Positions 1 through 64,000 of a stretch of DNA of 64,000 nucleotides are shown here, in pieces. Under the pieces are notes generated by a model. The model searched no databases. It was not told the DNA's origin and saw nothing but the letters and a program-made list of their open reading frames with translations. Both the position numbers and the translations under genes were made by a program. Position 1 is the stretch's first letter. Each line of letters starts with the position of its first letter. The DNA is taken from NCBI RefSeq assembly GCF_000633635.1, contig NZ_AYPQ01000009.1, positions 64,356 through 128,355 on the forward strand, read 5' to 3'. The stretch is from Enterococcus crotali. GTDB lineage: Bacteria > Bacillota > Bacilli > Lactobacillales > Enterococcaceae.

Positions 1-468
1 TATTTTGGTAGTACCCAAGGTGGAAAAATAAATAAAAATGTTGGTCGTGCAGAGTGGGAACCTCAAAGTATCGAAGCTACAAAAAATACCTTTACGCCTG
101 GAAAATTAGCCAGTGCAGGTGTCAGCGGATTTGAGCCTTTAGACGTTCAAACAGCCGATATTTGGCATAAAACAGACATTACGACTGGTCCTCTTGCTAT
201 CAATTGGACACTAACAGCTCGTCACAGAACCTCTACCTGGGATTACTATATGACAAAACAAGGCTGGAATCCAAATCAACCTTTAGATATCAAAAATTTC
301 GATTTAATTGGACGTGTTGACGATAAAGCAGCTATCCCAGAAGCTTCTGTCAATCATACAATCACTGTTCCAAGTGACCGCAAAGGCTATCATGTCATCT
401 ACGCTGTTTGGAATGTTTATGATACGACCAATGCTTTCTATCAAGCAATCGATGTCAATGTAAAATAG
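1..468 (+). CDS. Lytic chitin monooxygenase (AA10), 5' end missing
   Basis: The frame is open from the first base, so the start and the N-terminal copper-binding histidine lie outside the window. The 155 visible residues have the features of secreted AA10 copper-dependent polysaccharide monooxygenases: a GFEPLDVQ-like segment, DIWHKTDIT with a conserved His, LTARHRTSTWDYYMTK, and a C-terminal YAVWNVYDTTNAFYQAIDV strand carrying the conserved Phe of the copper site. These enzymes cut crystalline chitin oxidatively. It ends 31 bases before a GH18 chitinase in the same direction, the arrangement known from E. faecalis, so the two probably form one chitin-degrading operon. No extra chitin-binding module follows the catalytic domain. 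Confidence 0.88.
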   Translation, partial: YFGSTQGGKINKNVGRAEWEPQSIEATKNTFTPGKLASAGVSGFEPLDVQTADIWHKTDITTGPLAINWTLTARHRTSTWDYYMTKQGWNPNQPLDIKNFDLIGRVDDKAAIPEASVNHTITVPSDRKGYHVIYAVWNVYDTTNAFYQAIDVNVK

Positions 469-499
469 GAACTAAAATAAATTAAAAGGAGTCCTGTCC

Positions 500-1549
500 A
501 TGAAATTCAAACAGCTTATTCCTGCCTTTTTATTCGTCTCAGGTATACTAACAAGTACCTTACTAGCATCAACACCTGTTGATGCTGCAGACTCTGCCAG
601 TGAAATGGTCAGTGTAGCAAATAAGAAAGTCCTTGTCGGTTATTGGCATAATTGGGCTTCTAAAGGTCGTGACGGCTACAAACAAGGAACTTCTGCCAAC
701 ATTTCATTAGCAGAAGTGAATAAAGCGTATAATGTGGTGCCTGTTTCATTCATGAAAAGTGACGGTGTCAGCCGAATCCCGACGTTTGTTCCTTACAACA
801 AAACTGATGCTGCTTTTAGGCAAGATGTTGCTTTACTTAACAGTCAAGGGCGAGCTGTTTTACTTGCATTAGGAGGAGCTGATGCACATATTCAATTAAA
901 AACTGGTGATGAACAGGCTTTCGCTGATGAAGTGATTAGACAAGTGGAGACGTATGGATTTGACGGACTGGATATCGACTTAGAACAGTCCGCAATTACA
1001 GCTGGTGATAATCAAACGGTGATTCCCAAGGCCTTGAAAATCGTTAAAGAACACTACCGAACACAAGGAAAAAACTTCATCATCACGATGGCGCCTGAAT
1101 TTCCTTATTTAAAACCAGGCGGTGCTTATGAAAAATACATTACTTCCTTAGATGGTTACTACGACTACATTGCACCACAGTTATATAATCAAGGCGGTGA
1201 TGGTGTTTGGGTAGACGAGATCAATAAATGGATCCCACAAAGCAACGATGCGTTGAAATATGAGTTTCTTTATTATATGTCGGATTCAATGATCCACGGC
1301 ACACGGACATTCTTGAAGATTCCAAATGACAAACTTGTTTTAGGTCTTCCTGCAAATATCGATGGTGCCGGCAGCGGTTATGTGATTGATCCGACATCCG
1401 TTTACAAAGCACTTGATCAGCTAGCTAAAGATGGCAATCCAATCAAAGGACTGATGACTTGGTCCGCTAACTGGGATGTTGGAACGAATGTCAATGGCGT
1501 ACCTTACAATAATGAATTTGCTACTCGGTATGCACAAATTTTACAATAA
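500..1549 (+). CDS. Secreted GH18 chitinase
   Basis: The 349-residue product starts with a signal peptide (MKFKQLIP, hydrophobic stretch, cleavage near VDAADS). The GH18 signature FDGLDIDLEQ lies around residues 154-163, with the catalytic acid Glu at its end, and the SYW/YDYIAPQLYNQ strand follows. The length matches a single-domain enterococcal chitinase; no fibronectin or chitin-binding modules are present. Start ATG at 500 is preceded by AAAAGGAG. It lies just behind the LPMO gene, so the pair would break crystalline and then soluble chitin to chito-oligosaccharides outside the cell. A strong hairpin with a T tract follows at 1625-1665. Confidence 0.93.
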   Translation: MKFKQLIPAFLFVSGILTSTLLASTPVDAADSASEMVSVANKKVLVGYWHNWASKGRDGYKQGTSANISLAEVNKAYNVVPVSFMKSDGVSRIPTFVPYNKTDAAFRQDVALLNSQGRAVLLALGGADAHIQLKTGDEQAFADEVIRQVETYGFDGLDIDLEQSAITAGDNQTVIPKALKIVKEHYRTQGKNFIITMAPEFPYLKPGGAYEKYITSLDGYYDYIAPQLYNQGGDGVWVDEINKWIPQSNDALKYEFLYYMSDSMIHGTRTFLKIPNDKLVLGLPANIDGAGSGYVIDPTSVYKALDQLAKDGNPIKGLMTWSANWDVGTNVNGVPYNNEFATRYAQILQ

Positions 1550-1554
1550 TTGAA

Positions 1555-1665
1555 TAAAGAGATTGGAATGAACGGTCCTATTTCCAAAGGGATTGCTTCT
1601 GATCCCACCGTTTATTCGGATTTAGAGCCCGAAGCAAAACTAATGTTTAGTTTTGTCTCGGGCTC
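1555..1665 (-). repeat. Dispersed palindromic repeat, copy A
   Basis: Read on the minus strand this segment contains the core AATCCGAATAAACGG followed by GGGATCAGAAGCAATCCC and TTTGGAAATA. The same order occurs on the plus strand at 20480-20530, and diverged cores occur near 23005, 33950, 55797 and 57230. It sits directly behind the 3' end of the first recombinase gene; copy B sits behind the second one in the opposite orientation. Confidence 0.75.
1625..1665 (+). terminator. Intrinsic terminator after chitinase
   Basis: An 18-base inverted repeat (arms 1625-1642 and 1648-1665, starting GAGCCCGAAG) with mostly paired arms is followed by TCTTTTTTCTTTTTTT. It forms part of repeat copy A and probably ends chitinase transcription. 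Confidence 0.75.
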
Positions 1666-1680
1666 GTCTTTTTTCTTTTT

Positions 1681-2307
1681 TTATGATTTCTCTTCTACAC
1701 TACCCACTAATATTTTACTACTTTTAGAAACATCCGTTGTCTTTTTCGTTCGATAGACACCGTCTTTCCTTAAATGATGATAGATTGTCGAGATAGAAAT
1801 ACCGCAACGTTTTGAGATTTCTTCTGTTGAAATGTCGGTATTGTGGTAGAGCTCAAGTGCTTCATTGACTTGATTAACAAGCGGTGGACGACCTAGAACA
1901 ACACCTTTTTTTTTGGCTGCGCTCAAACCTGCCAGTACACGCTCACGAATAAGTTCTGCCTCCATTTCAGCAAAAGCGCCCATGATCGTAAAAAAGAAGC
2001 GACCCATTGGTGTCGATGTATCGATATTATTTTCAATACTGACAAAATTGATATTTTGCTCGTTAAAGCGTTCTAATAAAACCAACAACTGTTTGGTTCC
2101 TCTAGCTAAGCGATCCAATTTAAAAATAACAAAGGTATCTCCTGGCTGCAAAATATTCAGTGCCTTATTCAGTTCATTGCGAAAACTTTTACGTCCACTT
2201 TCATATTCTTTGAAAATTTGATCAACACCGTAGTCTTCTAATGCTTGTTGCTGAGAATCAAATTTTTGATAATGTGTGCTGACACGCATATAACCAATAA
2301 CTGTCAT
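1681..2307 (-). CDS. Serine recombinase (resolvase/invertase family)
   Basis: This 208-residue small serine recombinase has the N-terminal catalytic domain (GYMRVSTHYQ with nucleophile Ser near residue 10, FKLDRLARG, GRFFFTIMGAFAEMEAELIRER) and a C-terminal Hin-type helix-turn-helix (ISTEEISKRCGISISTIYHHLRK, residues about 155-180). Such enzymes catalyse site-specific resolution or inversion. An AAGGGGGG site precedes ATG 2307. It is about two-thirds identical to the recombinase at 19754-20323, which points the other way. No Tn3-type transposase is nearby, so its target is unknown; it may act on the flanking island or be a remnant of a plasmid or transposon. Confidence 0.92.
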   Translation of the reverse strand: MTVIGYMRVSTHYQKFDSQQQALEDYGVDQIFKEYESGRKSFRNELNKALNILQPGDTFVIFKLDRLARGTKQLLVLLERFNEQNINFVSIENNIDTSTPMGRFFFTIMGAFAEMEAELIRERVLAGLSAAKKKGVVLGRPPLVNQVNEALELYHNTDISTEEISKRCGISISTIYHHLRKDGVYRTKKTTDVSKSSKILVGSVEEKS

Positions 2308-2364
2308 TCTATTTTCCCCCCTTAGAGTTCCTCCAAAACCTATGATCTACAGTCTACTTCTCTT

Positions 2365-4509
2365 TTACTCGGTGATATTCATCGGTTCAAAATAAATCGA
2401 ATGATAATAACCTTCTAGTGCTAATAACTCTTTATGCGTCCCTTCTTCAACGATCCTACCTTGATCCATTACTAAAATACGATCGAAGTGCTTGATCGTA
2501 TTTAAACGATGGGCCACAATGATACAAGTAAAGTCATAGGTCTTTAAACGATTCATAATGAAGTTTTCTGAAATATTGTCTAACGAGCTAGTCGGTTCAT
2601 CCATCAATAGTAGACTAGTTTCTTTGACCAATGCCCGGGCAATCGATATTCTCTGCATTTGTCCACCTGATAGATTCATCCCACCCTCTGAAATTTGCGT
2701 TTCTAGTCCTAAAGGTAAGTTCATAATGATTTCATCTACTCGTGAATCAAAAATCGCCTGTTCTATTCGTCCTTCCGGAGCTTCCGTTTGATTCAATACG
2801 ATATTTTCGTATAAAGAAGCATTAAAAATCGTCGGTTTTTGATTGACGATACTGATGCTACTTTTCAGTGAGGTATCATCGATTTGCTTTAAATCAACAT
2901 CATTGAATTTAATTTGCCCTGAAGTCGTGTCATATAAACCTGCTAGCAATTTCAGTAAGGTACTCTTGCCGGAGCCACTTTTACCAACGATAGCTACTTT
3001 ATCCCCGCGTTCAATTTGAAATGAAACAGAATGAAGGATCTCTTCTTCAAAGTAGCTGTATTTAAAGGAAACATCCTCAACTGTTACTGAATCAATTCCT
3101 GAGATTTGTTCTCCTTCGTTGACCAGTCGTGGATTATCTTTTGCTTCTAGAATTTCATTTAGCTTGCCAAAATAAGAACGTAATAATAAGAACTCTGTAT
3201 ATGAATCAAAAACTGTTACGATCGGTGCAATAAAAGCGCCTGACAAGGCATTAAAACTGATTAGTTCTCCCAATGTCACTTGGCCTTGCGTCACTTGAAA
3301 TAGCCCTACATAAATCAGCACAATCGGTAAAATAAATTGAATCGAGGTTTGAATCGTTCTGACCCACGTAGAAAATCGATTTTTCTCCGCTCGCAACATG
3401 ATTTGATTTTTGAATTCATTGCGCCATTTTGTGTAAAATTGTTGCTCAGAGCCAGAAGATTTAACGGTCTCCATTCCCTCAAACAATTCTACCAGAATGC
3501 GCTGAACCTTAGATTGAGCAATCAACTCTTTATTGGTAATGCTTTGCACTCGTTTGGAGTTGACTACTGAAATAGCGCCCATCATAAATGCCCCAAAAAT
3601 AGCAATCAGTGTTAATTTCAGCGACAAGTTGATCATTAAAATCAAATAGATAAACACAAATAGAAAATCTACTGAAATCGTCAGCATTCGTTGACTCATG
3701 ATTTGCTGAATGATCACACTTAAGTTCGCTCGAAAAATCAAATCTCCCGTTGAGCGATTCACAAAAAAGCGCAGCGGCAAATGAATGATCTTTTTCATGA
3801 AAGCCTTCATCAGCGTTAAATCAAACAAGTTTTCCAATACAATCAAAACTAGTCCTCTTGCAACCTGTAATAAATAATAGGCAATGAACAGAATCACGAT
3901 CGTTGACCCGATTTGAACGATATTCGTCACAGCAACAGTCGAATTATCAATGATTGTTTGCGTCAATCTAGGTATAGCAATTGTCACCATTTGAATCAAA
4001 AGAGTCAACGCAATAAATAGAGCGACCTTTGCTCGTTGATTCGTTAAAATTTCTTTTAGAATCGTCCAAGTGGCATTCTTTTTCTTCTTTCTTTGTGTGA
4101 TCGTGACATCAACGTCCGTTAAGATCAATGCAATATTTGAAAAACTAGCTTCAAATTCAGCTCTCTTTATTTTTTTCCTACCGCTCGCAGGATCAAGAAT
4201 AGTTGCCTCTTTAGCTGTTAGTTTTTCTAGAACGATATAATGACGCTCTTCCCAAAAACAAATCGTCGGTGTCGTCTGTTCCTCTAAGATATCTAATTCC
4301 AACACTCGAATCGCTTTGGTTTCAATGCCACGAACCATCAAGATTTGATTTAAGTTGGTCAGTGTATTACCGCCTTTAGGTACGCCATAGACATCGCGCA
4401 GGTGATTTAGCGTAACATTGTCATCATAATAGTTCAAAACCATCGTTGTACAAGCTAGTCCGCATTCACTATGCTCACTTTGTTCAGTGAATGGTACTTT
4501 TTTTGTCAA
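2365..4509 (-). CDS. lanT: LanT: peptidase-containing ABC transporter for lanthipeptide
   Basis: The 714-residue protein has three parts in the expected order. An N-terminal C39 peptidase domain carries Gln10, Cys16 (EQSEHSECGLACT), His in ERHYIVLEK and Asp in DPASG. Next comes a six-helix ABC exporter membrane domain (about residues 155-430). A nucleotide-binding domain follows with Walker A GKSGSGKST, signature LSGGQMQRIS and Walker B LLLMDEPTS. The peptidase would cut after the double-glycine-type leader of LanA while exporting the core. A TTG start at 4509 is supported by AAGGGGGG; the gene begins 12 bases after lanM, so the two are cotranscribed. All catalytic residues look intact. No separate leader peptidase or immunity transporter (LanFEG) is present. 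Confidence 0.95.
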   Translation of the reverse strand: MTKKVPFTEQSEHSECGLACTTMVLNYYDDNVTLNHLRDVYGVPKGGNTLTNLNQILMVRGIETKAIRVLELDILEEQTTPTICFWEERHYIVLEKLTAKEATILDPASGRKKIKRAEFEASFSNIALILTDVDVTITQRKKKKNATWTILKEILTNQRAKVALFIALTLLIQMVTIAIPRLTQTIIDNSTVAVTNIVQIGSTIVILFIAYYLLQVARGLVLIVLENLFDLTLMKAFMKKIIHLPLRFFVNRSTGDLIFRANLSVIIQQIMSQRMLTISVDFLFVFIYLILMINLSLKLTLIAIFGAFMMGAISVVNSKRVQSITNKELIAQSKVQRILVELFEGMETVKSSGSEQQFYTKWRNEFKNQIMLRAEKNRFSTWVRTIQTSIQFILPIVLIYVGLFQVTQGQVTLGELISFNALSGAFIAPIVTVFDSYTEFLLLRSYFGKLNEILEAKDNPRLVNEGEQISGIDSVTVEDVSFKYSYFEEEILHSVSFQIERGDKVAIVGKSGSGKSTLLKLLAGLYDTTSGQIKFNDVDLKQIDDTSLKSSISIVNQKPTIFNASLYENIVLNQTEAPEGRIEQAIFDSRVDEIIMNLPLGLETQISEGGMNLSGGQMQRISIARALVKETSLLLMDEPTSSLDNISENFIMNRLKTYDFTCIIVAHRLNTIKHFDRILVMDQGRIVEEGTHKELLALEGYYHSIYFEPMNITE

Positions 4510-4521
4510 TAGTATCCCCCC

Positions 4522-7500
4522 TTACTTCTTTGGTAGTGCTAACGTTAAGACATCTGCTGCTTGGTTAGCATCATGGATGCGGATAAGCTGGTGACCAATC
4601 CCAGACAATCCTGTAAACAAACCATATTTAGGTATCGTTGGCAGTCCTTCAAAGATATAGCTTCCTTCAGTAATCTTCTGATAGGCGTTTTGAACTTTTG
4701 TTTGAATCTGTTCTTTTTGTTGCCTGTTGGCTAATGTTGTTTTACCATATTCAATCAAGAATTCTAAATCACCAAAATTACCGTGACATAAGCAATCATC
4801 TCTTTTGTCCTGATCGATCAATCGTTGGGCGGCAATTTGAACTTCTTCTGCTAATCGTGGATCGTCAAATCCGCTATTTAGTAGATCCAAATAGGCCAAT
4901 CCAATCCCTGTAGAGCCATAACACCACAAATCATTCACCATTGGGATCATTGGACGAAGGTCTAGCCAACCATTTTGACTAGGATCGAACGTTGTTCTTT
5001 CTTTTACCAAACAGGTTTCAATCAGTTGTTTGATTTCAGGGTCTTTTTCAATTTTGAATAAACTGTTCGCTCCGTGAATCACACCTGAGTAACCATGTGC
5101 AAAACCGCCCTGAGTGATTTTTTCAAGATCTAAATCTAATAATAACTGTTTAGCAAAAGCCAAGTAATCCGCTTTATTCGTCAACTGATACAAATGGACA
5201 AACACTTTCACGATCGAAGCCGTCCCACCATTCCAATCATAGCTTTCAACAGACTCTTTCTCATAGCGTTCCATGTATTTTCCTGCAATGGATTCAGCTA
5301 CTGATAGTAACTTGGGATCATGATTATATTTATAGGTATATAGCAGTGGATAAACAGCCGCAAAGGAGCCATAAAATGCTGAAATACTGTCCACATAGTC
5401 GGCTTCTAGCTTCAATACTAGAGCTTGTGCCAACTCATAAGGCTCTTGGAATCGATCGTCCCCAGTAATATGATACAATTCACTGAAATACAAATACATT
5501 CCGGTGATACCGTCATAAAAATTTTCATTCATAACATTCACAACATAATTGTCCGGAGAAGTTTCTTCAATGTCCTTCCATGCAATCGAATCTTCACCAA
5601 TGAATGCAGCTTCAAGCACTGCTTCACCAACTGCTACAGCGCCGTCTAAGAAACTCACCTGTGGGATTTGCTCTTTTAACGGAATTACTTTTTCTTGTAG
5701 ATCCGTTGAGTGATACAAACCAAATGACGTTTTCAGATAGTCCAGCTGCTGTTCTTCTTCCTCTTTTGAAAAGTTCTTCAATCGCAGCACTTCAAGATCG
5801 ATCGCTGTTTCTTGATACATTCCGTTGATTATTTCACCTTGACTGGCCATCAAATCTTTTGTACTTGTCGGGTTAAAGAAGATCGGTACATCATGCTGCA
5901 GCATATCTCTTACTTCATAAGGTACTGGTTCTGAATTAGAATAGCCATGCATCCATAGATTCTCAAATAGTTTCTCCCGCTCGATATAATCGACCATACA
6001 GCTAGGATGTGTTGAGTAATCTAATAGATCGCCATAGCTTTGAGTTGTTTTTATTACGTTGCGGACTAGGCAATCTGAAAATGTCTTTTCCGCCAAAAAT
6101 GCCAATGTTTCTCTATTTTGCATAGCAAAAGCTGAAAATTCTTTAAAGCCTGCAATGATCGTGTCGATATATGGAACAAAATCAACCTTTTCTCCCTTGA
6201 ACATAGGAATATTTTCTGCTGCATCTGTAATGTGTTCTTGATATTTAAATTGCATGTTGATGGAATCAAAATTGATCAATTTCAACACTTTATAGGGTAA
6301 TTTCTGCTCGCCACCGCTAAGCGCACTCAGTTGAATTCCCTTTGTAGCTCCTTCAACATCCGCTTCTGCCCGTTCTTCAAACAAGTAAATAGGCACTAAA
6401 CCACTCATAACGACTGATTCACCATTTTCTTGGATCACCTTAACGATAGCATTTTCCCCATCTGGCATCGGGAAATGGTTTTGAATGATCGTCTCCAGAT
6501 CGATCAAAACAGGATATTTTCCAAAAGCCAGCACGTTTTCTAGGTGAAAATCATTGCCATTCAGTAAATAAACTAATGCGATTGTTTGGCCAAACTGACG
6601 ATAGTAGTGATTGACCTCTTCTTGTGATACACATTCAGAATAAATCAAGCATTCTTCAAACGTATACTTTTCTTTAACTATTTTTGTAGTCAAATAAAAA
6701 TCAACGTTTGGATTCATCTCATTGATTTCTTGAATAAATTGGTCAAAGCGTGCGCCAATCACTAGATTTTTCGGTTTAAATACGACATTCTTCTCATTGC
6801 TTAAGGTCAAAATTGCCACTGATTTACCTTTATCATGAGAATCCCCTGCCCCCATTTTTAAACCTGTTAAACAAATTGGCTTTTCTACTTGGAATACTTG
6901 ATTAAGCTCTGTTTCGCTTTCAGCAAGTGCGTGAAGCAACTCTCGAAAGTTCGCTAACTGAAAATCAACTGTTTCAGCATACAATCTAGTCAATACTGGA
7001 TATTGATCAAAAAATGCCAATAGCTTCTCTTGTGAATCAAAGCGTGTTATTAAATATTGACGAAAGCCTTCTTTTTCATCAAGTGATTCTGAGGATGGGA
7101 GCTTCTCTTTTTCTACATGCAAATCATAAACAAACGTCCGCAATCCAATATCCATAAAACGATTGATTACTTCGCCTAAATATTCTGTCATCGCTGTTGT
7201 CTGGACTATAATTGTTGGAAACTCCGCAATAATTTTCTCTAATTGTTTTTCTAAATAATCAATATGCAAACGTAAGGCATAGGTGAAATTCGCTTTGCTT
7301 TCATCAAAAACATCTGCGACTAAGAGATCTTCTTGTGATAAGATCAATTTCGTTGTTTTCATCCATTCTTCTTCGGAAATTGCTGTTACAATATATTCTT
7401 TTTCATCCGAAGTCAATTCTTTAATTGCTAAATCAAATCCTTCTTCTGTCAACTTTAATGAGTCCAAAATCTCTTTAAAGCGTTCATCCGTCACAGTTGT

Positions 7501-7635
7501 GGGACGTTTACGCCATTTTTTATAATTTTCAAGTTGATCATCAGCATAAGTTATACCGTTTTTGGAGTTATACTCTTTTAAAAGGTCATACCGTTGTCGG
7601 ATTGATGTAGCCTTCGCCAAATTTTTAAAACTCAT
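4522..7635 (-). CDS. lanM: LanM: class II lanthipeptide synthetase
   Basis: At 1037 residues this is a full-length bifunctional LanM. The N-terminal dehydratase domain contains GAGDSHDKGKS (about 262-272), FKPKN, NDFHLEN (361-367) and LIDLETI. It would phosphorylate and eliminate Ser/Thr of the precursor to dehydroalanine and dehydrobutyrine. The C-terminal LanC-like cyclase has repeated GxxG helices and the zinc ligands Cys905 (WCYG) and Cys950-His951 (LCHG), which activate Cys thiols for thioether ring closure. The substrate is presumably the peptide at 7745-7930, whose gene lies 109 bases upstream behind a hairpin. ATG 7635 follows AAAAGGAG. No change of key residues was seen. Confidence 0.96.
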   Translation of the reverse strand: MSFKNLAKATSIRQRYDLLKEYNSKNGITYADDQLENYKKWRKRPTTVTDERFKEILDSLKLTEEGFDLAIKELTSDEKEYIVTAISEEEWMKTTKLILSQEDLLVADVFDESKANFTYALRLHIDYLEKQLEKIIAEFPTIIVQTTAMTEYLGEVINRFMDIGLRTFVYDLHVEKEKLPSSESLDEKEGFRQYLITRFDSQEKLLAFFDQYPVLTRLYAETVDFQLANFRELLHALAESETELNQVFQVEKPICLTGLKMGAGDSHDKGKSVAILTLSNEKNVVFKPKNLVIGARFDQFIQEINEMNPNVDFYLTTKIVKEKYTFEECLIYSECVSQEEVNHYYRQFGQTIALVYLLNGNDFHLENVLAFGKYPVLIDLETIIQNHFPMPDGENAIVKVIQENGESVVMSGLVPIYLFEERAEADVEGATKGIQLSALSGGEQKLPYKVLKLINFDSINMQFKYQEHITDAAENIPMFKGEKVDFVPYIDTIIAGFKEFSAFAMQNRETLAFLAEKTFSDCLVRNVIKTTQSYGDLLDYSTHPSCMVDYIEREKLFENLWMHGYSNSEPVPYEVRDMLQHDVPIFFNPTSTKDLMASQGEIINGMYQETAIDLEVLRLKNFSKEEEEQQLDYLKTSFGLYHSTDLQEKVIPLKEQIPQVSFLDGAVAVGEAVLEAAFIGEDSIAWKDIEETSPDNYVVNVMNENFYDGITGMYLYFSELYHITGDDRFQEPYELAQALVLKLEADYVDSISAFYGSFAAVYPLLYTYKYNHDPKLLSVAESIAGKYMERYEKESVESYDWNGGTASIVKVFVHLYQLTNKADYLAFAKQLLLDLDLEKITQGGFAHGYSGVIHGANSLFKIEKDPEIKQLIETCLVKERTTFDPSQNGWLDLRPMIPMVNDLWCYGSTGIGLAYLDLLNSGFDDPRLAEEVQIAAQRLIDQDKRDDCLCHGNFGDLEFLIEYGKTTLANRQQKEQIQTKVQNAYQKITEGSYIFEGLPTIPKYGLFTGLSGIGHQLIRIHDANQAADVLTLALPKK

Positions 7636-7685
7636 GTCAATCTCCTTTTATACGTTTATTTATGTAAAATTTCTGTGATTAAAAA

Positions 7686-7733
7686 CAAGTGCTAGACAAG
7701 TTTCCTATCAAAAGGAACTCGTCTAGCAACTTG
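7686..7733 (-). terminator. Attenuator/terminator hairpin between lanA and lanM
   Basis: The arms CAAGTTGCTAGACGAGTTCCT and CAAGTGCTAGACAAGTTTCCT (as read from each end) pair over about 20 bases with few mismatches. On the minus strand the hairpin is followed by GTTTTTAATC. A partial terminator here would give more precursor than synthetase mRNA and could protect lanA mRNA ends; this role is inferred from other lanthipeptide operons. Confidence 0.72.
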
Positions 7734-7744
7734 CTTATTTTAGA

Positions 7745-7930
7745 TTACCATCCGCAACATCTTGAAGAGCAGCAGCTATAGCTACATCTTGTAGAGTAAC
7801 AGCTACTTGATGATGAAGATGAAGATGATGAAGACCAGCTCCAACCAAAGCTTCCTTGTACTTTATTCATTTCTTCTGGTGTTAATTCCTCAAAAGATTT
7901 CCCAACTTTTTGTTCAGCTTGTTTGTTCAT
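7745..7930 (-). CDS. lanA: Lanthipeptide precursor with polyserine core
   Basis: This 61-residue peptide has a class II leader, residues 1-27, with the acidic helix FEELTPEEMNKVQGS ending in a GS-type double-glycine cleavage site. The predicted 34-residue core begins FGWSW, continues with eleven consecutive serines (residues 33-43) and ends CYSTRCSYSCCSSRCCGW. The core holds 17 Ser, 1 Thr and 6 Cys (44, 49, 53, 54, 58, 59), and almost no other polar or charged residue except two Arg. The serine run uses TCT, TCA, AGT and AGC codons, so it is maintained as protein and is not a single-codon tract. AGGAGG lies 10 bases before ATG 7930. LanM and LanT follow. I do not recognise a known lantibiotic with this core. 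Confidence 0.93.
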   Translation of the reverse strand: MNKQAEQKVGKSFEELTPEEMNKVQGSFGWSWSSSSSSSSSSSCYSTRCSYSCCSSRCCGW

Positions 7931-8054
7931 AGTGTGTTTTCCTCCTAAATGATTTTTTACGACAATAAAATGTGCACTTTTATTCCCATTTATTTAAAAT
8001 AGATCGTTTATTAAACTCTCTATTTCAAAACATTTTTTTCCTCACTACAATAGC

Positions 8055-10813
8055 TTAGATTACTAATTTAATAATAGTGAATTTGTTTGCTTCGATTTTG
8101 AAGCTTGTTGGCTTAGTAGTCGTTCTACCTTTTTCAGCAGGTTCAATCGTATACTCTCCTGGTAATAAGTAGATACTGATTTGACCAAATGCATTAGTGA
8201 CAACAGTGGTCTCAAAAGCGGCACCTTTCGTACAAACGATATTGTATTCCAAGCCTTTTAGAACCTGTTTAGCATCATTACTTGAAAGGTAAACTAACGC
8301 ACGCCCCTGGTCTTGTTTTGGTTTATTATAAAAGACTGCTTCTGTAATTGTTTCTGCAACAATTGTTTTCGTTTGAACTGCTGCATCAATTTCATAGCCA
8401 TCCGGAGCTTTTGTTTCAGTGATCGTCACTTCACCAGCAGGTAAGCCTGGGAAGAATAATTCACCTTGAGTATCAGTGGTTCCTTTGTGAACATTACCTG
8501 CTGAATCCGTTACTTCAAATTCAGCGTTTGGCAAGACGTTAGTCGTTTCAAAACCATCTTCGTCTTTGGCGTATTTTGTGATTTTCAAACCGCCTAAGTT
8601 TTCTTTTTTAACATTCGCATGTCTAACTTCGGCTACTTTGCCTGATTCAACGGTTACTTCATAGAAAGTTGTATCTTGTTCATAGCCTGGCGGTGCTTCG
8701 ATTTCAATGACATAATACTTTCCTGGTTCTAGATCCGTTAAAAGAATTTCTCCATTACTGTCTGTCGTATACGTACCGATCAGGTTAGTATCACCGTCAT
8801 ATACCTCAAAAACTGCTCCTGGTAAATAGACGATTGGATCTGAATCCTTCACATATTTAATGACTTTTAATGAACCTGTCGCAGGCAACTCTATTTTTTT
8901 ATTGACTATTTCAATTGAAGCTTTGCCGTTTGGATCTGTCTTAGATAAGGTAATAAATCTTGGTGTTGTATCTAATTCATAGCCTTCTGGCGCTTTAGTT
9001 TCAATCAATTTATAGGTACCATATGGTAAATCTGTTAATTGACCGATACCATTTGCGTCTGTTGTGATCTTGCCAACTAGCTGATCATTTGAGTTATACA
9101 CATCAAATTCAGCGCCGGCCAAAAGCGTTCCAGCTTCGTCTTTTTTCACTACCTCGAGATCGCCAGTTGTTTTTTCTAGCTTATTCGTAATCGTTATACT
9201 AACCACACCGTTTGGATCATCTTTGGAAATAACGACCGTTTTTGGTGTTGCGTCTAATTCATAACCCTCTGGTGCTTTTGTTTCGATTAATTGATAGGTT
9301 CCACGAGGCAGATCTTTCAATGTAGCCATTCCGTTTTCATCGGTTGTAATGTTACCGACAACCTTGCCGTTGGCATCACGAACTTCAAACTCTGCTCCTG
9401 CTAAACGTTGTTTGCCTGATTCATCCTCTTTGATCACTTCAAGTGAACCCGTGGCAACTTTTTCTTTGTTCAATACTGTAATACTTACTTTTCCGTTTGG
9501 ATCTGTTTTAGATACTGTGACATATCTTGGGGTAGTATCTAGCTCATAGCCTTCTGGGGCTTTTGTTTCGATCAATTGGTAGGTGCCAAATGGTAGATTG
9601 CCCAATGTAGCAACTCCATTTGCATCTGTCGTAATTCTTCCAACTACAACTCCGTTGGCATTTCGAACTTCAAACTCTGCTCCTGCTAAGCGTTTGCCTG
9701 CTTCGTCTTGTTTGATCACTTCAAGTGCACCAGTCGTAACTTTTTTCTTGTTTAGTACTGTAATACTTACTTTTCCGTTTGGATCTGTTTTAGATACTGT
9801 GACATATCTTGGGGTAGTATCTAGCTCATAGCCTTCTGGGGCTTTTGTTTCGATCAATTGGTAGGTGCCAAATGGTAGATTGCCCAATGTAGCAACTCCA
9901 TTTGCATCTGTTGTAATTCTTCCAACAACAACTCCGTTGGCATTTCGAACTTCAAACTCTGCTCCTGCCAAGCGTTTGCCGGTTTCGTCTTGTTTAATGA
10001 CTTGCAATGCACCTGTGGTAATGACTTTTTTATTCAAGATGCTGATGCTTGTTATTCCATTAGGTGATGCAGAAGAAATAGTCACGTATCTTGGCGTTGT
10101 ATCCAATTGATGACCCGCTGGTGCTTGCACTTCGATCAGCATATATGTTCCGTATGGAAGTCCTGACAGAAAAGCTGTACCTGTGGCATCTGTTGTGATT
10201 CTTCCCACAAACTGATTATTTGAATTATAAACGTCAAAAACTGCTCCAGCCAACGCTTGATTATTTTCATTCGTTTTAATGACTTTCAATGTTCCTTTTG
10301 ATACAGTTGGCGGTAATTGTGTATTGCATTTAGTCAGACAAATGAATTGTCCAGAAAATGAAATGTTAAAGTACATTGCGCTTGTTTCTAATTGATAACC
10401 ATTTGGTGCCTTTGTTTCGCGAATTGAATAACTCCCTATTGGCAATGATCGGGTTTCAGCAATACCATTGTAATTAGTCTGGATCACTTGAACAACACGA
10501 TTGTATCTATCATAGATCGTAAATTGAGCACCAGATAATCGAGCATTTGTCCGTCCATCATATTTAATAACTTGAATGCCTCCGCATGACACAGGAGCAA
10601 AGAATCGGGGTGCTACGGTTGAACCAGTCGACAGTTTCTCTTGAACACCTGACAGATAATCATTTGTGAATAGATTTTCGGTCTGACCATTTCCCGACGC
10701 TGCTGTTGCCCACGATGTATTTTGGGCTGCTTCAGCCTGTTTTGTACCTATCGTACTGATTGCTAACAAAACCAAAATAAATGAAAAAATAAATAGCTAA
10801 TTTTTTGTTTCAT
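8055..10813 (-). CDS. Large secreted SpaA/Cna_B-domain protein (frameshift in signal peptide)
   Basis: About nine tandem SpaA/Cna_B-type beta-sandwich domains of roughly 94 residues follow one another. Most open with LxVIKxDExG..LAGAEFEV and contain GTYxLIETKAPEGYELD, where the Lys, Asn and Glu that form internal isopeptide bonds are expected. The open frame begins only at TTG 10775 (MVLLAISTIG). A far better start is ATG 10813, behind GAGGGAG (10823-10829). It would give MKQKISYLFF and a complete signal peptide if the A6 run at 10784-10789 had one more base. The C-terminus (FTIIKLVI) lacks a sorting motif; the LPATG near 8880 is internal and has no membrane segment after it. Cys residues in the first and last domains are unusual for this family. 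Role: probably an extracellular stalk or adhesin. It lies 124 bases upstream of lanA on the same strand. Confidence 0.85.
9471..9987 (-). repeat. Near-identical 282-bp tandem repeats in the SpaA-like gene
   Basis: The segments 9471-9705 and 9753-9987 are almost identical with a period of 282 bp (94 residues, one domain). The neighbouring domains are related but diverged. This indicates recent duplication or gene conversion of one domain and makes the gene prone to copy-number change and assembly collapse. Confidence 0.85.
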
Positions 10814-11069
10814 ACAATAAAACTCCCTCAACAATTTTTGATTTTTAACTTCTAACGAATAATTTTAGTAAGTAATAAACCAGATAAATAATTCAATCAT
10901 ATTGCTCACTCCTCTCTCTATTTAAAAAGAAATTCCAAAAAATAAAAATAAATTTAAAAATTGTTTTATTTTGCACTAGTTATTTAATGTTTTTGCTATA
11001 ATAACATATGTACCATAAAGTTTTTCACAAGGTAAAGTATTTTATACCGATGGAGAGGGGAACTATAAT

Positions 11070-11945
11070 TTGAAAGATTATGGAACGTTAATAAAAAAAA
11101 TACGACTAGAAAAAGGCCTTAGCCAAAAAGACATCTATAACGGTATTATGACTAGGCAAACTTATTATTTAATCGAAACAAATGTCAGCATGCCGTCTTT
11201 TGATAAATTTTTGATGATACTGGAAAAGCTGTTTATTTCAGTGGATGAATTTCTTTATTTGCTTGATCCAGAAATGTGTCCAACAGAAATGCAGCTATAC
11301 CGTCAGCTAAGTCAAGCTGTCTTTAAAAAGGATCAGAACATGCTTGATTCGCTTGCTGAAAAGTCTCAACATTTTTATTCCTTGACCAATAAGCAACAGT
11401 ATTTCCACCTAAATTTAATCACTCAAGCGATGTCCTATTTGAACAAAGAACCCGTAGAAGCTGAGGCGACCAATTTTTTGAATGAACTGATGCAGCCGAT
11501 CAAACAATATCTGATTGGTATCGACAAATGGTATCTTTATGAATTAAAACTGTTAAACAATTCCTTATATTGTTTTGAGCTTTCAGAGGCGATTGCGTTG
11601 GGAATTCTGGTCGGCAAAAAAATCGATGTCCTCAGTCATTTAGAACAATATCAAGATATTAAGCTTAGAATCTATTTAAACCTTTCTAGCTTATGTCTTA
11701 ATTGTCAAGATTATGAGAACACCTTACTATTTTCGACTCTGGCTAAAGAAAATGCTCAAAATAATTACCGGTTGTTTGAAACGATTATTGCAAAACTAAA
11801 CTATGAGATTGCTCAAACGGCGAATCTAAAACAGTCAGAGAACCTTCAAATCAATCATTATCTGACTATTTTAGAAAATTTAGATTATAAAGCCACTGTA
11901 CTTGAGTACAAAAAAATCTTACGTTCGAACGCCATTTATTATTAA
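11070..11945 (+). CDS. Rgg/MutR-like transcriptional regulator
   Basis: The 291-residue protein has an N-terminal helix-turn-helix of XRE type (YGTLIKKIRLEKGLSQKDI, then QTYYLIETNVSMPSFDKF; residues 1-60) followed by an all-helical C-terminal domain like that of Rgg/GadR/MutR regulators, which often sense exported peptides. The start is TTG at 11070 behind GGAGAGGGG; an ATG in frame is lacking near this site. It is transcribed divergently from the SpaA-like gene and is the only regulator near the lanthipeptide genes, so control of spaA-lanA-lanM-lanT is plausible but unproven. A TATAAT lies at 10997-11002. No short peptide gene typical of Rgg-SHP pairs was seen. Confidence 0.8.
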   Translation: MKDYGTLIKKIRLEKGLSQKDIYNGIMTRQTYYLIETNVSMPSFDKFLMILEKLFISVDEFLYLLDPEMCPTEMQLYRQLSQAVFKKDQNMLDSLAEKSQHFYSLTNKQQYFHLNLITQAMSYLNKEPVEAEATNFLNELMQPIKQYLIGIDKWYLYELKLLNNSLYCFELSEAIALGILVGKKIDVLSHLEQYQDIKLRIYLNLSSLCLNCQDYENTLLFSTLAKENAQNNYRLFETIIAKLNYEIAQTANLKQSENLQINHYLTILENLDYKATVLEYKKILRSNAIYY

Positions 11946-11974
11946 TTTATTTGTTTTTTTTAGAAATCCAATTA

Positions 11975-14203
11975 TTATCCGAACTTATTTACTTTGTAAT
12001 CCCAACTATAGGGTCTCGGTGACTCACCATTACTATCTTCCCCAAAATTAGGTGTAATAAACATCGTTACCCAATATTCATTATCTGTTTGATAATCTAA
12101 TACAGCTTGATTGTTTTTTATCAATGCAGCTGTATTACTGGATAAATGGATCGTATTTAGATTTTCGTTTGTTTTCGTAGCAATATAACCGAAAAATGTA
12201 TAATATTCAGGAACTAAATCAGTTATTTTTAGCAGCTTCTGATCCTTGTTTAATGTTATTTCATATTTAGTAAAAAGCGTTTGTGAGACTTCAGGTGCGG
12301 TATCCTTTGTAGTACTTTCAGAAATCAAGTTGATGGACTGTTGTGTCTCATCGATCGTCGAATGGTAAAAGCCTTTTGATGGAACAACTAGTTCAGAATT
12401 TGGCTTGAGTACGCTTTGACGAATATTTAACAAAACGGTCTTCGTTTTGGGATTTTGCTTATTCGTCACAATGATCTGCTGATGTGCGTGATCTTTAGTA
12501 GCCAGTGCAAATTTGAATGTAGCTTTGGAATTTTTTGTTTCTAGTCCGTTGATATCGATCGTTGTTTCATAATCTTGATTCGCTTTTAAGAGCTCTTCTA
12601 CAAAATAATCTTGATCCGCTTTCCATGGATGAACGATTTTCTTAATGTCATTTGAATAGAGTGAAAATCGATCATTTGTAGTGTATGAATCGTTTCCATA
12701 CTTAAAGTCAAACATTTCTGTTCGATCATTTATTTCTTCACCTTTTTCATTCAGTAACTTTTTTTGTAAACTAACAATGATCGGTTTGACAAATGGTACA
12801 TCAAACGTACGGTCTCTTATAGTATCACTATAATCTTTATACTTAATTGTTGCTTCCTCATTCGTTGCTGCTAGCCCGTCTTCGCCTATAACATCTGGCT
12901 TCAAGACATCATTTCCAGCGTTCACCCGATATTTGATTTCTGCAAACATGACATCTTCATCAGGATCACTAGAAACTGGTGTTTTAAGTGTTCCAACTTC
13001 CCAATAGATCGTTTGACGACCAGCTACCTCCTTAATCTCAGTTATCCCTTGAGTAGCAGAGATTCCACCGTCCATTTCAAAGCCGTCTCCCATTGAGTCA
13101 ACAACAGAGGCAGTTTTTATTGCTCCGACGATTTCTCCAGCAATTCCACTTAGAATATCCTCTAAATTATCAGCCGTTGCAGCAAAACTTTTATCCTCAG
13201 AAGTAGCCATTTCTTTCATCGTCTGATTTCCTGTAACCACTTCATCATCTTGTGAGGTTGAGTCCATATCTACACCGATCGTATAAAAATCGGTCACAAC
13301 CAATTCGCCATCTGCTCTCTTTTCATTTTTTGAAATCGTTGCTTCGGCTATTGCACTATGTGCATGGTTAGCCATCAAGCGATTTTTGGAATCTTGTGGT
13401 TGTTCATATTCAGGAGCGAATGCACCAATTCGGTATCTCGCACCATTTCCATATCTTTTGCTATAGTCAAAATTTTCTTTTGGAATGGTCTTAACAGTTT
13501 CATAATAGTCATAGCCATTTTGTAGATAGTCAAATTTTTCCATGCCAGCCAGCTGATTATATGGTGCTGTTGGTGGATAACTATAGGTGGGCACGCCATC
13601 AGATATCAATACAATATTTCTTTTTTTACCTGTTGCTTTTGCCATCACTTCAGTCGCTGATTTGATTCCAGCCTGTGTATAGGTTCCTCCATTTACCACG
13701 GGTTCCAATTCTTTGATTTTATCGATCAACAATCCTTTATGAGCTGGATCAACAAATTGGCCACTCCAACCAGCTTCATTAAAGGTATAATTCGTTACTT
13801 CACTACTGTATGTAACAAGTGCGATTCTATTTTCGTAATCTTTTCTTAAGACCATATTCACAAATTTTTCAGCAGCCGTTTTGGCTTTGATCATTCGGTC
13901 ATTATCTTTCATACTTCCAGAAGTATCAACAATCAGTACAATATCTGTTGCCGGCGGCGGAAATTGATTGCGGCCTTCAATACGTAACGTGATATCCCAT
14001 TGATTGACCATTCCTGCTACAGGTTCTGCTATTTTGCTTATACCAACTTTCCCTGGTGCTAATTCGGTTTTTTTGGCCGCCTTCACTGGAGCGTTTGTAT
14101 CCACTAAGAAAGATTGAGCTGTATAGACGAAACCAATCAAACAAAAAATAGCTATCAGCCCTTTAATCCATTTCAGTTGCCTGTTTTTCTTTCTCTTAAA
14201 CAC
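11975..14203 (-). CDS. von Willebrand factor A domain surface protein
   Basis: The 742-residue protein has a positively charged N-terminus and one hydrophobic segment (residues 14-34) as signal peptide or anchor. A vWA domain runs from about 85 to 360 with an intact metal-ion-dependent adhesion site: Asp93-Thr-Ser95-Gly-Ser97, a Thr in GGTYTQAG and Asp in LISDGVPT. The rest looks like beta-rich pilin-type domains (for example the TYEITLNKDQ region). There is no LPxTG signal or C-terminal membrane helix. It is the last gene of the SipW operon, 32 bases behind a SipW-type substrate. By analogy with pilus tip adhesins it may be the binding component of a surface fibre; that is inference. Confidence 0.82.
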   Translation of the reverse strand: MFKRKKNRQLKWIKGLIAIFCLIGFVYTAQSFLVDTNAPVKAAKKTELAPGKVGISKIAEPVAGMVNQWDITLRIEGRNQFPPPATDIVLIVDTSGSMKDNDRMIKAKTAAEKFVNMVLRKDYENRIALVTYSSEVTNYTFNEAGWSGQFVDPAHKGLLIDKIKELEPVVNGGTYTQAGIKSATEVMAKATGKKRNIVLISDGVPTYSYPPTAPYNQLAGMEKFDYLQNGYDYYETVKTIPKENFDYSKRYGNGARYRIGAFAPEYEQPQDSKNRLMANHAHSAIAEATISKNEKRADGELVVTDFYTIGVDMDSTSQDDEVVTGNQTMKEMATSEDKSFAATADNLEDILSGIAGEIVGAIKTASVVDSMGDGFEMDGGISATQGITEIKEVAGRQTIYWEVGTLKTPVSSDPDEDVMFAEIKYRVNAGNDVLKPDVIGEDGLAATNEEATIKYKDYSDTIRDRTFDVPFVKPIIVSLQKKLLNEKGEEINDRTEMFDFKYGNDSYTTNDRFSLYSNDIKKIVHPWKADQDYFVEELLKANQDYETTIDINGLETKNSKATFKFALATKDHAHQQIIVTNKQNPKTKTVLLNIRQSVLKPNSELVVPSKGFYHSTIDETQQSINLISESTTKDTAPEVSQTLFTKYEITLNKDQKLLKITDLVPEYYTFFGYIATKTNENLNTIHLSSNTAALIKNNQAVLDYQTDNEYWVTMFITPNFGEDSNGESPRPYSWDYKVNKFG

Positions 14204-14235
14204 AGTATCTACCTTCTTTGCTTTTAGAATTTCAG

Positions 14236-14895
14236 CTACTCATCCACTGTTTGATTTTTTAACGTATTATCCACTTCCAGTTGAGGATTCTCAGTCGGTA
14301 TTTTTCCGCCCCACCAAGCATCTCTATATGCAAATTTGGTTGTGTTGATACCTTCTGCTTTCACTTCAAAGGATAACGTAGCACCTTGATATTCTTCTGT
14401 GATGTTCGCTTGATTCATTTTTACATTAGTAAATAAGTTTGCAGTGCTGGCTCCTTTGACCAACTTATATTTGTAATAAAAATAGCCATCCTTACCATCG
14501 ATCCAATCTTTTAGGTTATAATCAACACTTAGTACTGGCTGTGGACCATTTACCGTTGCCGGCAATAATGTAATTGCTCCATTTGGCTGTTTTTTGGTCA
14601 AGATAGGTAAGGCTAACACTCGGATAAAACTTGCCTGTTCTCCCGTATTTTTGATCGTTACTTTTTTTAAATAGTCTTTCTCAGGCTCCAGCACTGTTGG
14701 CGGGTCAAATTCCTCTTCGATAGTGTTTTGAAGATTACCAACTCTGAATTCGTTCTGCTTTTGATCAGAATCGGTCAAAGCAGCGTAAGTTTGATACAAG
14801 CCAAATGAAAGACTGAATAGCATTACCAAAAAGCCCGTAAGTAAGCACCATTGTTTTATGCTTAAATACTTCTTTACCTTCCGCTTTTTTTTCAC
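14236..14895 (-). CDS. SipW-dependent matrix-type protein 3
   Basis: The 219-residue protein has a very basic N-terminus (MKKKRKVKKY), a hydrophobic segment and the sequence GLYQTYAALTDSDQKQNEFRVGN. This resembles the special signal peptide class cut by SipW-like peptidases. The mature part opens with EEEFDPPTVLEPEKDYLKKVTIKNTGEQASFIRVLALP, a block shared with the proteins at 15711 and 17437, and contains GKDGYFYYKYKL. Such BsaA/TasA-related proteins form biofilm-matrix fibres in other Firmicutes. It is the most diverged of the three and lacks the AWF motif at the cleavage region. Function in fibres is inferred from family and neighbours. Confidence 0.78.
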   Translation of the reverse strand: MKKKRKVKKYLSIKQWCLLTGFLVMLFSLSFGLYQTYAALTDSDQKQNEFRVGNLQNTIEEEFDPPTVLEPEKDYLKKVTIKNTGEQASFIRVLALPILTKKQPNGAITLLPATVNGPQPVLSVDYNLKDWIDGKDGYFYYKYKLVKGASTANLFTNVKMNQANITEEYQGATLSFEVKAEGINTTKFAYRDAWWGGKIPTENPQLEVDNTLKNQTVDE

Positions 14896-14966
14896 GATCC
14901 ATCCACTCCCTATACTGACGTAATTAACTATGTGCGAAACATCAAAATCCCTTATGCTCCTACTTC

Positions 14967-15632
14967 TTACTTAAGCAATTCTTCTGGTATATTCAACCGA
15001 TAACCTTTTGAGCGAACAGTTTTGATAATATCCGCATATTCATCATCAACCATTTGTATTTTTTTACGTATATGGAAAACTAAATTTGCGACACGATATT
15101 TTGGTGCAATCTCTTCTTTATCCCATAAATATTCAGCGATTTCCTCATAAGTACGAACCTTGTTGTTGGATGTATACAAACAATCCAACAATGCATATTC
15201 CAATTTAGTCAGAATGATTTTTTTACGCCCAAACCGCACAGTTAAACTTGACGAATCTAGATAAAAACCTTGTTCTTTTTCTATTGTCATGCAACGTATG
15301 CCATTCTTGATAGTCATCGCAATCTCATCAAAAGAATCTGATGCTAATAAAAAGCCAGTAACTCCTAATTTCAAATAGACAATTTTTTCTTCACCTAATG
15401 GTTCATCCATCAAAATCCAAATCGGTTTTGATGGCATTTCTTGAAGTTTTATCAGCCATTGAAATAATTTTTCTATCCGAACATGCTCATTTTTTTGAAG
15501 CAAGATACCTTGTATGGAGGCTAGATCCGTATTTTCTAAGTCATAAATCTGAATATCAAAATCAGTAAAAAGTCGTTCTAGTTCATTTTCTTGTATCGTT
15601 TGTTTATCCGAAAGCATCCCTAGCGCGTACAT
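14967..15632 (-). CDS. Atypical OmpR-type response regulator of the matrix operon
   Basis: The C-terminal half (residues 130-221) is a clear winged-helix DNA-binding domain: LTKLEYALLDCLYTS, RTYEEIAEYLWD, VANLVFHIRKKI and TVRSKGYRLNIP. The N-terminal half has receiver-like length, but the acidic pair is missing and the phosphorylation site region reads IWILMDEP without a clear acceptor. Phosphorylation-independent control is therefore likely. No histidine kinase is nearby. The gene lies between two matrix-protein genes. Its closest relative in the window is the regulator at 60808-61524 beside the WxL cluster; both share the KxVYLxLGxxG block. It probably controls this operon. Confidence 0.8.
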   Translation of the reverse strand: MYALGMLSDKQTIQENELERLFTDFDIQIYDLENTDLASIQGILLQKNEHVRIEKLFQWLIKLQEMPSKPIWILMDEPLGEEKIVYLKLGVTGFLLASDSFDEIAMTIKNGIRCMTIEKEQGFYLDSSSLTVRFGRKKIILTKLEYALLDCLYTSNNKVRTYEEIAEYLWDKEEIAPKYRVANLVFHIRKKIQMVDDEYADIIKTVRSKGYRLNIPEELLK

Positions 15633-15710
15633 ATCTTTTCACATCCTTTTGATTTTTCCATCTACTCTTACAAGTCATTCAGTTCAGTGTATAGTTTCAA
15701 ATTACTTTCT

Positions 15711-16583
15711 TTAATCACTTAAGCGATCATGGTACATGTCATATATCTCTCCAGAATTGCCAATATTCCACGTGCTTAAAAGTCCTTTCGTTGCATCATG
15801 GGCATCCATCAGAGGATTTAATTGATATAGCGCACCTTTAAACTTATTTGGTGCATTCGAACTCAATCGTACGCTTTTCAACACCAATGCACTGACTTCA
15901 CTAGGTTGAAGCAACTCAGAATAATAAAAATATCCGTCTTTATATAACCAGTAATCTTTTGTTCCTTTTACTGGCGCAGTAGTATAAACATTATCTGGAA
16001 AGTTCAACTGAAACCAACGGAGCTCCGTTTTGTCTCTGCCACTGTCTTTAAATTTATACATTTCTGTTCCTGTGAGTACATTAGGAACAATTGCTTTTTC
16101 TGCAATAACATGTTTACCCTCGCGTAAATAAGTCCCACCGGCGTCAGCTGCTGCTTGCCATGATCCTGTGTCTTTTGGATCAACCGTTGGTAATACTTCT
16201 TTTGAAGAGGTTGCTAAGTTACCATTGCCTGTTTGATCAGTGGTATCTATTTTGAATGTTAATAAATACTCATATAAGCTGATACGGACGAATGCAGGAA
16301 GATTACCAGTGTTCTTAACTTGAATCACTTTTTTTGTATCCACTCCGGGTTGCCATTCAAACTCTGGTTCAAATTCCTCTACGATTTCAGCTGCTAGCCT
16401 TGAACCTACAAAATGATTGACTTCACTGTCTTCAGAAACAAACCATGCGTATGTACTTCCTAGAACCATCAAACCAGAAAAGAGAAATGTGCAGACAGCG
16501 ACAATCAATTTAGTGTTTACTTTTACAGTTTTCTTGTTTCTTTGTTGTCGTTTTTTTCTTCGAAGTTGCTTTTTTTTCTTCAT
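15711..16583 (-). CDS. SipW-dependent matrix-type protein 2
   Basis: The frame is open from 16625, but AGGGGG lies about nine bases before ATG 16583, which gives MKKKKQLRRKKRQQRN, a 290-residue product. The basic tail is followed by a hydrophobic helix and GSTYAWFVSEDSEVNHFVG, the SipW-class cleavage region, closely matching TFAWFTSEDEKNNHFEG in the 17437 protein. The mature domain starts VEEFEPEFEWQPGVDTKKVIQVKNTGNLPAFVRISL and has YKDGYFYYSELLQPSE near the C-terminus, as in the BsaA family of matrix proteins. It is exported and probably assembled outside the cell. There is no wall-sorting signal. Confidence 0.83.
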   Translation of the reverse strand: MKKKKQLRRKKRQQRNKKTVKVNTKLIVAVCTFLFSGLMVLGSTYAWFVSEDSEVNHFVGSRLAAEIVEEFEPEFEWQPGVDTKKVIQVKNTGNLPAFVRISLYEYLLTFKIDTTDQTGNGNLATSSKEVLPTVDPKDTGSWQAAADAGGTYLREGKHVIAEKAIVPNVLTGTEMYKFKDSGRDKTELRWFQLNFPDNVYTTAPVKGTKDYWLYKDGYFYYSELLQPSEVSALVLKSVRLSSNAPNKFKGALYQLNPLMDAHDATKGLLSTWNIGNSGEIYDMYHDRLSD

Positions 16584-16640
16584 GCTGTGCTGCCCCCTGT
16601 CATTTGATCGTTCTAAAAAATTCAATTGACGTTATCATCA

Positions 16641-17402
16641 TTAGTCGTTTTTTCTCTTTGGTCTATGTTGTTTTTCTTGCTTTTTATATTTAAGTATTAA
16701 TAAAGAAACTAAAACCAAGAACAAACCGATACATGAAAACAGCAATGCATTGCGCCATTCTTCTCCTGTTTTTGGAAATTTTAATTTATCTGTTATGCTT
16801 TCTAAAAAAGGTTTTTTGGGTTGATCTGGCCCCTGTGTATCAGGGAGTGTTGTTTTGACTGCCTTGAATGACCAACTATTTTCCATGATATTCTTTTCAA
16901 AAAAATCTCTGTTGGTATATTTTTTTCCGTCTAATTCAAAATCTGCTTCTAGCGTTTTCGTATCACCGCTTTTAAATGTACCTAAATCTAACGGTGTTGC
17001 TTTATCTTGTAAATTCAATGTTTGACTGACACCAGAGACTGGGCCTTGATAGACTTTTTTGCCGTCATACCTCAATGTCATTTCAATAGCTTGAGCTAAG
17101 TCCAAAGTTCCTCTAATAAGTGTAGGCTTGCTGACACTCATCGTTAAATGATAAGGGATATCTTTTTCAAGATTGATGATCGTGATTTTGGTGGACCATT
17201 TTTTCCCTGGTTCCACATCACGAATATCCACTAGGTATTGTCCGTCGCTTTGTATTTTAATCCCTTGATCATCACCAGCTACTATTCCAGGAGGAAGATT
17301 TGTTTCAGAATTTACTTCAACAGGTTTAATTACGAGTGATAAACTGACCAATAAAAATAGTCCCATCAGAAACCACCCTGTCATCCTGTGTTTTCTTTGC
17401 AT
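16641..17402 (-). CDS. FPKTG-type sortase-anchored surface protein
   Basis: The 253-residue protein has a signal peptide (residues 1-32), a beta-rich middle part and a complete C-terminal wall-sorting signal: FPKTG (209-213), a hydrophobic helix (LLFSCIGLFLVLVSLLIL) and a basic tail. A sortase would join it to peptidoglycan or to another subunit; FPxTG variants are typical of class C or pilin-type sortases, and no sortase gene is in the window. It lies between two SipW-dependent matrix genes, 35 bases behind the first. It may be the base that fixes the fibre to the wall. The middle domain was not recognised. Confidence 0.82.
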   Translation of the reverse strand: MQRKHRMTGWFLMGLFLLVSLSLVIKPVEVNSETNLPPGIVAGDDQGIKIQSDGQYLVDIRDVEPGKKWSTKITIINLEKDIPYHLTMSVSKPTLIRGTLDLAQAIEMTLRYDGKKVYQGPVSGVSQTLNLQDKATPLDLGTFKSGDTKTLEADFELDGKKYTNRDFFEKNIMENSWSFKAVKTTLPDTQGPDQPKKPFLESITDKLKFPKTGEEWRNALLFSCIGLFLVLVSLLILKYKKQEKQHRPKRKND

Positions 17403-17436
17403 TTTTCTTCCTCCTCAAATAGTTAACGGTTTTTGA

Positions 17437-18474
17437 TTATTTAGCAGGTACTAATGCTTTCAAAGCGTCTGCTAAAGTTCCACCTGCTGGTAACCAATCA
17501 TCTACAGCATCTTTATATGCTGCAATTCCTTGACCTTTAACGGTTAAATCATAGATCAATTTACTGTATTCATTGCCTGCTGTTCCTAGTAATTTAACTG
17601 CATCCATCAATTGTGCTGTATTCACACCAGGATCTACTACGCTTGTATAGTAGAAATAACCGTCAGCAGAGTTGAAATACCATTTATCAGCAACTGTTGG
17701 ATCTGTTGTAATATTGTTGAATGAAATTTGAATATTGCCTGTTCCTGTTGCTGCTGGCGCATTCCAAATCAATGTGCCATCTGGTGTAAATGTCGGTGCA
17801 TAAACTGGGTTGGTCCATTCTTTTTCATCAGCTGGTTGATATGCTAGTGATACATAGCTAAGTGCTGGTGTACCAGATTTTAGGCTGATTTGATTTGCTG
17901 CATTGCGAGTGAAGCCATCTATACCGCTTGCATGGTATAATACGCCGTCTTTTTCAAATGCGTAACGATACGTATACGTTGTTTTTGTGCCAACTGTTTC
18001 AGATTTTTCTTTCACTTTTAATGTGTAAGTTCCTTTAAAATCGCCTGCTGTAATCTCGATTTTCGGCGCAGCTCCATCAAATGTAGAAGCTGTGAAACCT
18101 GCTGGAGCATCTGTTCCTGGTAATACATAAACATCATCAGCTGTTTTACCTTCAAGCTCAGCACCAGTTGTTGGTTTTGCTTGATGATCTTGTAAAAGTT
18201 GTAATGATTCTTTTAAAGATACACGAATCAATGTTTTGTATTTACCAATATTGGCAATTGCTACATCTTTGTTTACTTCTGACCCTGGATCCCATTCGGT
18301 CGGTGGTTCAAATGTTTCCACTACTTCAATATCTTTTCCTGTTGCGATTTGCCCTTCAAAGTGGTTATTTTTTTCGTCTTCACTGGTAAACCAGGCAAAT
18401 GTTGCTGCTAATACGGCAACCAGTGCAAAACCACTTGCTAAAGCAAGGACTTTTTTCTTTCTGTTTTTATTCAT
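17437..18474 (-). CDS. SipW-dependent matrix-type protein 1
   Basis: This 345-residue protein has the clearest SipW-class signal peptide of the three: MNKNRKKKVLALASGFALV..ATFAWFTSEDEKNNHFEG. The mature domain begins VVETFEPPTEWDPGSEVNKDVAIANIGKYKTLIRVSL, contains an Ala/Gly/Thr-rich insert and ends with a segment containing SADGYFYYTSVVDPG. The DGYFYY motif recurs in all three paralogues. The RBS (GGGAGGAAATTGAGAA region) fits ATG 18474. It is the first structural gene behind the signal peptidase, the place of the major fibre subunit in sipW-tasA operons. Amyloid-like assembly is possible but not shown by sequence. Confidence 0.85.
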   Translation of the reverse strand: MNKNRKKKVLALASGFALVAVLAATFAWFTSEDEKNNHFEGQIATGKDIEVVETFEPPTEWDPGSEVNKDVAIANIGKYKTLIRVSLKESLQLLQDHQAKPTTGAELEGKTADDVYVLPGTDAPAGFTASTFDGAAPKIEITAGDFKGTYTLKVKEKSETVGTKTTYTYRYAFEKDGVLYHASGIDGFTRNAANQISLKSGTPALSYVSLAYQPADEKEWTNPVYAPTFTPDGTLIWNAPAATGTGNIQISFNNITTDPTVADKWYFNSADGYFYYTSVVDPGVNTAQLMDAVKLLGTAGNEYSKLIYDLTVKGQGIAAYKDAVDDWLPAGGTLADALKALVPAK

Positions 18475-18563
18475 TTCTCAATTTCCTCCCAAAATATTTT
18501 TTATTATTAACTTTTTAATAATAGAAAAATTACTTTTCTTCCCCTATCAAAAAGTGAATACCT

Positions 18564-19307
18564 TTATTTGTTTAAAATGTAATATCGTATAATCGTGATG
18601 AATCCAAACACCGAAATTAAAAAGATAATCGACACAAGCGGGTTCTCACGTATAAAATTTAGAAACGCACCAACTTTAGGAATCACAGCAATTTTTTTAC
18701 CGATCACTTGTTTTTCGTTGATCGGAACATCTTCTGCTAAATTGGCATCTCCTTGTGTAATGTAGTAGGTTCCTTTTGTATCCCCTAAGTGATCGAGCTT
18801 TTCTTTCACTCTATGCGTTAAAAAGGCCTGACTTTTAATACTTGGTCGAAAGGTGATGATGTCTCCGACCTTGGCCTTATCACCTGCAATATTTTTGACT
18901 ATGATAATGTCTCCAGAATGAAAACCGCCTTTTTGTTTTTCAGGATCTCGCGGCACCATTGAATCTGTCAGTACGCCGAAAAATCGATAACCCAACACAC
19001 TTTTATCTGTATTACCTGTCGTCGCAAAAGCAATAGAGCCAAAAATCATTAACAAAATAAATCCATAAAAAATCACATTGAATAATATCGTATAAACAGG
19101 ATTTTTAGATTGTTGAGCAACAGGTCTTTTTTTGTGTGAAACAGATGTTGGCTTTCTTTTTTTCTTCTTTGGATGCGGCTTTCTATCTGCCGGCTTCGTT
19201 GCTTTTTTGGGTCGATTTACGACTTGTTTTTCATCTGTTGATTGCTTTGGTGGTGATTTACGTCTTTTTTTAGCAGGCTGTTGCTTCTTGTGCCGCTCTT
19301 CTGCCAT
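18564..19307 (-). CDS. sipW: SipW-type signal peptidase I
   Basis: The 247-residue protein belongs to the archaeal/ER-type signal peptidases. It has the catalytic Ser117 in VLTDSMVP, His165 in FLTHRV (in place of the Lys of ordinary bacterial enzymes) and an Asp-containing ITQGDANLAED box. One membrane helix precedes the catalytic domain (about 73-95) and one follows it (about 224-244). The first 65 residues form an unusual Lys/Arg/Pro-rich cytoplasmic tail. It is the first gene of the seven-gene minus-strand operon and should process the three proteins with SipW-class signal peptides. AGGG stands nine bases before ATG 19307. Confidence 0.92.
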   Translation of the reverse strand: MAEERHKKQQPAKKRRKSPPKQSTDEKQVVNRPKKATKPADRKPHPKKKKRKPTSVSHKKRPVAQQSKNPVYTILFNVIFYGFILLMIFGSIAFATTGNTDKSVLGYRFFGVLTDSMVPRDPEKQKGGFHSGDIIIVKNIAGDKAKVGDIITFRPSIKSQAFLTHRVKEKLDHLGDTKGTYYITQGDANLAEDVPINEKQVIGKKIAVIPKVGAFLNFIRENPLVSIIFLISVFGFITIIRYYILNK

Positions 19308-19458
19308 TTGTCTGAACCCTCACTTTGCCTCGTACTTACCCAAAACAATGACTCCTCATTCAAAATCAACTAGAACAGGCATTTCAACTTAAAATTGCAG
19401 TCATTTTAAGTGTCCAAAAAACTAATGATATTGAGAAAATCAACTAAAACGCAAAAAA

Positions 19459-19499
19459 GAAATACGTATGAATGGCTAAACCCTTTCATAACGTATTTC
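19459..19499 (-). terminator. Hairpin with T tract in the sipW leader
   Basis: On the minus strand GAAATACGTTATGAA pairs with TTCATACGTATTTC across a short loop and is followed by TTTTTTGCG. It lies about 150 bases before the sipW start, downstream of a possible promoter, so it could be a leader attenuator; it could also simply stop upstream transcripts. Confidence 0.55.
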
Positions 19500-19558
19500 C
19501 AAACTGTTTCTCCTAAAAAAAAGTACAGGCGTTTCAGCTCTATAAAAATCATTAGTTT

Positions 19559-19582
19559 ATTATAGAGAAAACTGAAAGTCAA
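19559..19582 (-). promoter_or_regulatory. Possible promoter for the sipW operon
   Basis: Minus-strand TTGACT (19582-19577) is followed by TATAAT (19564-19559) at a spacing of 12, or by TAAACT at the standard 17. The spacing ambiguity keeps confidence low. It would produce a leader of about 240 bases containing the hairpin at 19459-19499. Confidence 0.4.
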
Positions 19583-19753
19583 TAGTATTCTAATAATATT
19601 TTTTACTACTTGTATCTTTCATCTTCAAAGGCGGTGGTTGCAACAATTTTATCGATTTTATTTGGCTATAGAAAATGCTGAATGATGAAGCAACAGTTTA
19701 TTTTTCGCCTGAAATATGGCAATTATCAATTATTTAGAGGTAGGTGTTCATTA

Positions 19754-20323
19754 ATGGCTGTTATAGGCTATATGCGTGTCAGTACACATCAACAAAAGTT
19801 CGACTCTCAACAAAAAGCGCTCGAACAATACGGCGTTGACCAGATTTATAAGGAACGAGAAAGTGGTAGAAAAACATCTAGGAGTGAGCTGAATAAAGTA
19901 TTGTCCTGTTTAAAGTCAGGGGATACACTGGTTATATTCAAACTTGATCGCCTGTCTCGCGGAACAAAGCAACTGCTGAATTTATTAGAAGAATTTGATC
20001 AGAGGAATATTCATTTTGTCAGTATTCAAAACAATATCGATACTACAACCGCAATGGGCCGCTTTTTTTTCACTGTGATGGGTGCATTTGCTGAAATGGA
20101 GGCAGAATTAATTCGTGAAAGAGTGATGGCAGGTCTTGAAGCCGCCAAAGAAAATGGAAAACAACTAGGACGCCCACCGCGAACCAAAGAAGTAAACGAA
20201 GCGCTGAACCTTTATGTCAATTCAGATTTATCGGTTCCTGAAATTGCAAAAAAATGTAATATCTCTGTACCAACGGTATATAACCATATCCGTAAGCACA
20301 ACTTACTAAGAAAAATCAATTAA
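19754..20323 (+). CDS. Serine recombinase (resolvase/invertase family), second copy
   Basis: The 189-residue protein has the small serine recombinase domain (GYMRVSTHQQ with Ser nucleophile, FKLDRLSRG, GRFFFTVMGAFAEMEAELIRER) and a Hin-like helix-turn-helix (VPEIAKKCNISVPTVYNHIRK). The reading frame is open from 19682, but the homology with the recombinase at 1681-2307 begins at ATG 19754, behind TTAGAGGTAGG, so that start is chosen. The two genes point away from each other and frame the lanthipeptide and matrix genes. It may resolve or invert the enclosed segment, or both may be remnants of mobile elements. Confidence 0.91.
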   Translation: MAVIGYMRVSTHQQKFDSQQKALEQYGVDQIYKERESGRKTSRSELNKVLSCLKSGDTLVIFKLDRLSRGTKQLLNLLEEFDQRNIHFVSIQNNIDTTTAMGRFFFTVMGAFAEMEAELIRERVMAGLEAAKENGKQLGRPPRTKEVNEALNLYVNSDLSVPEIAKKCNISVPTVYNHIRKHNLLRKIN

Positions 20324-20423
20324 GAATCACACACCGCATTTACACATAAAAACACAAGGAATAAACTAAGGACAATTTATCTACATTGCACACTTAATAA
20401 TAGTACATACTCTGAAAAAGAAA

Positions 20424-20629
20424 GTGGTAGTTGAAAAGAATGAGTCCGGGACAAAACTAAAAATCAGTTTTGTTTCGGGATCTAAATCCGAATAAACGGT
20501 GGGATCAGAAGCAATCCCTTTGGAAATAAGCTGAGATTCACAAAAATTTGAAGAGCAATTTTCTTGAATCTCTTCTTATTTCTCGGGATTAAACACTTCT
20601 GACCCAACCTCATTCTTTTCAACTACCAC
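20424..20629 (+). repeat. Dispersed palindromic repeat, copy B (206 bp, perfect 21-bp ends)
   Basis: The ends are a perfect inverted repeat of 21 bases (20424-20444 and 20609-20629, GTGGTAGTTGAAAAGAATGAG). Inside lie a second small hairpin (ACAAAACTAA..CAGTTTTGTTTCGGG) and the core AATCCGAATAAACGG..GGATCAGAAGCAATCCC shared with copy A. It holds no open frame. The perfect ends suggest a short non-autonomous mobile repeat. It fills most of the 340-base gap behind the recombinase. Confidence 0.8.
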
Positions 20630-20663
20630 AAAATAACGTGATTTGCTACTAAATAATTCCTAG

Positions 20664-20978
20664 CTACCCAATCAGTTTCAAACCAATGACAGAAGCTAAA
20701 ATAACGCCAATAAAAATAATTCTACGCCAATCTTTTGATTCACCATAAAAAAGCATTCCTAAAATAGCTCCCCCAGCAGCTCCAATGCCTGTCCAAATAG
20801 CATACGAAATTCCCATGGGTAAACTCTTCATTGCTAGATAAAGAAAGATAAAGCTGGAACCAAATGTCAAAAACAACATGAATAAGTTTTTTTTATCTTT
20901 ATTAAGGTTAAAACGACTGATCGATCCGACTCCTAACATTTCAAAAATTCCAGCGGTAATCAAAAATAACCAACTCAT
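20664..20978 (-). CDS. SMR-family transporter subunit
   Basis: This 104-residue protein of four membrane helices is a small multidrug resistance family member, with WLFLITAGIFEMLGVGSISRF (conserved Glu in helix 1) and LPMGISYAIWTGIGAAGGAILGMLFYGE. It overlaps the stop of the partner gene by four bases (ATGA). Paired SMR proteins work as heterodimers that export cationic compounds or guanidinium by proton exchange; the substrate here is unknown. Confidence 0.88.
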   Translation of the reverse strand: MSWLFLITAGIFEMLGVGSISRFNLNKDKKNLFMLFLTFGSSFIFLYLAMKSLPMGISYAIWTGIGAAGGAILGMLFYGESKDWRRIIFIGVILASVIGLKLIG

Positions 20979-21309
20979 TTTTGTTCAGCTCCTTTCTCTC
21001 CTGTTACGAATTTCAAGCCCATCACACCAATCAATAATAATGCGATCAATAGAATCTTGGCTATTTTAAATTCCTCTCCAAAAACAGGATTCCTGTAATC
21101 ACTGTACCTGCAGTTCCCAAGCCCACGAATACCGCATAAGCCGTTCCGACTGGCAATGTTTCTCCCGAACGGATCAATGCGTAAAAGCTAATGAAAATAG
21201 CTAGAACTGTTAATAAAATTTCCCACCAAGTATTACTATGCTTCATTCCAATCACCCACAATACTTCAAAAAATGCTCCGATCATTAATTTTATCCAATC
21301 CTTATTCAT
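20975..21309 (-). pseudogene. SMR-family partner subunit, one-base frameshift
   Basis: The first 78 residues (MNKDWIKLMIGAFFEVLWVIG, LPVGTAYAVFVGLGTAGTVITGILF) are an SMR protein, but the frame stops at 21061. Adding one base to the A5 run at 21080-21084 continues the product as GEEFKIAKILLIALLLIGVMGLKF and ends at a TGA that overlaps the partner gene's ATG. The restored length is typical. The break is probably a sequencing error; if real, the heterodimer is lost. AGGAGG precedes ATG 21309. Confidence 0.85.
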
Positions 21310-22006
21310 CTAAAAACCTCCTAAAATTTAAACATACAGCTATAAAAATACTCTCTTTCCCTCTGCACCAACTGCGGATGCACTGAACAGTCCCTCATTT
21401 CCTCGTTCTATTTTTAGCCTGTTTCAAAACTATATGATCAACAAATAAAAAAAGTGTCAATCAACAATTCTATCTAAGGCCTACGAATTGTGAATTCACA
21501 CTTTTGATAATAAGTAGCCGGCGCCACCTATTAAAGTTATTTGATTTAATTTTAATGTTTCAATCGACTAAAACTGCTTCTCATTCTACTCCACTATAAA
21601 TGTTTTGGCAATAGGCAAAATTTCCCTTACTTTATTAAATAAAACTTAATAAATCAATTTTGGTTCTGTCTAATTGCTTGAAATCAACTTTTTGGGGGCT
21701 ATTTTCCTCACAAATACATAAAAATTCATGTATTTGACCGATATTTCTTCCAATCATTTTCTTGAAAAATATCTTTTCTTATAGAAATGTTTTATTCGAT
21801 CAGATAATTCTGTAAATTACAGCATCCTGATTTTGTAAATCTAATCAACATATGATACACTTATCTTATCAAAAAAGATTCCTAGTGAATCAGTCAACGT
21901 TGATATTACTTACTTTAGGCGGTAGTAATGTCAGCGTCTTTCTTTTGTCTATACAAATTATAACACACTAAAATCTTTTTGAAAATATACATAGACTTGG
22001 CGTAAT
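21310..22006. other. Long gap with one strong hairpin
   Basis: About 700 AT-rich bases carry no convincing gene. On the plus strand a 14-base stem with two wobble pairs (21897-21910 with 21924-21937, ACGTTGATATTACT) is followed by CTTTCTTTTG and could end a small RNA. The region before the SMR pair was inspected for guanidine riboswitch motifs and none was recognised. Confidence 0.4.
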
Positions 22007-22040
22007 AAAAAGATCCTGTCTCTTAGAGGTTGGATCTTTT
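22007..22040 (-). terminator. Terminator after the PhzF-like gene
   Basis: AAAAGATCC and GGATCTTTTT form a short stem on the minus strand, ending in a T tract 13 bases after the stop codon at 22053. Confidence 0.7.
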
Positions 22041-22052
22041 ATTATGTGTATT

Positions 22053-22916
22053 TTATTTTCGTTCACTATTTTCTATAGTCAGATCCTTTGTTTCACAGTA
22101 ATAGCCTTTGCCGCCAACGTAGACTTTTTCTATCTCGTTCTCGCTATTCGTTGTTAGTTTAACTACTATTTCTGAAGGCGAGTGTAAAGAATATCCTTGT
22201 TCAAATACATAGACTTCCTTTGACAAGCCAAGTCGTTGATAAAGATAACAAGCTAAAGCACCATTTGACGTTCCAGTCGCCGCTTCTTCATTAATATCGT
22301 ATAGTGGAGCAAAATTTCTACAGATCATTCGTCCCTCATTAAATGTGTATAGGTGCATTCCAATAACATTGTAATCCTTGCTAATTTCTTTGATTTTCTC
22401 AAAATTAGGTTGTAGTGCCTGTAATTGTGTTTCGTCTTTTATTGGAATTAAAATATCTTTTAGGCCTGTGGAAACAATTTGAATTGGGTTTCTATAGTCT
22501 ATAGCTTTAATATCAAAACAGTCACTAAGCTCGTTTGGAGATAAAACGTCATAGAACATCGGGCTGGTTTGTTCCATGAATATGATGTCCTCTTTAATGG
22601 TCACAGTAAGAACACCACTATTTGTTTCAATCGTATAGTGCGTTTGAAACAGTTTCTTCAAATACTTCAGTATTACAAAAGATGCAATTGTCGCATGACC
22701 ACATAGATCAACTTCTTCTTTTGGTGTAAAATACTCAAATTTATAATCAGCAATCATAGATTCTGATATAAATGCGGTTTCCGCATAGCCTAGTTGTTTG
22801 GCTATCGCCATTTTTTGAGTCGTGGTCAGTGTTTTCTCCATCAATACCACTCCTGCTTTATTTCCACCTTTATGATCCTTGCTAAATCCACTGGCAACAT
22901 AAACAGGTATTTGCAT
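22053..22916 (-). CDS. PhzF-family isomerase-like protein
   Basis: The 287-residue protein has the two-fold diaminopimelate-epimerase-like fold of the PhzF family: GNKAGVVL near the start, LGYAETAFI with the conserved catalytic Glu, VDLCGHATIAS, and ATGTSNGALACYL with the Gly/Thr-Ser loop. No phenazine genes are nearby, so it is one of the many PhzF paralogues of unknown substrate. It is transcribed alone; ATG 22916 follows AAGGTAGG. Confidence 0.88.
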   Translation of the reverse strand: MQIPVYVASGFSKDHKGGNKAGVVLMEKTLTTTQKMAIAKQLGYAETAFISESMIADYKFEYFTPKEEVDLCGHATIASFVILKYLKKLFQTHYTIETNSGVLTVTIKEDIIFMEQTSPMFYDVLSPNELSDCFDIKAIDYRNPIQIVSTGLKDILIPIKDETQLQALQPNFEKIKEISKDYNVIGMHLYTFNEGRMICRNFAPLYDINEEAATGTSNGALACYLYQRLGLSKEVYVFEQGYSLHSPSEIVVKLTTNSENEIEKVYVGGKGYYCETKDLTIENSERK

Positions 22917-22979
22917 AGGACACCTACCTTCCTTCTTTACTTATCAATAAATTGTAGCATAGAAAGACTACTTATAAAC

Positions 22980-23190
22980 ATCGTCAGTTTTGTTTCGGAC
23001 TCTAAATGCGAATAAATGGTGAGAGTAGAAGCAGCTACTACACTGCATTACACCACCTTTTGACCTCATTAACTTCTACGCAGAAAACAGGCTAGAGCTG
23101 CTAAGAATCACAAAGAGCGTAGTGATCTGATGATACGTGTACCTACTCAATTCTCAGTGTTAAACACTTCTATCCACCCTCTACCTTTTT
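22980..23190. repeat. Dispersed palindromic repeat, copy C (diverged)
   Basis: CAGTTTTGTTTCGGACTC, AATGCGAATAAATGGTGAGAG, AGAAGCAGCT and TTAAACACTTCT match blocks of copy B in the same order, with an unrelated stretch between. No open frame. It fills the gap between the PhzF-like gene and pepC. Confidence 0.6.
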
Positions 23191-23213
23191 TGAAGTGAAT
23201 ATATAGAGGATAT

Positions 23214-24542
23214 TTAAGCTAGTGCACCCATTGGATCCCAAGGGGCTAAAACTGTAGGTTCTTGTTGCCAAACTTCTTGTAATTCTTTTGATAATAAATC
23301 TTTACGTACAACGATTTGATAGGTGTATTCATCCATCCACGCATCACTCATCACAAAGAATCCTTTATCGCCAACTTTTTCGCCCCAGCTATTTTCCACT
23401 TTCCATTTAGTAGAAGCACCATCGATGATATCTACTCCAGTCAATACCATGGCATGAGTCATTAAACTTTCACCGAAATCCAAACGTTGTGCTTTGGTCA
23501 TAGTGAAATCGATATCGAATAAATCATTCATATCATAGGCATCTAAGGACATAATCCCGCTATCTCTTGTAGAAGATTGACCTACATCACAGCCAAACCA
23601 AACGGATTCTCCTTGTTCAAGTTGAGCGACTGCTAATTTTTTGAATGTCGTCATATCCACATTGATATATTTGACTTCTTTTCCTCCAACAACATTGCCT
23701 AGCATTTCTACAGTATACGTTTGATTATAAGGCTTATCTGCTGTAGGTGCATTGATCACACTGACATAGTCATCAAGATTCACGCCAACGTATTTTTCAT
23801 AAAACGATTGCGGTGTTAAATTTTGATCCAAATGGTAATTTTTTTCTTCATCACGGTATTCAAAATCAACTGTTTCTGGAGGCGTTCCTAATGAAATCGC
23901 TAAAAAATTATAGACCTCTCCTAGCATTGCTGCTTTGGCCGTTTGAACTTCGGCCGCTGTTTTTCCGCTAGTTATCAACTCACGTAAAACTGCGGCATCT
24001 TTTCTTAGCTTTTTATTTAAATAATTGTTTAGATCACGAGAATTGGAGCTATTACTGCTTTCAGGCATGGCCGTTTTTGGTACAACTCCATATTTTTGGA
24101 AAAGAGAAACGATCATATCCCATTGTCCGCCATCTTGTTGAGGTGTTGCTAATAAGAAAGCAACTTTACGGCTGTCTAATTCTTGATCAGCTGTTGCAAT
24201 GATATTTTCATAGAAATAGTTTGATTTTTCATATTTGTCCCAGAAAAAAGTATAGTTTTGAGAAAGTTCGAAATCTTTCAAATTAAAGCTATTGATCATT
24301 TTATGTCTAAATGTATTCAACGCTGCAAACATCCAGCAACGACCACTTTGTTTTTGATTGGCCACTTTTCCAGTGGCGATATCTACTGAAAATACCGGGA
24401 CATTGTTCACTTCAGCGCTTTGATTTTGAGCAGAGGCGGTAATGCCATTTTTGACAACTCCGCGTTGTAAGGCATTTTGTTTATTGTTTTCCACAAAGGT
24501 ATCGTGAAATTGTTTTGTTACTGTAGGTTCAATTACTGACAT
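23214..24542 (-). CDS. pepC: Aminopeptidase C (bleomycin hydrolase family)
   Basis: This 442-residue C1B cysteine peptidase has the full catalytic triad context: Gln63 and Cys69 in NQKQSGRCWMFAALN, His in LMTHAMVLTGVD and Asn in WKVENSWGEKVGDKGFF. PepC forms cytoplasmic hexamers that remove N-terminal residues from peptides. The length is normal for lactic acid bacteria. It stands alone between a repeat and a divergent GntR gene. The N-terminal Met and the C-terminal Ala end (MGALA) are as in the family. Confidence 0.96.
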   Translation of the reverse strand: MSVIEPTVTKQFHDTFVENNKQNALQRGVVKNGITASAQNQSAEVNNVPVFSVDIATGKVANQKQSGRCWMFAALNTFRHKMINSFNLKDFELSQNYTFFWDKYEKSNYFYENIIATADQELDSRKVAFLLATPQQDGGQWDMIVSLFQKYGVVPKTAMPESSNSSNSRDLNNYLNKKLRKDAAVLRELITSGKTAAEVQTAKAAMLGEVYNFLAISLGTPPETVDFEYRDEEKNYHLDQNLTPQSFYEKYVGVNLDDYVSVINAPTADKPYNQTYTVEMLGNVVGGKEVKYINVDMTTFKKLAVAQLEQGESVWFGCDVGQSSTRDSGIMSLDAYDMNDLFDIDFTMTKAQRLDFGESLMTHAMVLTGVDIIDGASTKWKVENSWGEKVGDKGFFVMSDAWMDEYTYQIVVRKDLLSKELQEVWQQEPTVLAPWDPMGALA

Positions 24543-24689
24543 TTTGATTCATCCTTTCACTCATCGTATTCCTTTTTCATTATATGCCTGAATTTTCATT
24601 CCCTCAAGTTTTTAATCAAATAAAGTTGCTTTATTGTACCACCTGTATTATCATTACTAATACAAAGAAGAATAAAAAGAGGTGAAACC

Positions 24690-25064
24690 ATGTTATTAGA
24701 AATTGATACGCAGAGTCAAACGCCGATTTATCAACAGATTTACAATCAAGTCATCGTTGGAATCGCCCGAAATGAGTTACAGACCGGGGAAGTTCTTCCT
24801 TCTGTTCGGCAAATGGCAGATGAAATTGGCGTAAATATGATGACTGTTTCCAAAGCTTATACTTTATTGAAGAACGACGGCTATATTTTGACCGATCGAC
24901 GTAATGGCACTAGAGTCGCTGAAAAGCAATCCTTAACGCCCGCATTTCAAGAACAATTTTTAAAAGACTTGGAACTACTATTAGCTGTAGCTAATGTCCA
25001 TCAATTATCAGAAAAGACGATACAAGAAGACGTGAAACAGATTTATAAAAAATTTGAACAGTAA
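24690..25064 (+). CDS. GntR-family regulator (YtrA type)
   Basis: The 124-residue protein has an N-terminal winged helix (PIYQQIYNQVIVGIARNELQTGEVLPSVRQMADEIGVNMMTVSKAYTLLKNDGYI) and only a short helical tail, as in the YtrA subgroup. It starts at ATG 24690 behind AAAGAGGTG. The next gene, a membrane protein, begins 14 bases after its stop, so it probably represses its own operon. Confidence 0.92.
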   Translation: MLLEIDTQSQTPIYQQIYNQVIVGIARNELQTGEVLPSVRQMADEIGVNMMTVSKAYTLLKNDGYILTDRRNGTRVAEKQSLTPAFQEQFLKDLELLLAVANVHQLSEKTIQEDVKQIYKKFEQ

Positions 25065-25078
25065 AAGGTGTGTTGAAA

Positions 25079-26461
25079 ATGAATTTCTTTCTTTATTTAT
25101 TACTTGTTGGGGTCAACTTTTTAATGGCTTTCGCAGGTAGGATTCCTGCAAATCCGCATAAAAATATTATTTTAGAAACAACTTTACCTAAAGATAAACT
25201 ACAAGAGGAACAAGTTCTAACCGTCAGTAAAACATACAAAAAGAGGTTACTGCAATGTGCCTTGATTTTCTCTATTGTTGCCCTTCCAATCCTTGTCATC
25301 CCCTATGATTCGCTCGTTATGCTCTATTTTCTGATGATGCTGATTGGGTATATTGGGACTTCTTTTTACCTACAGGTTGTTTACATACGTAAAATGACCA
25401 CGGTAAAAGTTCAAAATAATTGGATTTTACCAATCAGTCCGATTTTAGTCGATACAACATTAGTAGCCAATAAAAATCGCAAATTAATTTCTGTTTGGTG
25501 GTTCTTACCTAGTGTTTTGATTACTCTTTCGGGTTGTCTCTATTCCATTACAACATTTGGATCAGCTAACGGTAATTGGATCATTTGCCTTATTTCTCTT
25601 CTAATGATGGGCATGTTTTTGCTGTTTTATTATTTTATTGCACGTTTTCCTGTTAAGCCGGTCACAAGCGATGAAATGATCAATCAACTGGTCAATGATC
25701 AAATGCGTCATCATTGGTCTGTTTTAATGGCTGTTTCAGCTTTTATTTTAAGCCCTATAGCTTTTCTGGCGATAGGTTCAGTAATGGTTCCTTATGAACA
25801 AATGATGGCATTTTCAATTGGTTATCTGATTCTTATGCTTGTATTTGTGCTCTTTACTTTTTATTATTTATTCTCCTCTAGAAAAAAGCAAGATCAATTG
25901 ATTGCACAAGCAAAAGAGTATCGCTACAGCGACGAGGATCAATATTGGAAATATGGAATCTATATTAATCCAAATGATAAAAGAATCATGGTGCCAGATC
26001 GTGTCGGGATGAATATTTCTGTCAATTTAGGCAGACCTGCTGGAAAATTCACTTTAGGACTAACAGGTATATTGGTTTTGATTGCTCTTGTCGCCGCAAG
26101 TATTCCGATGTTGATCAGTGATTTTTCAAGTAATCCATTTGAATTGACTACGACTCGCAGTAGCATCTACTTATCAGCACCATTGAGTCAGCGCAGACAG
26201 ATCGATTTAAACGATATTGAATCCGTAGAATTGATCAATCATCTGCCTAAAGATAGACTGCGTGTTTACGGAACAGCGACAGAAAATTATTTGACTGGAG
26301 AATTCCAGGTCAATGGTGAACCTGCTTACTTGCTTGTTTTAACGGATAAAAAGCCGATCTTAGCAATCAGGACAAAAAATAAGTTATACTATTATACTAA
26401 TAAAGACAGTACATTAACTGAAAAATACTATCGGAATATCCTAGATATTTTAGGAAGCTGA
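25079..26461 (+). CDS. Multi-spanning membrane protein, DUF5808-like
   Basis: The 460-residue protein has about ten hydrophobic segments and, near residues 290-325, the block YWKYGIYINPNDKRIMVPDR followed by GMNISVNLGRPAGK, which I associate with DUF5808 proteins found beside YtrA-type regulators. A soluble C-terminal part is beta-rich and ends YRNILDILGS. GTG 25070 is an alternative start; ATG 25079 is preferred because AAAAGG stands eight bases before it. Function unknown; coupling to the GntR gene suggests a role in an envelope stress response. Confidence 0.72.
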   Translation: MNFFLYLLLVGVNFLMAFAGRIPANPHKNIILETTLPKDKLQEEQVLTVSKTYKKRLLQCALIFSIVALPILVIPYDSLVMLYFLMMLIGYIGTSFYLQVVYIRKMTTVKVQNNWILPISPILVDTTLVANKNRKLISVWWFLPSVLITLSGCLYSITTFGSANGNWIICLISLLMMGMFLLFYYFIARFPVKPVTSDEMINQLVNDQMRHHWSVLMAVSAFILSPIAFLAIGSVMVPYEQMMAFSIGYLILMLVFVLFTFYYLFSSRKKQDQLIAQAKEYRYSDEDQYWKYGIYINPNDKRIMVPDRVGMNISVNLGRPAGKFTLGLTGILVLIALVAASIPMLISDFSSNPFELTTTRSSIYLSAPLSQRRQIDLNDIESVELINHLPKDRLRVYGTATENYLTGEFQVNGEPAYLLVLTDKKPILAIRTKNKLYYYTNKDSTLTEKYYRNILDILGS

Positions 26462-26634
26462 ATGAGTCATTAGGCTTACATCCACAACAAATTCCCTTAT
26501 TTTAGTAGAAACATCACTTGATACGGAAATAGAGTGGATTATTTTGCTAAAAAATGCTCTATTCTGTCAATTATACTTTGACATATTTCTATTATGTGAT
26601 TAAACTAAGCATAGTGAATAGGAGTGAAGGAATA

Positions 26635-27114
26635 ATGACTGTATTCAGTTTGAGAAAATATCAACAATCTGATCTAAAAGACATACTTGCTATATTTAAC
26701 GGTACTGTTCAAGCAATTAATAAGAAAGACTATACGCAACAACAAATCGAACAATTGATTCAGCTAAACCCTGATTATGAACAATGGCATACTAGACTTT
26801 CGTCTACCTATAGCGTTGTTGCTCTGAATCGAATGGAAGTGATCGGCTTTGGCAATATTACTGATTCTGGTGAGCTTGATTTATTGTATGTAGATAAAAA
26901 ATGGATCGGCTACGGTATCGGAAAAATGCTGGCTAAAGATTTGATAAATCATGCATTAAAAACAGGCGCCAAAGAGCTCACAGTTTACTCTTCGATCACG
27001 GCGAAACCATTCTTTGAATCGCTTGGCTTTGAGTTAGTCGAACAAAAGGTTCAATATCGTAATGGTGTCATGCTGATGAATTATTTGATGGTCTATCGTA
27101 AAGAAACAAAGTAA
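26635..27114 (+). CDS. GNAT-family N-acetyltransferase
   Basis: The frame opens at 26554, but GGAGTGAAGGA before ATG 26635 fixes the start, giving 159 residues. Motifs: FSLRKYQQSDL at the start, VDKKWIGYGIGKMLAKDLINHA (acetyl-CoA pyrophosphate loop) and AKPFFESLGFELVEQK. The substrate is unknown. The gene stands alone and runs towards a bidirectional terminator. Confidence 0.88.
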   Translation: MTVFSLRKYQQSDLKDILAIFNGTVQAINKKDYTQQQIEQLIQLNPDYEQWHTRLSSTYSVVALNRMEVIGFGNITDSGELDLLYVDKKWIGYGIGKMLAKDLINHALKTGAKELTVYSSITAKPFFESLGFELVEQKVQYRNGVMLMNYLMVYRKETK

Positions 27115-27143
27115 TCCGATTGCTTCGTTTCTATCTTTTTACT

Positions 27144-27199
27144 GATACAAAATAGAGGCATTTTCTGAATTATGTTCAGGAATGCCTCTATTTTGTATC
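27144..27199. terminator. Bidirectional terminator
   Basis: GATACAAAATAGAGGCATT pairs perfectly with AATGCCTCTATTTTGTATC around a loop. It serves the convergent acetyltransferase gene and the PTS-aldolase operon. Confidence 0.85.
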
Positions 27200-27209
27200 A
27201 CAGTATTTT

Positions 27210-27827
27210 TTAGTTGCCGTTCTCAACTTTATCTGCCAAATATTCGATCAAAGCACCATAATCAACTTTCTGATAATCTGTAACATCAAATTCATGTAAT
27301 TCACCCAGTTGAAACTGATTATATCCTCTTGCTTCGATTATTTGTTTGAATTGCTCTTTTGTAATATGGTTATCCGCCTTCACACGATTTTCTAAGGTGT
27401 CTCCAAAATGATAGTGGGTCATTAGATGGCTCAGATGTCGATCCGGCTCTAAGTCTCGTTGGTGTCTTCGTTCCCATAATACGTCAAAATCAGCTACTAA
27501 CCGAACCGTAATCACTTCATATTCATAGGTTTCAGCTAATTGGGCTAGTTTCTCTTTTTGCTTATCACTAAACGGGTATTCTGAAACAATCACTTGTTTG
27601 CCAACCTCCATATATAATGCTAAAACATTATAATAAAAGGACCACACTCTTTTTTCTAACTGAGCTTTTTCCATAAGATTGTCAAAACCGACTGAATCAG
27701 CTAACAATTCCTTTCCCTCATCTGGCGTAATCAAAAATAAGTTAGGTATTTGTTCGCGAATTTGTTGGATCAAATAGGTTTTGCCCGTTGCTGGACTTCC
27801 TGCAAGTAAAATCAAATATTTTTTCAT
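27210..27827 (-). CDS. P-loop ATPase/kinase-like protein
   Basis: The 205-residue protein has a Walker A site LLAGSPATGKTYLIQQ near the N-terminus and a later RRHQRDLEPDRH segment like the lid of small kinases. It resembles zeta-toxin-type or adenylylsulfate-kinase-like phosphotransferases. The longer frame would overlap the aldolase; ATG 27827 (MKKYLILL) is five bases after that gene's stop and is chosen. As last gene of a sugar operon it could phosphorylate a substrate of this pathway; that is speculative. Confidence 0.72.
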   Translation of the reverse strand: MKKYLILLAGSPATGKTYLIQQIREQIPNLFLITPDEGKELLADSVGFDNLMEKAQLEKRVWSFYYNVLALYMEVGKQVIVSEYPFSDKQKEKLAQLAETYEYEVITVRLVADFDVLWERRHQRDLEPDRHLSHLMTHYHFGDTLENRVKADNHITKEQFKQIIEARGYNQFQLGELHEFDVTDYQKVDYGALIEYLADKVENGN

Positions 27828-27831
27828 CTGA

Positions 27832-28695
27832 CTAACGTAAATGGATCGGACTTTCAACATTCATGAATAAACCAATCTTGTGTTTGACAATATCGTGACA
27901 GACTTCATTGGCAGGAATAACATTGTAGCGTAAGGACTTGTTGACCGCCGTTTCTTCAAAGGATTCTTTGGCTGTTTTCGTCCAGTTGACTAAAAGCTCT
28001 GTCCCAACGTTAAATTTACGAATACCGTTATTGATCAACTCTGGATAGTCCTCTTCTTTTACCCCTGTTCCACCATGGATCACAAGAGGGATATCAACGA
28101 TTGCATTGATTTCTTTTAATAAGGGGACATTGACTTCTGTCTTGGATTTAAATTGCCCGTGATTCGTTCCAATCGCAATCGCTAACGCGTCGATTCCTGT
28201 TGCCTCTACAAAGGCCAGCGCATCCTCTGGTTTAGTATAAACTTTGTCATCTTCAGCTACATGAATGCCTTCTTCCGTACCGCCGATCGTTCCTAATTCC
28301 CCTTCAACCGAAACGCCTTTTTGATGGGCATATTCCACTACTGCTTTGGTTTTTAAGATATTATCTTTAAACGGTAAATGAGAACCATCATACATAACAG
28401 AAGTATACCCATGATCGATCGCTTCTTTGATGTCATCAAAATTTCTGGCATGATCTAAATGTAATACTGCATCGACCATTTCTTTTTCTGCCATCGTTTT
28501 TACTACGGAAACTAAGACATCATACCCAATATATTTTGCTGTATCCACACTGGTTTGAATAATGATCGGCGCGCCCATCTCTTTTGCTGCTCGAATCATT
28601 TCTGGTAGCATTTCTAAATTGTGAGCGTTAAAAGCGCCTACGGTAAAATTCAATTCTTCTGCTGTTTTCGTAACTTCTTTCAATGTTGTATACAT
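27832..28695 (-). CDS. Class II ketose-bisphosphate aldolase
   Basis: The 287-residue zinc aldolase of the FbaA/GatY/KbaY family has VLHLDHARNF (zinc ligand and catalytic Asp), YDGSHLPF, VEGELGTIGGTEEG, IGTNHGQFK and PLVIHGGTG. It cleaves a 1,6-bisphosphate ketose to two trioses. Its position behind PTS EIIB/EIIC suggests the transported sugar is degraded by a tagatose- or fructose-type route. The exact ketose cannot be read from the sequence. Confidence 0.93.
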   Translation of the reverse strand: MYTTLKEVTKTAEELNFTVGAFNAHNLEMLPEMIRAAKEMGAPIIIQTSVDTAKYIGYDVLVSVVKTMAEKEMVDAVLHLDHARNFDDIKEAIDHGYTSVMYDGSHLPFKDNILKTKAVVEYAHQKGVSVEGELGTIGGTEEGIHVAEDDKVYTKPEDALAFVEATGIDALAIAIGTNHGQFKSKTEVNVPLLKEINAIVDIPLVIHGGTGVKEEDYPELINNGIRKFNVGTELLVNWTKTAKESFEETAVNKSLRYNVIPANEVCHDIVKHKIGLFMNVESPIHLR

Positions 28696-28720
28696 GTATT
28701 TCTCCCCATTCTTTTCAATT

Positions 28721-29122
28721 TTACTGACCGCTGATCGTCACTTTTTTCGCGATTTGCCGCATGTCATCCATTTTATTCATCCACAAGTCGATTCCATCAC
28801 TGTCACCATTTTTGGCAGCTTCAGCTCGTTTTTGATTGTACAAACTCATTAATTTTTTATAGCCCTGACCAATGCTATTTTTACAGGACTGACTTTTTTC
28901 TAATGCCGTGATTGCTTGGTCGATTTCATTTAGTTGTACAAATAATAAACCCATTTTTTCATATTTTTCAGCTAAAGCATTGTCTGCTAATTCTGATGCA
29001 GCGATTTCCGCTGTAACTTGATCGATTTCTTTATGAAGTTCATTTTTTTGTTCCTCTGTCAAAACCGCTTCTACGTCTACTTTCACTAGACTTGTCTTTT
29101 TCTTTTTAAAAAAATCAAACAT
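28721..29122 (-). CDS. Conserved helical protein of a PTS operon, function unknown
   Basis: The 133-residue protein starts with a basic MFDFFKKKKTSLVK and is otherwise helical, with a TPR-like stretch around residues 45-105 (ALAEKYEKMGLLFVQLNEIDQAITALEKSQ). It has no signal peptide or membrane segment. It lies between EIIC and aldolase genes and may be an accessory factor of this PTS. I do not recognise its function. Confidence 0.7.
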   Translation of the reverse strand: MFDFFKKKKTSLVKVDVEAVLTEEQKNELHKEIDQVTAEIAASELADNALAEKYEKMGLLFVQLNEIDQAITALEKSQSCKNSIGQGYKKLMSLYNQKRAEAAKNGDSDGIDLWMNKMDDMRQIAKKVTISGQ

Positions 29123-29136
29123 CGTTCCCCTCCTTT

Positions 29137-30426
29137 TTAAAAGGCCTTCATGATCGGACTAATGATCCAAGCATATAAGAGAGCCGCTGTGACAGTATCT
29201 ACATCCGTCGCTGTAGCGTTGACAAAGCCCATGCTATTGAAAATCGTCACTAATAGTGCGGGCAGTAATGTAATAAAAAAGCCATGTGCGATTCCGCCAA
29301 TGATTGCGCCACGTCTACCACCGACTGCATTTCCAAAAATTCCCGCTGTCCCGCCAGCAAAAAAGTTCGTCAACATGCCTGGTAAAATCATTGCCAAGCC
29401 AAATGTTGGTAAAATGAACATCGCCAAAACGGCCCCAATCGTCGTTGTAATAAAACCTAGAATCACTGCATTTGGGCTATAAGGGAAAAACACTGGGCAG
29501 TCTAACGCCGGAATCGCATTTGGCACTAATTTCATCGCAATCCCTCTAAAGGCTGGTACGATTTCTCCAAGTAATAAACGAACGCCTGCTAGTAAAACAT
29601 AGACACCTACAACAAATTGGATCGCTTGTAAGAAGGCAAACATAATATAATTTTGGTTGCCTGATAAGGTTGAAGCAAATGTTTCACCTGCGAACAACAC
29701 AGTCACGATATATAGCGGCACCATCACAACCATCACAGACAAATACGTATCTTGCAGAAACTCAAACGATTTCGGTAATTTAAGATCTTCCACCGACTTC
29801 TTATTTTCACCACGTTCGCCAAAAATCCATGCAACACCCGCTTCAAATAAATAACCAATGGTACAAAAATGCCCTAGCGCGATATCATCAGAACCAGTTA
29901 TTTTTCTAATAAATGGTTGGGCAATTGCAGGCATTGCAACCGCAAAGACGCCTCCGATAAATCCACCTACAAGAATCAAAACAATCCCACGAAGACCTGC
30001 AAAATAACCAAAAACTGTTGTCATTGTCGCCATCCATAAAATAGCTTGTCCCGTTAAAAAGATATATTTCCATTTTGTAAAGCGAGCAATCAAAATATTA
30101 AACACAAAAATTGCTAAAAAGGTTAACGCAATATCCCGACCTAATCCAAGTTCATTCATCGCCTGTCCGTTGATTGCTTCGATAGAAGGAATAATCCCTT
30201 GCATGTGAAATCCCTCTGTAAAAATTTCCCCAAAATAAGTTAAACTTCCAACGATAATACTAGAACCAGCACTTAATACTTGAAACCCTAACAACGTTTT
30301 TAATGAACCCGATAACACTTGACCAATCGATTTTTTTTGCAAAATCAAGCCCAACATAGCAATCAAGCTGATCGTGATCGATGCCTGTGTCAAAATGTTC
30401 TCGATGATAAAATTAATGACCCCCAT
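29137..30426 (-). CDS. PTS EIIC, ascorbate/SgaT-UlaA family
   Basis: The 429-residue protein has about eleven membrane helices and the UlaA-type features LGFQVLSAGSSIIVGSLTYFG, GHFCTIGYLFEAGVAWIFGE and NAIPALDCPVFFPYSPNAVILGF. It carries the sugar across the membrane while EIIB phosphorylates it. GGAGG stands seven bases before ATG 30426; the gene overlaps the end of the EIIB gene by 14 bases. The UlaA family also transports sugars other than ascorbate, so substrate is open. Confidence 0.9.
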   Translation of the reverse strand: MGVINFIIENILTQASITISLIAMLGLILQKKSIGQVLSGSLKTLLGFQVLSAGSSIIVGSLTYFGEIFTEGFHMQGIIPSIEAINGQAMNELGLGRDIALTFLAIFVFNILIARFTKWKYIFLTGQAILWMATMTTVFGYFAGLRGIVLILVGGFIGGVFAVAMPAIAQPFIRKITGSDDIALGHFCTIGYLFEAGVAWIFGERGENKKSVEDLKLPKSFEFLQDTYLSVMVVMVPLYIVTVLFAGETFASTLSGNQNYIMFAFLQAIQFVVGVYVLLAGVRLLLGEIVPAFRGIAMKLVPNAIPALDCPVFFPYSPNAVILGFITTTIGAVLAMFILPTFGLAMILPGMLTNFFAGGTAGIFGNAVGGRRGAIIGGIAHGFFITLLPALLVTIFNSMGFVNATATDVDTVTAALLYAWIISPIMKAF

Positions 30427-30760
30427 GATAACGCCCTCCATTTATATATTGGTCGCTAAATAGCGCCTTTTGCTTGCAAACTGGTGTGATTTTTTCATCT
30501 ATTTCGGCTTTTGAGACAATATTTTTCAAGTAAATGATCGCCGTTTTTTCTTCATCGATGCTAAATTTTTCAAATTGTGATTGAAAATTTTGAGCGGTAA
30601 TAATGATATCGGGATTCATCGAAACAGCCGATGAGATATCCGTATGCTCTAGTTTGGCTTCTACTCCTTTTTGATTTAATACATCCTCCGCTGCCATCTG
30701 TGCTGCAAAACTACTGCCTAACCCTGCTCCGCAAACAAATAAAATCGTCAGTTTTTTCAT
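30413..30760 (-). CDS. PTS EIIB, ascorbate/lactose-type fold
   Basis: The 115-residue EIIB domain has its phosphorylated cysteine Cys10 in ILFVCGAGLGSSFA. It passes phosphate from an EIIA to the sugar in EIIC. The His-rich C-terminus (GGRYHGGH) is peculiar and is encoded by the overlap with the EIIC gene. The EIIA function probably comes from the C-terminal domain of the regulator upstream or another EIIA in the genome. Confidence 0.9.
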   Translation of the reverse strand: MKKLTILFVCGAGLGSSFAAQMAAEDVLNQKGVEAKLEHTDISSAVSMNPDIIITAQNFQSQFEKFSIDEEKTAIIYLKNIVSKAEIDEKITPVCKQKALFSDQYINGGRYHGGH

Positions 30761-30783
30761 AATGATCCGCTCCAGTCTTTTTA

Positions 30784-32880
30784 TTATTTTGTTTCATTTA
30801 ACGCTTCTTCATATAAAATCGTTTCAAAATCAGCTACATTGCTACAGTTGGTCAAACGCTCTATTTTCGTTTCATCGTTGATCAATTCAATCAAGCTTTT
30901 CATAATATTTAAGTGGGAAAAAGAATCTACTGCTGCCAAACAAAATATGATTTTCACAGGATCATTTTCTTCATTGCCAAACACAACAGGTTCTGCTAAC
31001 GTTGCCACGCTGATGCCTAATTTATTTACACCATCTTCAGGTCGTGCATGGGCTAAAGCGAGGTGTTTTCCCATCACGATATATGGACCAAATTCTTTAA
31101 CAGACCCGACCATCGCAGTTACATACGATTCCTCGATACACTTTTCTTTTAGCAATGGAGAAGCCACTCGTCGAATCGCACTCTCCCAATCTGGACATTT
31201 TTCTAATAACAAGATATCGCTTTTCTTTAAGACATCTTTTAGCATCGGCTGCAACTCCCTTTTATTTATCTTTAAATGGTTCTTATCAAAGGTCTTTTCT
31301 AACTTTTGATAAATCGTACTGGAGATCATTCCACCACTTTCTTTGATCAAGTCAAGCACACGGTAAAACAATTCAGTAGAATCATTGGCATTATTTATTA
31401 GACGTTTATATTGTTTGTTTTGTTCCAAAAAGGCTTGGATATTTTTTCGGCTCTCGACTTTAATGATTGGATCTACAACTAAAATTGGTTTGTCTGGATA
31501 AGTTAAACTAAGCGTTGAAAAAATCAAATCCACATCTAATTTTTTGATCAGATCCATTTCTCCAGTGCTTAAGACCGCTATTACATCCATATTGAATAGT
31601 TCTTTTAAATGCTCAGCTAATAGTCGACCGGTCGCTGTACCATGATTACAAATAACAACCGCCTTATAGGTATACGTCAATTCTTGATTGATCGCACTAA
31701 CAGAGGTTGAAAAATGAATGGTCAAAAAAGCTATTTCATCCTCACTAAGCTCTTTTCTAGTTATTGCTTCAATGGTAGGAGCAAATTTTTCGATCGCAAA
31801 ATAGATATTTCCATAGTATCGTTTAATATTTTCCTTTAAAGGGTTTAAAATCTGAATGTCACTTTTTACTCGGCTGATCAAACCAGCCATATGCCGATAC
31901 AGACCTTCATGGAGTGATTCCTCTTTTTTGGAAAAAGGAATTTTAGTCGTTTGTTCAACAAATTGAATGAGCTGGATCGATAATAATTGCGCTTGTACCC
32001 ACTCTACAGAGTTACTGATACTACCTGTATTGAAGGATTCCAACATAAAAATAATATAGTTTGTTTCAGATATCGGTGGTCTCACTGCAAGTTTTTGGCA
32101 CAGATTGTCAACAAATGCTTGAAGCTTATTTTGACCTGTATCAACTATTTCCCACGAAGAGTCAACGATCAATTCTTGTTTTAAATAGCGGCTTAGCCAA
32201 ATAGCAGTAAACATGACCAATTGATTGCGGTAGAGATCTTCTCTTGAAGAAATCGTCTGATGATAGACATGATCGATTTCCTTTAATATATTCTTAGGAA
32301 TATAACGAAATAAATATTTTTCTGGTGTACTCAAGCCAACTTCATTTCCATCAAGAAACCGTAAACTATCAATGGATCGATTGATCACATCATAAATCAT
32401 GGTTCGGATCGTTCGCTCTGATCCTTTTAAGATGATTCCTTGTTTAGGAATACTCAGTACTTCGATGCCATACTCTAAAAGAATCGTTCTGACCCTGCGC
32501 ATGTCTTCATCCATTGTGCTTTTTGAGATTTGATACTCTGATTCTTTTTGATATAAAAACACAGGCCGTTCCGCTAAAGCAAAAGCTAAAATCAGGTCAA
32601 AAATTCGTTCTTCTCGATTCAAGTAATCCAATTCATTTTTCTCATCAATACAGACAGACAATAATTCCCTTTCCTTTTGATCAAGATTTAAACACATACC
32701 TCTATTTCGGATCGTTTTAATTTCAGGTAATGTCCGTTCATCAAGAAACTCGTTGATTTCCTTGATTTCATTCCTGATCGTTCTGTTACTGATTTGAAAA
32801 TCTTCGCTTAACTCGCCAAGAGTCAAAGGATAATCCGACCAAATAAAGCGTTTAAAAATTTGTACTGTTCGATCTTTCAT
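30784..32880 (-). CDS. PRD-containing transcriptional regulator with EIIA-like domain
   Basis: The 698-residue protein has N-terminal helix-turn-helix domains (PLTLGELSEDFQISNRTIRNEIKEIN), two PTS regulation domains with conserved His (one near AFLTIHFSTSV), an EIIB-like part (VVICNHGTATGRLLAEHL) and a C-terminal EIIA domain with HARPEDGVNKLGISV, whose His is the expected phosphorylation site. It is a BglG/MtlR/LicR-type activator controlled by PTS phosphorylation. The start ATG 32880 (MKDRTVQ) has AAGGAGAG before it; the frame is open to 32952. It heads the PTS-aldolase operon. Confidence 0.9.
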   Translation of the reverse strand: MKDRTVQIFKRFIWSDYPLTLGELSEDFQISNRTIRNEIKEINEFLDERTLPEIKTIRNRGMCLNLDQKERELLSVCIDEKNELDYLNREERIFDLILAFALAERPVFLYQKESEYQISKSTMDEDMRRVRTILLEYGIEVLSIPKQGIILKGSERTIRTMIYDVINRSIDSLRFLDGNEVGLSTPEKYLFRYIPKNILKEIDHVYHQTISSREDLYRNQLVMFTAIWLSRYLKQELIVDSSWEIVDTGQNKLQAFVDNLCQKLAVRPPISETNYIIFMLESFNTGSISNSVEWVQAQLLSIQLIQFVEQTTKIPFSKKEESLHEGLYRHMAGLISRVKSDIQILNPLKENIKRYYGNIYFAIEKFAPTIEAITRKELSEDEIAFLTIHFSTSVSAINQELTYTYKAVVICNHGTATGRLLAEHLKELFNMDVIAVLSTGEMDLIKKLDVDLIFSTLSLTYPDKPILVVDPIIKVESRKNIQAFLEQNKQYKRLINNANDSTELFYRVLDLIKESGGMISSTIYQKLEKTFDKNHLKINKRELQPMLKDVLKKSDILLLEKCPDWESAIRRVASPLLKEKCIEESYVTAMVGSVKEFGPYIVMGKHLALAHARPEDGVNKLGISVATLAEPVVFGNEENDPVKIIFCLAAVDSFSHLNIMKSLIELINDETKIERLTNCSNVADFETILYEEALNETK

Positions 32881-32965
32881 CTGCTTCTCTCCTTGCTTGA
32901 TTTCATTATATAGTGGTGTAGAGCAATTGATTAGTGGAGATTGTTGCAACATTTCTTGGCAAAAA

Positions 32966-32979
32966 TGTAAGCGCGAACA
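32966..32979 (-). promoter_or_regulatory. Catabolite-responsive (cre) site
   Basis: TGTAAGCGCGAACA matches the cre consensus TGWNANCGNTNWCA at 13 of 14 positions and lies about 90 bases before the PRD regulator start, so CcpA control of the PTS operon is likely. Confidence 0.65.
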
Positions 32980-33019
32980 TTTTCAAAAAAACGAATTGTT
33001 GCCTTTTTAGTATACAAAA

Positions 33020-33058
33020 AAAGAGTGGTCAAAACTAAAACAGTTTTGACCACTCTTT
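33020..33058. terminator. Terminator after copZ
   Basis: AAAGAGTGGTCAAAACT pairs perfectly with AGTTTTGACCACTCTTT around a five-base loop; the minus-strand side ends in TTTTTTTG. Confidence 0.82.
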
Positions 33059-33096
33059 ACATTAGAATAAACTATCTTTTTTCGCAGCCTATTTTT

Positions 33097-33297
33097 TTAA
33101 GCCACAGTAAATTTAGTTTCTGATAATGAGTTTTGCAGCTCATCATTTGAAATTTCTCTATCACTCGTTACAGATGCTGATTTTTTTTCTAAGTCAACAG
33201 TTGCTGATTGCACACCTGCAATTTTTTCAAAATTTTCTTTGACGATAGTCACGCAACCGTCACATTTCATTCCGTTGATCGTTACTGTTTTTTCCAT
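33097..33297 (-). CDS. copZ: Copper chaperone CopZ
   Basis: The 66-residue heavy-metal-associated domain protein starts MEKTVTINGMKCDGCVTIV; the MxCxxC motif binds Cu(I). The frame is open further upstream, but ATG 33297 with AAGGAGTG before it gives the canonical length. It would hand copper to CopY and to exporting ATPases. It follows copY by 35 bases. The ATPase genes usual in this operon are missing; a terminator follows at once. Confidence 0.92.
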   Translation of the reverse strand: MEKTVTINGMKCDGCVTIVKENFEKIAGVQSATVDLEKKSASVTSDREISNDELQNSLSETKFTVA

Positions 33298-33332
33298 TGA
33301 TAAACACTCCTTATATTTTTTATGGTATTGAT

Positions 33333-33779
33333 TTAACGAGCTAGATGACACTGACATTGACCAGGTATACAGTTACAAGGCACGGTGTCCACAGCTGATT
33401 TTCGTTTTTCTTTCAGTAAGGTTTCCAATTCATCGATATCGTTAAAACTTAACAAGCTTTCATTGATGATTGTTTCAAGGACTTTCCCAACTTTTTTACT
33501 GCATACTTTTGTCAGCATTTCCTCTGAAAGGGCCTCAATGCTTTTGCGCTCTTCAACTAAAGGAAAGTAGGTAAATTTATTGCCGTTACGCTTCGTTCCA
33601 AGCATACCTTTATCGACTAAACGGCTCAATAATGTTTTGACGGTAGTGCTTTTCCATTCAGTTTTTTCATTGAGGATATCCGTCACTTCTTTACTTGTCG
33701 TTTCCCCCGTTGCCCAAGCAACGCGCATGACTTCCCATTCTGCGTCAGTGATACTTAAAGCTTTTTTCTTTTCTGACAT
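33333..33779 (-). CDS. copY: Copper-responsive repressor CopY
   Basis: The 148-residue BlaI/CopY-family repressor has a winged helix (ITDAEWEVMRVAWATGETTSKEVTDIL, TTVKTLLSRLVDKGML) and the CxCxxxxCxC metal motif CNCIPGQCQC near the C-terminus. In this family Cu(I) replaces zinc there and releases the DNA. ATG 33779 (MSEKKK) is preferred over the upstream start at 33818; AAAGGAG precedes it. A cop-box-like palindrome lies 43 bases upstream. Confidence 0.93.
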   Translation of the reverse strand: MSEKKKALSITDAEWEVMRVAWATGETTSKEVTDILNEKTEWKSTTVKTLLSRLVDKGMLGTKRNGNKFTYFPLVEERKSIEALSEEMLTKVCSKKVGKVLETIINESLLSFNDIDELETLLKEKRKSAVDTVPCNCIPGQCQCHLAR

Positions 33780-33821
33780 AAAAAGTCTCCTTTTTATTGT
33801 TTTCTTGTCATATCGCAATTA

Positions 33822-33835
33822 ACTACATACGTAGT
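33822..33835 (-). promoter_or_regulatory. cop-box-like operator
   Basis: ACTACATACGTAGT is a palindrome with arms ACTAC/GTAGT. Its inner ten bases read TACGTATGTA on the minus strand, one mismatch from the CopY consensus TACANNTGTA. It lies 43 bases before the copY start. Confidence 0.65.
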
Positions 33836-33904
33836 CAACCTATGCATTAATAATAGCTCTTTTTTTGGTGTTTGTCAAAGAGAAGATTTTAATTGAATAC
33901 AATG

Positions 33905-34006
33905 CAAGTGGGTGGGACATAACTCTTCGAGTCATATCCCACCCACTTAAAATCCAGATAAACGTTAGGAGCAGAAGCAATCACGTCTGTCTCATCCTCT
34001 AGTACT
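33905..34006 (-). repeat. Dispersed palindromic repeat, copy D, with terminator hairpin
   Basis: AAGTGGGTGGGA and its complement (33906-33948) form a strong hairpin just behind the transketolase stop codon, and AATCCAGATAAACG..GGAGCAGAAGCAATC follows as in copies A and B. The hairpin may end the long operon. Confidence 0.65.
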
Positions 34007-34011
34007 CTTTA

Positions 34012-34935
34012 TTATCGAGATAATTTATTTACTGTTTCGATCAACTTTTCAGCAGTCAGCCCATATTCTGCTTTTAGTAAAGCTGGATCTCCTGATTGAC
34101 CAAAGCGATCTTGGATACCGATTTTTACAATTTTTGTAGGATAGATTTCTGAAAGATATTCAGAAACCGCTGAACCAAGGCCGCCAATTACACTATGTTC
34201 TTCTGCGGTAATCAACCAAGGTGTTTCTTTGGCAGCCGACAATACTAGTCTTTCATCTAACGGCTTGATCGTAGAAAAATTCAAGACACGAATGGACAGA
34301 CCTACTTTCTTTAATTCTGCTGCAGCCTTTAAAGCCTCTTGTACCATTAGTCCGGTAGCTATGATGGTTCCATCTAAGCCCGTTGTCAGAGCCTCACCAC
34401 ACCCAATGTTAAAAACTGGTTTTTCTAAATGAACTCTAGTCACTGGTAATCGACCTAAGCGTAAATAAACAGGTCCAGTATGTTCCATTATCGCTTCAAT
34501 AGCGGCCTCTGTTTCTAAATCATCAACGGGATTCAAAATGGTCATTCCAGGAATCACTCGCATCAACGCAATGTCTTCAATAGCTTGATGTGAGCCACCA
34601 TCTTCTCCCACTGTTATTCCTGCATGTGTTGCCGCGACTGTTACATTTAAATGTGGATAAGCTACACTATTGCGAATTTGTTCATAGGCCCGGCCAGCCG
34701 CAAATATGGCAAAACTACTGGCAAAGGGACGTTTCCCACCTAAAGCTAGACCGGCAGCCGTACCGATCATATCGCCTTCTGAGATGCCCATATTATAAAA
34801 CTTGTTAGGTGCTTCTTTCGCAAAAATATCTGTTTTTGTTGCCGCAGATAAGTCAGCGTCCAAAACTACTAGGTCTGGATGTTCTTTTAGTTTGAGCAAT
34901 GTTTCTCCATAAGCCTGTCTTGTTGCTTTTTCCAT
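34012..34935 (-). CDS. Transketolase, C-terminal subunit
   Basis: The 307-residue subunit has the pyrimidine-binding and C-terminal domains of transketolase: NMGISEGDMIGTAAGLALGG (catalytic Glu), GEDGGSHQAIEDIALMR, then ITAEEHSVIGGLGSAV. It pairs with the N-terminal subunit encoded one base upstream. The split form is a known variant, so this is not a broken gene. In this operon it would move two-carbon units between erythrose 4-phosphate and other sugar phosphates. Confidence 0.93.
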   Translation of the reverse strand: MEKATRQAYGETLLKLKEHPDLVVLDADLSAATKTDIFAKEAPNKFYNMGISEGDMIGTAAGLALGGKRPFASSFAIFAAGRAYEQIRNSVAYPHLNVTVAATHAGITVGEDGGSHQAIEDIALMRVIPGMTILNPVDDLETEAAIEAIMEHTGPVYLRLGRLPVTRVHLEKPVFNIGCGEALTTGLDGTIIATGLMVQEALKAAAELKKVGLSIRVLNFSTIKPLDERLVLSAAKETPWLITAEEHSVIGGLGSAVSEYLSEIYPTKIVKIGIQDRFGQSGDPALLKAEYGLTAEKLIETVNKLSR

Positions 34936-34936
34936 T

Positions 34937-35749
34937 TTATTCTGCCCCCTTTATTTCAGTCAAAGCCTTCTCTGCTTCTTCTTTTGAAGGGGCTTTTCCA
35001 TGCCATGCAACCTGATTTTCCATAAAACTAACACCTTTACCTTTGATTGTTTCACAAACAATAACAGTTGGTGCGCTCGTTTGTTTTTTGGCTATTTGAA
35101 TAGCTTGGGCAATTGAGGGGATGTCGTGCCCATTTGCATGAAGAACATGCCAATTAAAACTGGTGAATTTGGCACCAATATCATTGACACCCATAATAGC
35201 ATCGTTTGTCCCATCGATTTGCAAGCCATTATGATCAATAAGGACAATGATTCGATTCAAATGATAATGTGCCGCACTCATCACCGCTTCCCATACTTGA
35301 CCTTCTTGCAGCTCACCATCTCCTAGAAGAACAAACGTATAGCAATCAATATTATCGATTTTTTTTGCTAAAGCTAACCCATTTGCAATGGATAAACCTT
35401 GGCCTAATGAGCCACTTGATGCATCGACACCATATGTTTTATTTCTATCTGGATGTCCTTGTAAATGGCTACCAAATTTTCGTAGTGTCAATAAATCACT
35501 TTTTGGGAAAAAGCCTTTATCAGCCAATACTGCATATAAAGCAGGCGCTCCATGTCCTTTTGATAAAATAAAATGATCCCGATTTCGCTGCGCATAGTTT
35601 TGTGTGTTGATTGTCATTTCTTGGTAGTATAACGTTGTTAAAATATCAATTGCAGATAAGGAACCCCCTGGATGTCCCGAGCCCGCAGCTGCCAACGATT
35701 GAATAATCATAGTTCTCAATTCTTGTGCTTTTTTCTCTAACTTTTCCAT
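34937..35749 (-). CDS. Transketolase, N-terminal subunit
   Basis: The 270-residue subunit holds the thiamine-diphosphate-binding half: AGSGHPGGSLSAIDIL, SKGHGAPALYAVLADKG, GSLGQGLSIANGLALA and LLGDGELQEGQVWEA (metal/diphosphate loop GDGE..). It is followed directly by the C-terminal subunit. ATG 35749 is behind GGATGTGGCAGGATGG-like DNA with GGAGG absent, but homology supports it. It belongs to the DhaKLM-type operon. Confidence 0.93.
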   Translation of the reverse strand: MEKLEKKAQELRTMIIQSLAAAGSGHPGGSLSAIDILTTLYYQEMTINTQNYAQRNRDHFILSKGHGAPALYAVLADKGFFPKSDLLTLRKFGSHLQGHPDRNKTYGVDASSGSLGQGLSIANGLALAKKIDNIDCYTFVLLGDGELQEGQVWEAVMSAAHYHLNRIIVLIDHNGLQIDGTNDAIMGVNDIGAKFTSFNWHVLHANGHDIPSIAQAIQIAKKQTSAPTVIVCETIKGKGVSFMENQVAWHGKAPSKEEAEKALTEIKGAE

Positions 35750-35765
35750 CCTGCCACATCCCGCT

Positions 35766-36419
35766 TTAGTTGTTATTTTTCATTTCTTCAAAAAAGACAT
35801 TCAGCAACATCCATGATGATTCTGCGCCAGGATCTTTGTGTCCAATTGCGCGTTCACCAAGTCTCATCGCACGACCCTTTTTGGCGATTAAAGGTATTGT
35901 AGATTCTGCACCTTCTTGCATCAGTTGGATTGCTTTTTCCATCACTGTCAAATAATCCTCATCCGTTTTGTGTGCTTGCAAATACTCGATTCCAGGTAAT
36001 AACGCATCTAGCATCGTCTTATCTTGCAATGAGGCTTTTCCTCGGGTTTGAATTGCGTCAATACCAGATTGAAGCATGTCTACAAATTCTGGGAATGTGA
36101 TTTCTGTTTTTTCTTCGATATCTTTGCCCATTTTTATAAAAAAACTACCATACAACGGTCCTGACGCTCCACCCACTTTAGACAGTAAAATCATTCCAGA
36201 TTTTTTAAGTAATGAATGGATATCTTCAGTTGTTTTATCCAGCTCTTCAATTTCTTTAGAAATCCCACGAAACCCAATACTTAAATTGATGCCATGGTCC
36301 CCATCTCCAATATTAGAATCCAAAGAAGTCCAATAATCTCTTTGCTCTTCTGATAGCTCGGCCATTTTTATCAGTGAGTTTTTAAAAAATTCTTTATTTG
36401 CGATTATTTTTGTTGTCAT
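35766..36419 (-). CDS. dhaL: DhaL-like kinase subunit (ADP-binding)
   Basis: The 217-residue protein has the Mg-ADP-binding aspartates Asp34, Asp39, Asp41 in LDSNIGDGDHG, GGASGPLYGSFF and the HKDPGAES C-terminal loop. In PEP-dependent dihydroxyacetone kinases DhaL keeps a bound ADP that is rephosphorylated by DhaM and phosphorylates the keto-sugar held by DhaK. Separated from dhaK by the dehydrogenase gene, which hints that kinase and dehydrogenase act in sequence on the same carbon chain. Confidence 0.92.
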   Translation of the reverse strand: MTTKIIANKEFFKNSLIKMAELSEEQRDYWTSLDSNIGDGDHGINLSIGFRGISKEIEELDKTTEDIHSLLKKSGMILLSKVGGASGPLYGSFFIKMGKDIEEKTEITFPEFVDMLQSGIDAIQTRGKASLQDKTMLDALLPGIEYLQAHKTDEDYLTVMEKAIQLMQEGAESTIPLIAKKGRAMRLGERAIGHKDPGAESSWMLLNVFFEEMKNNN

Positions 36420-36505
36420 CGTTCATTACTCCCATCTAAAATAAAATTCTTTTAGGTATTAAGTAATAATTGATCAAGCGAATCATTACTTAATACCTCT
36501 CTTCA

Positions 36506-37270
36506 TTATTTAATCGTATAGCCGCCATCAATCACTAAATTTTCGCCAGTGATCAAGTTTGAGGCATCTGCTGCTAAGAAAAGGGCACACGCAGCAACTT
36601 CTTCTGGATAGCCAAAACGTCCCGCTGGAATTTGTTTTTTCATCTCTTCACCCACTTGACCTGCCCAGGCTTTTTTCCCTAATTCAGTCAAAATAACGGT
36701 TGGAGAAATACAGTTTACATTGATATCATACTGCGCCCATTCATACGCTAATACTTTCGTCATGGAAACAATCGCTCCTTTACTCGCACAATACGCAACA
36801 TGATTATCTAACGCAACCACCGCAGCTTGTGACGCCATATTGATGATTTTTCCACCATTTGCACCGATCAATTCATTCCCAACTGCTTGCGCTACTAAGA
36901 AACTACCTTTTACATTGATCGCAAATGTTTTATCCCAGTATTCTTCTGACAGATTTTCAGCATCATCCAATAAAGCAACACCTGCAGAATTAACTAAAAT
37001 ATCTATTTTCCCAAAATGTTTTTTTACTGCTTCTACGGCCTTGATCACACTATTCTTATTAGTTACATCTACTTTGACGCCGAAGCCTTTTTCTTTGAAT
37101 TTTTCTGAAATAAGTTGCTCTGTTTCTTCTTTTATATCAAAAATAGCGATTTTAGCGCCTTTTTTCATAAAAAGTTCAGCGATCGCCTCCCCGATTCCAC
37201 TCAACCCTCCAGTGACAATCACTACTTTTTCAGCTAATCCAAAATTTATATCGTATCCTTTATATTCCAT
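36506..37270 (-). CDS. Short-chain polyol dehydrogenase
   Basis: The 254-residue SDR enzyme has TGGLSGIGEAIAEL (NAD-binding), VNSAG, catalytic Ser in NMASQAA region, YCASKGA (YxxxK) and GEVAACALFLAADAS-like end with IDGGYTIK. An aspartate near residue 40 (FDIKEE) favours NAD over NADP. Encoded between dhaK and dhaL, it likely oxidises a polyol to the ketose that the kinase uses. In mycobacterial tetritol pathways an SDR has this job; substrate here is inferred. Confidence 0.9.
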   Translation of the reverse strand: MEYKGYDINFGLAEKVVIVTGGLSGIGEAIAELFMKKGAKIAIFDIKEETEQLISEKFKEKGFGVKVDVTNKNSVIKAVEAVKKHFGKIDILVNSAGVALLDDAENLSEEYWDKTFAINVKGSFLVAQAVGNELIGANGGKIINMASQAAVVALDNHVAYCASKGAIVSMTKVLAYEWAQYDINVNCISPTVILTELGKKAWAGQVGEEMKKQIPAGRFGYPEEVAACALFLAADASNLITGENLVIDGGYTIK

Positions 37271-37286
37271 TTTCTTTCGCTCCTTT

Positions 37287-38276
37287 TTATAATTTCATAT
37301 AAGGCGTGTCACATGACATATCTAAAAGTTCCTTTAGTTCGTCATCTAATCGAACAATTGTAATCGACATTCCAACCATATCCATAGATGTTGCATAATT
37401 TCCGACTAATGGTCTGTGAAGAATGATTCCTTTTTCTTTTAATACTTCTGCAACACGACGATAACAAACATATAAGTCCATCACAGGCAGCCCGCCTAAA
37501 CCATTGACCATCACATGATATTCTTCCCCAGCTTTTGCTTTGGCATCTTCTAAAATATAGCTCAAGAGTTGATCTACCACTTTATCAGCTGGCTCTAATT
37601 TACTTCGTTTGATTCCCGGTTCGCCATGGATGCCCATACCAACTTCCATATCACCTTCGTCCATTTCAAAAATGGCTTTCCCTGTCACCGGTAATGTTGA
37701 AGAAGATAGCGCAACGCCCATAGAATAGGTATTACTATTCGCTTTTTCTGCTAATTCTTTGACACGATCTAAGTCATACCCTTTGGCAGCCGCTGCTCCT
37801 GCAACTTTAAATACAGGTACATCTCCTGCTACACCACGACGATCAGGAATATTTTTTGCAGAATACACATCATCTGTGATCAAAACCGTCTCTACGCGGA
37901 TGCCATCTTCTGCAGCAAGCTCTGCCCCCATATCAAAATTCATAACATCACCAGCATAATTGCCATACATAAACAGACAACCTTTACCGCTATCTACAGC
38001 TTTTACAGCATCATAACAAGCATCTGGGGCAGGTGACGTATTGATATTGCCGACAACCGAAGCATCTGCAAAATTTTCTCCCACATATCCGATAAATAAA
38101 GGTTCATGACCAGAGCCACCACCGACAATCACACGAACTTTGGGTTCTTCACTCATTTTTTGACTAACCAACACTCTTTTATTATCAGCAAATCGAACAT
38201 AATCCTCATGAGCAGCACAGTATCCTTCTAACATTTCTTCGACAACTTCGTATCCATCGTTTACTAATCTTCTCAT
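37287..38276 (-). CDS. dhaK: DhaK-like keto-sugar kinase subunit
   Basis: The 329-residue protein has the DhaK fold with VGGGSGHEPLFIGYVG, VNTSPAPDA-like NINTSPAPDACYDAVKAV and the substrate-binding His217 in GMGIHGEPGI, which forms a hemiaminal with the carbonyl of the substrate. DhaK binds dihydroxyacetone or larger 1-hydroxy-ketoses such as erythrulose. With DhaL and DhaM in the same operon the phosphate donor should be PEP via the PTS. Glycerol dehydrogenase, the usual partner of dihydroxyacetone kinases, is missing and an SDR takes its place. Confidence 0.93.
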   Translation of the reverse strand: MRRLVNDGYEVVEEMLEGYCAAHEDYVRFADNKRVLVSQKMSEEPKVRVIVGGGSGHEPLFIGYVGENFADASVVGNINTSPAPDACYDAVKAVDSGKGCLFMYGNYAGDVMNFDMGAELAAEDGIRVETVLITDDVYSAKNIPDRRGVAGDVPVFKVAGAAAAKGYDLDRVKELAEKANSNTYSMGVALSSSTLPVTGKAIFEMDEGDMEVGMGIHGEPGIKRSKLEPADKVVDQLLSYILEDAKAKAGEEYHVMVNGLGGLPVMDLYVCYRRVAEVLKEKGIILHRPLVGNYATSMDMVGMSITIVRLDDELKELLDMSCDTPYMKL

Positions 38277-38294
38277 TTAAATCTCTCCTCCATT

Positions 38295-38636
38295 TTATAA
38301 AAATAATGACAATAAGAATCCGCCCAAAATACCACCTGAAACTGCTGCTAAAACATTTCTATACGACTTTTTCACATTGCCTCCTGTTAATGCAGAAGCA
38401 ACCCAAACACCGACTCCTGCTGCTAATCCCATATCGACCCATGCTGTTCCGGATTGGGTAATCATCGGTGTGGAAATACCATGATTGATACACCAAACTG
38501 TTCCAACGACAAATGCCGCTGCCATCCAACCACCAATTGCCCCCCATTGATCGACCATTTTCCCCCAGATCATCCGAACTGCAAAGGGAAATAAAAAACC
38601 GCCTAAAATCGTTGCAATACCTAAACTAATCGTCAT
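38295..38636 (-). CDS. Small membrane protein B, candidate transporter subunit
   Basis: The 113-residue protein is almost entirely hydrophobic, with three to four helices and the segment GTVWCINHGIS followed by AWVDMGLAAGVGVWVAS. These two blocks are repeated in the neighbouring protein (38652-39074) as GPMWFMNHFVN and AFVDMGLAIGVCGIM, so the two are paralogues. I recall a similar pair in a DhaKLM-type operon of Listeria. No other transporter is encoded in the operon, so the pair probably brings in the polyol. Confidence 0.72.
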   Translation of the reverse strand: MTISLGIATILGGFLFPFAVRMIWGKMVDQWGAIGGWMAAAFVVGTVWCINHGISTPMITQSGTAWVDMGLAAGVGVWVASALTGGNVKKSYRNVLAAVSGGILGGFLLSLFL

Positions 38637-38651
38637 TTTTTATTCTCTCCT

Positions 38652-39074
38652 TTATTCCGTTTCTGCTAAACGACCCAATTCTTTTTCCGTCATACCAGGT
38701 TCTGGTGCACTTTCTTCATGTTCTGTATCCTTTGCCATACTTTTCTCAACCGCTGCTGCGACAATTCCACCAATAATCGCCCCAATGACAACTAAGCCAA
38801 TTGTTGGTAATGAAGAAACTAGACTTTCTGTTCCATTCATAAATGTATCTCGCATAATGCCACAAACACCAATCGCTAACCCCATATCAACAAAAGCCGC
38901 ATCGTCTTCATTTCCTACTAAATTGACAAAATGATTCATAAACCACATCGGACCAATAATAATCAAAGCCGCTAAGTAGCCACCAAAAATTCCAAACGCA
39001 CCCAACTGTCCCCAAACGGCCATCACTAACATTCCAGCAATTGTGTAACCGACCAATCCTCGTATGAATTTCAT
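38652..39074 (-). CDS. Small membrane protein A, candidate transporter subunit
   Basis: The 140-residue protein has four predicted helices and a soluble acidic C-terminus (about 25 residues with EHEESAPEPGMTEKELG). It shares GPMWFMNHFVN and AFVDMGLAIGVCGIM with protein B. It starts at ATG 39074 behind AAGGAAG, 18 bases after dhaM. Function unknown; a two-protein channel or facilitator for the substrate of the operon is the simplest reading. Confidence 0.74.
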   Translation of the reverse strand: MKFIRGLVGYTIAGMLVMAVWGQLGAFGIFGGYLAALIIIGPMWFMNHFVNLVGNEDDAAFVDMGLAIGVCGIMRDTFMNGTESLVSSLPTIGLVVIGAIIGGIVAAAVEKSMAKDTEHEESAPEPGMTEKELGRLAETE

Positions 39075-39092
39075 TGTTTTGCTTCCTTTCTT

Positions 39093-39476
39093 TTACAAAT
39101 GACTTAGTTCTGCAACAACCAATTGTTTATCTTGTGAAACGGACGCTTGAACTGCGGCAGCAAATGCCCCTTCTACCAATGGACAATCCATGATTTCCAC
39201 TTTTTCTTTTAATGTTTCATCATCTATTAAATCAATTGCTGTTTCTGAACTTAAAATAGCGCTTCCAATATCGCAAAAAATTAAAATATGTTCGCACTCC
39301 CGACAATCCTCTATATAGTCCATGATCATCACAGCATTCGTCCCTAAACGGCCATCACCTGTACCACCTGCTGAAATGACCCGCACTCCTTCTAGCTCAC
39401 CTGTCATCTCTTCGATCATTTCTTTCGTTCCATCGGTAATTTTTTGACTATGGGAAACTAAGATTATTCCAAACAT
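39093..39476 (-). CDS. dhaM: DhaM-like phosphotransferase (PTS EIIA-Man type)
   Basis: The 127-residue protein is a single-domain DhaM: FGIILVSHSQKITDG carries the phosphorylated His9 and ISAGGTGDGRLGTN follows. It would take phosphate from HPr and pass it to ADP on DhaL. The short form without HPr and EI domains is usual in lactic acid bacteria. Confidence 0.9.
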   Translation of the reverse strand: MFGIILVSHSQKITDGTKEMIEEMTGELEGVRVISAGGTGDGRLGTNAVMIMDYIEDCRECEHILIFCDIGSAILSSETAIDLIDDETLKEKVEIMDCPLVEGAFAAAVQASVSQDKQLVVAELSHL

Positions 39477-39479
39477 GCT

Positions 39480-40262
39480 TTAAACCTCCTTGATCAATTT
39501 GACTGTTTTAACGATGTTCGCATAGCGTTCAGGATCGTGACCAAAACGTCCAACAAAAACACCATCAACATGTTCATCGGAAACGATCAGCTGAACATTT
39601 TCTTGAGAAACAGAACCACCATAAATGATTCGTATCTTTTGAGCAGTCTCGTATGAATATAATTCTGTTAAGCAATCCCTAATTAATCTATGAACGGCAT
39701 GAACATGAACCGCACTTGCAGCTAACGTTTTCCCCACTGCCCAAGCTGGCTCATAAGCTAAAATAACTTTCTCTACTTGATCTTGTGGTACTTGATTAAG
39801 GTCTAGAAATAATTGTTTCAGTAACAAATTTTTTATTTCTTGATAGTCATCGCTATGAGTCAATTCCCCGATACAAAGAACGGGAGCCACACCTTTTTCT
39901 AAAGCCAATAATACTTTTTGGTTGATCAGATTATCACTTTCGCCGAAAATCGTCCGTCTTTCGATGTGCCCTAATTCTACATAGGCACCTTTCATATCCA
40001 GTAAAGAATCGATCGAAAATTCGCCTGTATATGCACCATAGCCGACTGGTGCCATATTTTGTGCGCCCAACCCAATTTTAGATTGATCGATCACCTTCGA
40101 AACTGGATAAAGAACACCCATCCCTGGACACATAAATTGTTCTACTGCTTCAACTTGTCCCGTTAAAGCAGAGATTGCTTGAGCAAAAGTTTGGGCTTCT
40201 TTTAATTGATTTTGATACATTTTTAGACTGATTCCCACAATTGGTTTTCTTTTAGTCATCAT
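39480..40262 (-). CDS. Triose-phosphate-isomerase-like isomerase
   Basis: The 260-residue protein has the TIM fold and keeps the catalytic Lys14, His99 (ELGHIERR) and Glu (AYEPAWAVGKT), plus the phosphate loop YGGSVSQEN. The Asn of the usual GNWKMN motif is replaced by Ser12 (GISLKMY), and the Ser after the catalytic His is Ile100. Such changes suggest a longer substrate than triose phosphate. In tetritol catabolism a TIM-like enzyme converts L-erythrulose 1-phosphate to D-erythrulose 4-phosphate, which would suit this place. A housekeeping tpiA should exist elsewhere. Confidence 0.88.
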   Translation of the reverse strand: MMTKRKPIVGISLKMYQNQLKEAQTFAQAISALTGQVEAVEQFMCPGMGVLYPVSKVIDQSKIGLGAQNMAPVGYGAYTGEFSIDSLLDMKGAYVELGHIERRTIFGESDNLINQKVLLALEKGVAPVLCIGELTHSDDYQEIKNLLLKQLFLDLNQVPQDQVEKVILAYEPAWAVGKTLAASAVHVHAVHRLIRDCLTELYSYETAQKIRIIYGGSVSQENVQLIVSDEHVDGVFVGRFGHDPERYANIVKTVKLIKEV

Positions 40263-40329
40263 TTGCTCCTCCTCTCTTTTAACTAGGAATTCTTAAATAG
40301 CAACTACTTAAAAATTCCTAGTCTTTTTC

Positions 40330-40974
40330 TTACTTGGTAAAATTTTCCCAATCTTTCATAAATGCTTCAATCCCAGCATCCGTTAATGGGTGCGACCATA
40401 ATTTTGGAAAAATATTGCCCGGAATCGTAGCAATATCTGCTCCTAATTCAGCAACCTCTTCAACATGCTTCAAATTTCGAATGCTAGCAGCAATTATTTC
40501 AGTAGAATAGCCGTATTGATCTAGAACGTTTCTTAAATTTTTGATCAATGCTAAACTATCTGTCCCAATATCATCTAGCCTGCCTACAAACGGACTAATA
40601 AATGTTGCCCCTGCTTTGGCTGCCATTAATCCTTGTGCTACGGTGAAAACAAGTGTGACATTTGTTTTGATATTTTCTTTACTCAAAATATGAACCGCTT
40701 TCAATCCTGCTTCTGTCATAGGGATTTTTACGACAACATTATCTGCCCACTTGGCTATATCTCGCGCTTCTTTGAGCATCCCTTCTGTGTCTAGTGCAAT
40801 TACTTCTGCGCTGACAGGTCCATCTACGAGTTCACAAATTTCAATAATAACTTCTTTAAAATTCCGTCCCTCTTTAGAGATGATCGTTGGATTCGTTGTT
40901 ACCCCATCTACTAAACCTAATTCGTTGATTCTTTTGATTTCTTCAATATTTGCTGTATCAAGAAAAAATTTCAT
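40330..40974 (-). CDS. Transaldolase / fructose-6-phosphate-aldolase family
   Basis: The 214-residue protein is of the short transaldolase type: [39 protein letters not shown] with the Schiff-base Lys, TNVTLVFT and [13 protein letters not shown]. It links erythrose 4-phosphate to the other sugar phosphates. AAGGAG stands eight bases before ATG 40974, which is preferred over the GTG at 40983. Which of the two family activities it has cannot be decided by reading. Confidence 0.92.
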
Positions 40975-41000
40975 CTGTGTCACTCCTTTTCTTTAGGATT

Positions 41001-41450
41001 TTATTTGCTAAATTCTGATTCTTTTTGCATGATTTGATCAATTTTTCGTGCAGAGTTCCCACCTTTAAACGTTACTGAAAGATATTCTGACACAACTTTT
41101 TTTGCAACTTCTATGCCAATAACTTTTGATCCCATGGTAATGATTTGTGCATTATTGCTTAGTTGCGCACGTTCTGCAGAATAAGTATCGTGGCATTGTG
41201 CTGCCCTAACTCCTGGAACTTTATTTGCGGCCATAGCCATACCGATACCTGTTCCACAAACTAAAATACCACGTTCAATTTTTCCATCCTTAATACCATT
41301 TGCTACATCAAATGCAATATTAGGGTAATCTACCTCATCTGGTGAAAAACAGCCAAAATCGATTACTTCTATTCCTAAGGTTTCGATATGCTCTTTTAAT
41401 TGGCCTTTCATTTCAAACGCATTGTGATCTGAGCCGATCCCGATTTTCAT
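41001..41450 (-). CDS. RpiB-family sugar-phosphate isomerase
   Basis: The 149-residue protein has the RpiB/LacAB fold: IGSDHNAFEMKGQLKEHI, DYPNIAFDVA and the catalytic-Cys loop LVCGTGIGMAMAANKVPGVRAA. ATG 41450 behind AGAGGTGG is chosen; the frame is open to 41459. Family members isomerise ribose, allose, galactose or tetrulose phosphates. In erythritol and threitol pathways an RpiB member turns D-erythrulose 4-phosphate into D-erythrose 4-phosphate, which fits the rest of the operon. First gene of the operon, divergent from the DeoR regulator. Confidence 0.9.
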   Translation of the reverse strand: MKIGIGSDHNAFEMKGQLKEHIETLGIEVIDFGCFSPDEVDYPNIAFDVANGIKDGKIERGILVCGTGIGMAMAANKVPGVRAAQCHDTYSAERAQLSNNAQIITMGSKVIGIEVAKKVVSEYLSVTFKGGNSARKIDQIMQKESEFSK

Positions 41451-41518
41451 TTTCTCCACCTCTTTCTTTTGTATACATTCATATTAGCTTCACACTTTCG
41501 TTTTGTCAACATTTATTT

Positions 41519-41531
41519 TCGTTTACTTTCG
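41519..41531 (-). promoter_or_regulatory. Probable DeoR operator, site 1
   Basis: CGAAAGTAAACGA on the minus strand, 69 bases before the rpiB-like gene. The identical 13-mer lies in opposite orientation at 41676-41688. A partial match, ACTTTCGTTTT, occurs nearby at 41494-41504. Confidence 0.65.
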
Positions 41532-41675
41532 AATTAATCCGAAAAGAAAATTTACGAAAACAAAAAGAACGAGTAAAACACTTATAAAACGAGAAAAAAT
41601 TGTCATTAATATGGACTGTATCTGACATATAGATTTATTAAATCATTTCATTTTTTCCAAAAAAGTAAAAAAAAA

Positions 41676-41688
41676 CGAAAGTAAACGA
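41676..41688 (+). promoter_or_regulatory. Probable DeoR operator, site 2
   Basis: CGAAAGTAAACGA on the plus strand, 72 bases before the DeoR gene. Placement of two identical inverted sites at both ends of the divergent promoter region suggests repression by looping. Confidence 0.65.
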
Positions 41689-41759
41689 CAGAAAATTTGT
41701 CATTTAACAAACATTCCTGTATACTTTAGCTAACATAAGGAGTTAAGGAGGAAGAAAAA

Positions 41760-42524
41760 TTGTATACAGACCAACGAAGAGAGAAGATTTTGTCCCTGTT
41801 ACAGGAACAAGAGTCTGTATCTGTTAATGGGTTAACAGAAATTTTAGGTGTTTCTAGGGCGACGATCCGCTCTGATTTAAACTATTTAAGTAAGAATAAT
41901 CTTTTGATCCGTACACACGGCGGAGCCATTCGTAGTAAAGAGGATGAAACCCTTAAAATAGACAAAAATTATGATATTCGTAAACAAAAAAATATAGATA
42001 AGAAAACACAGATCGCTAAAAAAGCCTTAGCTTATATTCAACCTGGTGAATGTATTGTGTTAGATGCTAGTTCAACTTGTTATGAATTAGCTAAGTTGAT
42101 CGATCAATCTGATCTAAAATTAACGATTTTGACCAATGGCATCCGTACTGCCTCACTGTTGAAGGAAAACTATAATTTAACGGTCATCTTGATCGGTGGC
42201 GTTGTTAAGGGCTCTTCCAATGCTGTTGAAGGGATTTTAGGGATTGAAATTTTGAAGAAGCTAAATATCGATACATTATTTACATCAGCTTATGCGATTT
42301 CTGCTTCTGAAGGGCTGTCAGACTTCAATTTATATGAGGTTGAGTTAAAAAAGAGAATGGTAGAAATTGCACCGCATACGATCGCATTGATCGATAGTAC
42401 CAAATTCGAAAAAAAATCGATTGCGACTTTTGCTAAATTGAACCAGTTAGAAGTGTTGATTACTGATGATCAATTGTTAGAAGAAGTTAAAACTCATTAT
42501 GAAAATGAGGTTGAGATTATATAA
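41760..42524 (+). CDS. DeoR-family regulator of the DhaKLM-type operon
   Basis: The 254-residue protein has an N-terminal DeoR winged helix (RREKILSLLQEQESVSVNGLTEILGVSRATIRSDLNYL, RTHGGAI) and a C-terminal sugar-phosphate sensor domain (GECIVLDASSTCYELAKLI, LTNGIRTA, ALIDSTKFEKKS). The start is TTG 41760 behind AAGGAGGAAG. It faces away from the eleven-gene operon and most likely represses it until a sugar phosphate intermediate binds. Confidence 0.92.
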   Translation: MYTDQRREKILSLLQEQESVSVNGLTEILGVSRATIRSDLNYLSKNNLLIRTHGGAIRSKEDETLKIDKNYDIRKQKNIDKKTQIAKKALAYIQPGECIVLDASSTCYELAKLIDQSDLKLTILTNGIRTASLLKENYNLTVILIGGVVKGSSNAVEGILGIEILKKLNIDTLFTSAYAISASEGLSDFNLYEVELKKRMVEIAPHTIALIDSTKFEKKSIATFAKLNQLEVLITDDQLLEEVKTHYENEVEII

Positions 42525-42531
42525 ATAGACA

Positions 42532-42579
42532 AAAAATAACGATCTTTTGGCTTTTTATAGACAGAAGATCGCTATTTTT
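42532..42579 (+). terminator. Terminator after the DeoR gene
   Basis: AAAAATAACGATCTT pairs with AAGATCGCTATTTTT, one mismatch, ending in a T run. Confidence 0.78.
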
Positions 42580-42664
42580 ATTTTAAACCGGCTTATTTCA
42601 AAATAAGACAAGCGTTTACACAAATAGTCCAGTTCCTTCGGTAGAATAGTATCGTGATATTGCT

Positions 42665-43207
42665 TTATGAAAAATCTCGTGCTGAATATGTCGTATAAAC
42701 CATATCATTTTTCACGTAAACCTGATCTAATTTCAAATTCACTGGTCCATTAAATTCATTAAACAAAGGAATCCCTTTTCCTAAAATCGTTGGTATCGTT
42801 GTTAGAATATACGTATCAATCAATTTTGCTTCCACTAAAGGTGCAATAATACTTGCCCCACCTACGACCCAAATTGCTTGTCCGTCTTGCTCCTTTAATT
42901 CTTGAATCAGTTCTACAGGCCCTTTGCGTGTAAAGAAAAGCTTGTCTGTATTCTCATCTGGATGGCTTGTGATAATATATGATGCTTGTTCTTCATAAGG
43001 ATATTGCTCTGGAGATAATTCATTGACTACTTGATCATACGTTGTTCGCCCCATCACCACTGTATCGATTTTCCCCATCAATTCTTGGTAACTAGTATCC
43101 TCTTCTACTAATTCGATGCCGCCACCTAAAAAATCAATACTGCCGTCTGGTTCTGCAATATAGCCATCGATACTTGCTGCAATGTATAAAATTACTTCTC
43201 TACTCAT
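42665..43207 (-). CDS. Dihydrofolate-reductase-like (RibD C-terminal) protein
   Basis: The 180-residue protein has the DHFR/RibD reductase fold seen in YyaP/YwjB-type proteins: EVILYIAASIDGYIAEPDGSIDFL, VVMGRTTYDQ and IWVVGGASIIAPLVEAKLIDTYILTTIP. It probably is an NADPH-dependent reductase of unknown substrate, not the essential FolA. AGGAGG precedes ATG 43207. It stands alone. Confidence 0.88.
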   Translation of the reverse strand: MSREVILYIAASIDGYIAEPDGSIDFLGGGIELVEEDTSYQELMGKIDTVVMGRTTYDQVVNELSPEQYPYEEQASYIITSHPDENTDKLFFTRKGPVELIQELKEQDGQAIWVVGGASIIAPLVEAKLIDTYILTTIPTILGKGIPLFNEFNGPVNLKLDQVYVKNDMVYTTYSARDFS

Positions 43208-43224
43208 AAAAACCTCCTAAATTT

Positions 43225-43320
43225 AAAAGCATAATGGGCTCGTTTAACTTCGAATGAAAAGTTGAAATCGAAACGTAGCGTAGTGATCCACTCATATAGC
43301 TAGATTATATATCTCTTGCT
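43225..43320. repeat. Partial copy of the GGGCTCGTTTA repeat family
   Basis: AAAAGCATAATGGGCTCGTTTAAC and AGCTAGAT resemble the two ends of the 122-bp unit at 45848-46125, with a different middle. Confidence 0.5.
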
Positions 43321-43375
43321 GGAACTATTTATTGTACCTGTTTTATAACTTTCGTCAACTAATTTGTCTAAAAAA

Positions 43376-43419
43376 AAGTATAGTTGAGGGAAAGGAAATT
43401 CCTTCGTTCAACTATACTT
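43376..43419 (-). terminator. Terminator at the end of hemD
   Basis: AAGTATAGTTGAACGAAGG and its complement form a hairpin on the minus strand followed by a run of eight T. It overlaps the last codons of hemD, so it ends the siroheme-related genes. Confidence 0.8.
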
Positions 43420-44092
43420 CTTGTCTTAATATCGCTTTATAACCAGCTTTTAGGATAGTTTGTCTCGTTGTTTCACCTACACAGTATAGTGTCGGCATCT
43501 CTTTCACACCAGTTGCTCTAAAAACAGATAAAAATCGGTGCCATAAAGATGGACTTGCTAAATAGACTGCCGTTACTTTTTCATTGATTAAAAGTTTCAT
43601 TAGTAATTCTTGGTTTTCTTTTGGAAAGTAATTATCGTAAAGAATCGGCGTAAATAACTGATGGCCTTTAGCTATTAATTCTGATTCACCAAGGTCATCA
43701 GCTAAATTGCTTTTTGGGTAAAAAATCGATGTTGCTTTTAAATTACAGTCTGACCATGCTTCAAATAAATGTTTTTTCGTTGGAATTGGTGCTTGAAAGG
43801 TGACTAACACATTATTCGCTAAAAGAACCTGTGCAGTCTTCTCACCAATAACCGCGAACTTTTTCATTGAAACTGCTCTTTTTTTTACTTGCTGAAAAAA
43901 GAATTCAGCTGCATGTTGACTGGTTAGAAAGATCCACTCACTTTGTTGTACCATTGATTCAAATGATTGCTCTATTGCTCGTTTTCTTAGCCCAAGTAAA
44001 GGAATTTCGACGATTTCAAATCCCTTTTTTTGAAAATAGGAACAATCTTCCCAATTATCTTCTGGCAAACGCGTTAGAAGGATTTTTTTCAT
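43412..44092 (-). CDS. hemD: Uroporphyrinogen-III synthase
   Basis: The 226-residue protein has the two-domain HemD layout with weak conservation typical of the family: ILLTRLPEDN, WIFLTSQHAAEFFF, AVIGEKTAQVL, FYPKSNLADDL, VYLASPSLWHRFL and LYCVGETTRQTILKAGY. It closes hydroxymethylbilane to uroporphyrinogen III. The start overlaps the end of hemC by four bases. Assignment rests on both sequence and its place after hemC. Confidence 0.88.
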   Translation of the reverse strand: MKKILLTRLPEDNWEDCSYFQKKGFEIVEIPLLGLRKRAIEQSFESMVQQSEWIFLTSQHAAEFFFQQVKKRAVSMKKFAVIGEKTAQVLLANNVLVTFQAPIPTKKHLFEAWSDCNLKATSIFYPKSNLADDLGESELIAKGHQLFTPILYDNYFPKENQELLMKLLINEKVTAVYLASPSLWHRFLSVFRATGVKEMPTLYCVGETTRQTILKAGYKAILRQEV

Positions 44093-44997
44093 ACTATTTC
44101 CTGATTCATTTCATTTAATAAGTCAGTTGCTATTTTCGCTCCAACACCTGCTAAATCGTCGACATAAACACTTTTAGTAAATGATTGATGTAATTCTTTA
44201 TCTCCTAAAAACCCTGAAAAACGGTAGCCTTTTTGTTGCTGAACAGCATATGCTCCAATCGGGATATCACAATTCCCATTCAGCATTGCTAAAAATGAAC
44301 GTTCTTCCATCACTAATTTTCTCGTCAACGAATCATCGATCGGTTTTAAAAAATCGTTCATCGCTTGATCCTGACTGCGACATTCTACAGCCAAAGCACC
44401 TTGCCCTACAGCTGGAATGCATTGTTCGCACGTTAAAATATTATAAGGATGAGTTGGTTCAGCAAACCACTCCAATCGCTTTAAACCAGCCGTAGCCAAA
44501 ACGATTCCATCTAGCCCTTGTTCTTCCATTCGTTTCAAACGAGTTCCTACATTGCCACGAATCGATTCAACCTGAAAATCTTCACGCAAGTTTCTCATTT
44601 GAAACTCACGACGTAAGCTACTAGTTCCAATTTTAGCGCCTTTTGGTAAATCTTCTAAAGTAGAGACTTCTCTAAAAATCAAACAATCCGCAGGATCACT
44701 TCTCTCAGGTATTGCAGCTAATATCAAACCATCTGCAACTTTCGCTGGCATATCTTTTAAGCTATGAACAGCAAAATCGATCGAGCCTTGCAATAAAGCC
44801 TGTTCCACTTCATTGATAAATAATCCTTTACCACCGATTTTAGACAAACTTACCGAAAGCATTTGATCTCCTTTGGTGGTCATTGGCACGATCTCAAATG
44901 GAAAATCACCATGAATTTCTTTTAATAACTCTACTACGATCATTGTTTGCTTCATCGCTAAAGGACTATTTCTGGTGCCGACACGAACGGTTTTCAT
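44089..44997 (-). CDS. hemC: Hydroxymethylbilane synthase
   Basis: The 302-residue protein has VGTRNSPLAMKQT, HSLKDMPA, IGTSSLRRE, RGNVGTRLKRM, VGQGALAVECRS and the cofactor Cys in MLNGNCDIPIGAYA (usually GGCQVPI). It joins four porphobilinogens. Enterococci usually make no haem, so here the product most likely feeds siroheme for NirB. Porphobilinogen synthesis genes (hemA, hemL, hemB) are not in the window. Confidence 0.95.
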   Translation of the reverse strand: MKTVRVGTRNSPLAMKQTMIVVELLKEIHGDFPFEIVPMTTKGDQMLSVSLSKIGGKGLFINEVEQALLQGSIDFAVHSLKDMPAKVADGLILAAIPERSDPADCLIFREVSTLEDLPKGAKIGTSSLRREFQMRNLREDFQVESIRGNVGTRLKRMEEQGLDGIVLATAGLKRLEWFAEPTHPYNILTCEQCIPAVGQGALAVECRSQDQAMNDFLKPIDDSLTRKLVMEERSFLAMLNGNCDIPIGAYAVQQQKGYRFSGFLGDKELHQSFTKSVYVDDLAGVGAKIATDLLNEMNQEIV

Positions 44998-45044
44998 TAA
45001 ACTTACTTCCTTTTTCTTTACTTATCTTTTAATCATACTAGATT

Positions 45045-45830
45045 TTACCTTTTTGACAACTGTCCTGTACCAACTTTATACGCTAAAAAGTAAAGTCCTG
45101 CTACAAAAAAGCCGCCCCCAATAATATTGCCTAAATACACACTAATCATATTCAGCCCAAATGCAGACCAAGTATTACCGCCTAAAAGAATTCCCATCGG
45201 AATCAAAAACATATTTGCCACAACGTGTTGGAACCCACAAATCACAAACCCCATGATCGGTAAGAAAATCCCAACGATTTTGCCAATAAAGTCTTTTGCC
45301 GCAAAGTTTAAATAGACCGCTGTACTTACCAAAAAATTACAGGCGATCCCTGAAAGAAACCCTTGTAAAAAAGTATCTTTGGTTCTGCCCAGCGAAACTT
45401 GAATCGCCCGCTCTGCAAAATCTCCTTGCAATGCGCCACTCAGATAACCAAAGAAATAAGCGACAAACAGTGAGCCGATCAAATTAAAAAGCGTCACGAT
45501 CACAATATTTCTCACCCATTCTTTGCCACTGATTTTTCTAGCAAACAACGCCATTGAAACGACCATCATATTCCCTGTCACCAGTTCTCCTCCGGCTAAT
45601 AACAAACAAATCAACCCAAATGGGAAAACAGCCGCACCGATCACATTAACCAAAGAACCCCATTCCTTAGGCATAGTCCCCATCGCTCGAATCATCGCAA
45701 TCCCTGCAACAGCGATAAATACACCCGCTAAAAAACCTAATACTGCTAAAGTTAAAAAACTAGCACGCGTCTTTTGAACGCCTTTTTCAATTGTAACATC
45801 AACTATTTCTGGTGGTTGAAGTGAACCCAT
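45045..45830 (-). CDS. nirC: Formate/nitrite transporter family (NirC-like)
   Basis: The 261-residue protein has six helices and the FNT motifs GGELVTGNMMV and GFQHVVANMFLIPMG with the central His of the pore. Next to nitrite reductase genes it should carry nitrite rather than formate. It is separated from cobA by the 122-bp tandem repeats and may have its own promoter. Confidence 0.9.
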   Translation of the reverse strand: MGSLQPPEIVDVTIEKGVQKTRASFLTLAVLGFLAGVFIAVAGIAMIRAMGTMPKEWGSLVNVIGAAVFPFGLICLLLAGGELVTGNMMVVSMALFARKISGKEWVRNIVIVTLFNLIGSLFVAYFFGYLSGALQGDFAERAIQVSLGRTKDTFLQGFLSGIACNFLVSTAVYLNFAAKDFIGKIVGIFLPIMGFVICGFQHVVANMFLIPMGILLGGNTWSAFGLNMISVYLGNIIGGGFFVAGLYFLAYKVGTGQLSKR

Positions 45831-45847
45831 ATTTTTCCTCCTAATCT

Positions 45848-46125
45848 AAAAGCGTAGCGGGCTCGTTTAGCTCTGACAGAAAAATAGGAAATTATGACTG
45901 AGGCGCTTTTTGTCTCATTCATAATTTATCTTTTTTCCGAAGAGCTAGCCCGCAAAGCTAGATACATTTAAAAGCTGAATGGGCTCGTTTAGCCCTGACA
46001 GAAAAATAGGAAATTACGACTGAGGCGCTTTTTGTCTCATTCATAATTTATCTTTTTTCCGAAGAGCTAGCCCATAAAGCTAGATACATTTAAAAGCTGA
46101 ATGGGCTCGTTTAGCCCATAAAGCC
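45848..46125. repeat. 122-bp tandem repeat, 2.3 copies
   Basis: Units start at 45848, 45970 and 46092 (AAAAGC..GGGCTCGTTTAGC). Units 1 and 2 are nearly identical; the third stops after about 33 bases. Each full unit has ends that pair with each other (GGGCTCGTTTAGCTCT with AGAGCTAGCCC), so each can form a hairpin. The array fills the 297-base gap between nirC and cobA. Confidence 0.88.
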
Positions 46126-46127
46126 AA

Positions 46128-47107
46128 CTAAACAAATTGCTTATTCAAAACATCCCATTGTTTGTTATACATCGTTGTCAATTCTGGATTCAAATACACT
46201 ACCTCGTCAAAATGATGATCACTTAAATAGTGCTGATGCACCGCATCAAACCGTTGATCTCGGTGCTCACCAACTTGAATCGCATAAACATCGGCACCTT
46301 GTTGCGTATACGTAAGAAGCATTTCAAAATCGATTTTTCTGTATCGATCACTAGAATTTTTTGTCCAAACAACGGCAATTGCTCAAACCAATCTGCCCCC
46401 TTTCGACAAGAAACAACATCTCCTAAAATAATCAGCGCAGGGTTATGAACTTGATGTTCCGCAATTGCTTCAACCATTGTTTGAATTGTAGCTGTAACCG
46501 TACGCTGGCGACCTAAGCTGCCCCATTCAACGATTGCTACTGGTAATTTTGGTGAAACTTTTTGCTCTAAAAGCTTCTTTTGCGTACTTTCTACTCGTTC
46601 TACCCCCATATATAAACACATCGTCCCGTTTTCTGTCAGCCCTTTAAAATCAATGGTTTCTCCTGCTTGACGATGGGCAGTCGCCAAAGTTACTTTACTA
46701 CTATGTTCGCGATGAGTTAGAGGTATGCCACTGTAACTACTAGCAGCAGAAGCGGCGGTCACTCCAGGAACAAGCTCGTAGCTGATTCCTTCACTTTGAA
46801 GTGTGGTAATCTCTTCCCCAACACGACCAAAAATACCTGGGTCACCACCTTTTAATCTAACGATAATTTGATCTTGACGCCCTTCTTCTAACAGCAATTG
46901 ATTAATATTTTTTTGCTTCAACACATGATTCTTAGGATATTTGCCACTGTAAATAAAACGCGCTGAAGCTTTCGCTAGATATAGGAACACTGGGTGGACC
47001 AATCGATCGTAAATAATCACATCTGCTGATTCCAGCACTCTTTTTCCCTTTAAGGTCAATAATTCTGGATCTCCAGAACCTGCTCCGACAAAATAAACTT
47101 TTCCCAT
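46128..47107 (-). pseudogene. cobA: Uroporphyrinogen-III C-methyltransferase, one-base frameshift near the 3' end
   Basis: The methyltransferase domain is complete (residues 1-245): VYFVGAGSGDPELLTLKG, DRLVHP, VRLKGGDPGIFGRVGEE, VPGVTAASAASSYSGIPLTHR, LYMGVERV and PALIILGDVV. It makes precorrin-2 from uroporphyrinogen III with two SAM. After IDTEK the frame shifts; one more base in the T5 run at 46334-46338 joins the second frame, which adds about 70 residues and ends at 46128. That extension resembles part of a HemD domain, as in CobA-HemD fusions, but is too short. The catalytic part is unaffected. ATG 47107 overlaps the nirD stop. Confidence 0.88.
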
Positions 47108-47415
47108 CACTCCACCATGACATAAACGAGGTCTTCTTCGACAATTGTTTCATACGCACGAACGCAACCTTCGTCTGGTTCTTGAACTTGTCCATCATTC
47201 AGATTGATTTTATAATCATGCAACGGGCAAAAAACATACTCACCAGAAACCGTTCCTTCAGCTAACGGGCCTTGTTTATGTGGGCAAACATTTTCAATCG
47301 CTTTGACACGATCATCACTTAAACGAAAAACAGCGATTTTCTGCTCTCCAATGATCACTTCTTTACCCATTCTAAGTGCTAATTCATCTAATCGCCCGAC
47401 AAAAATTTTTTCCAT
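47107..47415 (-). CDS. nirD: Nitrite reductase small subunit (Rieske-type)
   Basis: The 102-residue protein has a Rieske fold with CPHKQGPLAEG and FCPLHDYKINL, so both Cys-x-His pairs for a [2Fe-2S] cluster are present. Not all NirD proteins keep them. It starts two bases after nirB and its stop overlaps cobA. Confidence 0.93.
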   Translation of the reverse strand: MEKIFVGRLDELALRMGKEVIIGEQKIAVFRLSDDRVKAIENVCPHKQGPLAEGTVSGEYVFCPLHDYKINLNDGQVQEPDEGCVRAYETIVEEDLVYVMVE

Positions 47416-47417
47416 TT

Positions 47418-49820
47418 TTATACTCTCCCCACTGTGTATAACTCTTGACGTGTTTTCTGATCTTCAACCACTTCATCCCAAGGATTTCCACGACGTCCTG
47501 CAACAGCATCATCTAATGCTGCTAATAATTCTTGACGTTTTTCAGGATCTAATAACACTTCTTTGACGACTTCAAAGCCCATACGTTCGATCCATGGAGC
47601 AGTCCGTTCAGCATAAATTCCTGTTTCACGGTAATATTGCAGCATTGCCCCACAAATATCGATGACTTCTTGTTCGGTTTCAACAGTTGTTAGTAGCACC
47701 GCTTCTTTGACTTCGGTTCCGCCATTTCCACCAACATAAATTTGGAAGCCGTTTTCCACACCGATGATCCCAAAATCTTTTACACCACTTTCCACACAAC
47801 TTCTTGGACAAGCAGATACACCCATTTTAAATTTATGTGGCGTATCAATAAACTCATAGCGTTGTTCTAGTTTGATCCCCAATCCCATTGAATCTTGCGT
47901 ACCAAACCGACAGAAATTCGCGCCCACACAAGTTTTTACTGAACGAACAGCTTTCGCATAAGCACCAGCTGCTTTCATATCCAGTTCTTCCCAAACTTTT
48001 GGTAAGTCTTCTTTTTTCACTCCATATAAACCAATTCGTTGACTACCTGTTACTTTAACCATCGGTACATCATATTTTTCTGCAACTTTAGCAATCAGTA
48101 GTAACTGCTGTGGATTCGTTTTACCGCCACGCATTCTTGGAATCACTGAAAACGTCCCATCATTTTGAATATTGGCATAGAGGCGTTCGTTGACATAGCG
48201 AGATTCTTTTTCATCCTCGTGTTCTTTAGGCCACGCCACATTTAAATAAAAATTGATTGCAGGACGGCACTTCGGACAACCTTCTGGATTTGTAAAAGTC
48301 AATTCCCGGTAAACTTCATCAGAAGAGGTCATTTTCTTTGCATAGATTTGGGTAACGATTTGATCTCGCGTTAAATCCGTACAACCACAAATCCCAGTTG
48401 GTGCAGAAACAATTTCACCACCTAAAGCATAGGCTAAAACATCGCCGATCACAGATTTACATTTTCCACAAGATCCGCCTGCTTTCGTGTGTTTGGTCAC
48501 ATCCGCTACAGAGGTCAGGTCTTTTTCATTGATCGCAGTCATGATCGTTCCTTTATCGATTCCGTTACAGCCACAGATCACTTCATCATCCGGCCATTCA
48601 CTCACATCCGCACTCGCTTCTTCACCAACCATATGGAGTAAAGATACTGGCGTATATTCTTCAATACTCTCGTTTTTCTTCAAAATATTGTAATAGCGAT
48701 TCCCTTCGCTGGTATCCCCATAAAGAACTACACCGATAACTTGACTGTCTCTTACAAAAATCTTTTTATACGTATAATTGATCCCGTCAAATGCTTCGAT
48801 ACTATTGATTCCTTCAGTTTCTTTGATATTTCCAGCAGAATATAAATCACAACCAGATACTTTCAACGAAGTAAATGTCGTGCTACCTTGATATGGTTTC
48901 GCTTCTTTACCAGTTAATACATCTGCCAAAACCTTTCCTTGTTCAAATAAGGGTGCAACTAAACCATAAACATTGCCGTTATGTTCCGCACATTCCCCTA
49001 CTGCAAAAACATCTGGAACAGTTGTTTTCATAAAGTCATCGACAACGATTCCACGATTCACCTCTATCGCTGCTGTTCTTGCTAGTGTTGTTTCTGAACG
49101 AATTCCGATCGACATTACAACCATATCCGTTTCGATCGTAGTTCCGTCACTAAAGGCTAACCCTGTAACACGGGTATCTCCGAGAATCTTCTGAGTCGCT
49201 TTTTCCATTAGAAATTTTAAGCCTTGTTTTTCTAAATCTGCTTGTAGCATTTTACCTGCTTTTTCATCTAATTGGGTTTCCATCAGCCATTTTTCTAAAT
49301 GGATCACAGTTACGTCCATCCCTTGATCCAGTAATCCTTTTGCCGCTTCTAAGCCAAGTAACCCGCCGCCAATCACTACTGCTTTTTGGTATTTTTGAGC
49401 AGCTTCAAGCATATTTTCCGTATCATCGATTGTTCTAAACCCAACAACTCCAGGTAATTGCGCTCCTTCAACAGGTAAAATAAAGGCTCTAGAACCTGTA
49501 GCTAAAATGCATTTATCGTAAGTTATTTCTTTGCCTGATCGGGTGATGATTTTTTTATTGTTAGTGTCCATTTGAACTGCTGGATCATGATTGATCAATT
49601 CAATTTGATTTTCTTCATACCATTCCAATGGATTCGTGATGATTTCTGAAACAGTCATTTTCTTTTGTAAGACATTGCTCAGCATGATCCGGTTATAGTT
49701 CGGGTATTTTTCTTCTCCTATAATCGTGATTTGATAACGATCAGAATCACGGTCTAAGATTTCTTCAATAGTGCGAACACCAGCCATTCCATTTCCAATT
49801 AAGACAAGCTTTTCTTTCAT
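47418..49820 (-). CDS. nirB: NADH-dependent nitrite reductase large subunit
   Basis: The 800-residue protein has, in order, an FAD/NAD oxidoreductase domain (LVLIGNGMAGVRTIEEIL; ATGSRAFILP; VIGGGLLGLEAAKGL), two BFD-like Cys segments (ICGCNG..GSCGKCK and GICGCTD..GCPKCRP), a sulfite/nitrite reductase half domain and the siroheme/[4Fe-4S] ligands CVGANFC and CPRSC. It reduces nitrite to ammonia with NADH. ATG 49820 behind AGGAGA fits homology; the frame is open to 49856. All cluster Cys are present. Confidence 0.96.
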   Translation of the reverse strand: MKEKLVLIGNGMAGVRTIEEILDRDSDRYQITIIGEEKYPNYNRIMLSNVLQKKMTVSEIITNPLEWYEENQIELINHDPAVQMDTNNKKIITRSGKEITYDKCILATGSRAFILPVEGAQLPGVVGFRTIDDTENMLEAAQKYQKAVVIGGGLLGLEAAKGLLDQGMDVTVIHLEKWLMETQLDEKAGKMLQADLEKQGLKFLMEKATQKILGDTRVTGLAFSDGTTIETDMVVMSIGIRSETTLARTAAIEVNRGIVVDDFMKTTVPDVFAVGECAEHNGNVYGLVAPLFEQGKVLADVLTGKEAKPYQGSTTFTSLKVSGCDLYSAGNIKETEGINSIEAFDGINYTYKKIFVRDSQVIGVVLYGDTSEGNRYYNILKKNESIEEYTPVSLLHMVGEEASADVSEWPDDEVICGCNGIDKGTIMTAINEKDLTSVADVTKHTKAGGSCGKCKSVIGDVLAYALGGEIVSAPTGICGCTDLTRDQIVTQIYAKKMTSSDEVYRELTFTNPEGCPKCRPAINFYLNVAWPKEHEDEKESRYVNERLYANIQNDGTFSVIPRMRGGKTNPQQLLLIAKVAEKYDVPMVKVTGSQRIGLYGVKKEDLPKVWEELDMKAAGAYAKAVRSVKTCVGANFCRFGTQDSMGLGIKLEQRYEFIDTPHKFKMGVSACPRSCVESGVKDFGIIGVENGFQIYVGGNGGTEVKEAVLLTTVETEQEVIDICGAMLQYYRETGIYAERTAPWIERMGFEVVKEVLLDPEKRQELLAALDDAVAGRRGNPWDEVVEDQKTRQELYTVGRV

Positions 49821-49896
49821 TTTATGTATACTCTCCTTTTGTGATGTTATGAGCAATCTTTTCGATGCTTTGTCTTTTTTAGAATAGCAAGAATGA

Positions 49897-49938
49897 AAGA
49901 CGGTGGCTATTAGGGAATTACCTAATAGTCACCGTCTT
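49897..49938 (-). terminator. Hairpin between nirB and the upstream membrane protein gene
   Basis: AAGACGGTGGCTATTAGG pairs with CCTAATAGTCACCGTCTT, one mismatch, around six bases. The T tract is weak. It probably ends the sir/nre transcript so that nirB has its own promoter in 49821-49896. Confidence 0.65.
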
Positions 49939-49953
49939 CTCAAAATATTCTAT

Positions 49954-50790
49954 TTATTTTTCTAGTTCTTTCTCTTTCAGTTTCTGCTCGTTGGTGACCT
50001 TTCCTTTTGAACTGTATGCATCAAACATAACTAACACAAGTCCTAAAGCAATGAATGCTTCTAAAATAAAATTGATAATTTCAACTGCTCTAGATTCTCT
50101 GATCCCAGCAGAAAATAAACTGATTATCCACAATAGTACAAACAACACAATGGAAATAAGAGCGGCAGCTACTATGACGCCCCGAATCATTCCGCCTTTT
50201 GTTGGTTTATCTTCATCTTTGTTGATTTCGGATTTTTGGTCAATCGGTTGTTTCTCTTCCAATTTATTTTCTTCAACGTATTCTTTTGGCGCATATTCTT
50301 GCAAGAGAGATCTCAGATATAGCAAGACTTCCTTTTCTTGATAACCCTTGATATTTTTATAGTTGAAATAGACCCCATTTTTTGCTTGAAGTTTTTGATT
50401 TAATTTACTTGTTTTTATTCCTAGTTCTTTATAGGCATTATCGTCATTAATAAAAATAACTCCTTGTTCATAGGCATAACTGATGCTTTCTATTTTGTCC
50501 CAAGGAATCGAATACTTTGCTCTATTTGCAAAAATTGAATAGATCGTTAGTTGTTCTGGTGTCCAGCTGACCAATTTTTTCCCCTTAATCGTCAAATAAA
50601 TTCCTTTAACAAAATAATAGCCAAAGAAAATAACACCTGCAAAAAAAGCGAACATAATCAACGTTTCATTGATATTCATAAAAATACCACATACTATAAG
50701 CCAACCAACAACGCCAAAAAAAGAAATCAAAACAGTCCTTCCTAGCGTTTTATTTTTCTTTTCAATTAAATAATACTCACTCATTTTCAT
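49954..50790 (-). CDS. Membrane protein of unknown function
   Basis: The 278-residue protein has two helices near the N-terminus (about 18-65), a soluble PH-like middle (WTPEQLTIYSIFANRAKYSIPWDKIESISY), a charged linker (residues 180-205) and two C-terminal helices. No catalytic motif is seen. It lies between sirC and nirB on the same strand but no link with nitrite metabolism is evident. Confidence 0.72.
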   Translation of the reverse strand: MKMSEYYLIEKKNKTLGRTVLISFFGVVGWLIVCGIFMNINETLIMFAFFAGVIFFGYYFVKGIYLTIKGKKLVSWTPEQLTIYSIFANRAKYSIPWDKIESISYAYEQGVIFINDDNAYKELGIKTSKLNQKLQAKNGVYFNYKNIKGYQEKEVLLYLRSLLQEYAPKEYVEENKLEEKQPIDQKSEINKDEDKPTKGGMIRGVIVAAALISIVLFVLLWIISLFSAGIRESRAVEIINFILEAFIALGLVLVMFDAYSSKGKVTNEQKLKEKELEK

Positions 50791-50807
50791 TTTTCCTACC
50801 TTTTTAT

Positions 50808-51251
50808 TTAATATATTGAATTTTCATCCAACAATTTTATTAACTCTCTTTTCTTCTCTTTCACTGCAGCTGGATTTTGCCCATAAGAAGACAAGGCTAT
50901 TAGATACTCCTTGTCTTCAATCGTGCTCATATTATAAAAATCGCTATTTTCTTTCTGGCTACAATCATTGACCCATTGGTGTTCAGAAGCATCATTGACG
51001 ATTTGTTGATTGATGGTTTTAGAATCTGTACAGGCAAAAATCAACTGAGCTTCCTTGATACAATCAGCAGTGTATGTTGCTTTTATCAACGTTACACGTT
51101 CTAGTTCATTGAATTCAGCTAAAAATGTTGGTGCGACTAATGTCACTTGCCCTTTAGCCTTTAAAATTCCTATCGTTTTTCGTAATGCGATCCGACCGCC
51201 GCCAATGATCACAATGTTCTTATCTGTTAATTCAAGCATTATTGGATACAT
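50808..51251 (-). CDS. sirC: Precorrin-2 dehydrogenase
   Basis: The 147-residue protein has the NAD-binding loop VIIGGGRIALRKT and the CysG N-terminal fold (QLIFACTD, NDCSQKENSDFYNMSTIE, LIALSSYGQNPAAVKEKK). It oxidises precorrin-2 to sirohydrochlorin. It overlaps the upstream ferrochelatase gene by 13 bases. The length fits the SirC/YlnF type without methyltransferase. Confidence 0.9.
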   Translation of the reverse strand: MYPIMLELTDKNIVIIGGGRIALRKTIGILKAKGQVTLVAPTFLAEFNELERVTLIKATYTADCIKEAQLIFACTDSKTINQQIVNDASEHQWVNDCSQKENSDFYNMSTIEDKEYLIALSSYGQNPAAVKEKKRELIKLLDENSIY

Positions 51252-51975
51252 GTAACGGCCTCTTTGACGATTTGTTCTAAGTCATTTAGGATACGTGGGT
51301 CAAATTCTAATGTTCTTGTGATCGTAAAATCTGTTGTTGGAAAGGCTTCGGTCAATTTATTTTTCATGATCGTAATCAAGTGTCCATCAAATAAAAAGAA
51401 AGGAACAATTACTATTTTTGTCTCATTCGACAATTGCTTTTTGATATCTGCTAGGTAATCTTCTTGTCCTTTTAAACTTGTTGGGATAATTGAAAAGCCC
51501 ACTTGTTGCTGGATTTCAGTTGCAATTTCAGTTAACACTTGTTGCGGTTCATCCGTTTGCTTTGTTCCATGGGCAACTAAAATACCCACTAACGGCTCAG
51601 CTGGATAAGTATCGGCTGCTTCTTGAAATCGCTCCAACAAAACTTGGCGACTGCCCTTCTTACTGCCAAAAGTTTCAGTTTGACTAAATTGAACCTCTGG
51701 ATAGTGAGCTTTTACTTCCTCAAGCTCAGCTGGAATATCCACTAAAGCGTGCTTAGCTGCAAATAATAACACAGGAACAACGATCATTTTAGTAACACCG
51801 TTTTTGATCATCTCTTTGGCAACTTTGGGAATCGTGTCGGAATGATTTTCTAAAAAGGCCGTCGCTTGGAAAAAACTTGGATCAAGTCTTGTTTTTAATT
51901 GTTGGATAAAATCCATTGCTGCTTGATTTTTTCAGCTTTTTGACTACCGTGAAATACGTAAAGGATACCAATCAT
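51239..51975 (-). CDS. sirB: Sirohydrochlorin ferrochelatase (frameshift after codon 17)
   Basis: The main frame (51239-51916) shows a CbiX/SirB protein with VPVLLFAAKHALVDIPAEL, GILVAHGTKQTD and IVPFFLFDGHLI; His residues of the metal site are present. The expected start is ATG 51975 behind GAGGTGAG, giving MIGILYVFHGSQKAEKI with the first active-site His. One more base in the TT at 51923-51924 joins both parts into a full-length protein. It inserts iron into sirohydrochlorin to make siroheme for NirB. Confidence 0.88.
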
Positions 51976-51986
51976 TTTTTCTCACC

Positions 51987-52634
51987 TCATAAGTCGATTA
52001 ATTGATGTTTCATACTATATTGCAATAATTCACTAAATGTGTCAAAGTCTAACTTTTTCATTACATGGGATTTGTGGACTTCAACTGTCTTTACGGAAAT
52101 GAATAGACGTTCTGCAATTTCTTTATTACTATAGCCTAAAGCGACTAATGGCAAGACTTCCCGTTCTCTTTTTGAGAGTCGCTCATATTTTGCATCTTTT
52201 TCTGCTGTATCCTTGTCGTTGCCCCAACTTTCCTGATCATACTCGCCAAATAATGGATCGATCACAATTTTATCTTTTAACACTTGTTGAATTGCCTCTA
52301 ATAATACAGTGTCCTGTGAACTTTTTAGAATATATCCTTTTGCACCATAATCTAAAGCAGTTCGAACATATTCTTCTTCATCGTGCATACTTAAAATAAT
52401 GGTCTTTACATTAGGAAAATGCTCTTTGATTCGCCTCGTTGTCTGAAGTCCATTTTCCCCAGGCGGCATTCGCATATCCATCAATACAACATCAACTGGA
52501 TATTTTTCGAGTAGTAAAAAAGCCTCTGTACCATCGGCCGCATCGCCTACGACAGTGATGTCCTCTTGAGATTCGAGCAACAAACGTAATCCGCTTCTCA
52601 CAACGGCATGATCATCTGCTATTATAATGTTCAT
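51987..52634 (-). CDS. nreC: NarL-family response regulator (NreC-like)
   Basis: The 215-residue protein has a receiver domain with Asp7-Asp8, phosphorylated Asp53 (VVLMDMRMP) and Lys in YILKSS, and a LuxR-type helix-turn-helix (LSKREREVLPLVALGYSNKEIAERLFISVKTVEVHKSHVMKKL). It overlaps the kinase gene by four bases. It should activate nitrite reduction genes when oxygen is low. Confidence 0.92.
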   Translation of the reverse strand: MNIIIADDHAVVRSGLRLLLESQEDITVVGDAADGTEAFLLLEKYPVDVVLMDMRMPPGENGLQTTRRIKEHFPNVKTIILSMHDEEEYVRTALDYGAKGYILKSSQDTVLLEAIQQVLKDKIVIDPLFGEYDQESWGNDKDTAEKDAKYERLSKREREVLPLVALGYSNKEIAERLFISVKTVEVHKSHVMKKLDFDTFSELLQYSMKHQLIDL

Positions 52635-53650
52635 TGTATTACCTCCAATTGGATAGGCAAACGTAATGTCACCGTAGTTCCTTCTGTTTCTTCTGACTGA
52701 ATCGCTAACTGTCCGCCAATCGATTCCGCTCTTTCTTGCATATGTAGCAAACCTAATCCGTTGCTATGCTGATTTACTTTTTGTAGATCGAATCCTTTAC
52801 CATGATCCCGAACCGTAAGTACTAAGTGCTGTTGTTGCTCGCTTAAGGTTACCCACAGCTCATTTACATCCGCATGTTTCACACTATTCATCACACTTTC
52901 TTGCAAGACACGGTACGTGATGACTTCCACACTTTCCACAAACCGTCTATGTTCGATCATCGGAATAAAATGAATCTCCACACCTGTTGATTCTGTTAAA
53001 CGATGTAGTAAGGCTTCAATCGCCGGAACCAGTCCTAAATCGTCCAAGGCGGTCGGCCGTAAATCAACCGCAAGTTGTTTTACTTCACCAAGTAATGCAA
53101 CGAAATCTTCATCGATTTTCTGTAATTTAGTCGGTAAATCCGCTGATTCCCCGCTCCATTTCAGCTGTCTCGTTTCCAACATCAAACTATAAATACTTTG
53201 CGCTAGCCCATCATGCAGTTCTTGAGAGATCGCTCGGCGTTCATTTTCATGGGCTTGATTTACATATTCGATCAACCGTTTATTTTGAATGACCTGTTGC
53301 AGACGATCTTGAATAGCCACCCGCCGAATACTTAACAAGGCAGTCTTGGAATCAATCACAGTGTAGCTACCACTGAATTGTTCTTGCTTACCATTTATCG
53401 TTTCTAACACTAAGGGAAATGCTGTCTGATCCCAATCAGCCTTGACTTCACAATCCAAACATTTTTCCATAGTAGAATGAAGCATACAGCCTTCTCCTCT
53501 GGCAATTTCCAACACTTTTTCTAAAGGAAATGAATAGGTCACTTCTAATTGAGCCGCTGTTTTATTGCGTCTGATACACGTATTGTCTTCAATTAAAAAT
53601 AAACTATCTTTCGCTTCTTCAAATAGTTTTTCTATTATATTCGTTTTCAT
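52631..53650 (-). CDS. nreB: Sensor histidine kinase (NreB-like)
   Basis: The 339-residue cytoplasmic kinase has an N-terminal PAS-like sensor with Cys25, Cys55, Cys64 and Cys67 (EGCMLHSTMEKCLDC), a NarX-type H-box ERRAISQELHDGLAQS with His in HDGLAQ, and an ATPase domain ending with DHGKGFD and GLGLLHMQERAESIGG. In staphylococcal NreB four Cys bind an oxygen-labile iron-sulfur cluster as CX2C-X11-CX2C. Here the first pair reads CX2H, so the ligand set differs. ATG 53650 has AGGTGA before it. Confidence 0.88.
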   Translation of the reverse strand: MKTNIIEKLFEEAKDSLFLIEDNTCIRRNKTAAQLEVTYSFPLEKVLEIARGEGCMLHSTMEKCLDCEVKADWDQTAFPLVLETINGKQEQFSGSYTVIDSKTALLSIRRVAIQDRLQQVIQNKRLIEYVNQAHENERRAISQELHDGLAQSIYSLMLETRQLKWSGESADLPTKLQKIDEDFVALLGEVKQLAVDLRPTALDDLGLVPAIEALLHRLTESTGVEIHFIPMIEHRRFVESVEVITYRVLQESVMNSVKHADVNELWVTLSEQQQHLVLTVRDHGKGFDLQKVNQHSNGLGLLHMQERAESIGGQLAIQSEETEGTTVTLRLPIQLEVIQ

Positions 53651-53659
53651 CTTTTTCAC

Positions 53660-54088
53660 CTATAAATAAACAACTAGTTCATTTGTTTTGTCTTTAGCAG
53701 CAATCAAAAATTCTTCTGTAACTTTCGTTTTTTTTCGATACCCCAGTAATAAAACGCCCTTTACTTCGCCTGCCTTCATTACAGGAAAAGCAGCAATGGT
53801 TTCCAATTTTTCCATTCGAGTAATTGGTAATTCCACTAATTTTTCTGGCTGTTCTTGTAGATCATTTGCCTGATAACAGCGACCCGTCCGCCAAACAATC
53901 CCGCCAATTCCTTTGCCAACCTGTAGACGGATTTTTTTGTAATTCTGGTTTGTATTCCCAGCAACATATTCCCAGCGAATCACACGGACCTTCGTCTTTT
54001 CATTAATTGTGGAAAGTGCCAAAGCGACAAAATCGACTTGGAGCTCCTCTTTTAGTTGATTGATTCTTTGTTGGATGTCCTCCATCAT
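53660..54088 (-). CDS. nreA: GAF-domain protein (NreA-like nitrate receptor)
   Basis: The 142-residue protein is one GAF domain (LQVGKGIGGIVWRTGRCYQANDL, AAFPVMKAGEVKGVLLLGYRKKTKVTEEFL). NreA binds nitrate and keeps NreB active. Its place as first gene before nreB and nreC supports the call. No nitrate reductase is in the window. Confidence 0.85.
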   Translation of the reverse strand: MMEDIQQRINQLKEELQVDFVALALSTINEKTKVRVIRWEYVAGNTNQNYKKIRLQVGKGIGGIVWRTGRCYQANDLQEQPEKLVELPITRMEKLETIAAFPVMKAGEVKGVLLLGYRKKTKVTEEFLIAAKDKTNELVVYL

Positions 54089-54193
54089 TTGTTTGACTAC
54101 TCCTATTCCCTAATTTTTAATAAAAAGCTTGTTTTCTGTTAAACATTCTCTTATCCTTAAGCCAACATCATCATATTTTAGAAGGATTTTTTT

Positions 54194-55701
54194 ATGAAAA
54201 CAACAACAACTTTTAGTTCCAAACGTTTAATCATGATTATTACGATGACCGTTTTTTCTTTTTCTAGTATGACAACAGCGTTCTTTTTGATGGGAATCAA
54301 AGCTTTTCCTTATTTTATTGGCGTTGCTCTTTTTTACTTTATTCCCTACGCTATTATTATAGCAGAATTTACAGGTGTTTATAAAAATCATATTGGCGGA
54401 TTATATCAATGGCTAGAGGGGCATCTTTCTGAAAAAGTTGCATTTATTGCCGCATTTTTGTGGTACTGCAGTTATTTTATTTGGATGATCAGCTATTTAT
54501 GAAATTATGGATTCCCTCTTCTATTTTACTTTTTGGGCACGACTTAACTAAAAAAAGTAGTTCGCTGCCGTTTCTTTCTACACCCGTTATGATCGGTATT
54601 TTATCGATTTTAGCAGTTTTAGCGACATTATTTTTCGTCAGTAAAGGCTTTAAGGGGATCGCTTCTGTGTTATATTTGAGTGGCATCATGATGTCCCTGT
54701 TGATTACCGTTAGTCTAGGTAGCAATTTATGGTTATGGATTCAAAATCAGTCAGCTATTTTGCCAAATCTGGCTGCCAGTTTTAACGTTGGTCAAACGAA
54801 CAATGCTTCTGGTCAAACCGTGATTGAGCAGTTTGCCTTTTTGATTTTTGCAATCACTGCCTTCGGTGGATTAGATACGATCGCCAGTCTGGTTGATAAA
54901 ACTGGGAAACAAAAAACACGGTTTCCAAAGTTATTGATCATTAGTAGTATTTTAGTAGTGATTTGTTATTTTTTCGGGATTCTTTTATGGAGTGGTAGTA
55001 CTGATTTGACTACTCTGAAGGAGAATGGCAGTATTCATTTAGGCAATTTAATGTATGAGTTAATGGAAAATTTAGGGGTTTCAGTTGGTCGCTCATTGGC
55101 CTTGCCGCCACTTCAAACACAATGGTTGGCCCAATTATTTATTCGATTTACAGCTTTAACCTTGTTGCTTTCTTATATCAGTTTATTATCAACTATTTTT
55201 TATCTGCCGATCCGTACATTGGTAGAAGGGACGCCAAAGCATTACTGGCATCCTCGTCTGAAACAAAAAAATAAATATGATATGCCCATTTATGCGTTGT
55301 TGATTCAAGGAATATTGATCAGTTTGTTTATCATAGGAATCAGTTTTGGTAGTAAATATGTAGTTTTTTTGTATAATCAGCTGACATTGATGACTAATAT
55401 TTCTCGAGCCATCCCTTATTTATTAGTCGCTCTTTCTTACCCAGCCTTTAAGAAAAAACAATTGGCTCAAGACCCGGCGTCCGCTTTGATTCAGTCAACG
55501 ATCAATGGTTCATTGATCAGTGGCAGTGTGATCGTGAGTATTATCTTAGCAATCGGCTTTCAATTATATCAGCCGATCACACGAGGAGATTATCTGCAGA
55601 GTCTGACGTTATTAGTCGGTCCATTATTTTTTGCTTTGATCGGTTATTTGCTTTATCAACAATTTCATAGGAAAAAGAATAAAAAGTATGTAGGCGCGTA
55701 G
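54194..55701 (+). pseudogene. APC-family amino acid permease, one-base frameshift
   Basis: Two overlapping frames (54194-54502 and onward to 55701) are parts of a single permease with about twelve helices. Adding one base to the TTT at 54496-54498 reads SYFMKLWIPSSILLFG without interruption. The start (MKTTTTFSSKRLIM) follows AGAAGGA. It resembles the glutamate/GABA antiporter or YjeM-type branch of the APC family. The substrate is unknown. The break is probably a sequencing error. Confidence 0.82.
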
Positions 55702-55750
55702 AAAATAGTAATCACAAGCGAAATACCGCCCTTTCCTGTACAATAAATGG

Positions 55751-55863
55751 TAACGAGGTTGGGACATAGCTCTACGAGTCACCTCCCAGTCTCAAGGAAT
55801 CCGAATAAACGGTTGAAACAAAAGCAACTCCTTTGGAAATAAGCTTTTGTTCCAACCTTGTTA
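55751..55863 (+). repeat. Dispersed palindromic repeat, copy E (113 bp)
   Basis: The ends TAACGAGGTTGGGACA (55751) and TGTTCCAACCTTGTTA (55848-55863) pair with two wobbles. The core AATCCGAATAAACGG..AAAGCAACTCCTTTGGAAATAAGC lies between. Confidence 0.75.
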
Positions 55864-55886
55864 TCTTTTGTGTAGGAGGGATCTTT

Positions 55887-56629
55887 TTGTTTGATTTAGA
55901 AAAAGTCCAGTCGTTAAACGAGTTGGAAATGCTTGTTTATCATTATGTTTTAGAACATATGGATACTATTCCACGCTTGACCATTCGCCAGCTTTCCGCA
56001 AACTGTCATGTTTCTACCTCAACGATTTTACGTTTTTGCAGCAAATGGGCTTTGATGGTTTTTCAGAATTGAAATATGGGGTAAAAAAAGAACAACAACA
56101 GCAGGTTTTTGAGCAATTCTATGATGCTACGATCCATGTCGATTCTTTTTTGAAGCGTCTCAATCAACAAACGTATTATGAGACATTAAAGCCAGCAATT
56201 CAGATGATTATCTCAGCTCGTCATGTTGTTTTTTCAGGTCTTGGTACTAGTGGGATTTTGGGCACTTATGGTAGCCGCTATTTCGCCAATATGGGGATCA
56301 ATGCGTATAGTATTGGTGATCCATTTACCCCGATTCCTCAACGCGGTTTTGAAAATACCTTAGCTCTCATTCTTTCTGTGTCAGGCGAGACATCTGAATT
56401 GATCAAACAGGTAGCCGAATTAAAGCGATCTGGAGCAAAAGTTTTAAGTATTACTAACGATGAGCATTCAACGATAGCTCGTTTGGCAGATTACAATATT
56501 TCCTATTATATGCCCGATGAACGCTCTGTTTATGCAGATTCATCTGTTAATATCACAACGCAAATCCCTGTCATTGCCCTCATTGAACTACTAGCTCACC
56601 AAGCAAGCAAAGAACTATCTGAAGCATGA
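55887..56629 (+). pseudogene. RpiR/MurR-family regulator, one-base frameshift
   Basis: The N-terminal frame has an RpiR helix-turn-helix (IRQLSANCHVSTSTILRFCSK) and the second frame the rest plus a SIS sugar-phosphate domain (VVFSGLGTSGILGTYGSRYF, ILSVSGETSELIKQV, VLSITNDEHSTIARLADY). One more A at 56043-56045 joins them as RFCSKMGFDGFSEL. The start is TTG 55887 behind AGGAGGG. It likely controls the beta-glucoside PTS genes downstream. Confidence 0.87.
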
Positions 56630-56757
56630 AATCTAGCATAAGTATGGATCCAATCAATTATTTTGACAAACAGTCCACCTGTTGCTATTCTTTTTGAAAC
56701 GATCAAAAACGGTTCAACGATTTTAACTATTTTGATCCACCCAAAGGAGAGATCATC

Positions 56758-57177
56758 ATGTCATTTACTATGAATCATTTAGAGCCAGAAACAATCACAG
56801 GTAAACAATACACAATGAAAATACCTCAAACTCCAGAAGAATTTTCTGCAGCAAATCGTCGAAAACAAGAAATTTTACCCAAAAATCAAGATAGTGTACG
56901 TGCATTGATCATCAATGATCCAACCTTAAAAGACGGAAGCGCTTATTTTTTTGTTGAAGAACACAATGGTGAGGATACCTTCACCATACCTGCTGGTGAT
57001 TACGCAGTCTTTGTAGGACCTTGGGAAACACTAGCAGACATCGATCATTTTATTGGTGCTAGTTATGGCGAACTGTATCAATCAGCAGCTTATGGTATTG
57101 GTGGTACCTACAATATTCAGCTTATCGATTTCCAAAATAGAAAAATAACTTTGCAATTACCAGCAATAAAAAAATAA
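56758..57177 (+). CDS. GyrI-like / AraC effector-binding-domain protein
   Basis: The 139-residue protein has GDYAVFVGPWETLADIDHFIGASYGELYQS and other strands like small-molecule-binding GyrI-like domains, without a DNA-binding part. AAAGGAGAG precedes ATG 56758. It lies between the RpiR gene and the PTS EIIC. Function unknown; a ligand-binding role is the most that can be said. Confidence 0.65.
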   Translation: MSFTMNHLEPETITGKQYTMKIPQTPEEFSAANRRKQEILPKNQDSVRALIINDPTLKDGSAYFFVEEHNGEDTFTIPAGDYAVFVGPWETLADIDHFIGASYGELYQSAAYGIGGTYNIQLIDFQNRKITLQLPAIKK

Positions 57178-57184
57178 CTTGAAA

Positions 57185-57345
57185 AGGAGTGTGAGACAAA
57201 AGTAAAAATTACTTTTGATGTGCGCTCTAAAACCGAATAAACAGCAGGAAAAAGGCAGCTTATTTCTCGGAGCTAAACACTTTTGTCTCGGCCTCTAAAT
57301 ACGAATAAATAACTTATTTCCAACGGAGCTAACTACCTTTGACTT
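57185..57345 (+). repeat. Dispersed palindromic repeat, copy F (diverged)
   Basis: Blocks GAGACAAAAGTAAAAATTACTTTTG, AAACCGAATAAACAGCAGGA and TAAACACTTTTGTCTCGGCCTC correspond to parts of copies B and C. A second GAATAAATAACTTATTTCC hairpin follows. Confidence 0.6.
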
Positions 57346-57440
57346 AGCTTTTTTTGGGAATAAGTTGTTTTTTACTCGGTACATGTTTCTCAATGTTCCT
57401 AACCTATATAAAATAAACTGAAATTCTTTTATAGTAAAAA

Positions 57441-57454
57441 TGTAAACGTATTCA
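57441..57454 (+). promoter_or_regulatory. cre site before celB
   Basis: TGTAAACGTATTCA matches the cre consensus TGWNANCGNTNWCA at 13 of 14 positions, 92 bases before the EIIC start; CcpA control is likely. Confidence 0.65.
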
Positions 57455-57467
57455 ATATATTTAAATC

Positions 57468-57481
57468 AGAGCGGCCGCTCT
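57468..57481. promoter_or_regulatory. GC-rich perfect palindrome, candidate operator
   Basis: AGAGCGGCCGCTCT is a perfect 14-base palindrome in AT-rich surroundings, 14 bases behind the cre site and 65 bases before celB. It is a candidate site for the RpiR regulator. Confidence 0.5.
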
Positions 57482-57545
57482 ATTGAACTACCACTTACAA
57501 GCAATTATTTTCCGTTACTTTAGTTAGCCAAAGGAGAGGTTTAGA

Positions 57546-58877
57546 ATGAATGAATGGATCAATGAGAAAGTTCTACCACCCGTTTTAAAATTCGTTAATA
57601 CTAAAGCGATTACAGCTTTAAGAAATGGTATGTTGTATACGATGCCCTTTACGATCGTCGGTTCGATTTTTCTACTGTTAGCCAATTTCCCACTTAAATC
57701 GTTTGCAGACTGGGTTACTGATAGTGGTCTTGCCGTTTACTTCAATCAAGCGTACGGTGCTTCTTTTGCCATTATGTCGGTCTTTGCTGTTATCGGGATC
57801 GCTTATTCTTATGTAAAAACTGAAGGTTTTGAAGGTCTACCCGCTGGAATGATCTCCCTTGTTGTCTTTATCTTATTTATGTCCTCTGAAATCACCGATG
57901 AAAAAAGCGGTGTGACGATTAGCAACATCATCAACAAAGACTGGACAGCTGGTAAAGGAATGATCACAGCGATCATCGTTGGTTTGATTGTTGGCTGGGT
58001 ATACAGCTGGTTCTTGCGTCATGATATTCGCATTAAATTACCTGAAGCCGTACCTGAAAACGTAGCGAATTCATTTACAGCATTAATTCCAGCTGCAGCC
58101 TTGATTACAGGTGCGATGTTTGTCTATATTTTCTTTGATAAAGTCTTTAAAACCACGTTTTTCGATTTTATTTACGAAGTGTTGCAATCGCCACTTCAAG
58201 GGGTTACAGACTCATTAGGTGGGGCATTAGTCCTTGGTTTCTTAATTCCACTCTTCTGGTTCTTCGGCGTTCATGGTTCAACGATTGTTGGAGGAATCAT
58301 GGGACCCATTTTACAAGCCAATTCTTTAGAAAATACAGATATTTTAAAAGCTGGTAAAGAATTGACTGTTGCAAACGGTGGTCATATCGTAACCCAACAA
58401 TTCTTAGATCAATTTTTAACAGTCACTGGTGCTGGTATGACACTTGGTTTAGTGGTTTATATGGTGTTCTTTGCAAAATCTGCCCAATTCAAACAACTAG
58501 GTCGTTTGTCTATTGGTCCTGCCGTGTTCAATATTAACGAACCAATCACTTTTGCCACACCAATCGTAATGAATCCGATCATGGCGATTCCATTTATTTT
58601 AACGCCTGTCGTGTCATCTGTTATTACTTACTTTGCTCTATATACTGGTTTAGTGCCTTTATTCACAGCGGTTCAAGTACCTTGGACAACACCTCCGATT
58701 ATTTCTGGATTGTTAGTTGGTGGTTGGCAAGCAGCGTTACTACAAGTATTTGTTTTAACGTTAGGATTCTTTATTTACCTACCGTTCGCTAGAAAAATGG
58801 ATGCTATCAACTATGCACAAGAAACAAATCAACCTATTACAGAAGAAGTGTTAGAAGAAATTGAAGCTGAATCTTAA
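57546..58877 (+). CDS. celB: PTS EIIC, cellobiose/beta-glucoside type
   Basis: The 443-residue protein has about ten helices and the lactose/cellobiose EIIC features ALRNGMLYTMPFTIVGSIFLLL, FFGVHGSTIVGGIMGPI and GPAVFNINEPITFATPIVMNP. It transports and, with EIIB and EIIA encoded elsewhere, phosphorylates a beta-glucoside. GGAGAGG precedes ATG 57546. The 6-phospho-beta-glucosidase gene follows. Confidence 0.94.
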   Translation: MNEWINEKVLPPVLKFVNTKAITALRNGMLYTMPFTIVGSIFLLLANFPLKSFADWVTDSGLAVYFNQAYGASFAIMSVFAVIGIAYSYVKTEGFEGLPAGMISLVVFILFMSSEITDEKSGVTISNIINKDWTAGKGMITAIIVGLIVGWVYSWFLRHDIRIKLPEAVPENVANSFTALIPAAALITGAMFVYIFFDKVFKTTFFDFIYEVLQSPLQGVTDSLGGALVLGFLIPLFWFFGVHGSTIVGGIMGPILQANSLENTDILKAGKELTVANGGHIVTQQFLDQFLTVTGAGMTLGLVVYMVFFAKSAQFKQLGRLSIGPAVFNINEPITFATPIVMNPIMAIPFILTPVVSSVITYFALYTGLVPLFTAVQVPWTTPPIISGLLVGGWQAALLQVFVLTLGFFIYLPFARKMDAINYAQETNQPITEEVLEEIEAES

Positions 58878-58902
58878 ACATCCGTTCTAAACTGACTTAA
58901 AC

Positions 58903-58954
58903 ATCACTGCACAGCTGATTCCGTTCAATTAATTCCTCCCAGCTGTGTAGTGAT
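58903..58954 (+). terminator. Terminator or attenuator between celB and the glucosidase gene
   Basis: ATCACTGCACAGCTG pairs with CAGCTGTGTAGTGAT, one mismatch, and is followed by TTTT. The glucosidase gene starts 66 bases later, so read-through or a second promoter is needed. Confidence 0.68.
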
Positions 58955-59001
58955 TTTAATGTTCAATCATGAATTAGAAATAAAAACGAATAAATTTGTA
59001 A

Positions 59002-60449
<1,448 letters not shown>

Positions 60450-60465
60450 GAGGTTTTGATGTAAG

Positions 60466-60519
60466 AAAAGTGAGTGGATAAAACAAACGAGAAATTGTTT
60501 GTTTTATCCACTCACTTTT
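60466..60519 (+). terminator. Strong terminator after the glucosidase gene
   Basis: A perfect 23-base inverted repeat (60466-60488 with 60497-60519, AAAAGTGAGTGGATAAAAC) ends in CTTTT. It closes the beta-glucoside genes. Confidence 0.85.
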
Positions 60520-60807
60520 AGCCAGTTACGTATTTTGATTATCCATTTAAATGCGAGAAATAGACTTACAAGAATAAAACCAACTTCACTGATTCTTATC
60601 TTCATCTACTTTACATATAAATAACTATTGGCACCTCAAGTATCTGGCAGGAACCTCATACTTGAACTTCTTTTTCTTTTTTACCAAAAATCCATTTATC
60701 TATAGTATAAATAAGCTATAACAAAAATAAGAAAACTGAAAATAAACTGTATGAATAGCCTACCTTAAATCGGTTGCTCACACAGTTTTTTCCTTATTCT
60801 CTATTTC

Positions 60808-61524
60808 TTATGGTACTAACATGTATCCCTTTGAACGAACTGTTTTGATATATTCTGGTTTAGCCGAATTGACTTCTAGTTTTTTCCTCAGATGGAAAAT
60901 TAGATTGCTGACACGATATTGTTTGTTTCCTGATTCTGTATCGCCAAATTCTTCGTTCCAAATATTTTCATATATTTCTTCATATGTAATGGCTTTACCT
61001 GAATGCTCTGCTAAATAAGAAATTATTTCAAATTCTAGTTTGGTCAATGCTACTTCGACTTTTCCTTTCAATATAACACTTAAATTCGTTGCAATCAATT
61101 GGATCGGTACTTTCGCGTTTTTTGTTGGTTCTAAGCTATTTCCATGGCCGCTTGAAATGTTTTCCCCTTTTACTCGTTTCAACAGATTCGTAAATTGTAA
61201 AAGTGATACTTCTTGTTCCTCTTCTTCATCCAACACCCCATCCGCTCCTAGCTGTAGATAGACTAGTTTATTGGTTTTCGTTTGATTCTTTGAAACGACC
61301 CAAATCAAGGCTTTACAGTTTCGTCTCAGCTCCAAAATCAACTCACAGGTATGCTTTAATCCTAAAATAGAAGACTCTTCTATAATCAATGCATCCATTT
61401 CGTCAGCAGTATTCAGTACTTCTTCTCTTGTCAAATGATGCATGTGATACGTCGGCTGAGTTAGTTGGTTCATATATGTATCATCGCTCTGTTCACTTGC
61501 TTGTACGATCCCTATGTTGTACAT
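60808..61524 (-). CDS. Atypical OmpR-type response regulator of the WxL cluster
   Basis: The 238-residue protein ends with a winged-helix domain (ALTKLEFEIISYLAEHSGKAITYEEIYENIW, VSNLIFHLRKKLEV, TVRSKGYMLVP). The N-terminal receiver-like half lacks the acidic pair (GIVQASEQ) and has IIEESSI in place of the phosphorylation site. It shares KLVYLQLGADGVL with the regulator at 14967-15632 (KIVYLKLGVTGFL). It lies beside the DUF916 and WxL genes and probably regulates them without a kinase. ATG 61524 follows AGAAAGGGTG. Confidence 0.82.
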   Translation of the reverse strand: MYNIGIVQASEQSDDTYMNQLTQPTYHMHHLTREEVLNTADEMDALIIEESSILGLKHTCELILELRRNCKALIWVVSKNQTKTNKLVYLQLGADGVLDEEEEQEVSLLQFTNLLKRVKGENISSGHGNSLEPTKNAKVPIQLIATNLSVILKGKVEVALTKLEFEIISYLAEHSGKAITYEEIYENIWNEEFGDTESGNKQYRVSNLIFHLRKKLEVNSAKPEYIKTVRSKGYMLVP

Positions 61525-61629
61525 ATTTTGTCACCCTTTCTGTTAAATAAAACAGAAGTCTTGTATCCGCTGGAATTCACAACTGATCACTTCCAGCAGA
61601 TCACTAACTTCTTTGATTCTATTTTTTCC

Positions 61630-62736
61630 CTAATCTAACGGTCTTTTTCTTTTCTCCCCATTACTTTTGCTTTTACGTTTTCTTTTTTTATTGGCTTTAC
61701 GTTTTCTTTCTGCTTCTTTTTTACGTTTTTGATACACCATCCAACTGATCAAACCGATAATAATTACAACTAAAATGACGCCTCCAATGATTATGTACAT
61801 TAAATAATCGTTTGGTTCTTCTACTAAGTCAACCGCTTCATCATTGAATTTTTTCGCTTCATCGGCTGTAATCTCAAAGGCTTTTTCAAATGGCCATGTC
61901 TTGCCATCTGCTTCAACAGTCATTTTCATGACATATTTTCCAGGTTTAAACGCTTTATTAGCCATTTTGATTCCATAGCCAAAGTTTGAGTTTGGTGCCA
62001 TGTTTAGGTTCTCTTGGTTGGTTGTAAAAATTGGTGTATTTAAATCATTTTCAGTGAAGACTTGTGCTTTAACAGTCATTTGTCCTAAAATTCTTGGCAT
62101 TGGATTTTGTAACGTTGCCACAACTACATTACGATAATTCCGTTGTCCTGCTGCTACATCTAATAAGTTTAAATTTGACTCGACCTCTTCATCATTTTCA
62201 GACAAACGAACACCGACTACATAAGCAAATTTATTTTCAATTTGCATTCCTGTCTCAGCTTTCTCTTCTGTCCCTGTTTCTTTTTGAGTAAAGTAAAGTC
62301 CACCTAAGATGATCCCATTAAATGATTCTTTTGGTATTTCGACTGGAATCGTCACGATTTTCTTTTCCTTTGGTGCTAAAACGACTTCTGGATCTGCCTT
62401 GGCAATACTGGCAAATGGTGTTTCTAACGATTTATCTAGTTTAGGTTTGACCTCGCCATAATCGATTACCCCATTATCGTTTGTAATTGCTGTATTGGCT
62501 TGGATTTGAACCGTTACTTCTTCGTCTTTATTATTTTTGATTTCAACTTTTAATTCTTCTTTCGTACCTGGTGACACTCTTAAATCAAAATATGTTTTAT
62601 TTTTGTCAAGTTGGTTCTCTGGTAACTGGGCCTCAACTGAAAAATTCATTTCTTCAGCTGATACCGCTTCTGTTCCCAGGACGTACATAACCATGATACT
62701 CATGATCACGATCATCGATTTAATATATTTGTTCAT
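61630..62736 (-). CDS. DUF916/DUF3324 membrane-anchored WxL-interacting protein
   Basis: The 368-residue protein has a signal peptide (MNKYIKSMIVIMSIMV..VSA), a DUF916 domain (NFSVEAQLPENQ, TYFDLRVSPGTKEELKVEIKNN), a DUF3324 domain (VVATLQNPMPRILGQM, NFGYGIKMANKAFKPGKYVMKM), a C-terminal helix (YIIIGGVILVVIIIGLISWMV) and a very basic tail. Such proteins bind WxL proteins at the cell surface and peptidoglycan. ATG 62736 with AGAGGA is chosen; the frame is open to 62796. Confidence 0.92.
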   Translation of the reverse strand: MNKYIKSMIVIMSIMVMYVLGTEAVSAEEMNFSVEAQLPENQLDKNKTYFDLRVSPGTKEELKVEIKNNKDEEVTVQIQANTAITNDNGVIDYGEVKPKLDKSLETPFASIAKADPEVVLAPKEKKIVTIPVEIPKESFNGIILGGLYFTQKETGTEEKAETGMQIENKFAYVVGVRLSENDEEVESNLNLLDVAAGQRNYRNVVVATLQNPMPRILGQMTVKAQVFTENDLNTPIFTTNQENLNMAPNSNFGYGIKMANKAFKPGKYVMKMTVEADGKTWPFEKAFEITADEAKKFNDEAVDLVEEPNDYLMYIIIGGVILVVIIIGLISWMVYQKRKKEAERKRKANKKRKRKSKSNGEKRKRPLD

Positions 62737-62863
62737 CTTCAGTTCCTCTTTTCTTTGGCTCATCTTTATTCGTTTACCCACAAACAACTGAAACAAAGAG
62801 CTATCCTTAAGGAACTGATGATGATTATTCCTATTACTAGTGACTCGTACTTTTCAGTTTTTC

Positions 62864-63601
62864 TTATTCTGTAAATGGTGTATCGGTTAAAGTCCAGGTT
62901 AAACTTGTTTGATAAAAACCAGCGACTTTTTTAGAATCACCAGGTATTTTTAATTGGATACCCGTTTTTGCTTCTTCTAAATCTTTGCCAAAACGGTCGA
63001 CCCAGGTTCCCATCCCTTGATCTGCTGCTGCATACATGACCATCTCTGAGTTGCCATCTGCTGTTAAAGTAAAATTAGCATTGGCTGAAGGTGATGTCGT
63101 GTCTTTTCCTGATTTGCTGGCTAAAACTGGTGAAGTAAAGACCAATTCTGTCCCTGCTAAGCTATGTGCACCGTTTTTAAATGCGCCATCCTGCTTAACC
63201 AGTAACGTCCAACCGGAATTAGTGCCTCGGTGATCCGTCACCTGAACATAGTTCGGTACCTCGATTTCTGCTTCTTTGCTATCGATCACACGATCAGGTT
63301 TCACTTGATACACGGCGTCATTCCCATTGGCAGTTTGCGTGCCAAACTTCAAGTTAGAAATGTAATTCAAGCTTAAAGGTCCTTTAGTACTTGGTTGATG
63401 TGGATTGGTCCCATCGGTATTTGGACCAGGTTTTACTATCTCATTGGGATCTGTCGGGTTGACAGGCTGTTCGCCATCTCCCGAGTATTTTTCGATTGTG
63501 ACATAGGCATTAGAACCTGTACTGATTTCCTCTTGTGCGGATGCTTTCACCGGCATTGTCAACAAGATCAATAACACACCAAGTATTAGTTGTTTTTTCA
63601 T
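62864..63601 (-). CDS. WxL-domain surface protein
   Basis: The 245-residue protein has a signal peptide (MKKQLILGVLLILLTMPVKASA), a Pro/Asn-rich linker (about 40-75) and a C-terminal WxL domain: NSGWTLLVKQDGAF (first motif) and FYQTSLTWTLTDTPF (second). WxL domains bind peptidoglycan non-covalently. GGGAG stands seven bases before ATG 63601. It is cotranscribed with the DUF916 gene and another WxL gene upstream. Confidence 0.92.
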   Translation of the reverse strand: MKKQLILGVLLILLTMPVKASAQEEISTGSNAYVTIEKYSGDGEQPVNPTDPNEIVKPGPNTDGTNPHQPSTKGPLSLNYISNLKFGTQTANGNDAVYQVKPDRVIDSKEAEIEVPNYVQVTDHRGTNSGWTLLVKQDGAFKNGAHSLAGTELVFTSPVLASKSGKDTTSPSANANFTLTADGNSEMVMYAAADQGMGTWVDRFGKDLEEAKTGIQLKIPGDSKKVAGFYQTSLTWTLTDTPFTE

Positions 63602-63706
63602 CTCGTTACTCCCTTGGATAAACATTTTTAATTTCATACTAGAGTAGATTTAAAGTATGAATCGTTCAAGTTATCCATACTTTAAATTGTCTAGCATATT
63701 GTTGAT

Positions 63707-64000
63707 CTATCTAGTTGGGGAATCAGATAATGTCCACTCAACTTTTGCTGTGTACGTACCATCTGTTTTCTGGATATTACCAGGAATCGTTAATTTCACG
63801 CTGTTAGCAGCATCTCCTAGAGTTGCTTTTTCAGGAGCATGAAGTGTTCCGTATAAGATATTCCAAGTTCCTATTCCTTTGCCTGCTGGAGCAGTCGCGA
63901 TATTCGCTGAGTCATTTGTTCCTAAGACGATTGAACCTGTATTTACTGTTGGTGCTGAATCATTATCAGCTGATAATGGTTGTGTCCAGCCATTAGTTAG
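63707..64000 (-). CDS. WxL-domain surface protein, only the C-terminus in the window
   Basis: The frame from the right edge to TAG at 63707 reads a WxL-type C-terminus: GKGIGTWNILYG, DAANSVKLTIPGN and TYTAKVEWTLSDSPTR, the second WxL motif region. The first motif may lie beyond the edge. Same strand as the next WxL gene, so at least two WxL proteins are encoded together. Confidence 0.85.
   Translation of the reverse strand, partial: LTNGWTQPLSADNDSAPTVNTGSIVLGTNDSANIATAPAGKGIGTWNILYGTLHAPEKATLGDAANSVKLTIPGNIQKTDGTYTAKVEWTLSDSPTR

Follow-up and report, generated by a model that had tools for sequence, protein, structure and literature searches.

A predicted class II lanthipeptide with a long serine run, encoded in a fiber-gene island of Enterococcus

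The lan genes and the island around them

We analyze a 64,000-nucleotide stretch of Enterococcus crotali DNA (hereafter, the window) in which a small gene, lanA, lies on the minus strand together with genes for a lanthionine synthetase (lanM) and an ABC exporter (lanT). The three genes sit in an island of ~19 kb (window 1549-20667) that has two serine recombinases at its ends and was absent from the original prediction. The features are as follows, with counts referring to the 17 Enterococcus genomes that carry the locus or to the 16 other than our own:

1681..2307, minus strand: serine recombinase adjoining lanT (Pfam; 17 of 17 loci)
2365..4509, minus strand: lanT, ABC exporter with N-terminal C39 peptidase (Pfam, invariant catalytic residues)
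4522..7635, minus strand: lanM, class II lanthionine synthetase, 1037 aa (NCBIfam, Pfam, CylM alignment)
7683..7736, minus strand: strong stem-loop followed by a T run in the lanA-lanM gap, attenuator-like (-30.5 kcal/mol, z -7.0)
7745..7930, minus strand: lanA, predicted class II lanthipeptide precursor, 61 aa (open reading frame; Pfam PF16934 leader match)
7748..7810, minus strand: predicted ring knob, residues 41-61, with S41-C44, S46-C49, S50-C53, S55-C58, and S56-C59 (-3 rule)
7802..7834, minus strand: poly-Ser run, residues 33-43, comprising the arm (33-40) and S41 as predicted first ring Ser (homologue alignment)
7850..7930, minus strand: leader, residues 1-27, ending in QGS (alignment of homologues)
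7993..8029, minus strand: A+T-rich stem-loop in the SpaA-lanA spacer (weak; z -2.15 computed on the whole 124 nt)
8055..10775, minus strand: surface protein with SpaA/CnaB repeats, encoded immediately upstream of lanA (Pfam SpaA E 2.3e-173; 17 of 17 loci)
11070..11945, plus strand: Rgg/MutR-type regulator, divergent (14 of 17 loci)
11975..14203, minus strand: VWA-domain surface protein (17 of 17 loci)
within 14236..18474, minus strand: three BsaA-type matrix proteins, at 14236, 15711, and 17437 (NCBIfam TIGR04090)
within 14236..18474, minus strand: winged-helix regulator, at 14967 (4 of 16 other loci)
within 14236..18474, minus strand: LPXTG-like anchored protein, at 16641 (16 of 16 other loci)
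18564..19307, minus strand: SipW-type signal peptidase (TIGR02228; 16 of 16 other loci)
19682..20323, plus strand: second serine recombinase, at the opposite island end (16 of 16 other loci)

The lanA reading frame has the position, strand, and length (61 residues) that were originally predicted, and it starts with an ATG behind an AGGAGG-type ribosome site. The count of 17 Ser, 1 Thr, and 6 Cys in the 34-residue core after QGS also held. The Pfam Mersacidin model (PF16934) matches residues 9-27, in the leader only, with an E value of 1.2e-7 and leaves the core unmatched. LanA scores below the cut-offs of the NCBIfam lichenicidin A2 (26.1 bits; cut-off 32.95) and plantaricin C (19.4 bits; cut-off 29) families. 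LanT would be expected to cut after the GS of the leader, giving a core with the aromatic N terminus FGWSW. A class II system is marked by a double-glycine-type leader, a core with Ser/Thr and Cys, and, encoded beside the precursor, a bifunctional LanM whose dehydratase and cyclase residues are intact. All of these are seen here, and the lanA product is almost certainly a class II lanthipeptide. It does not appear to be half of a two-peptide system, as each LanM-orthologue locus (6-15 kb) contained one open reading frame with the leader motif and no second precursor. A wrong-strand reading of 7745..7930 is ruled out by the conserved leader, the ribosome site, and the synonymous pattern described below.

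The claim of a lanthipeptide precursor with an adjacent LanM was borne out by the leader model, which matches 17 of 17 lanA homologues, by the NCBIfam LanM model (698.5 bits; cut-off 304), and by the catalytic residues. When LanM is aligned with the CylM structure 5dzt (E 2.3e-117), 13 positions are invariant in all 17 genomes, namely the equivalents of CylM D252, H254, K274, D347, H349, N352, D364, E366, R506, and T512 and of the zinc Cys/Cys/His. The roles that we assign to E366 and the zinc ligands are presumed ones. For nine of these positions, roles are named in the available part of PMC4550811. LanT likewise keeps its C39 residues Cys16, His90, and Asp106 in 17 of 17 genomes. Identity among LanM orthologues falls to 57%, and LanM is at most 29.3% identical to its plasmid matches (best 30 of 185).

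The three lan genes are closely packed. Gaps of 10-18 nt between lanM and lanT and of -4 to 62 nt between lanT and the recombinase leave no room for immunity genes (LanFEG/LanI) between the lan genes at any of the 17 loci; in this, the locus departs from a classical lantibiotic cluster. A stem is predicted between lanA and lanM in 17 of 17 genomes. The strong stem-loop of the window would fit a lanA transcript more abundant than that of lanM, but a consensus terminator scan did not report it. In the SpaA-lanA interval, we found no promoter-like site on the lanA strand, and no known RNA element of Rfam reached its gathering score in window positions 1-22000. A palindromic motif around GTGCAC (~7960-7990), seen by eye in this spacer at 12 of 17 loci and missing in three divergent ones, is a possible operator.

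All 17 loci share the gene order VWA, SpaA, lanA, lanM, lanT, serine recombinase (lanA was grouped by the ORF caller at 15 of them and recovered by a motif search at all 17), and the three BsaA-type genes, the anchored protein, the SipW-type peptidase, and the second recombinase are present in all 16 other genomes. Against the TIGR04090 cut-off of 60, the proteins at 15711 and 17437 score 82.2 and 94.5 bits, and that at 14236 scores 45.3, below the cut-off. The peptidase scores 73.3 bits with TIGR02228 (cut-off 51.85) and 50.9, below the cut-off of 190, with the SipW model. Pfam gave no match for the proteins at 14236, 15711, 16641, and 17437 or for the peptidase. A SipW-type peptidase together with BsaA-family proteins is the signature of a SipW/BsaA-type matrix fiber locus; filament formation would follow from the family name and from the available text of PMC7395162.

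Outside the island lie a GH18/LPMO pair on one side (LPMO in 16 of 17 loci, GH18 in 13) and a small membrane-protein gene (20667) on the other. As one genome (G012) has neither LPMO nor GH18 at its flank, its island may lie elsewhere. Five Enterococcus genomes lack the lan genes. GH18 was found in three of them, the other two giving no match, and in all three it directly adjoins a homologue of the 20667 protein (EmrE-like by eye), so the whole island is missing there. Of the 105 family genomes, 17 have the VWA protein, and these are precisely the 17 with lanA; across the phylum, the protein was found in 4 of 398 genomes, our own and three with weak partial matches. For the SpaA protein, family genomes gave the same 17 plus three others with weak matches of 37-43%.

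The fiber block can, however, exist without the peptide. A paralogous block (G018:C34) has SipW, BsaA-type, VWA, Rgg, SpaA, and recombinase genes and no lan genes, which is the strongest result against an obligatory lan role in the fiber. This shows that the fiber block is a unit of its own, which has either gained or lost lanAMT. Pairwise identities of LanM correlate with those of VWA and of SpaA (r 0.967 each). As the recombinase identities correlate as well (r 0.90; correlations were computed for island genes), the linkage could be passive inheritance from one old insertion.

Just outside the two recombinases lies a 95-nt inverted repeat pair (1579-1673 and 20434-20528). An invertible, phase-variable cassette nevertheless finds no support: this repeat is a dispersed one, with 43 matches across the genome, and in all 16 loci with that flank it is the lanT end that faces LPMO.

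In 17 of 17 genomes, the SpaA protein has a Cys in its first CnaB domain; an AlphaFold model of the first two domains (mean pLDDT 85.7, pTM 0.49) places this Cys in the last strand of the first. In the window, the SpaA signal-peptide region (10740-10810) is out of frame relative to its relatives, among which copies starting with a signal peptide exist, and the reading frame starts at an internal TTG; an assembly error or slippage is possible. Elsewhere in the genome, a 2167-aa protein (G000:C7:90000-104000, 329-6829) has an end 43% like residues 587-742 of the island VWA protein, perhaps a common assembly or anchoring domain.

Distribution and conservation of the precursor

LanM orthologues (at least 60% identity) and the precursor occur in the same 17 of 22 Enterococcus genomes, our own included. 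At an E value of 0.001, the precursor was not found in the other 88 of 105 family genomes, of which 5 are Enterococcus and 83 belong to other genera. In a sample of the order, it was found in 16 of 395 genomes, all Enterococcus. The eight named records reached through LanM (E. quebecensis, E. sp. DIV0212c, E. termitis, E. caccae, E. rivorum, E. ureasiticus, E. larvae, and E. plantarum) all have it; they overlap the 17 genomes and add no cases. Spread of lanA by plasmid or phage was considered and rejected: plasmids gave no precursor match in a search weakened by the low-complexity filter, and viral contigs gave none with two peptide patterns.

Among the matches listed in the open-licence literature, no title or abstract opening described a poly-Ser core in a lanthipeptide or a lanthipeptide encoded in a fiber island, and the available parts of the lanthipeptide surveys PMC7268733 and PMC11251773 contain nothing on a poly-Ser peptide. 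The E. caccae peptide of PMC9576775, a candidate for an already characterized version, is thiazole-type according to the accessible portion of that paper. We propose that lanA represents a new class II lanthipeptide family, here limited to one group of Enterococcus, as part of an overall explanation whose chances we regard as even.

Two weaker leader matches were seen. An orphan precursor (G010:C4, 7415-7639) has a similar leader and another core, with the LanM matches of that genome on other contigs; it is possibly a second substrate of the island LanM. The other match lies in the E. caccae genome, in a second class II cluster (G001:C4, 3528-11351). The LanM of that cluster is 39% identical, its exporter is C39-type, and its five precursors, which fall into two kinds, have cores that differ from the poly-Ser family. 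Our own genome has a second LanM-like gene, split into two reading frames (G000:C7:64000-76000, 5055-7948).

Precursors are 81-98% identical to the LanA of the window, and 16 of 17 have retained 7-14 Ser without interruption. The run of the window uses TCT, TCA, AGT, and AGC codons and is preceded by W32, so the Trp said to flank it is present on the N side; on the C side stands Cys44. In the 16 genomes, the stretch from Trp to Cys44 has 10-15 residues, exclusively Ser, Thr, Arg, or Asn, with Arg and Asn confined to the last two positions (42/43) and a single Thr at the start of the run in G012. The exception is one species (G004) that lacks the run and has two extra Cys instead, one there and one at the first residue of the core. 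As G004 dropped the run yet retained the knob, the arm is not indispensable.

Codon usage points to selection on the run. Without the last three positions, the 16 genomes have 85 TCA, 43 TCT, 7 TCG, and 1 ACA codons (135 Ser, one Thr). In the 56 genome pairs with runs of equal length, 143 codon differences are synonymous and none is non-synonymous; in all pairs without G004, the figures are 320 and 15, the latter all arising from comparisons of the lone Thr codon of G012 with 15 partner genomes. The corresponding figures for all pairs of the 17 genomes are 995 to 236 in the leader and 554 to 214 in the tail. On the LanM tree, we count at least 18 codon changes in the first eight run positions, all synonymous. 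At a one-third expectation, the chance of 18 out of 18 is 2.6e-9, a value that ignores tract slippage, which could mimic some of the changes, and that comes from just 11 genomes picked for their 11-codon run. Because codon changes in the run are synonymous (with one Ser/Thr exception), unlike those in the leader and tail, serine itself, beyond length or hydrophilicity, appears to be kept. The original view that the run is selected is thus supported, with G004 as the case in which it was lost.

An exact search for nine consecutive TCN codons, which covers TCN and not AGY serines, found two places in the 3.9-Mb genome (three matches, two overlapping), the second being the antisense strand of an acidic stretch in another gene. 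The run exceeds chance, in that relatives show it again together with this leader and tail (17 precursors, 16 with the run).

The tail had been described as three CC pairs; two of these are present (C53-C54 and C58-C59), and C44 and C49 are single. Five Cys are invariant in all 17 precursors (44, 49, 53, 58, and 59), and each of the five has an invariant Ser/Thr at exactly -3 (41, 46, 50, 55, and 56), i.e., an SxxC motif. No other offset from -1 to -8 exceeds 2 of 5 Cys, where C44 was evaluated to -6 and the gap of G004 decides -4 to -6. In permutations that keep the Cys in place and shuffle the remaining columns, reaching 5 of 5 at whichever offset between 2 and 6 has a p value of 0.0018 (the -3 rule was spotted before this test). 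C54 is Tyr or Phe in 5 of 17 genomes and has Tyr51 at its -3, and the Cys peculiar to one genome (G004 has two of them, G019 has one) have no Ser/Thr at -3 within the core. S41 is Ser even in G004, and the ring-interior positions 42/43 accept Arg, Asn, or Cys.

Because of the invariant -3 Ser/Thr at all five invariant Cys, we consider it likely that the tail forms five SxxC lanthionine rings. Those of S55-C58 and S56-C59 would overlap, for which the available text of PMC13060208 gives a precedent in the overlapping C-terminal rings of TlaA peptides. The earlier suggestion that CC pairs mark overlapping rings or disulfides can be refined: the -3 rule predicts overlapping rings at S55/S56-C58/C59 only, and C54 of the other pair is replaceable.

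Possible functions of the peptide

From sequence and gene context, our best explanation is that the peptide is a lanthipeptide component of a cell-surface or biofilm-matrix fiber and not a classical lantibiotic. We give this explanation as a whole as much credence as doubt, and find it rather probable that the function of the peptide is tied to the fiber. LanM would bind the conserved leader, phosphorylate and then eliminate Ser/Thr, and form, within the C-terminal 21 residues, the five SxxC lanthionine rings, of which the last two would overlap; LanT would cut after GS and export the peptide. The Ser arm between FGWSW and the knob would be kept for its hydroxyl or dehydrated chemistry and would most likely be at least partly dehydroalanine (Dha), and the product would act extracellularly with the BsaA/VWA/SpaA fiber of the same island. 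Contiguous dehydro residues adopt an extended 2.05-helix (PMC10880069, available part), so a dehydrated arm would be a stiff, extended spacer. Whether five or more contiguous positions of the arm are dehydrated, we judge to be evenly balanced.

Alternatively, the run may stay unmodified and serve as a soluble, flexible linker from the aromatic N terminus to the ringed knob. Its variable length and its loss in G004 would suit a linker, and LanM enzymes can skip Ser/Thr, e.g., Ser3 of TlaA1 (PMC13060208, in the portion available). A linker would, however, tolerate Gly, Asn, Gln, Pro, or Ala, whereas before its last three positions the run has 135 Ser codons and a single Thr codon across the 16 genomes, and substitutions with Arg, Asn, or Cys do occur at the ring-interior positions 42/43. 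We regard the linker as a serious possibility, though a somewhat doubtful one.

More generally, the lan genes could encode a conventional class II lantibiotic whose knob binds an envelope target in competitors, with the island as mere neighborhood and with immunity encoded elsewhere or provided via the exporter. The Mersacidin-type leader, LanM, and LanT would all be expected of such a peptide, other LanM genes are common in the genus, and some lantibiotic clusters have no nearby immunity genes. We nonetheless consider a lantibiotic unlikely and favor a matrix product, because none of the 17 loci has an immunity gene between the lan genes, each has a single precursor and is linked to fiber genes, and the precursors remain 81-98% identical while LanM diverges down to 57%, unlike bacteriocin cores, which change fast.

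An extreme version of the matrix reading, in which the arm is wholly dehydrated (at least 8 contiguous Dha) and becomes a rigid, reactive electrophilic spike bonding with thiols or amines on secreted fiber proteins, strikes us as quite improbable; the Cys in the first CnaB domain of SpaA would be one candidate partner. If true, a lanthipeptide would cross-link or cap the fiber of a bacterial matrix covalently. It is very unlikely that the product is a secreted signal sensed by the divergent Rgg or the winged-helix regulator of the island: Rgg stands beside SpaA in 14 of 17 loci, but it is missing from three lan-bearing loci and present in the lan-less paralogous block, and Rgg proteins usually sense short linear peptides. 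Least probable of all is an acidic, ion-binding arm phosphorylated by LanM without full elimination, given that all 17 genomes retain the elimination residues (equivalents of D252, H254, R506, and T512), even though LanM dehydration runs via phosphate esters (PMC4550811) and phosphorylated lantibiotics are reported (PMC13219514), both according to the parts of these papers available.

For the matrix-component reading, the genetic linkage to a SipW/BsaA-type matrix-fiber island in 17 genomes suggests a structural or matrix role for a member of a class usually filed under antibiotics. The run also offers a natural test, conserved across species, of a single LanM's ability to dehydrate many equivalent serines in a row, and it bears on whether long poly-dehydroalanine exists in ribosomal peptides. 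Natural controls are at hand in G004 without the run, the fiber block of G018:C34 without lan genes, and species without the island.

Comparison with known systems

One close likeness is to mersacidin, lichenicidin, and cytolysin (LanM structures CylM 5dzt and LicM2 6st5), with which the system shares the leader, the LanM architecture and catalytic residues, and a C39-type LanT. It differs from them in a core unmatched by models, a single precursor, the poly-Ser arm, and the lack of immunity genes between the lan genes. SapB and SapT are morphogenetic lanthipeptides that are not antibiotics and, like the peptide in the reading proposed here, are used at the surface and not for killing; SapB differs in being class III and from Streptomyces.

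Contiguous dehydroalanines number five in solanimycin, up to four in thiopeptides, and three in lichenicidin beta according to the available text of PMC10204066, which calls such runs rare and whose authors knew of none above five. The likeness is in neighboring Ser-derived Dha, if the arm is dehydrated. The LanA of the window offers a longer series of adjacent candidate positions (8 ahead of S41) in a ribosomal, LanM-made peptide, and if more than five contiguous Dha are made, they would surpass those known to the authors of that text.

The island resembles the sipW-bsaABCRSD matrix operon of Clostridium perfringens (PMC7395162, in the part available) in SipW, BsaA-family proteins, and further secreted proteins. 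No lanthipeptide gene is named in that part and the regulators differ, whereas the Enterococcus island has VWA and SpaA proteins and two recombinases.
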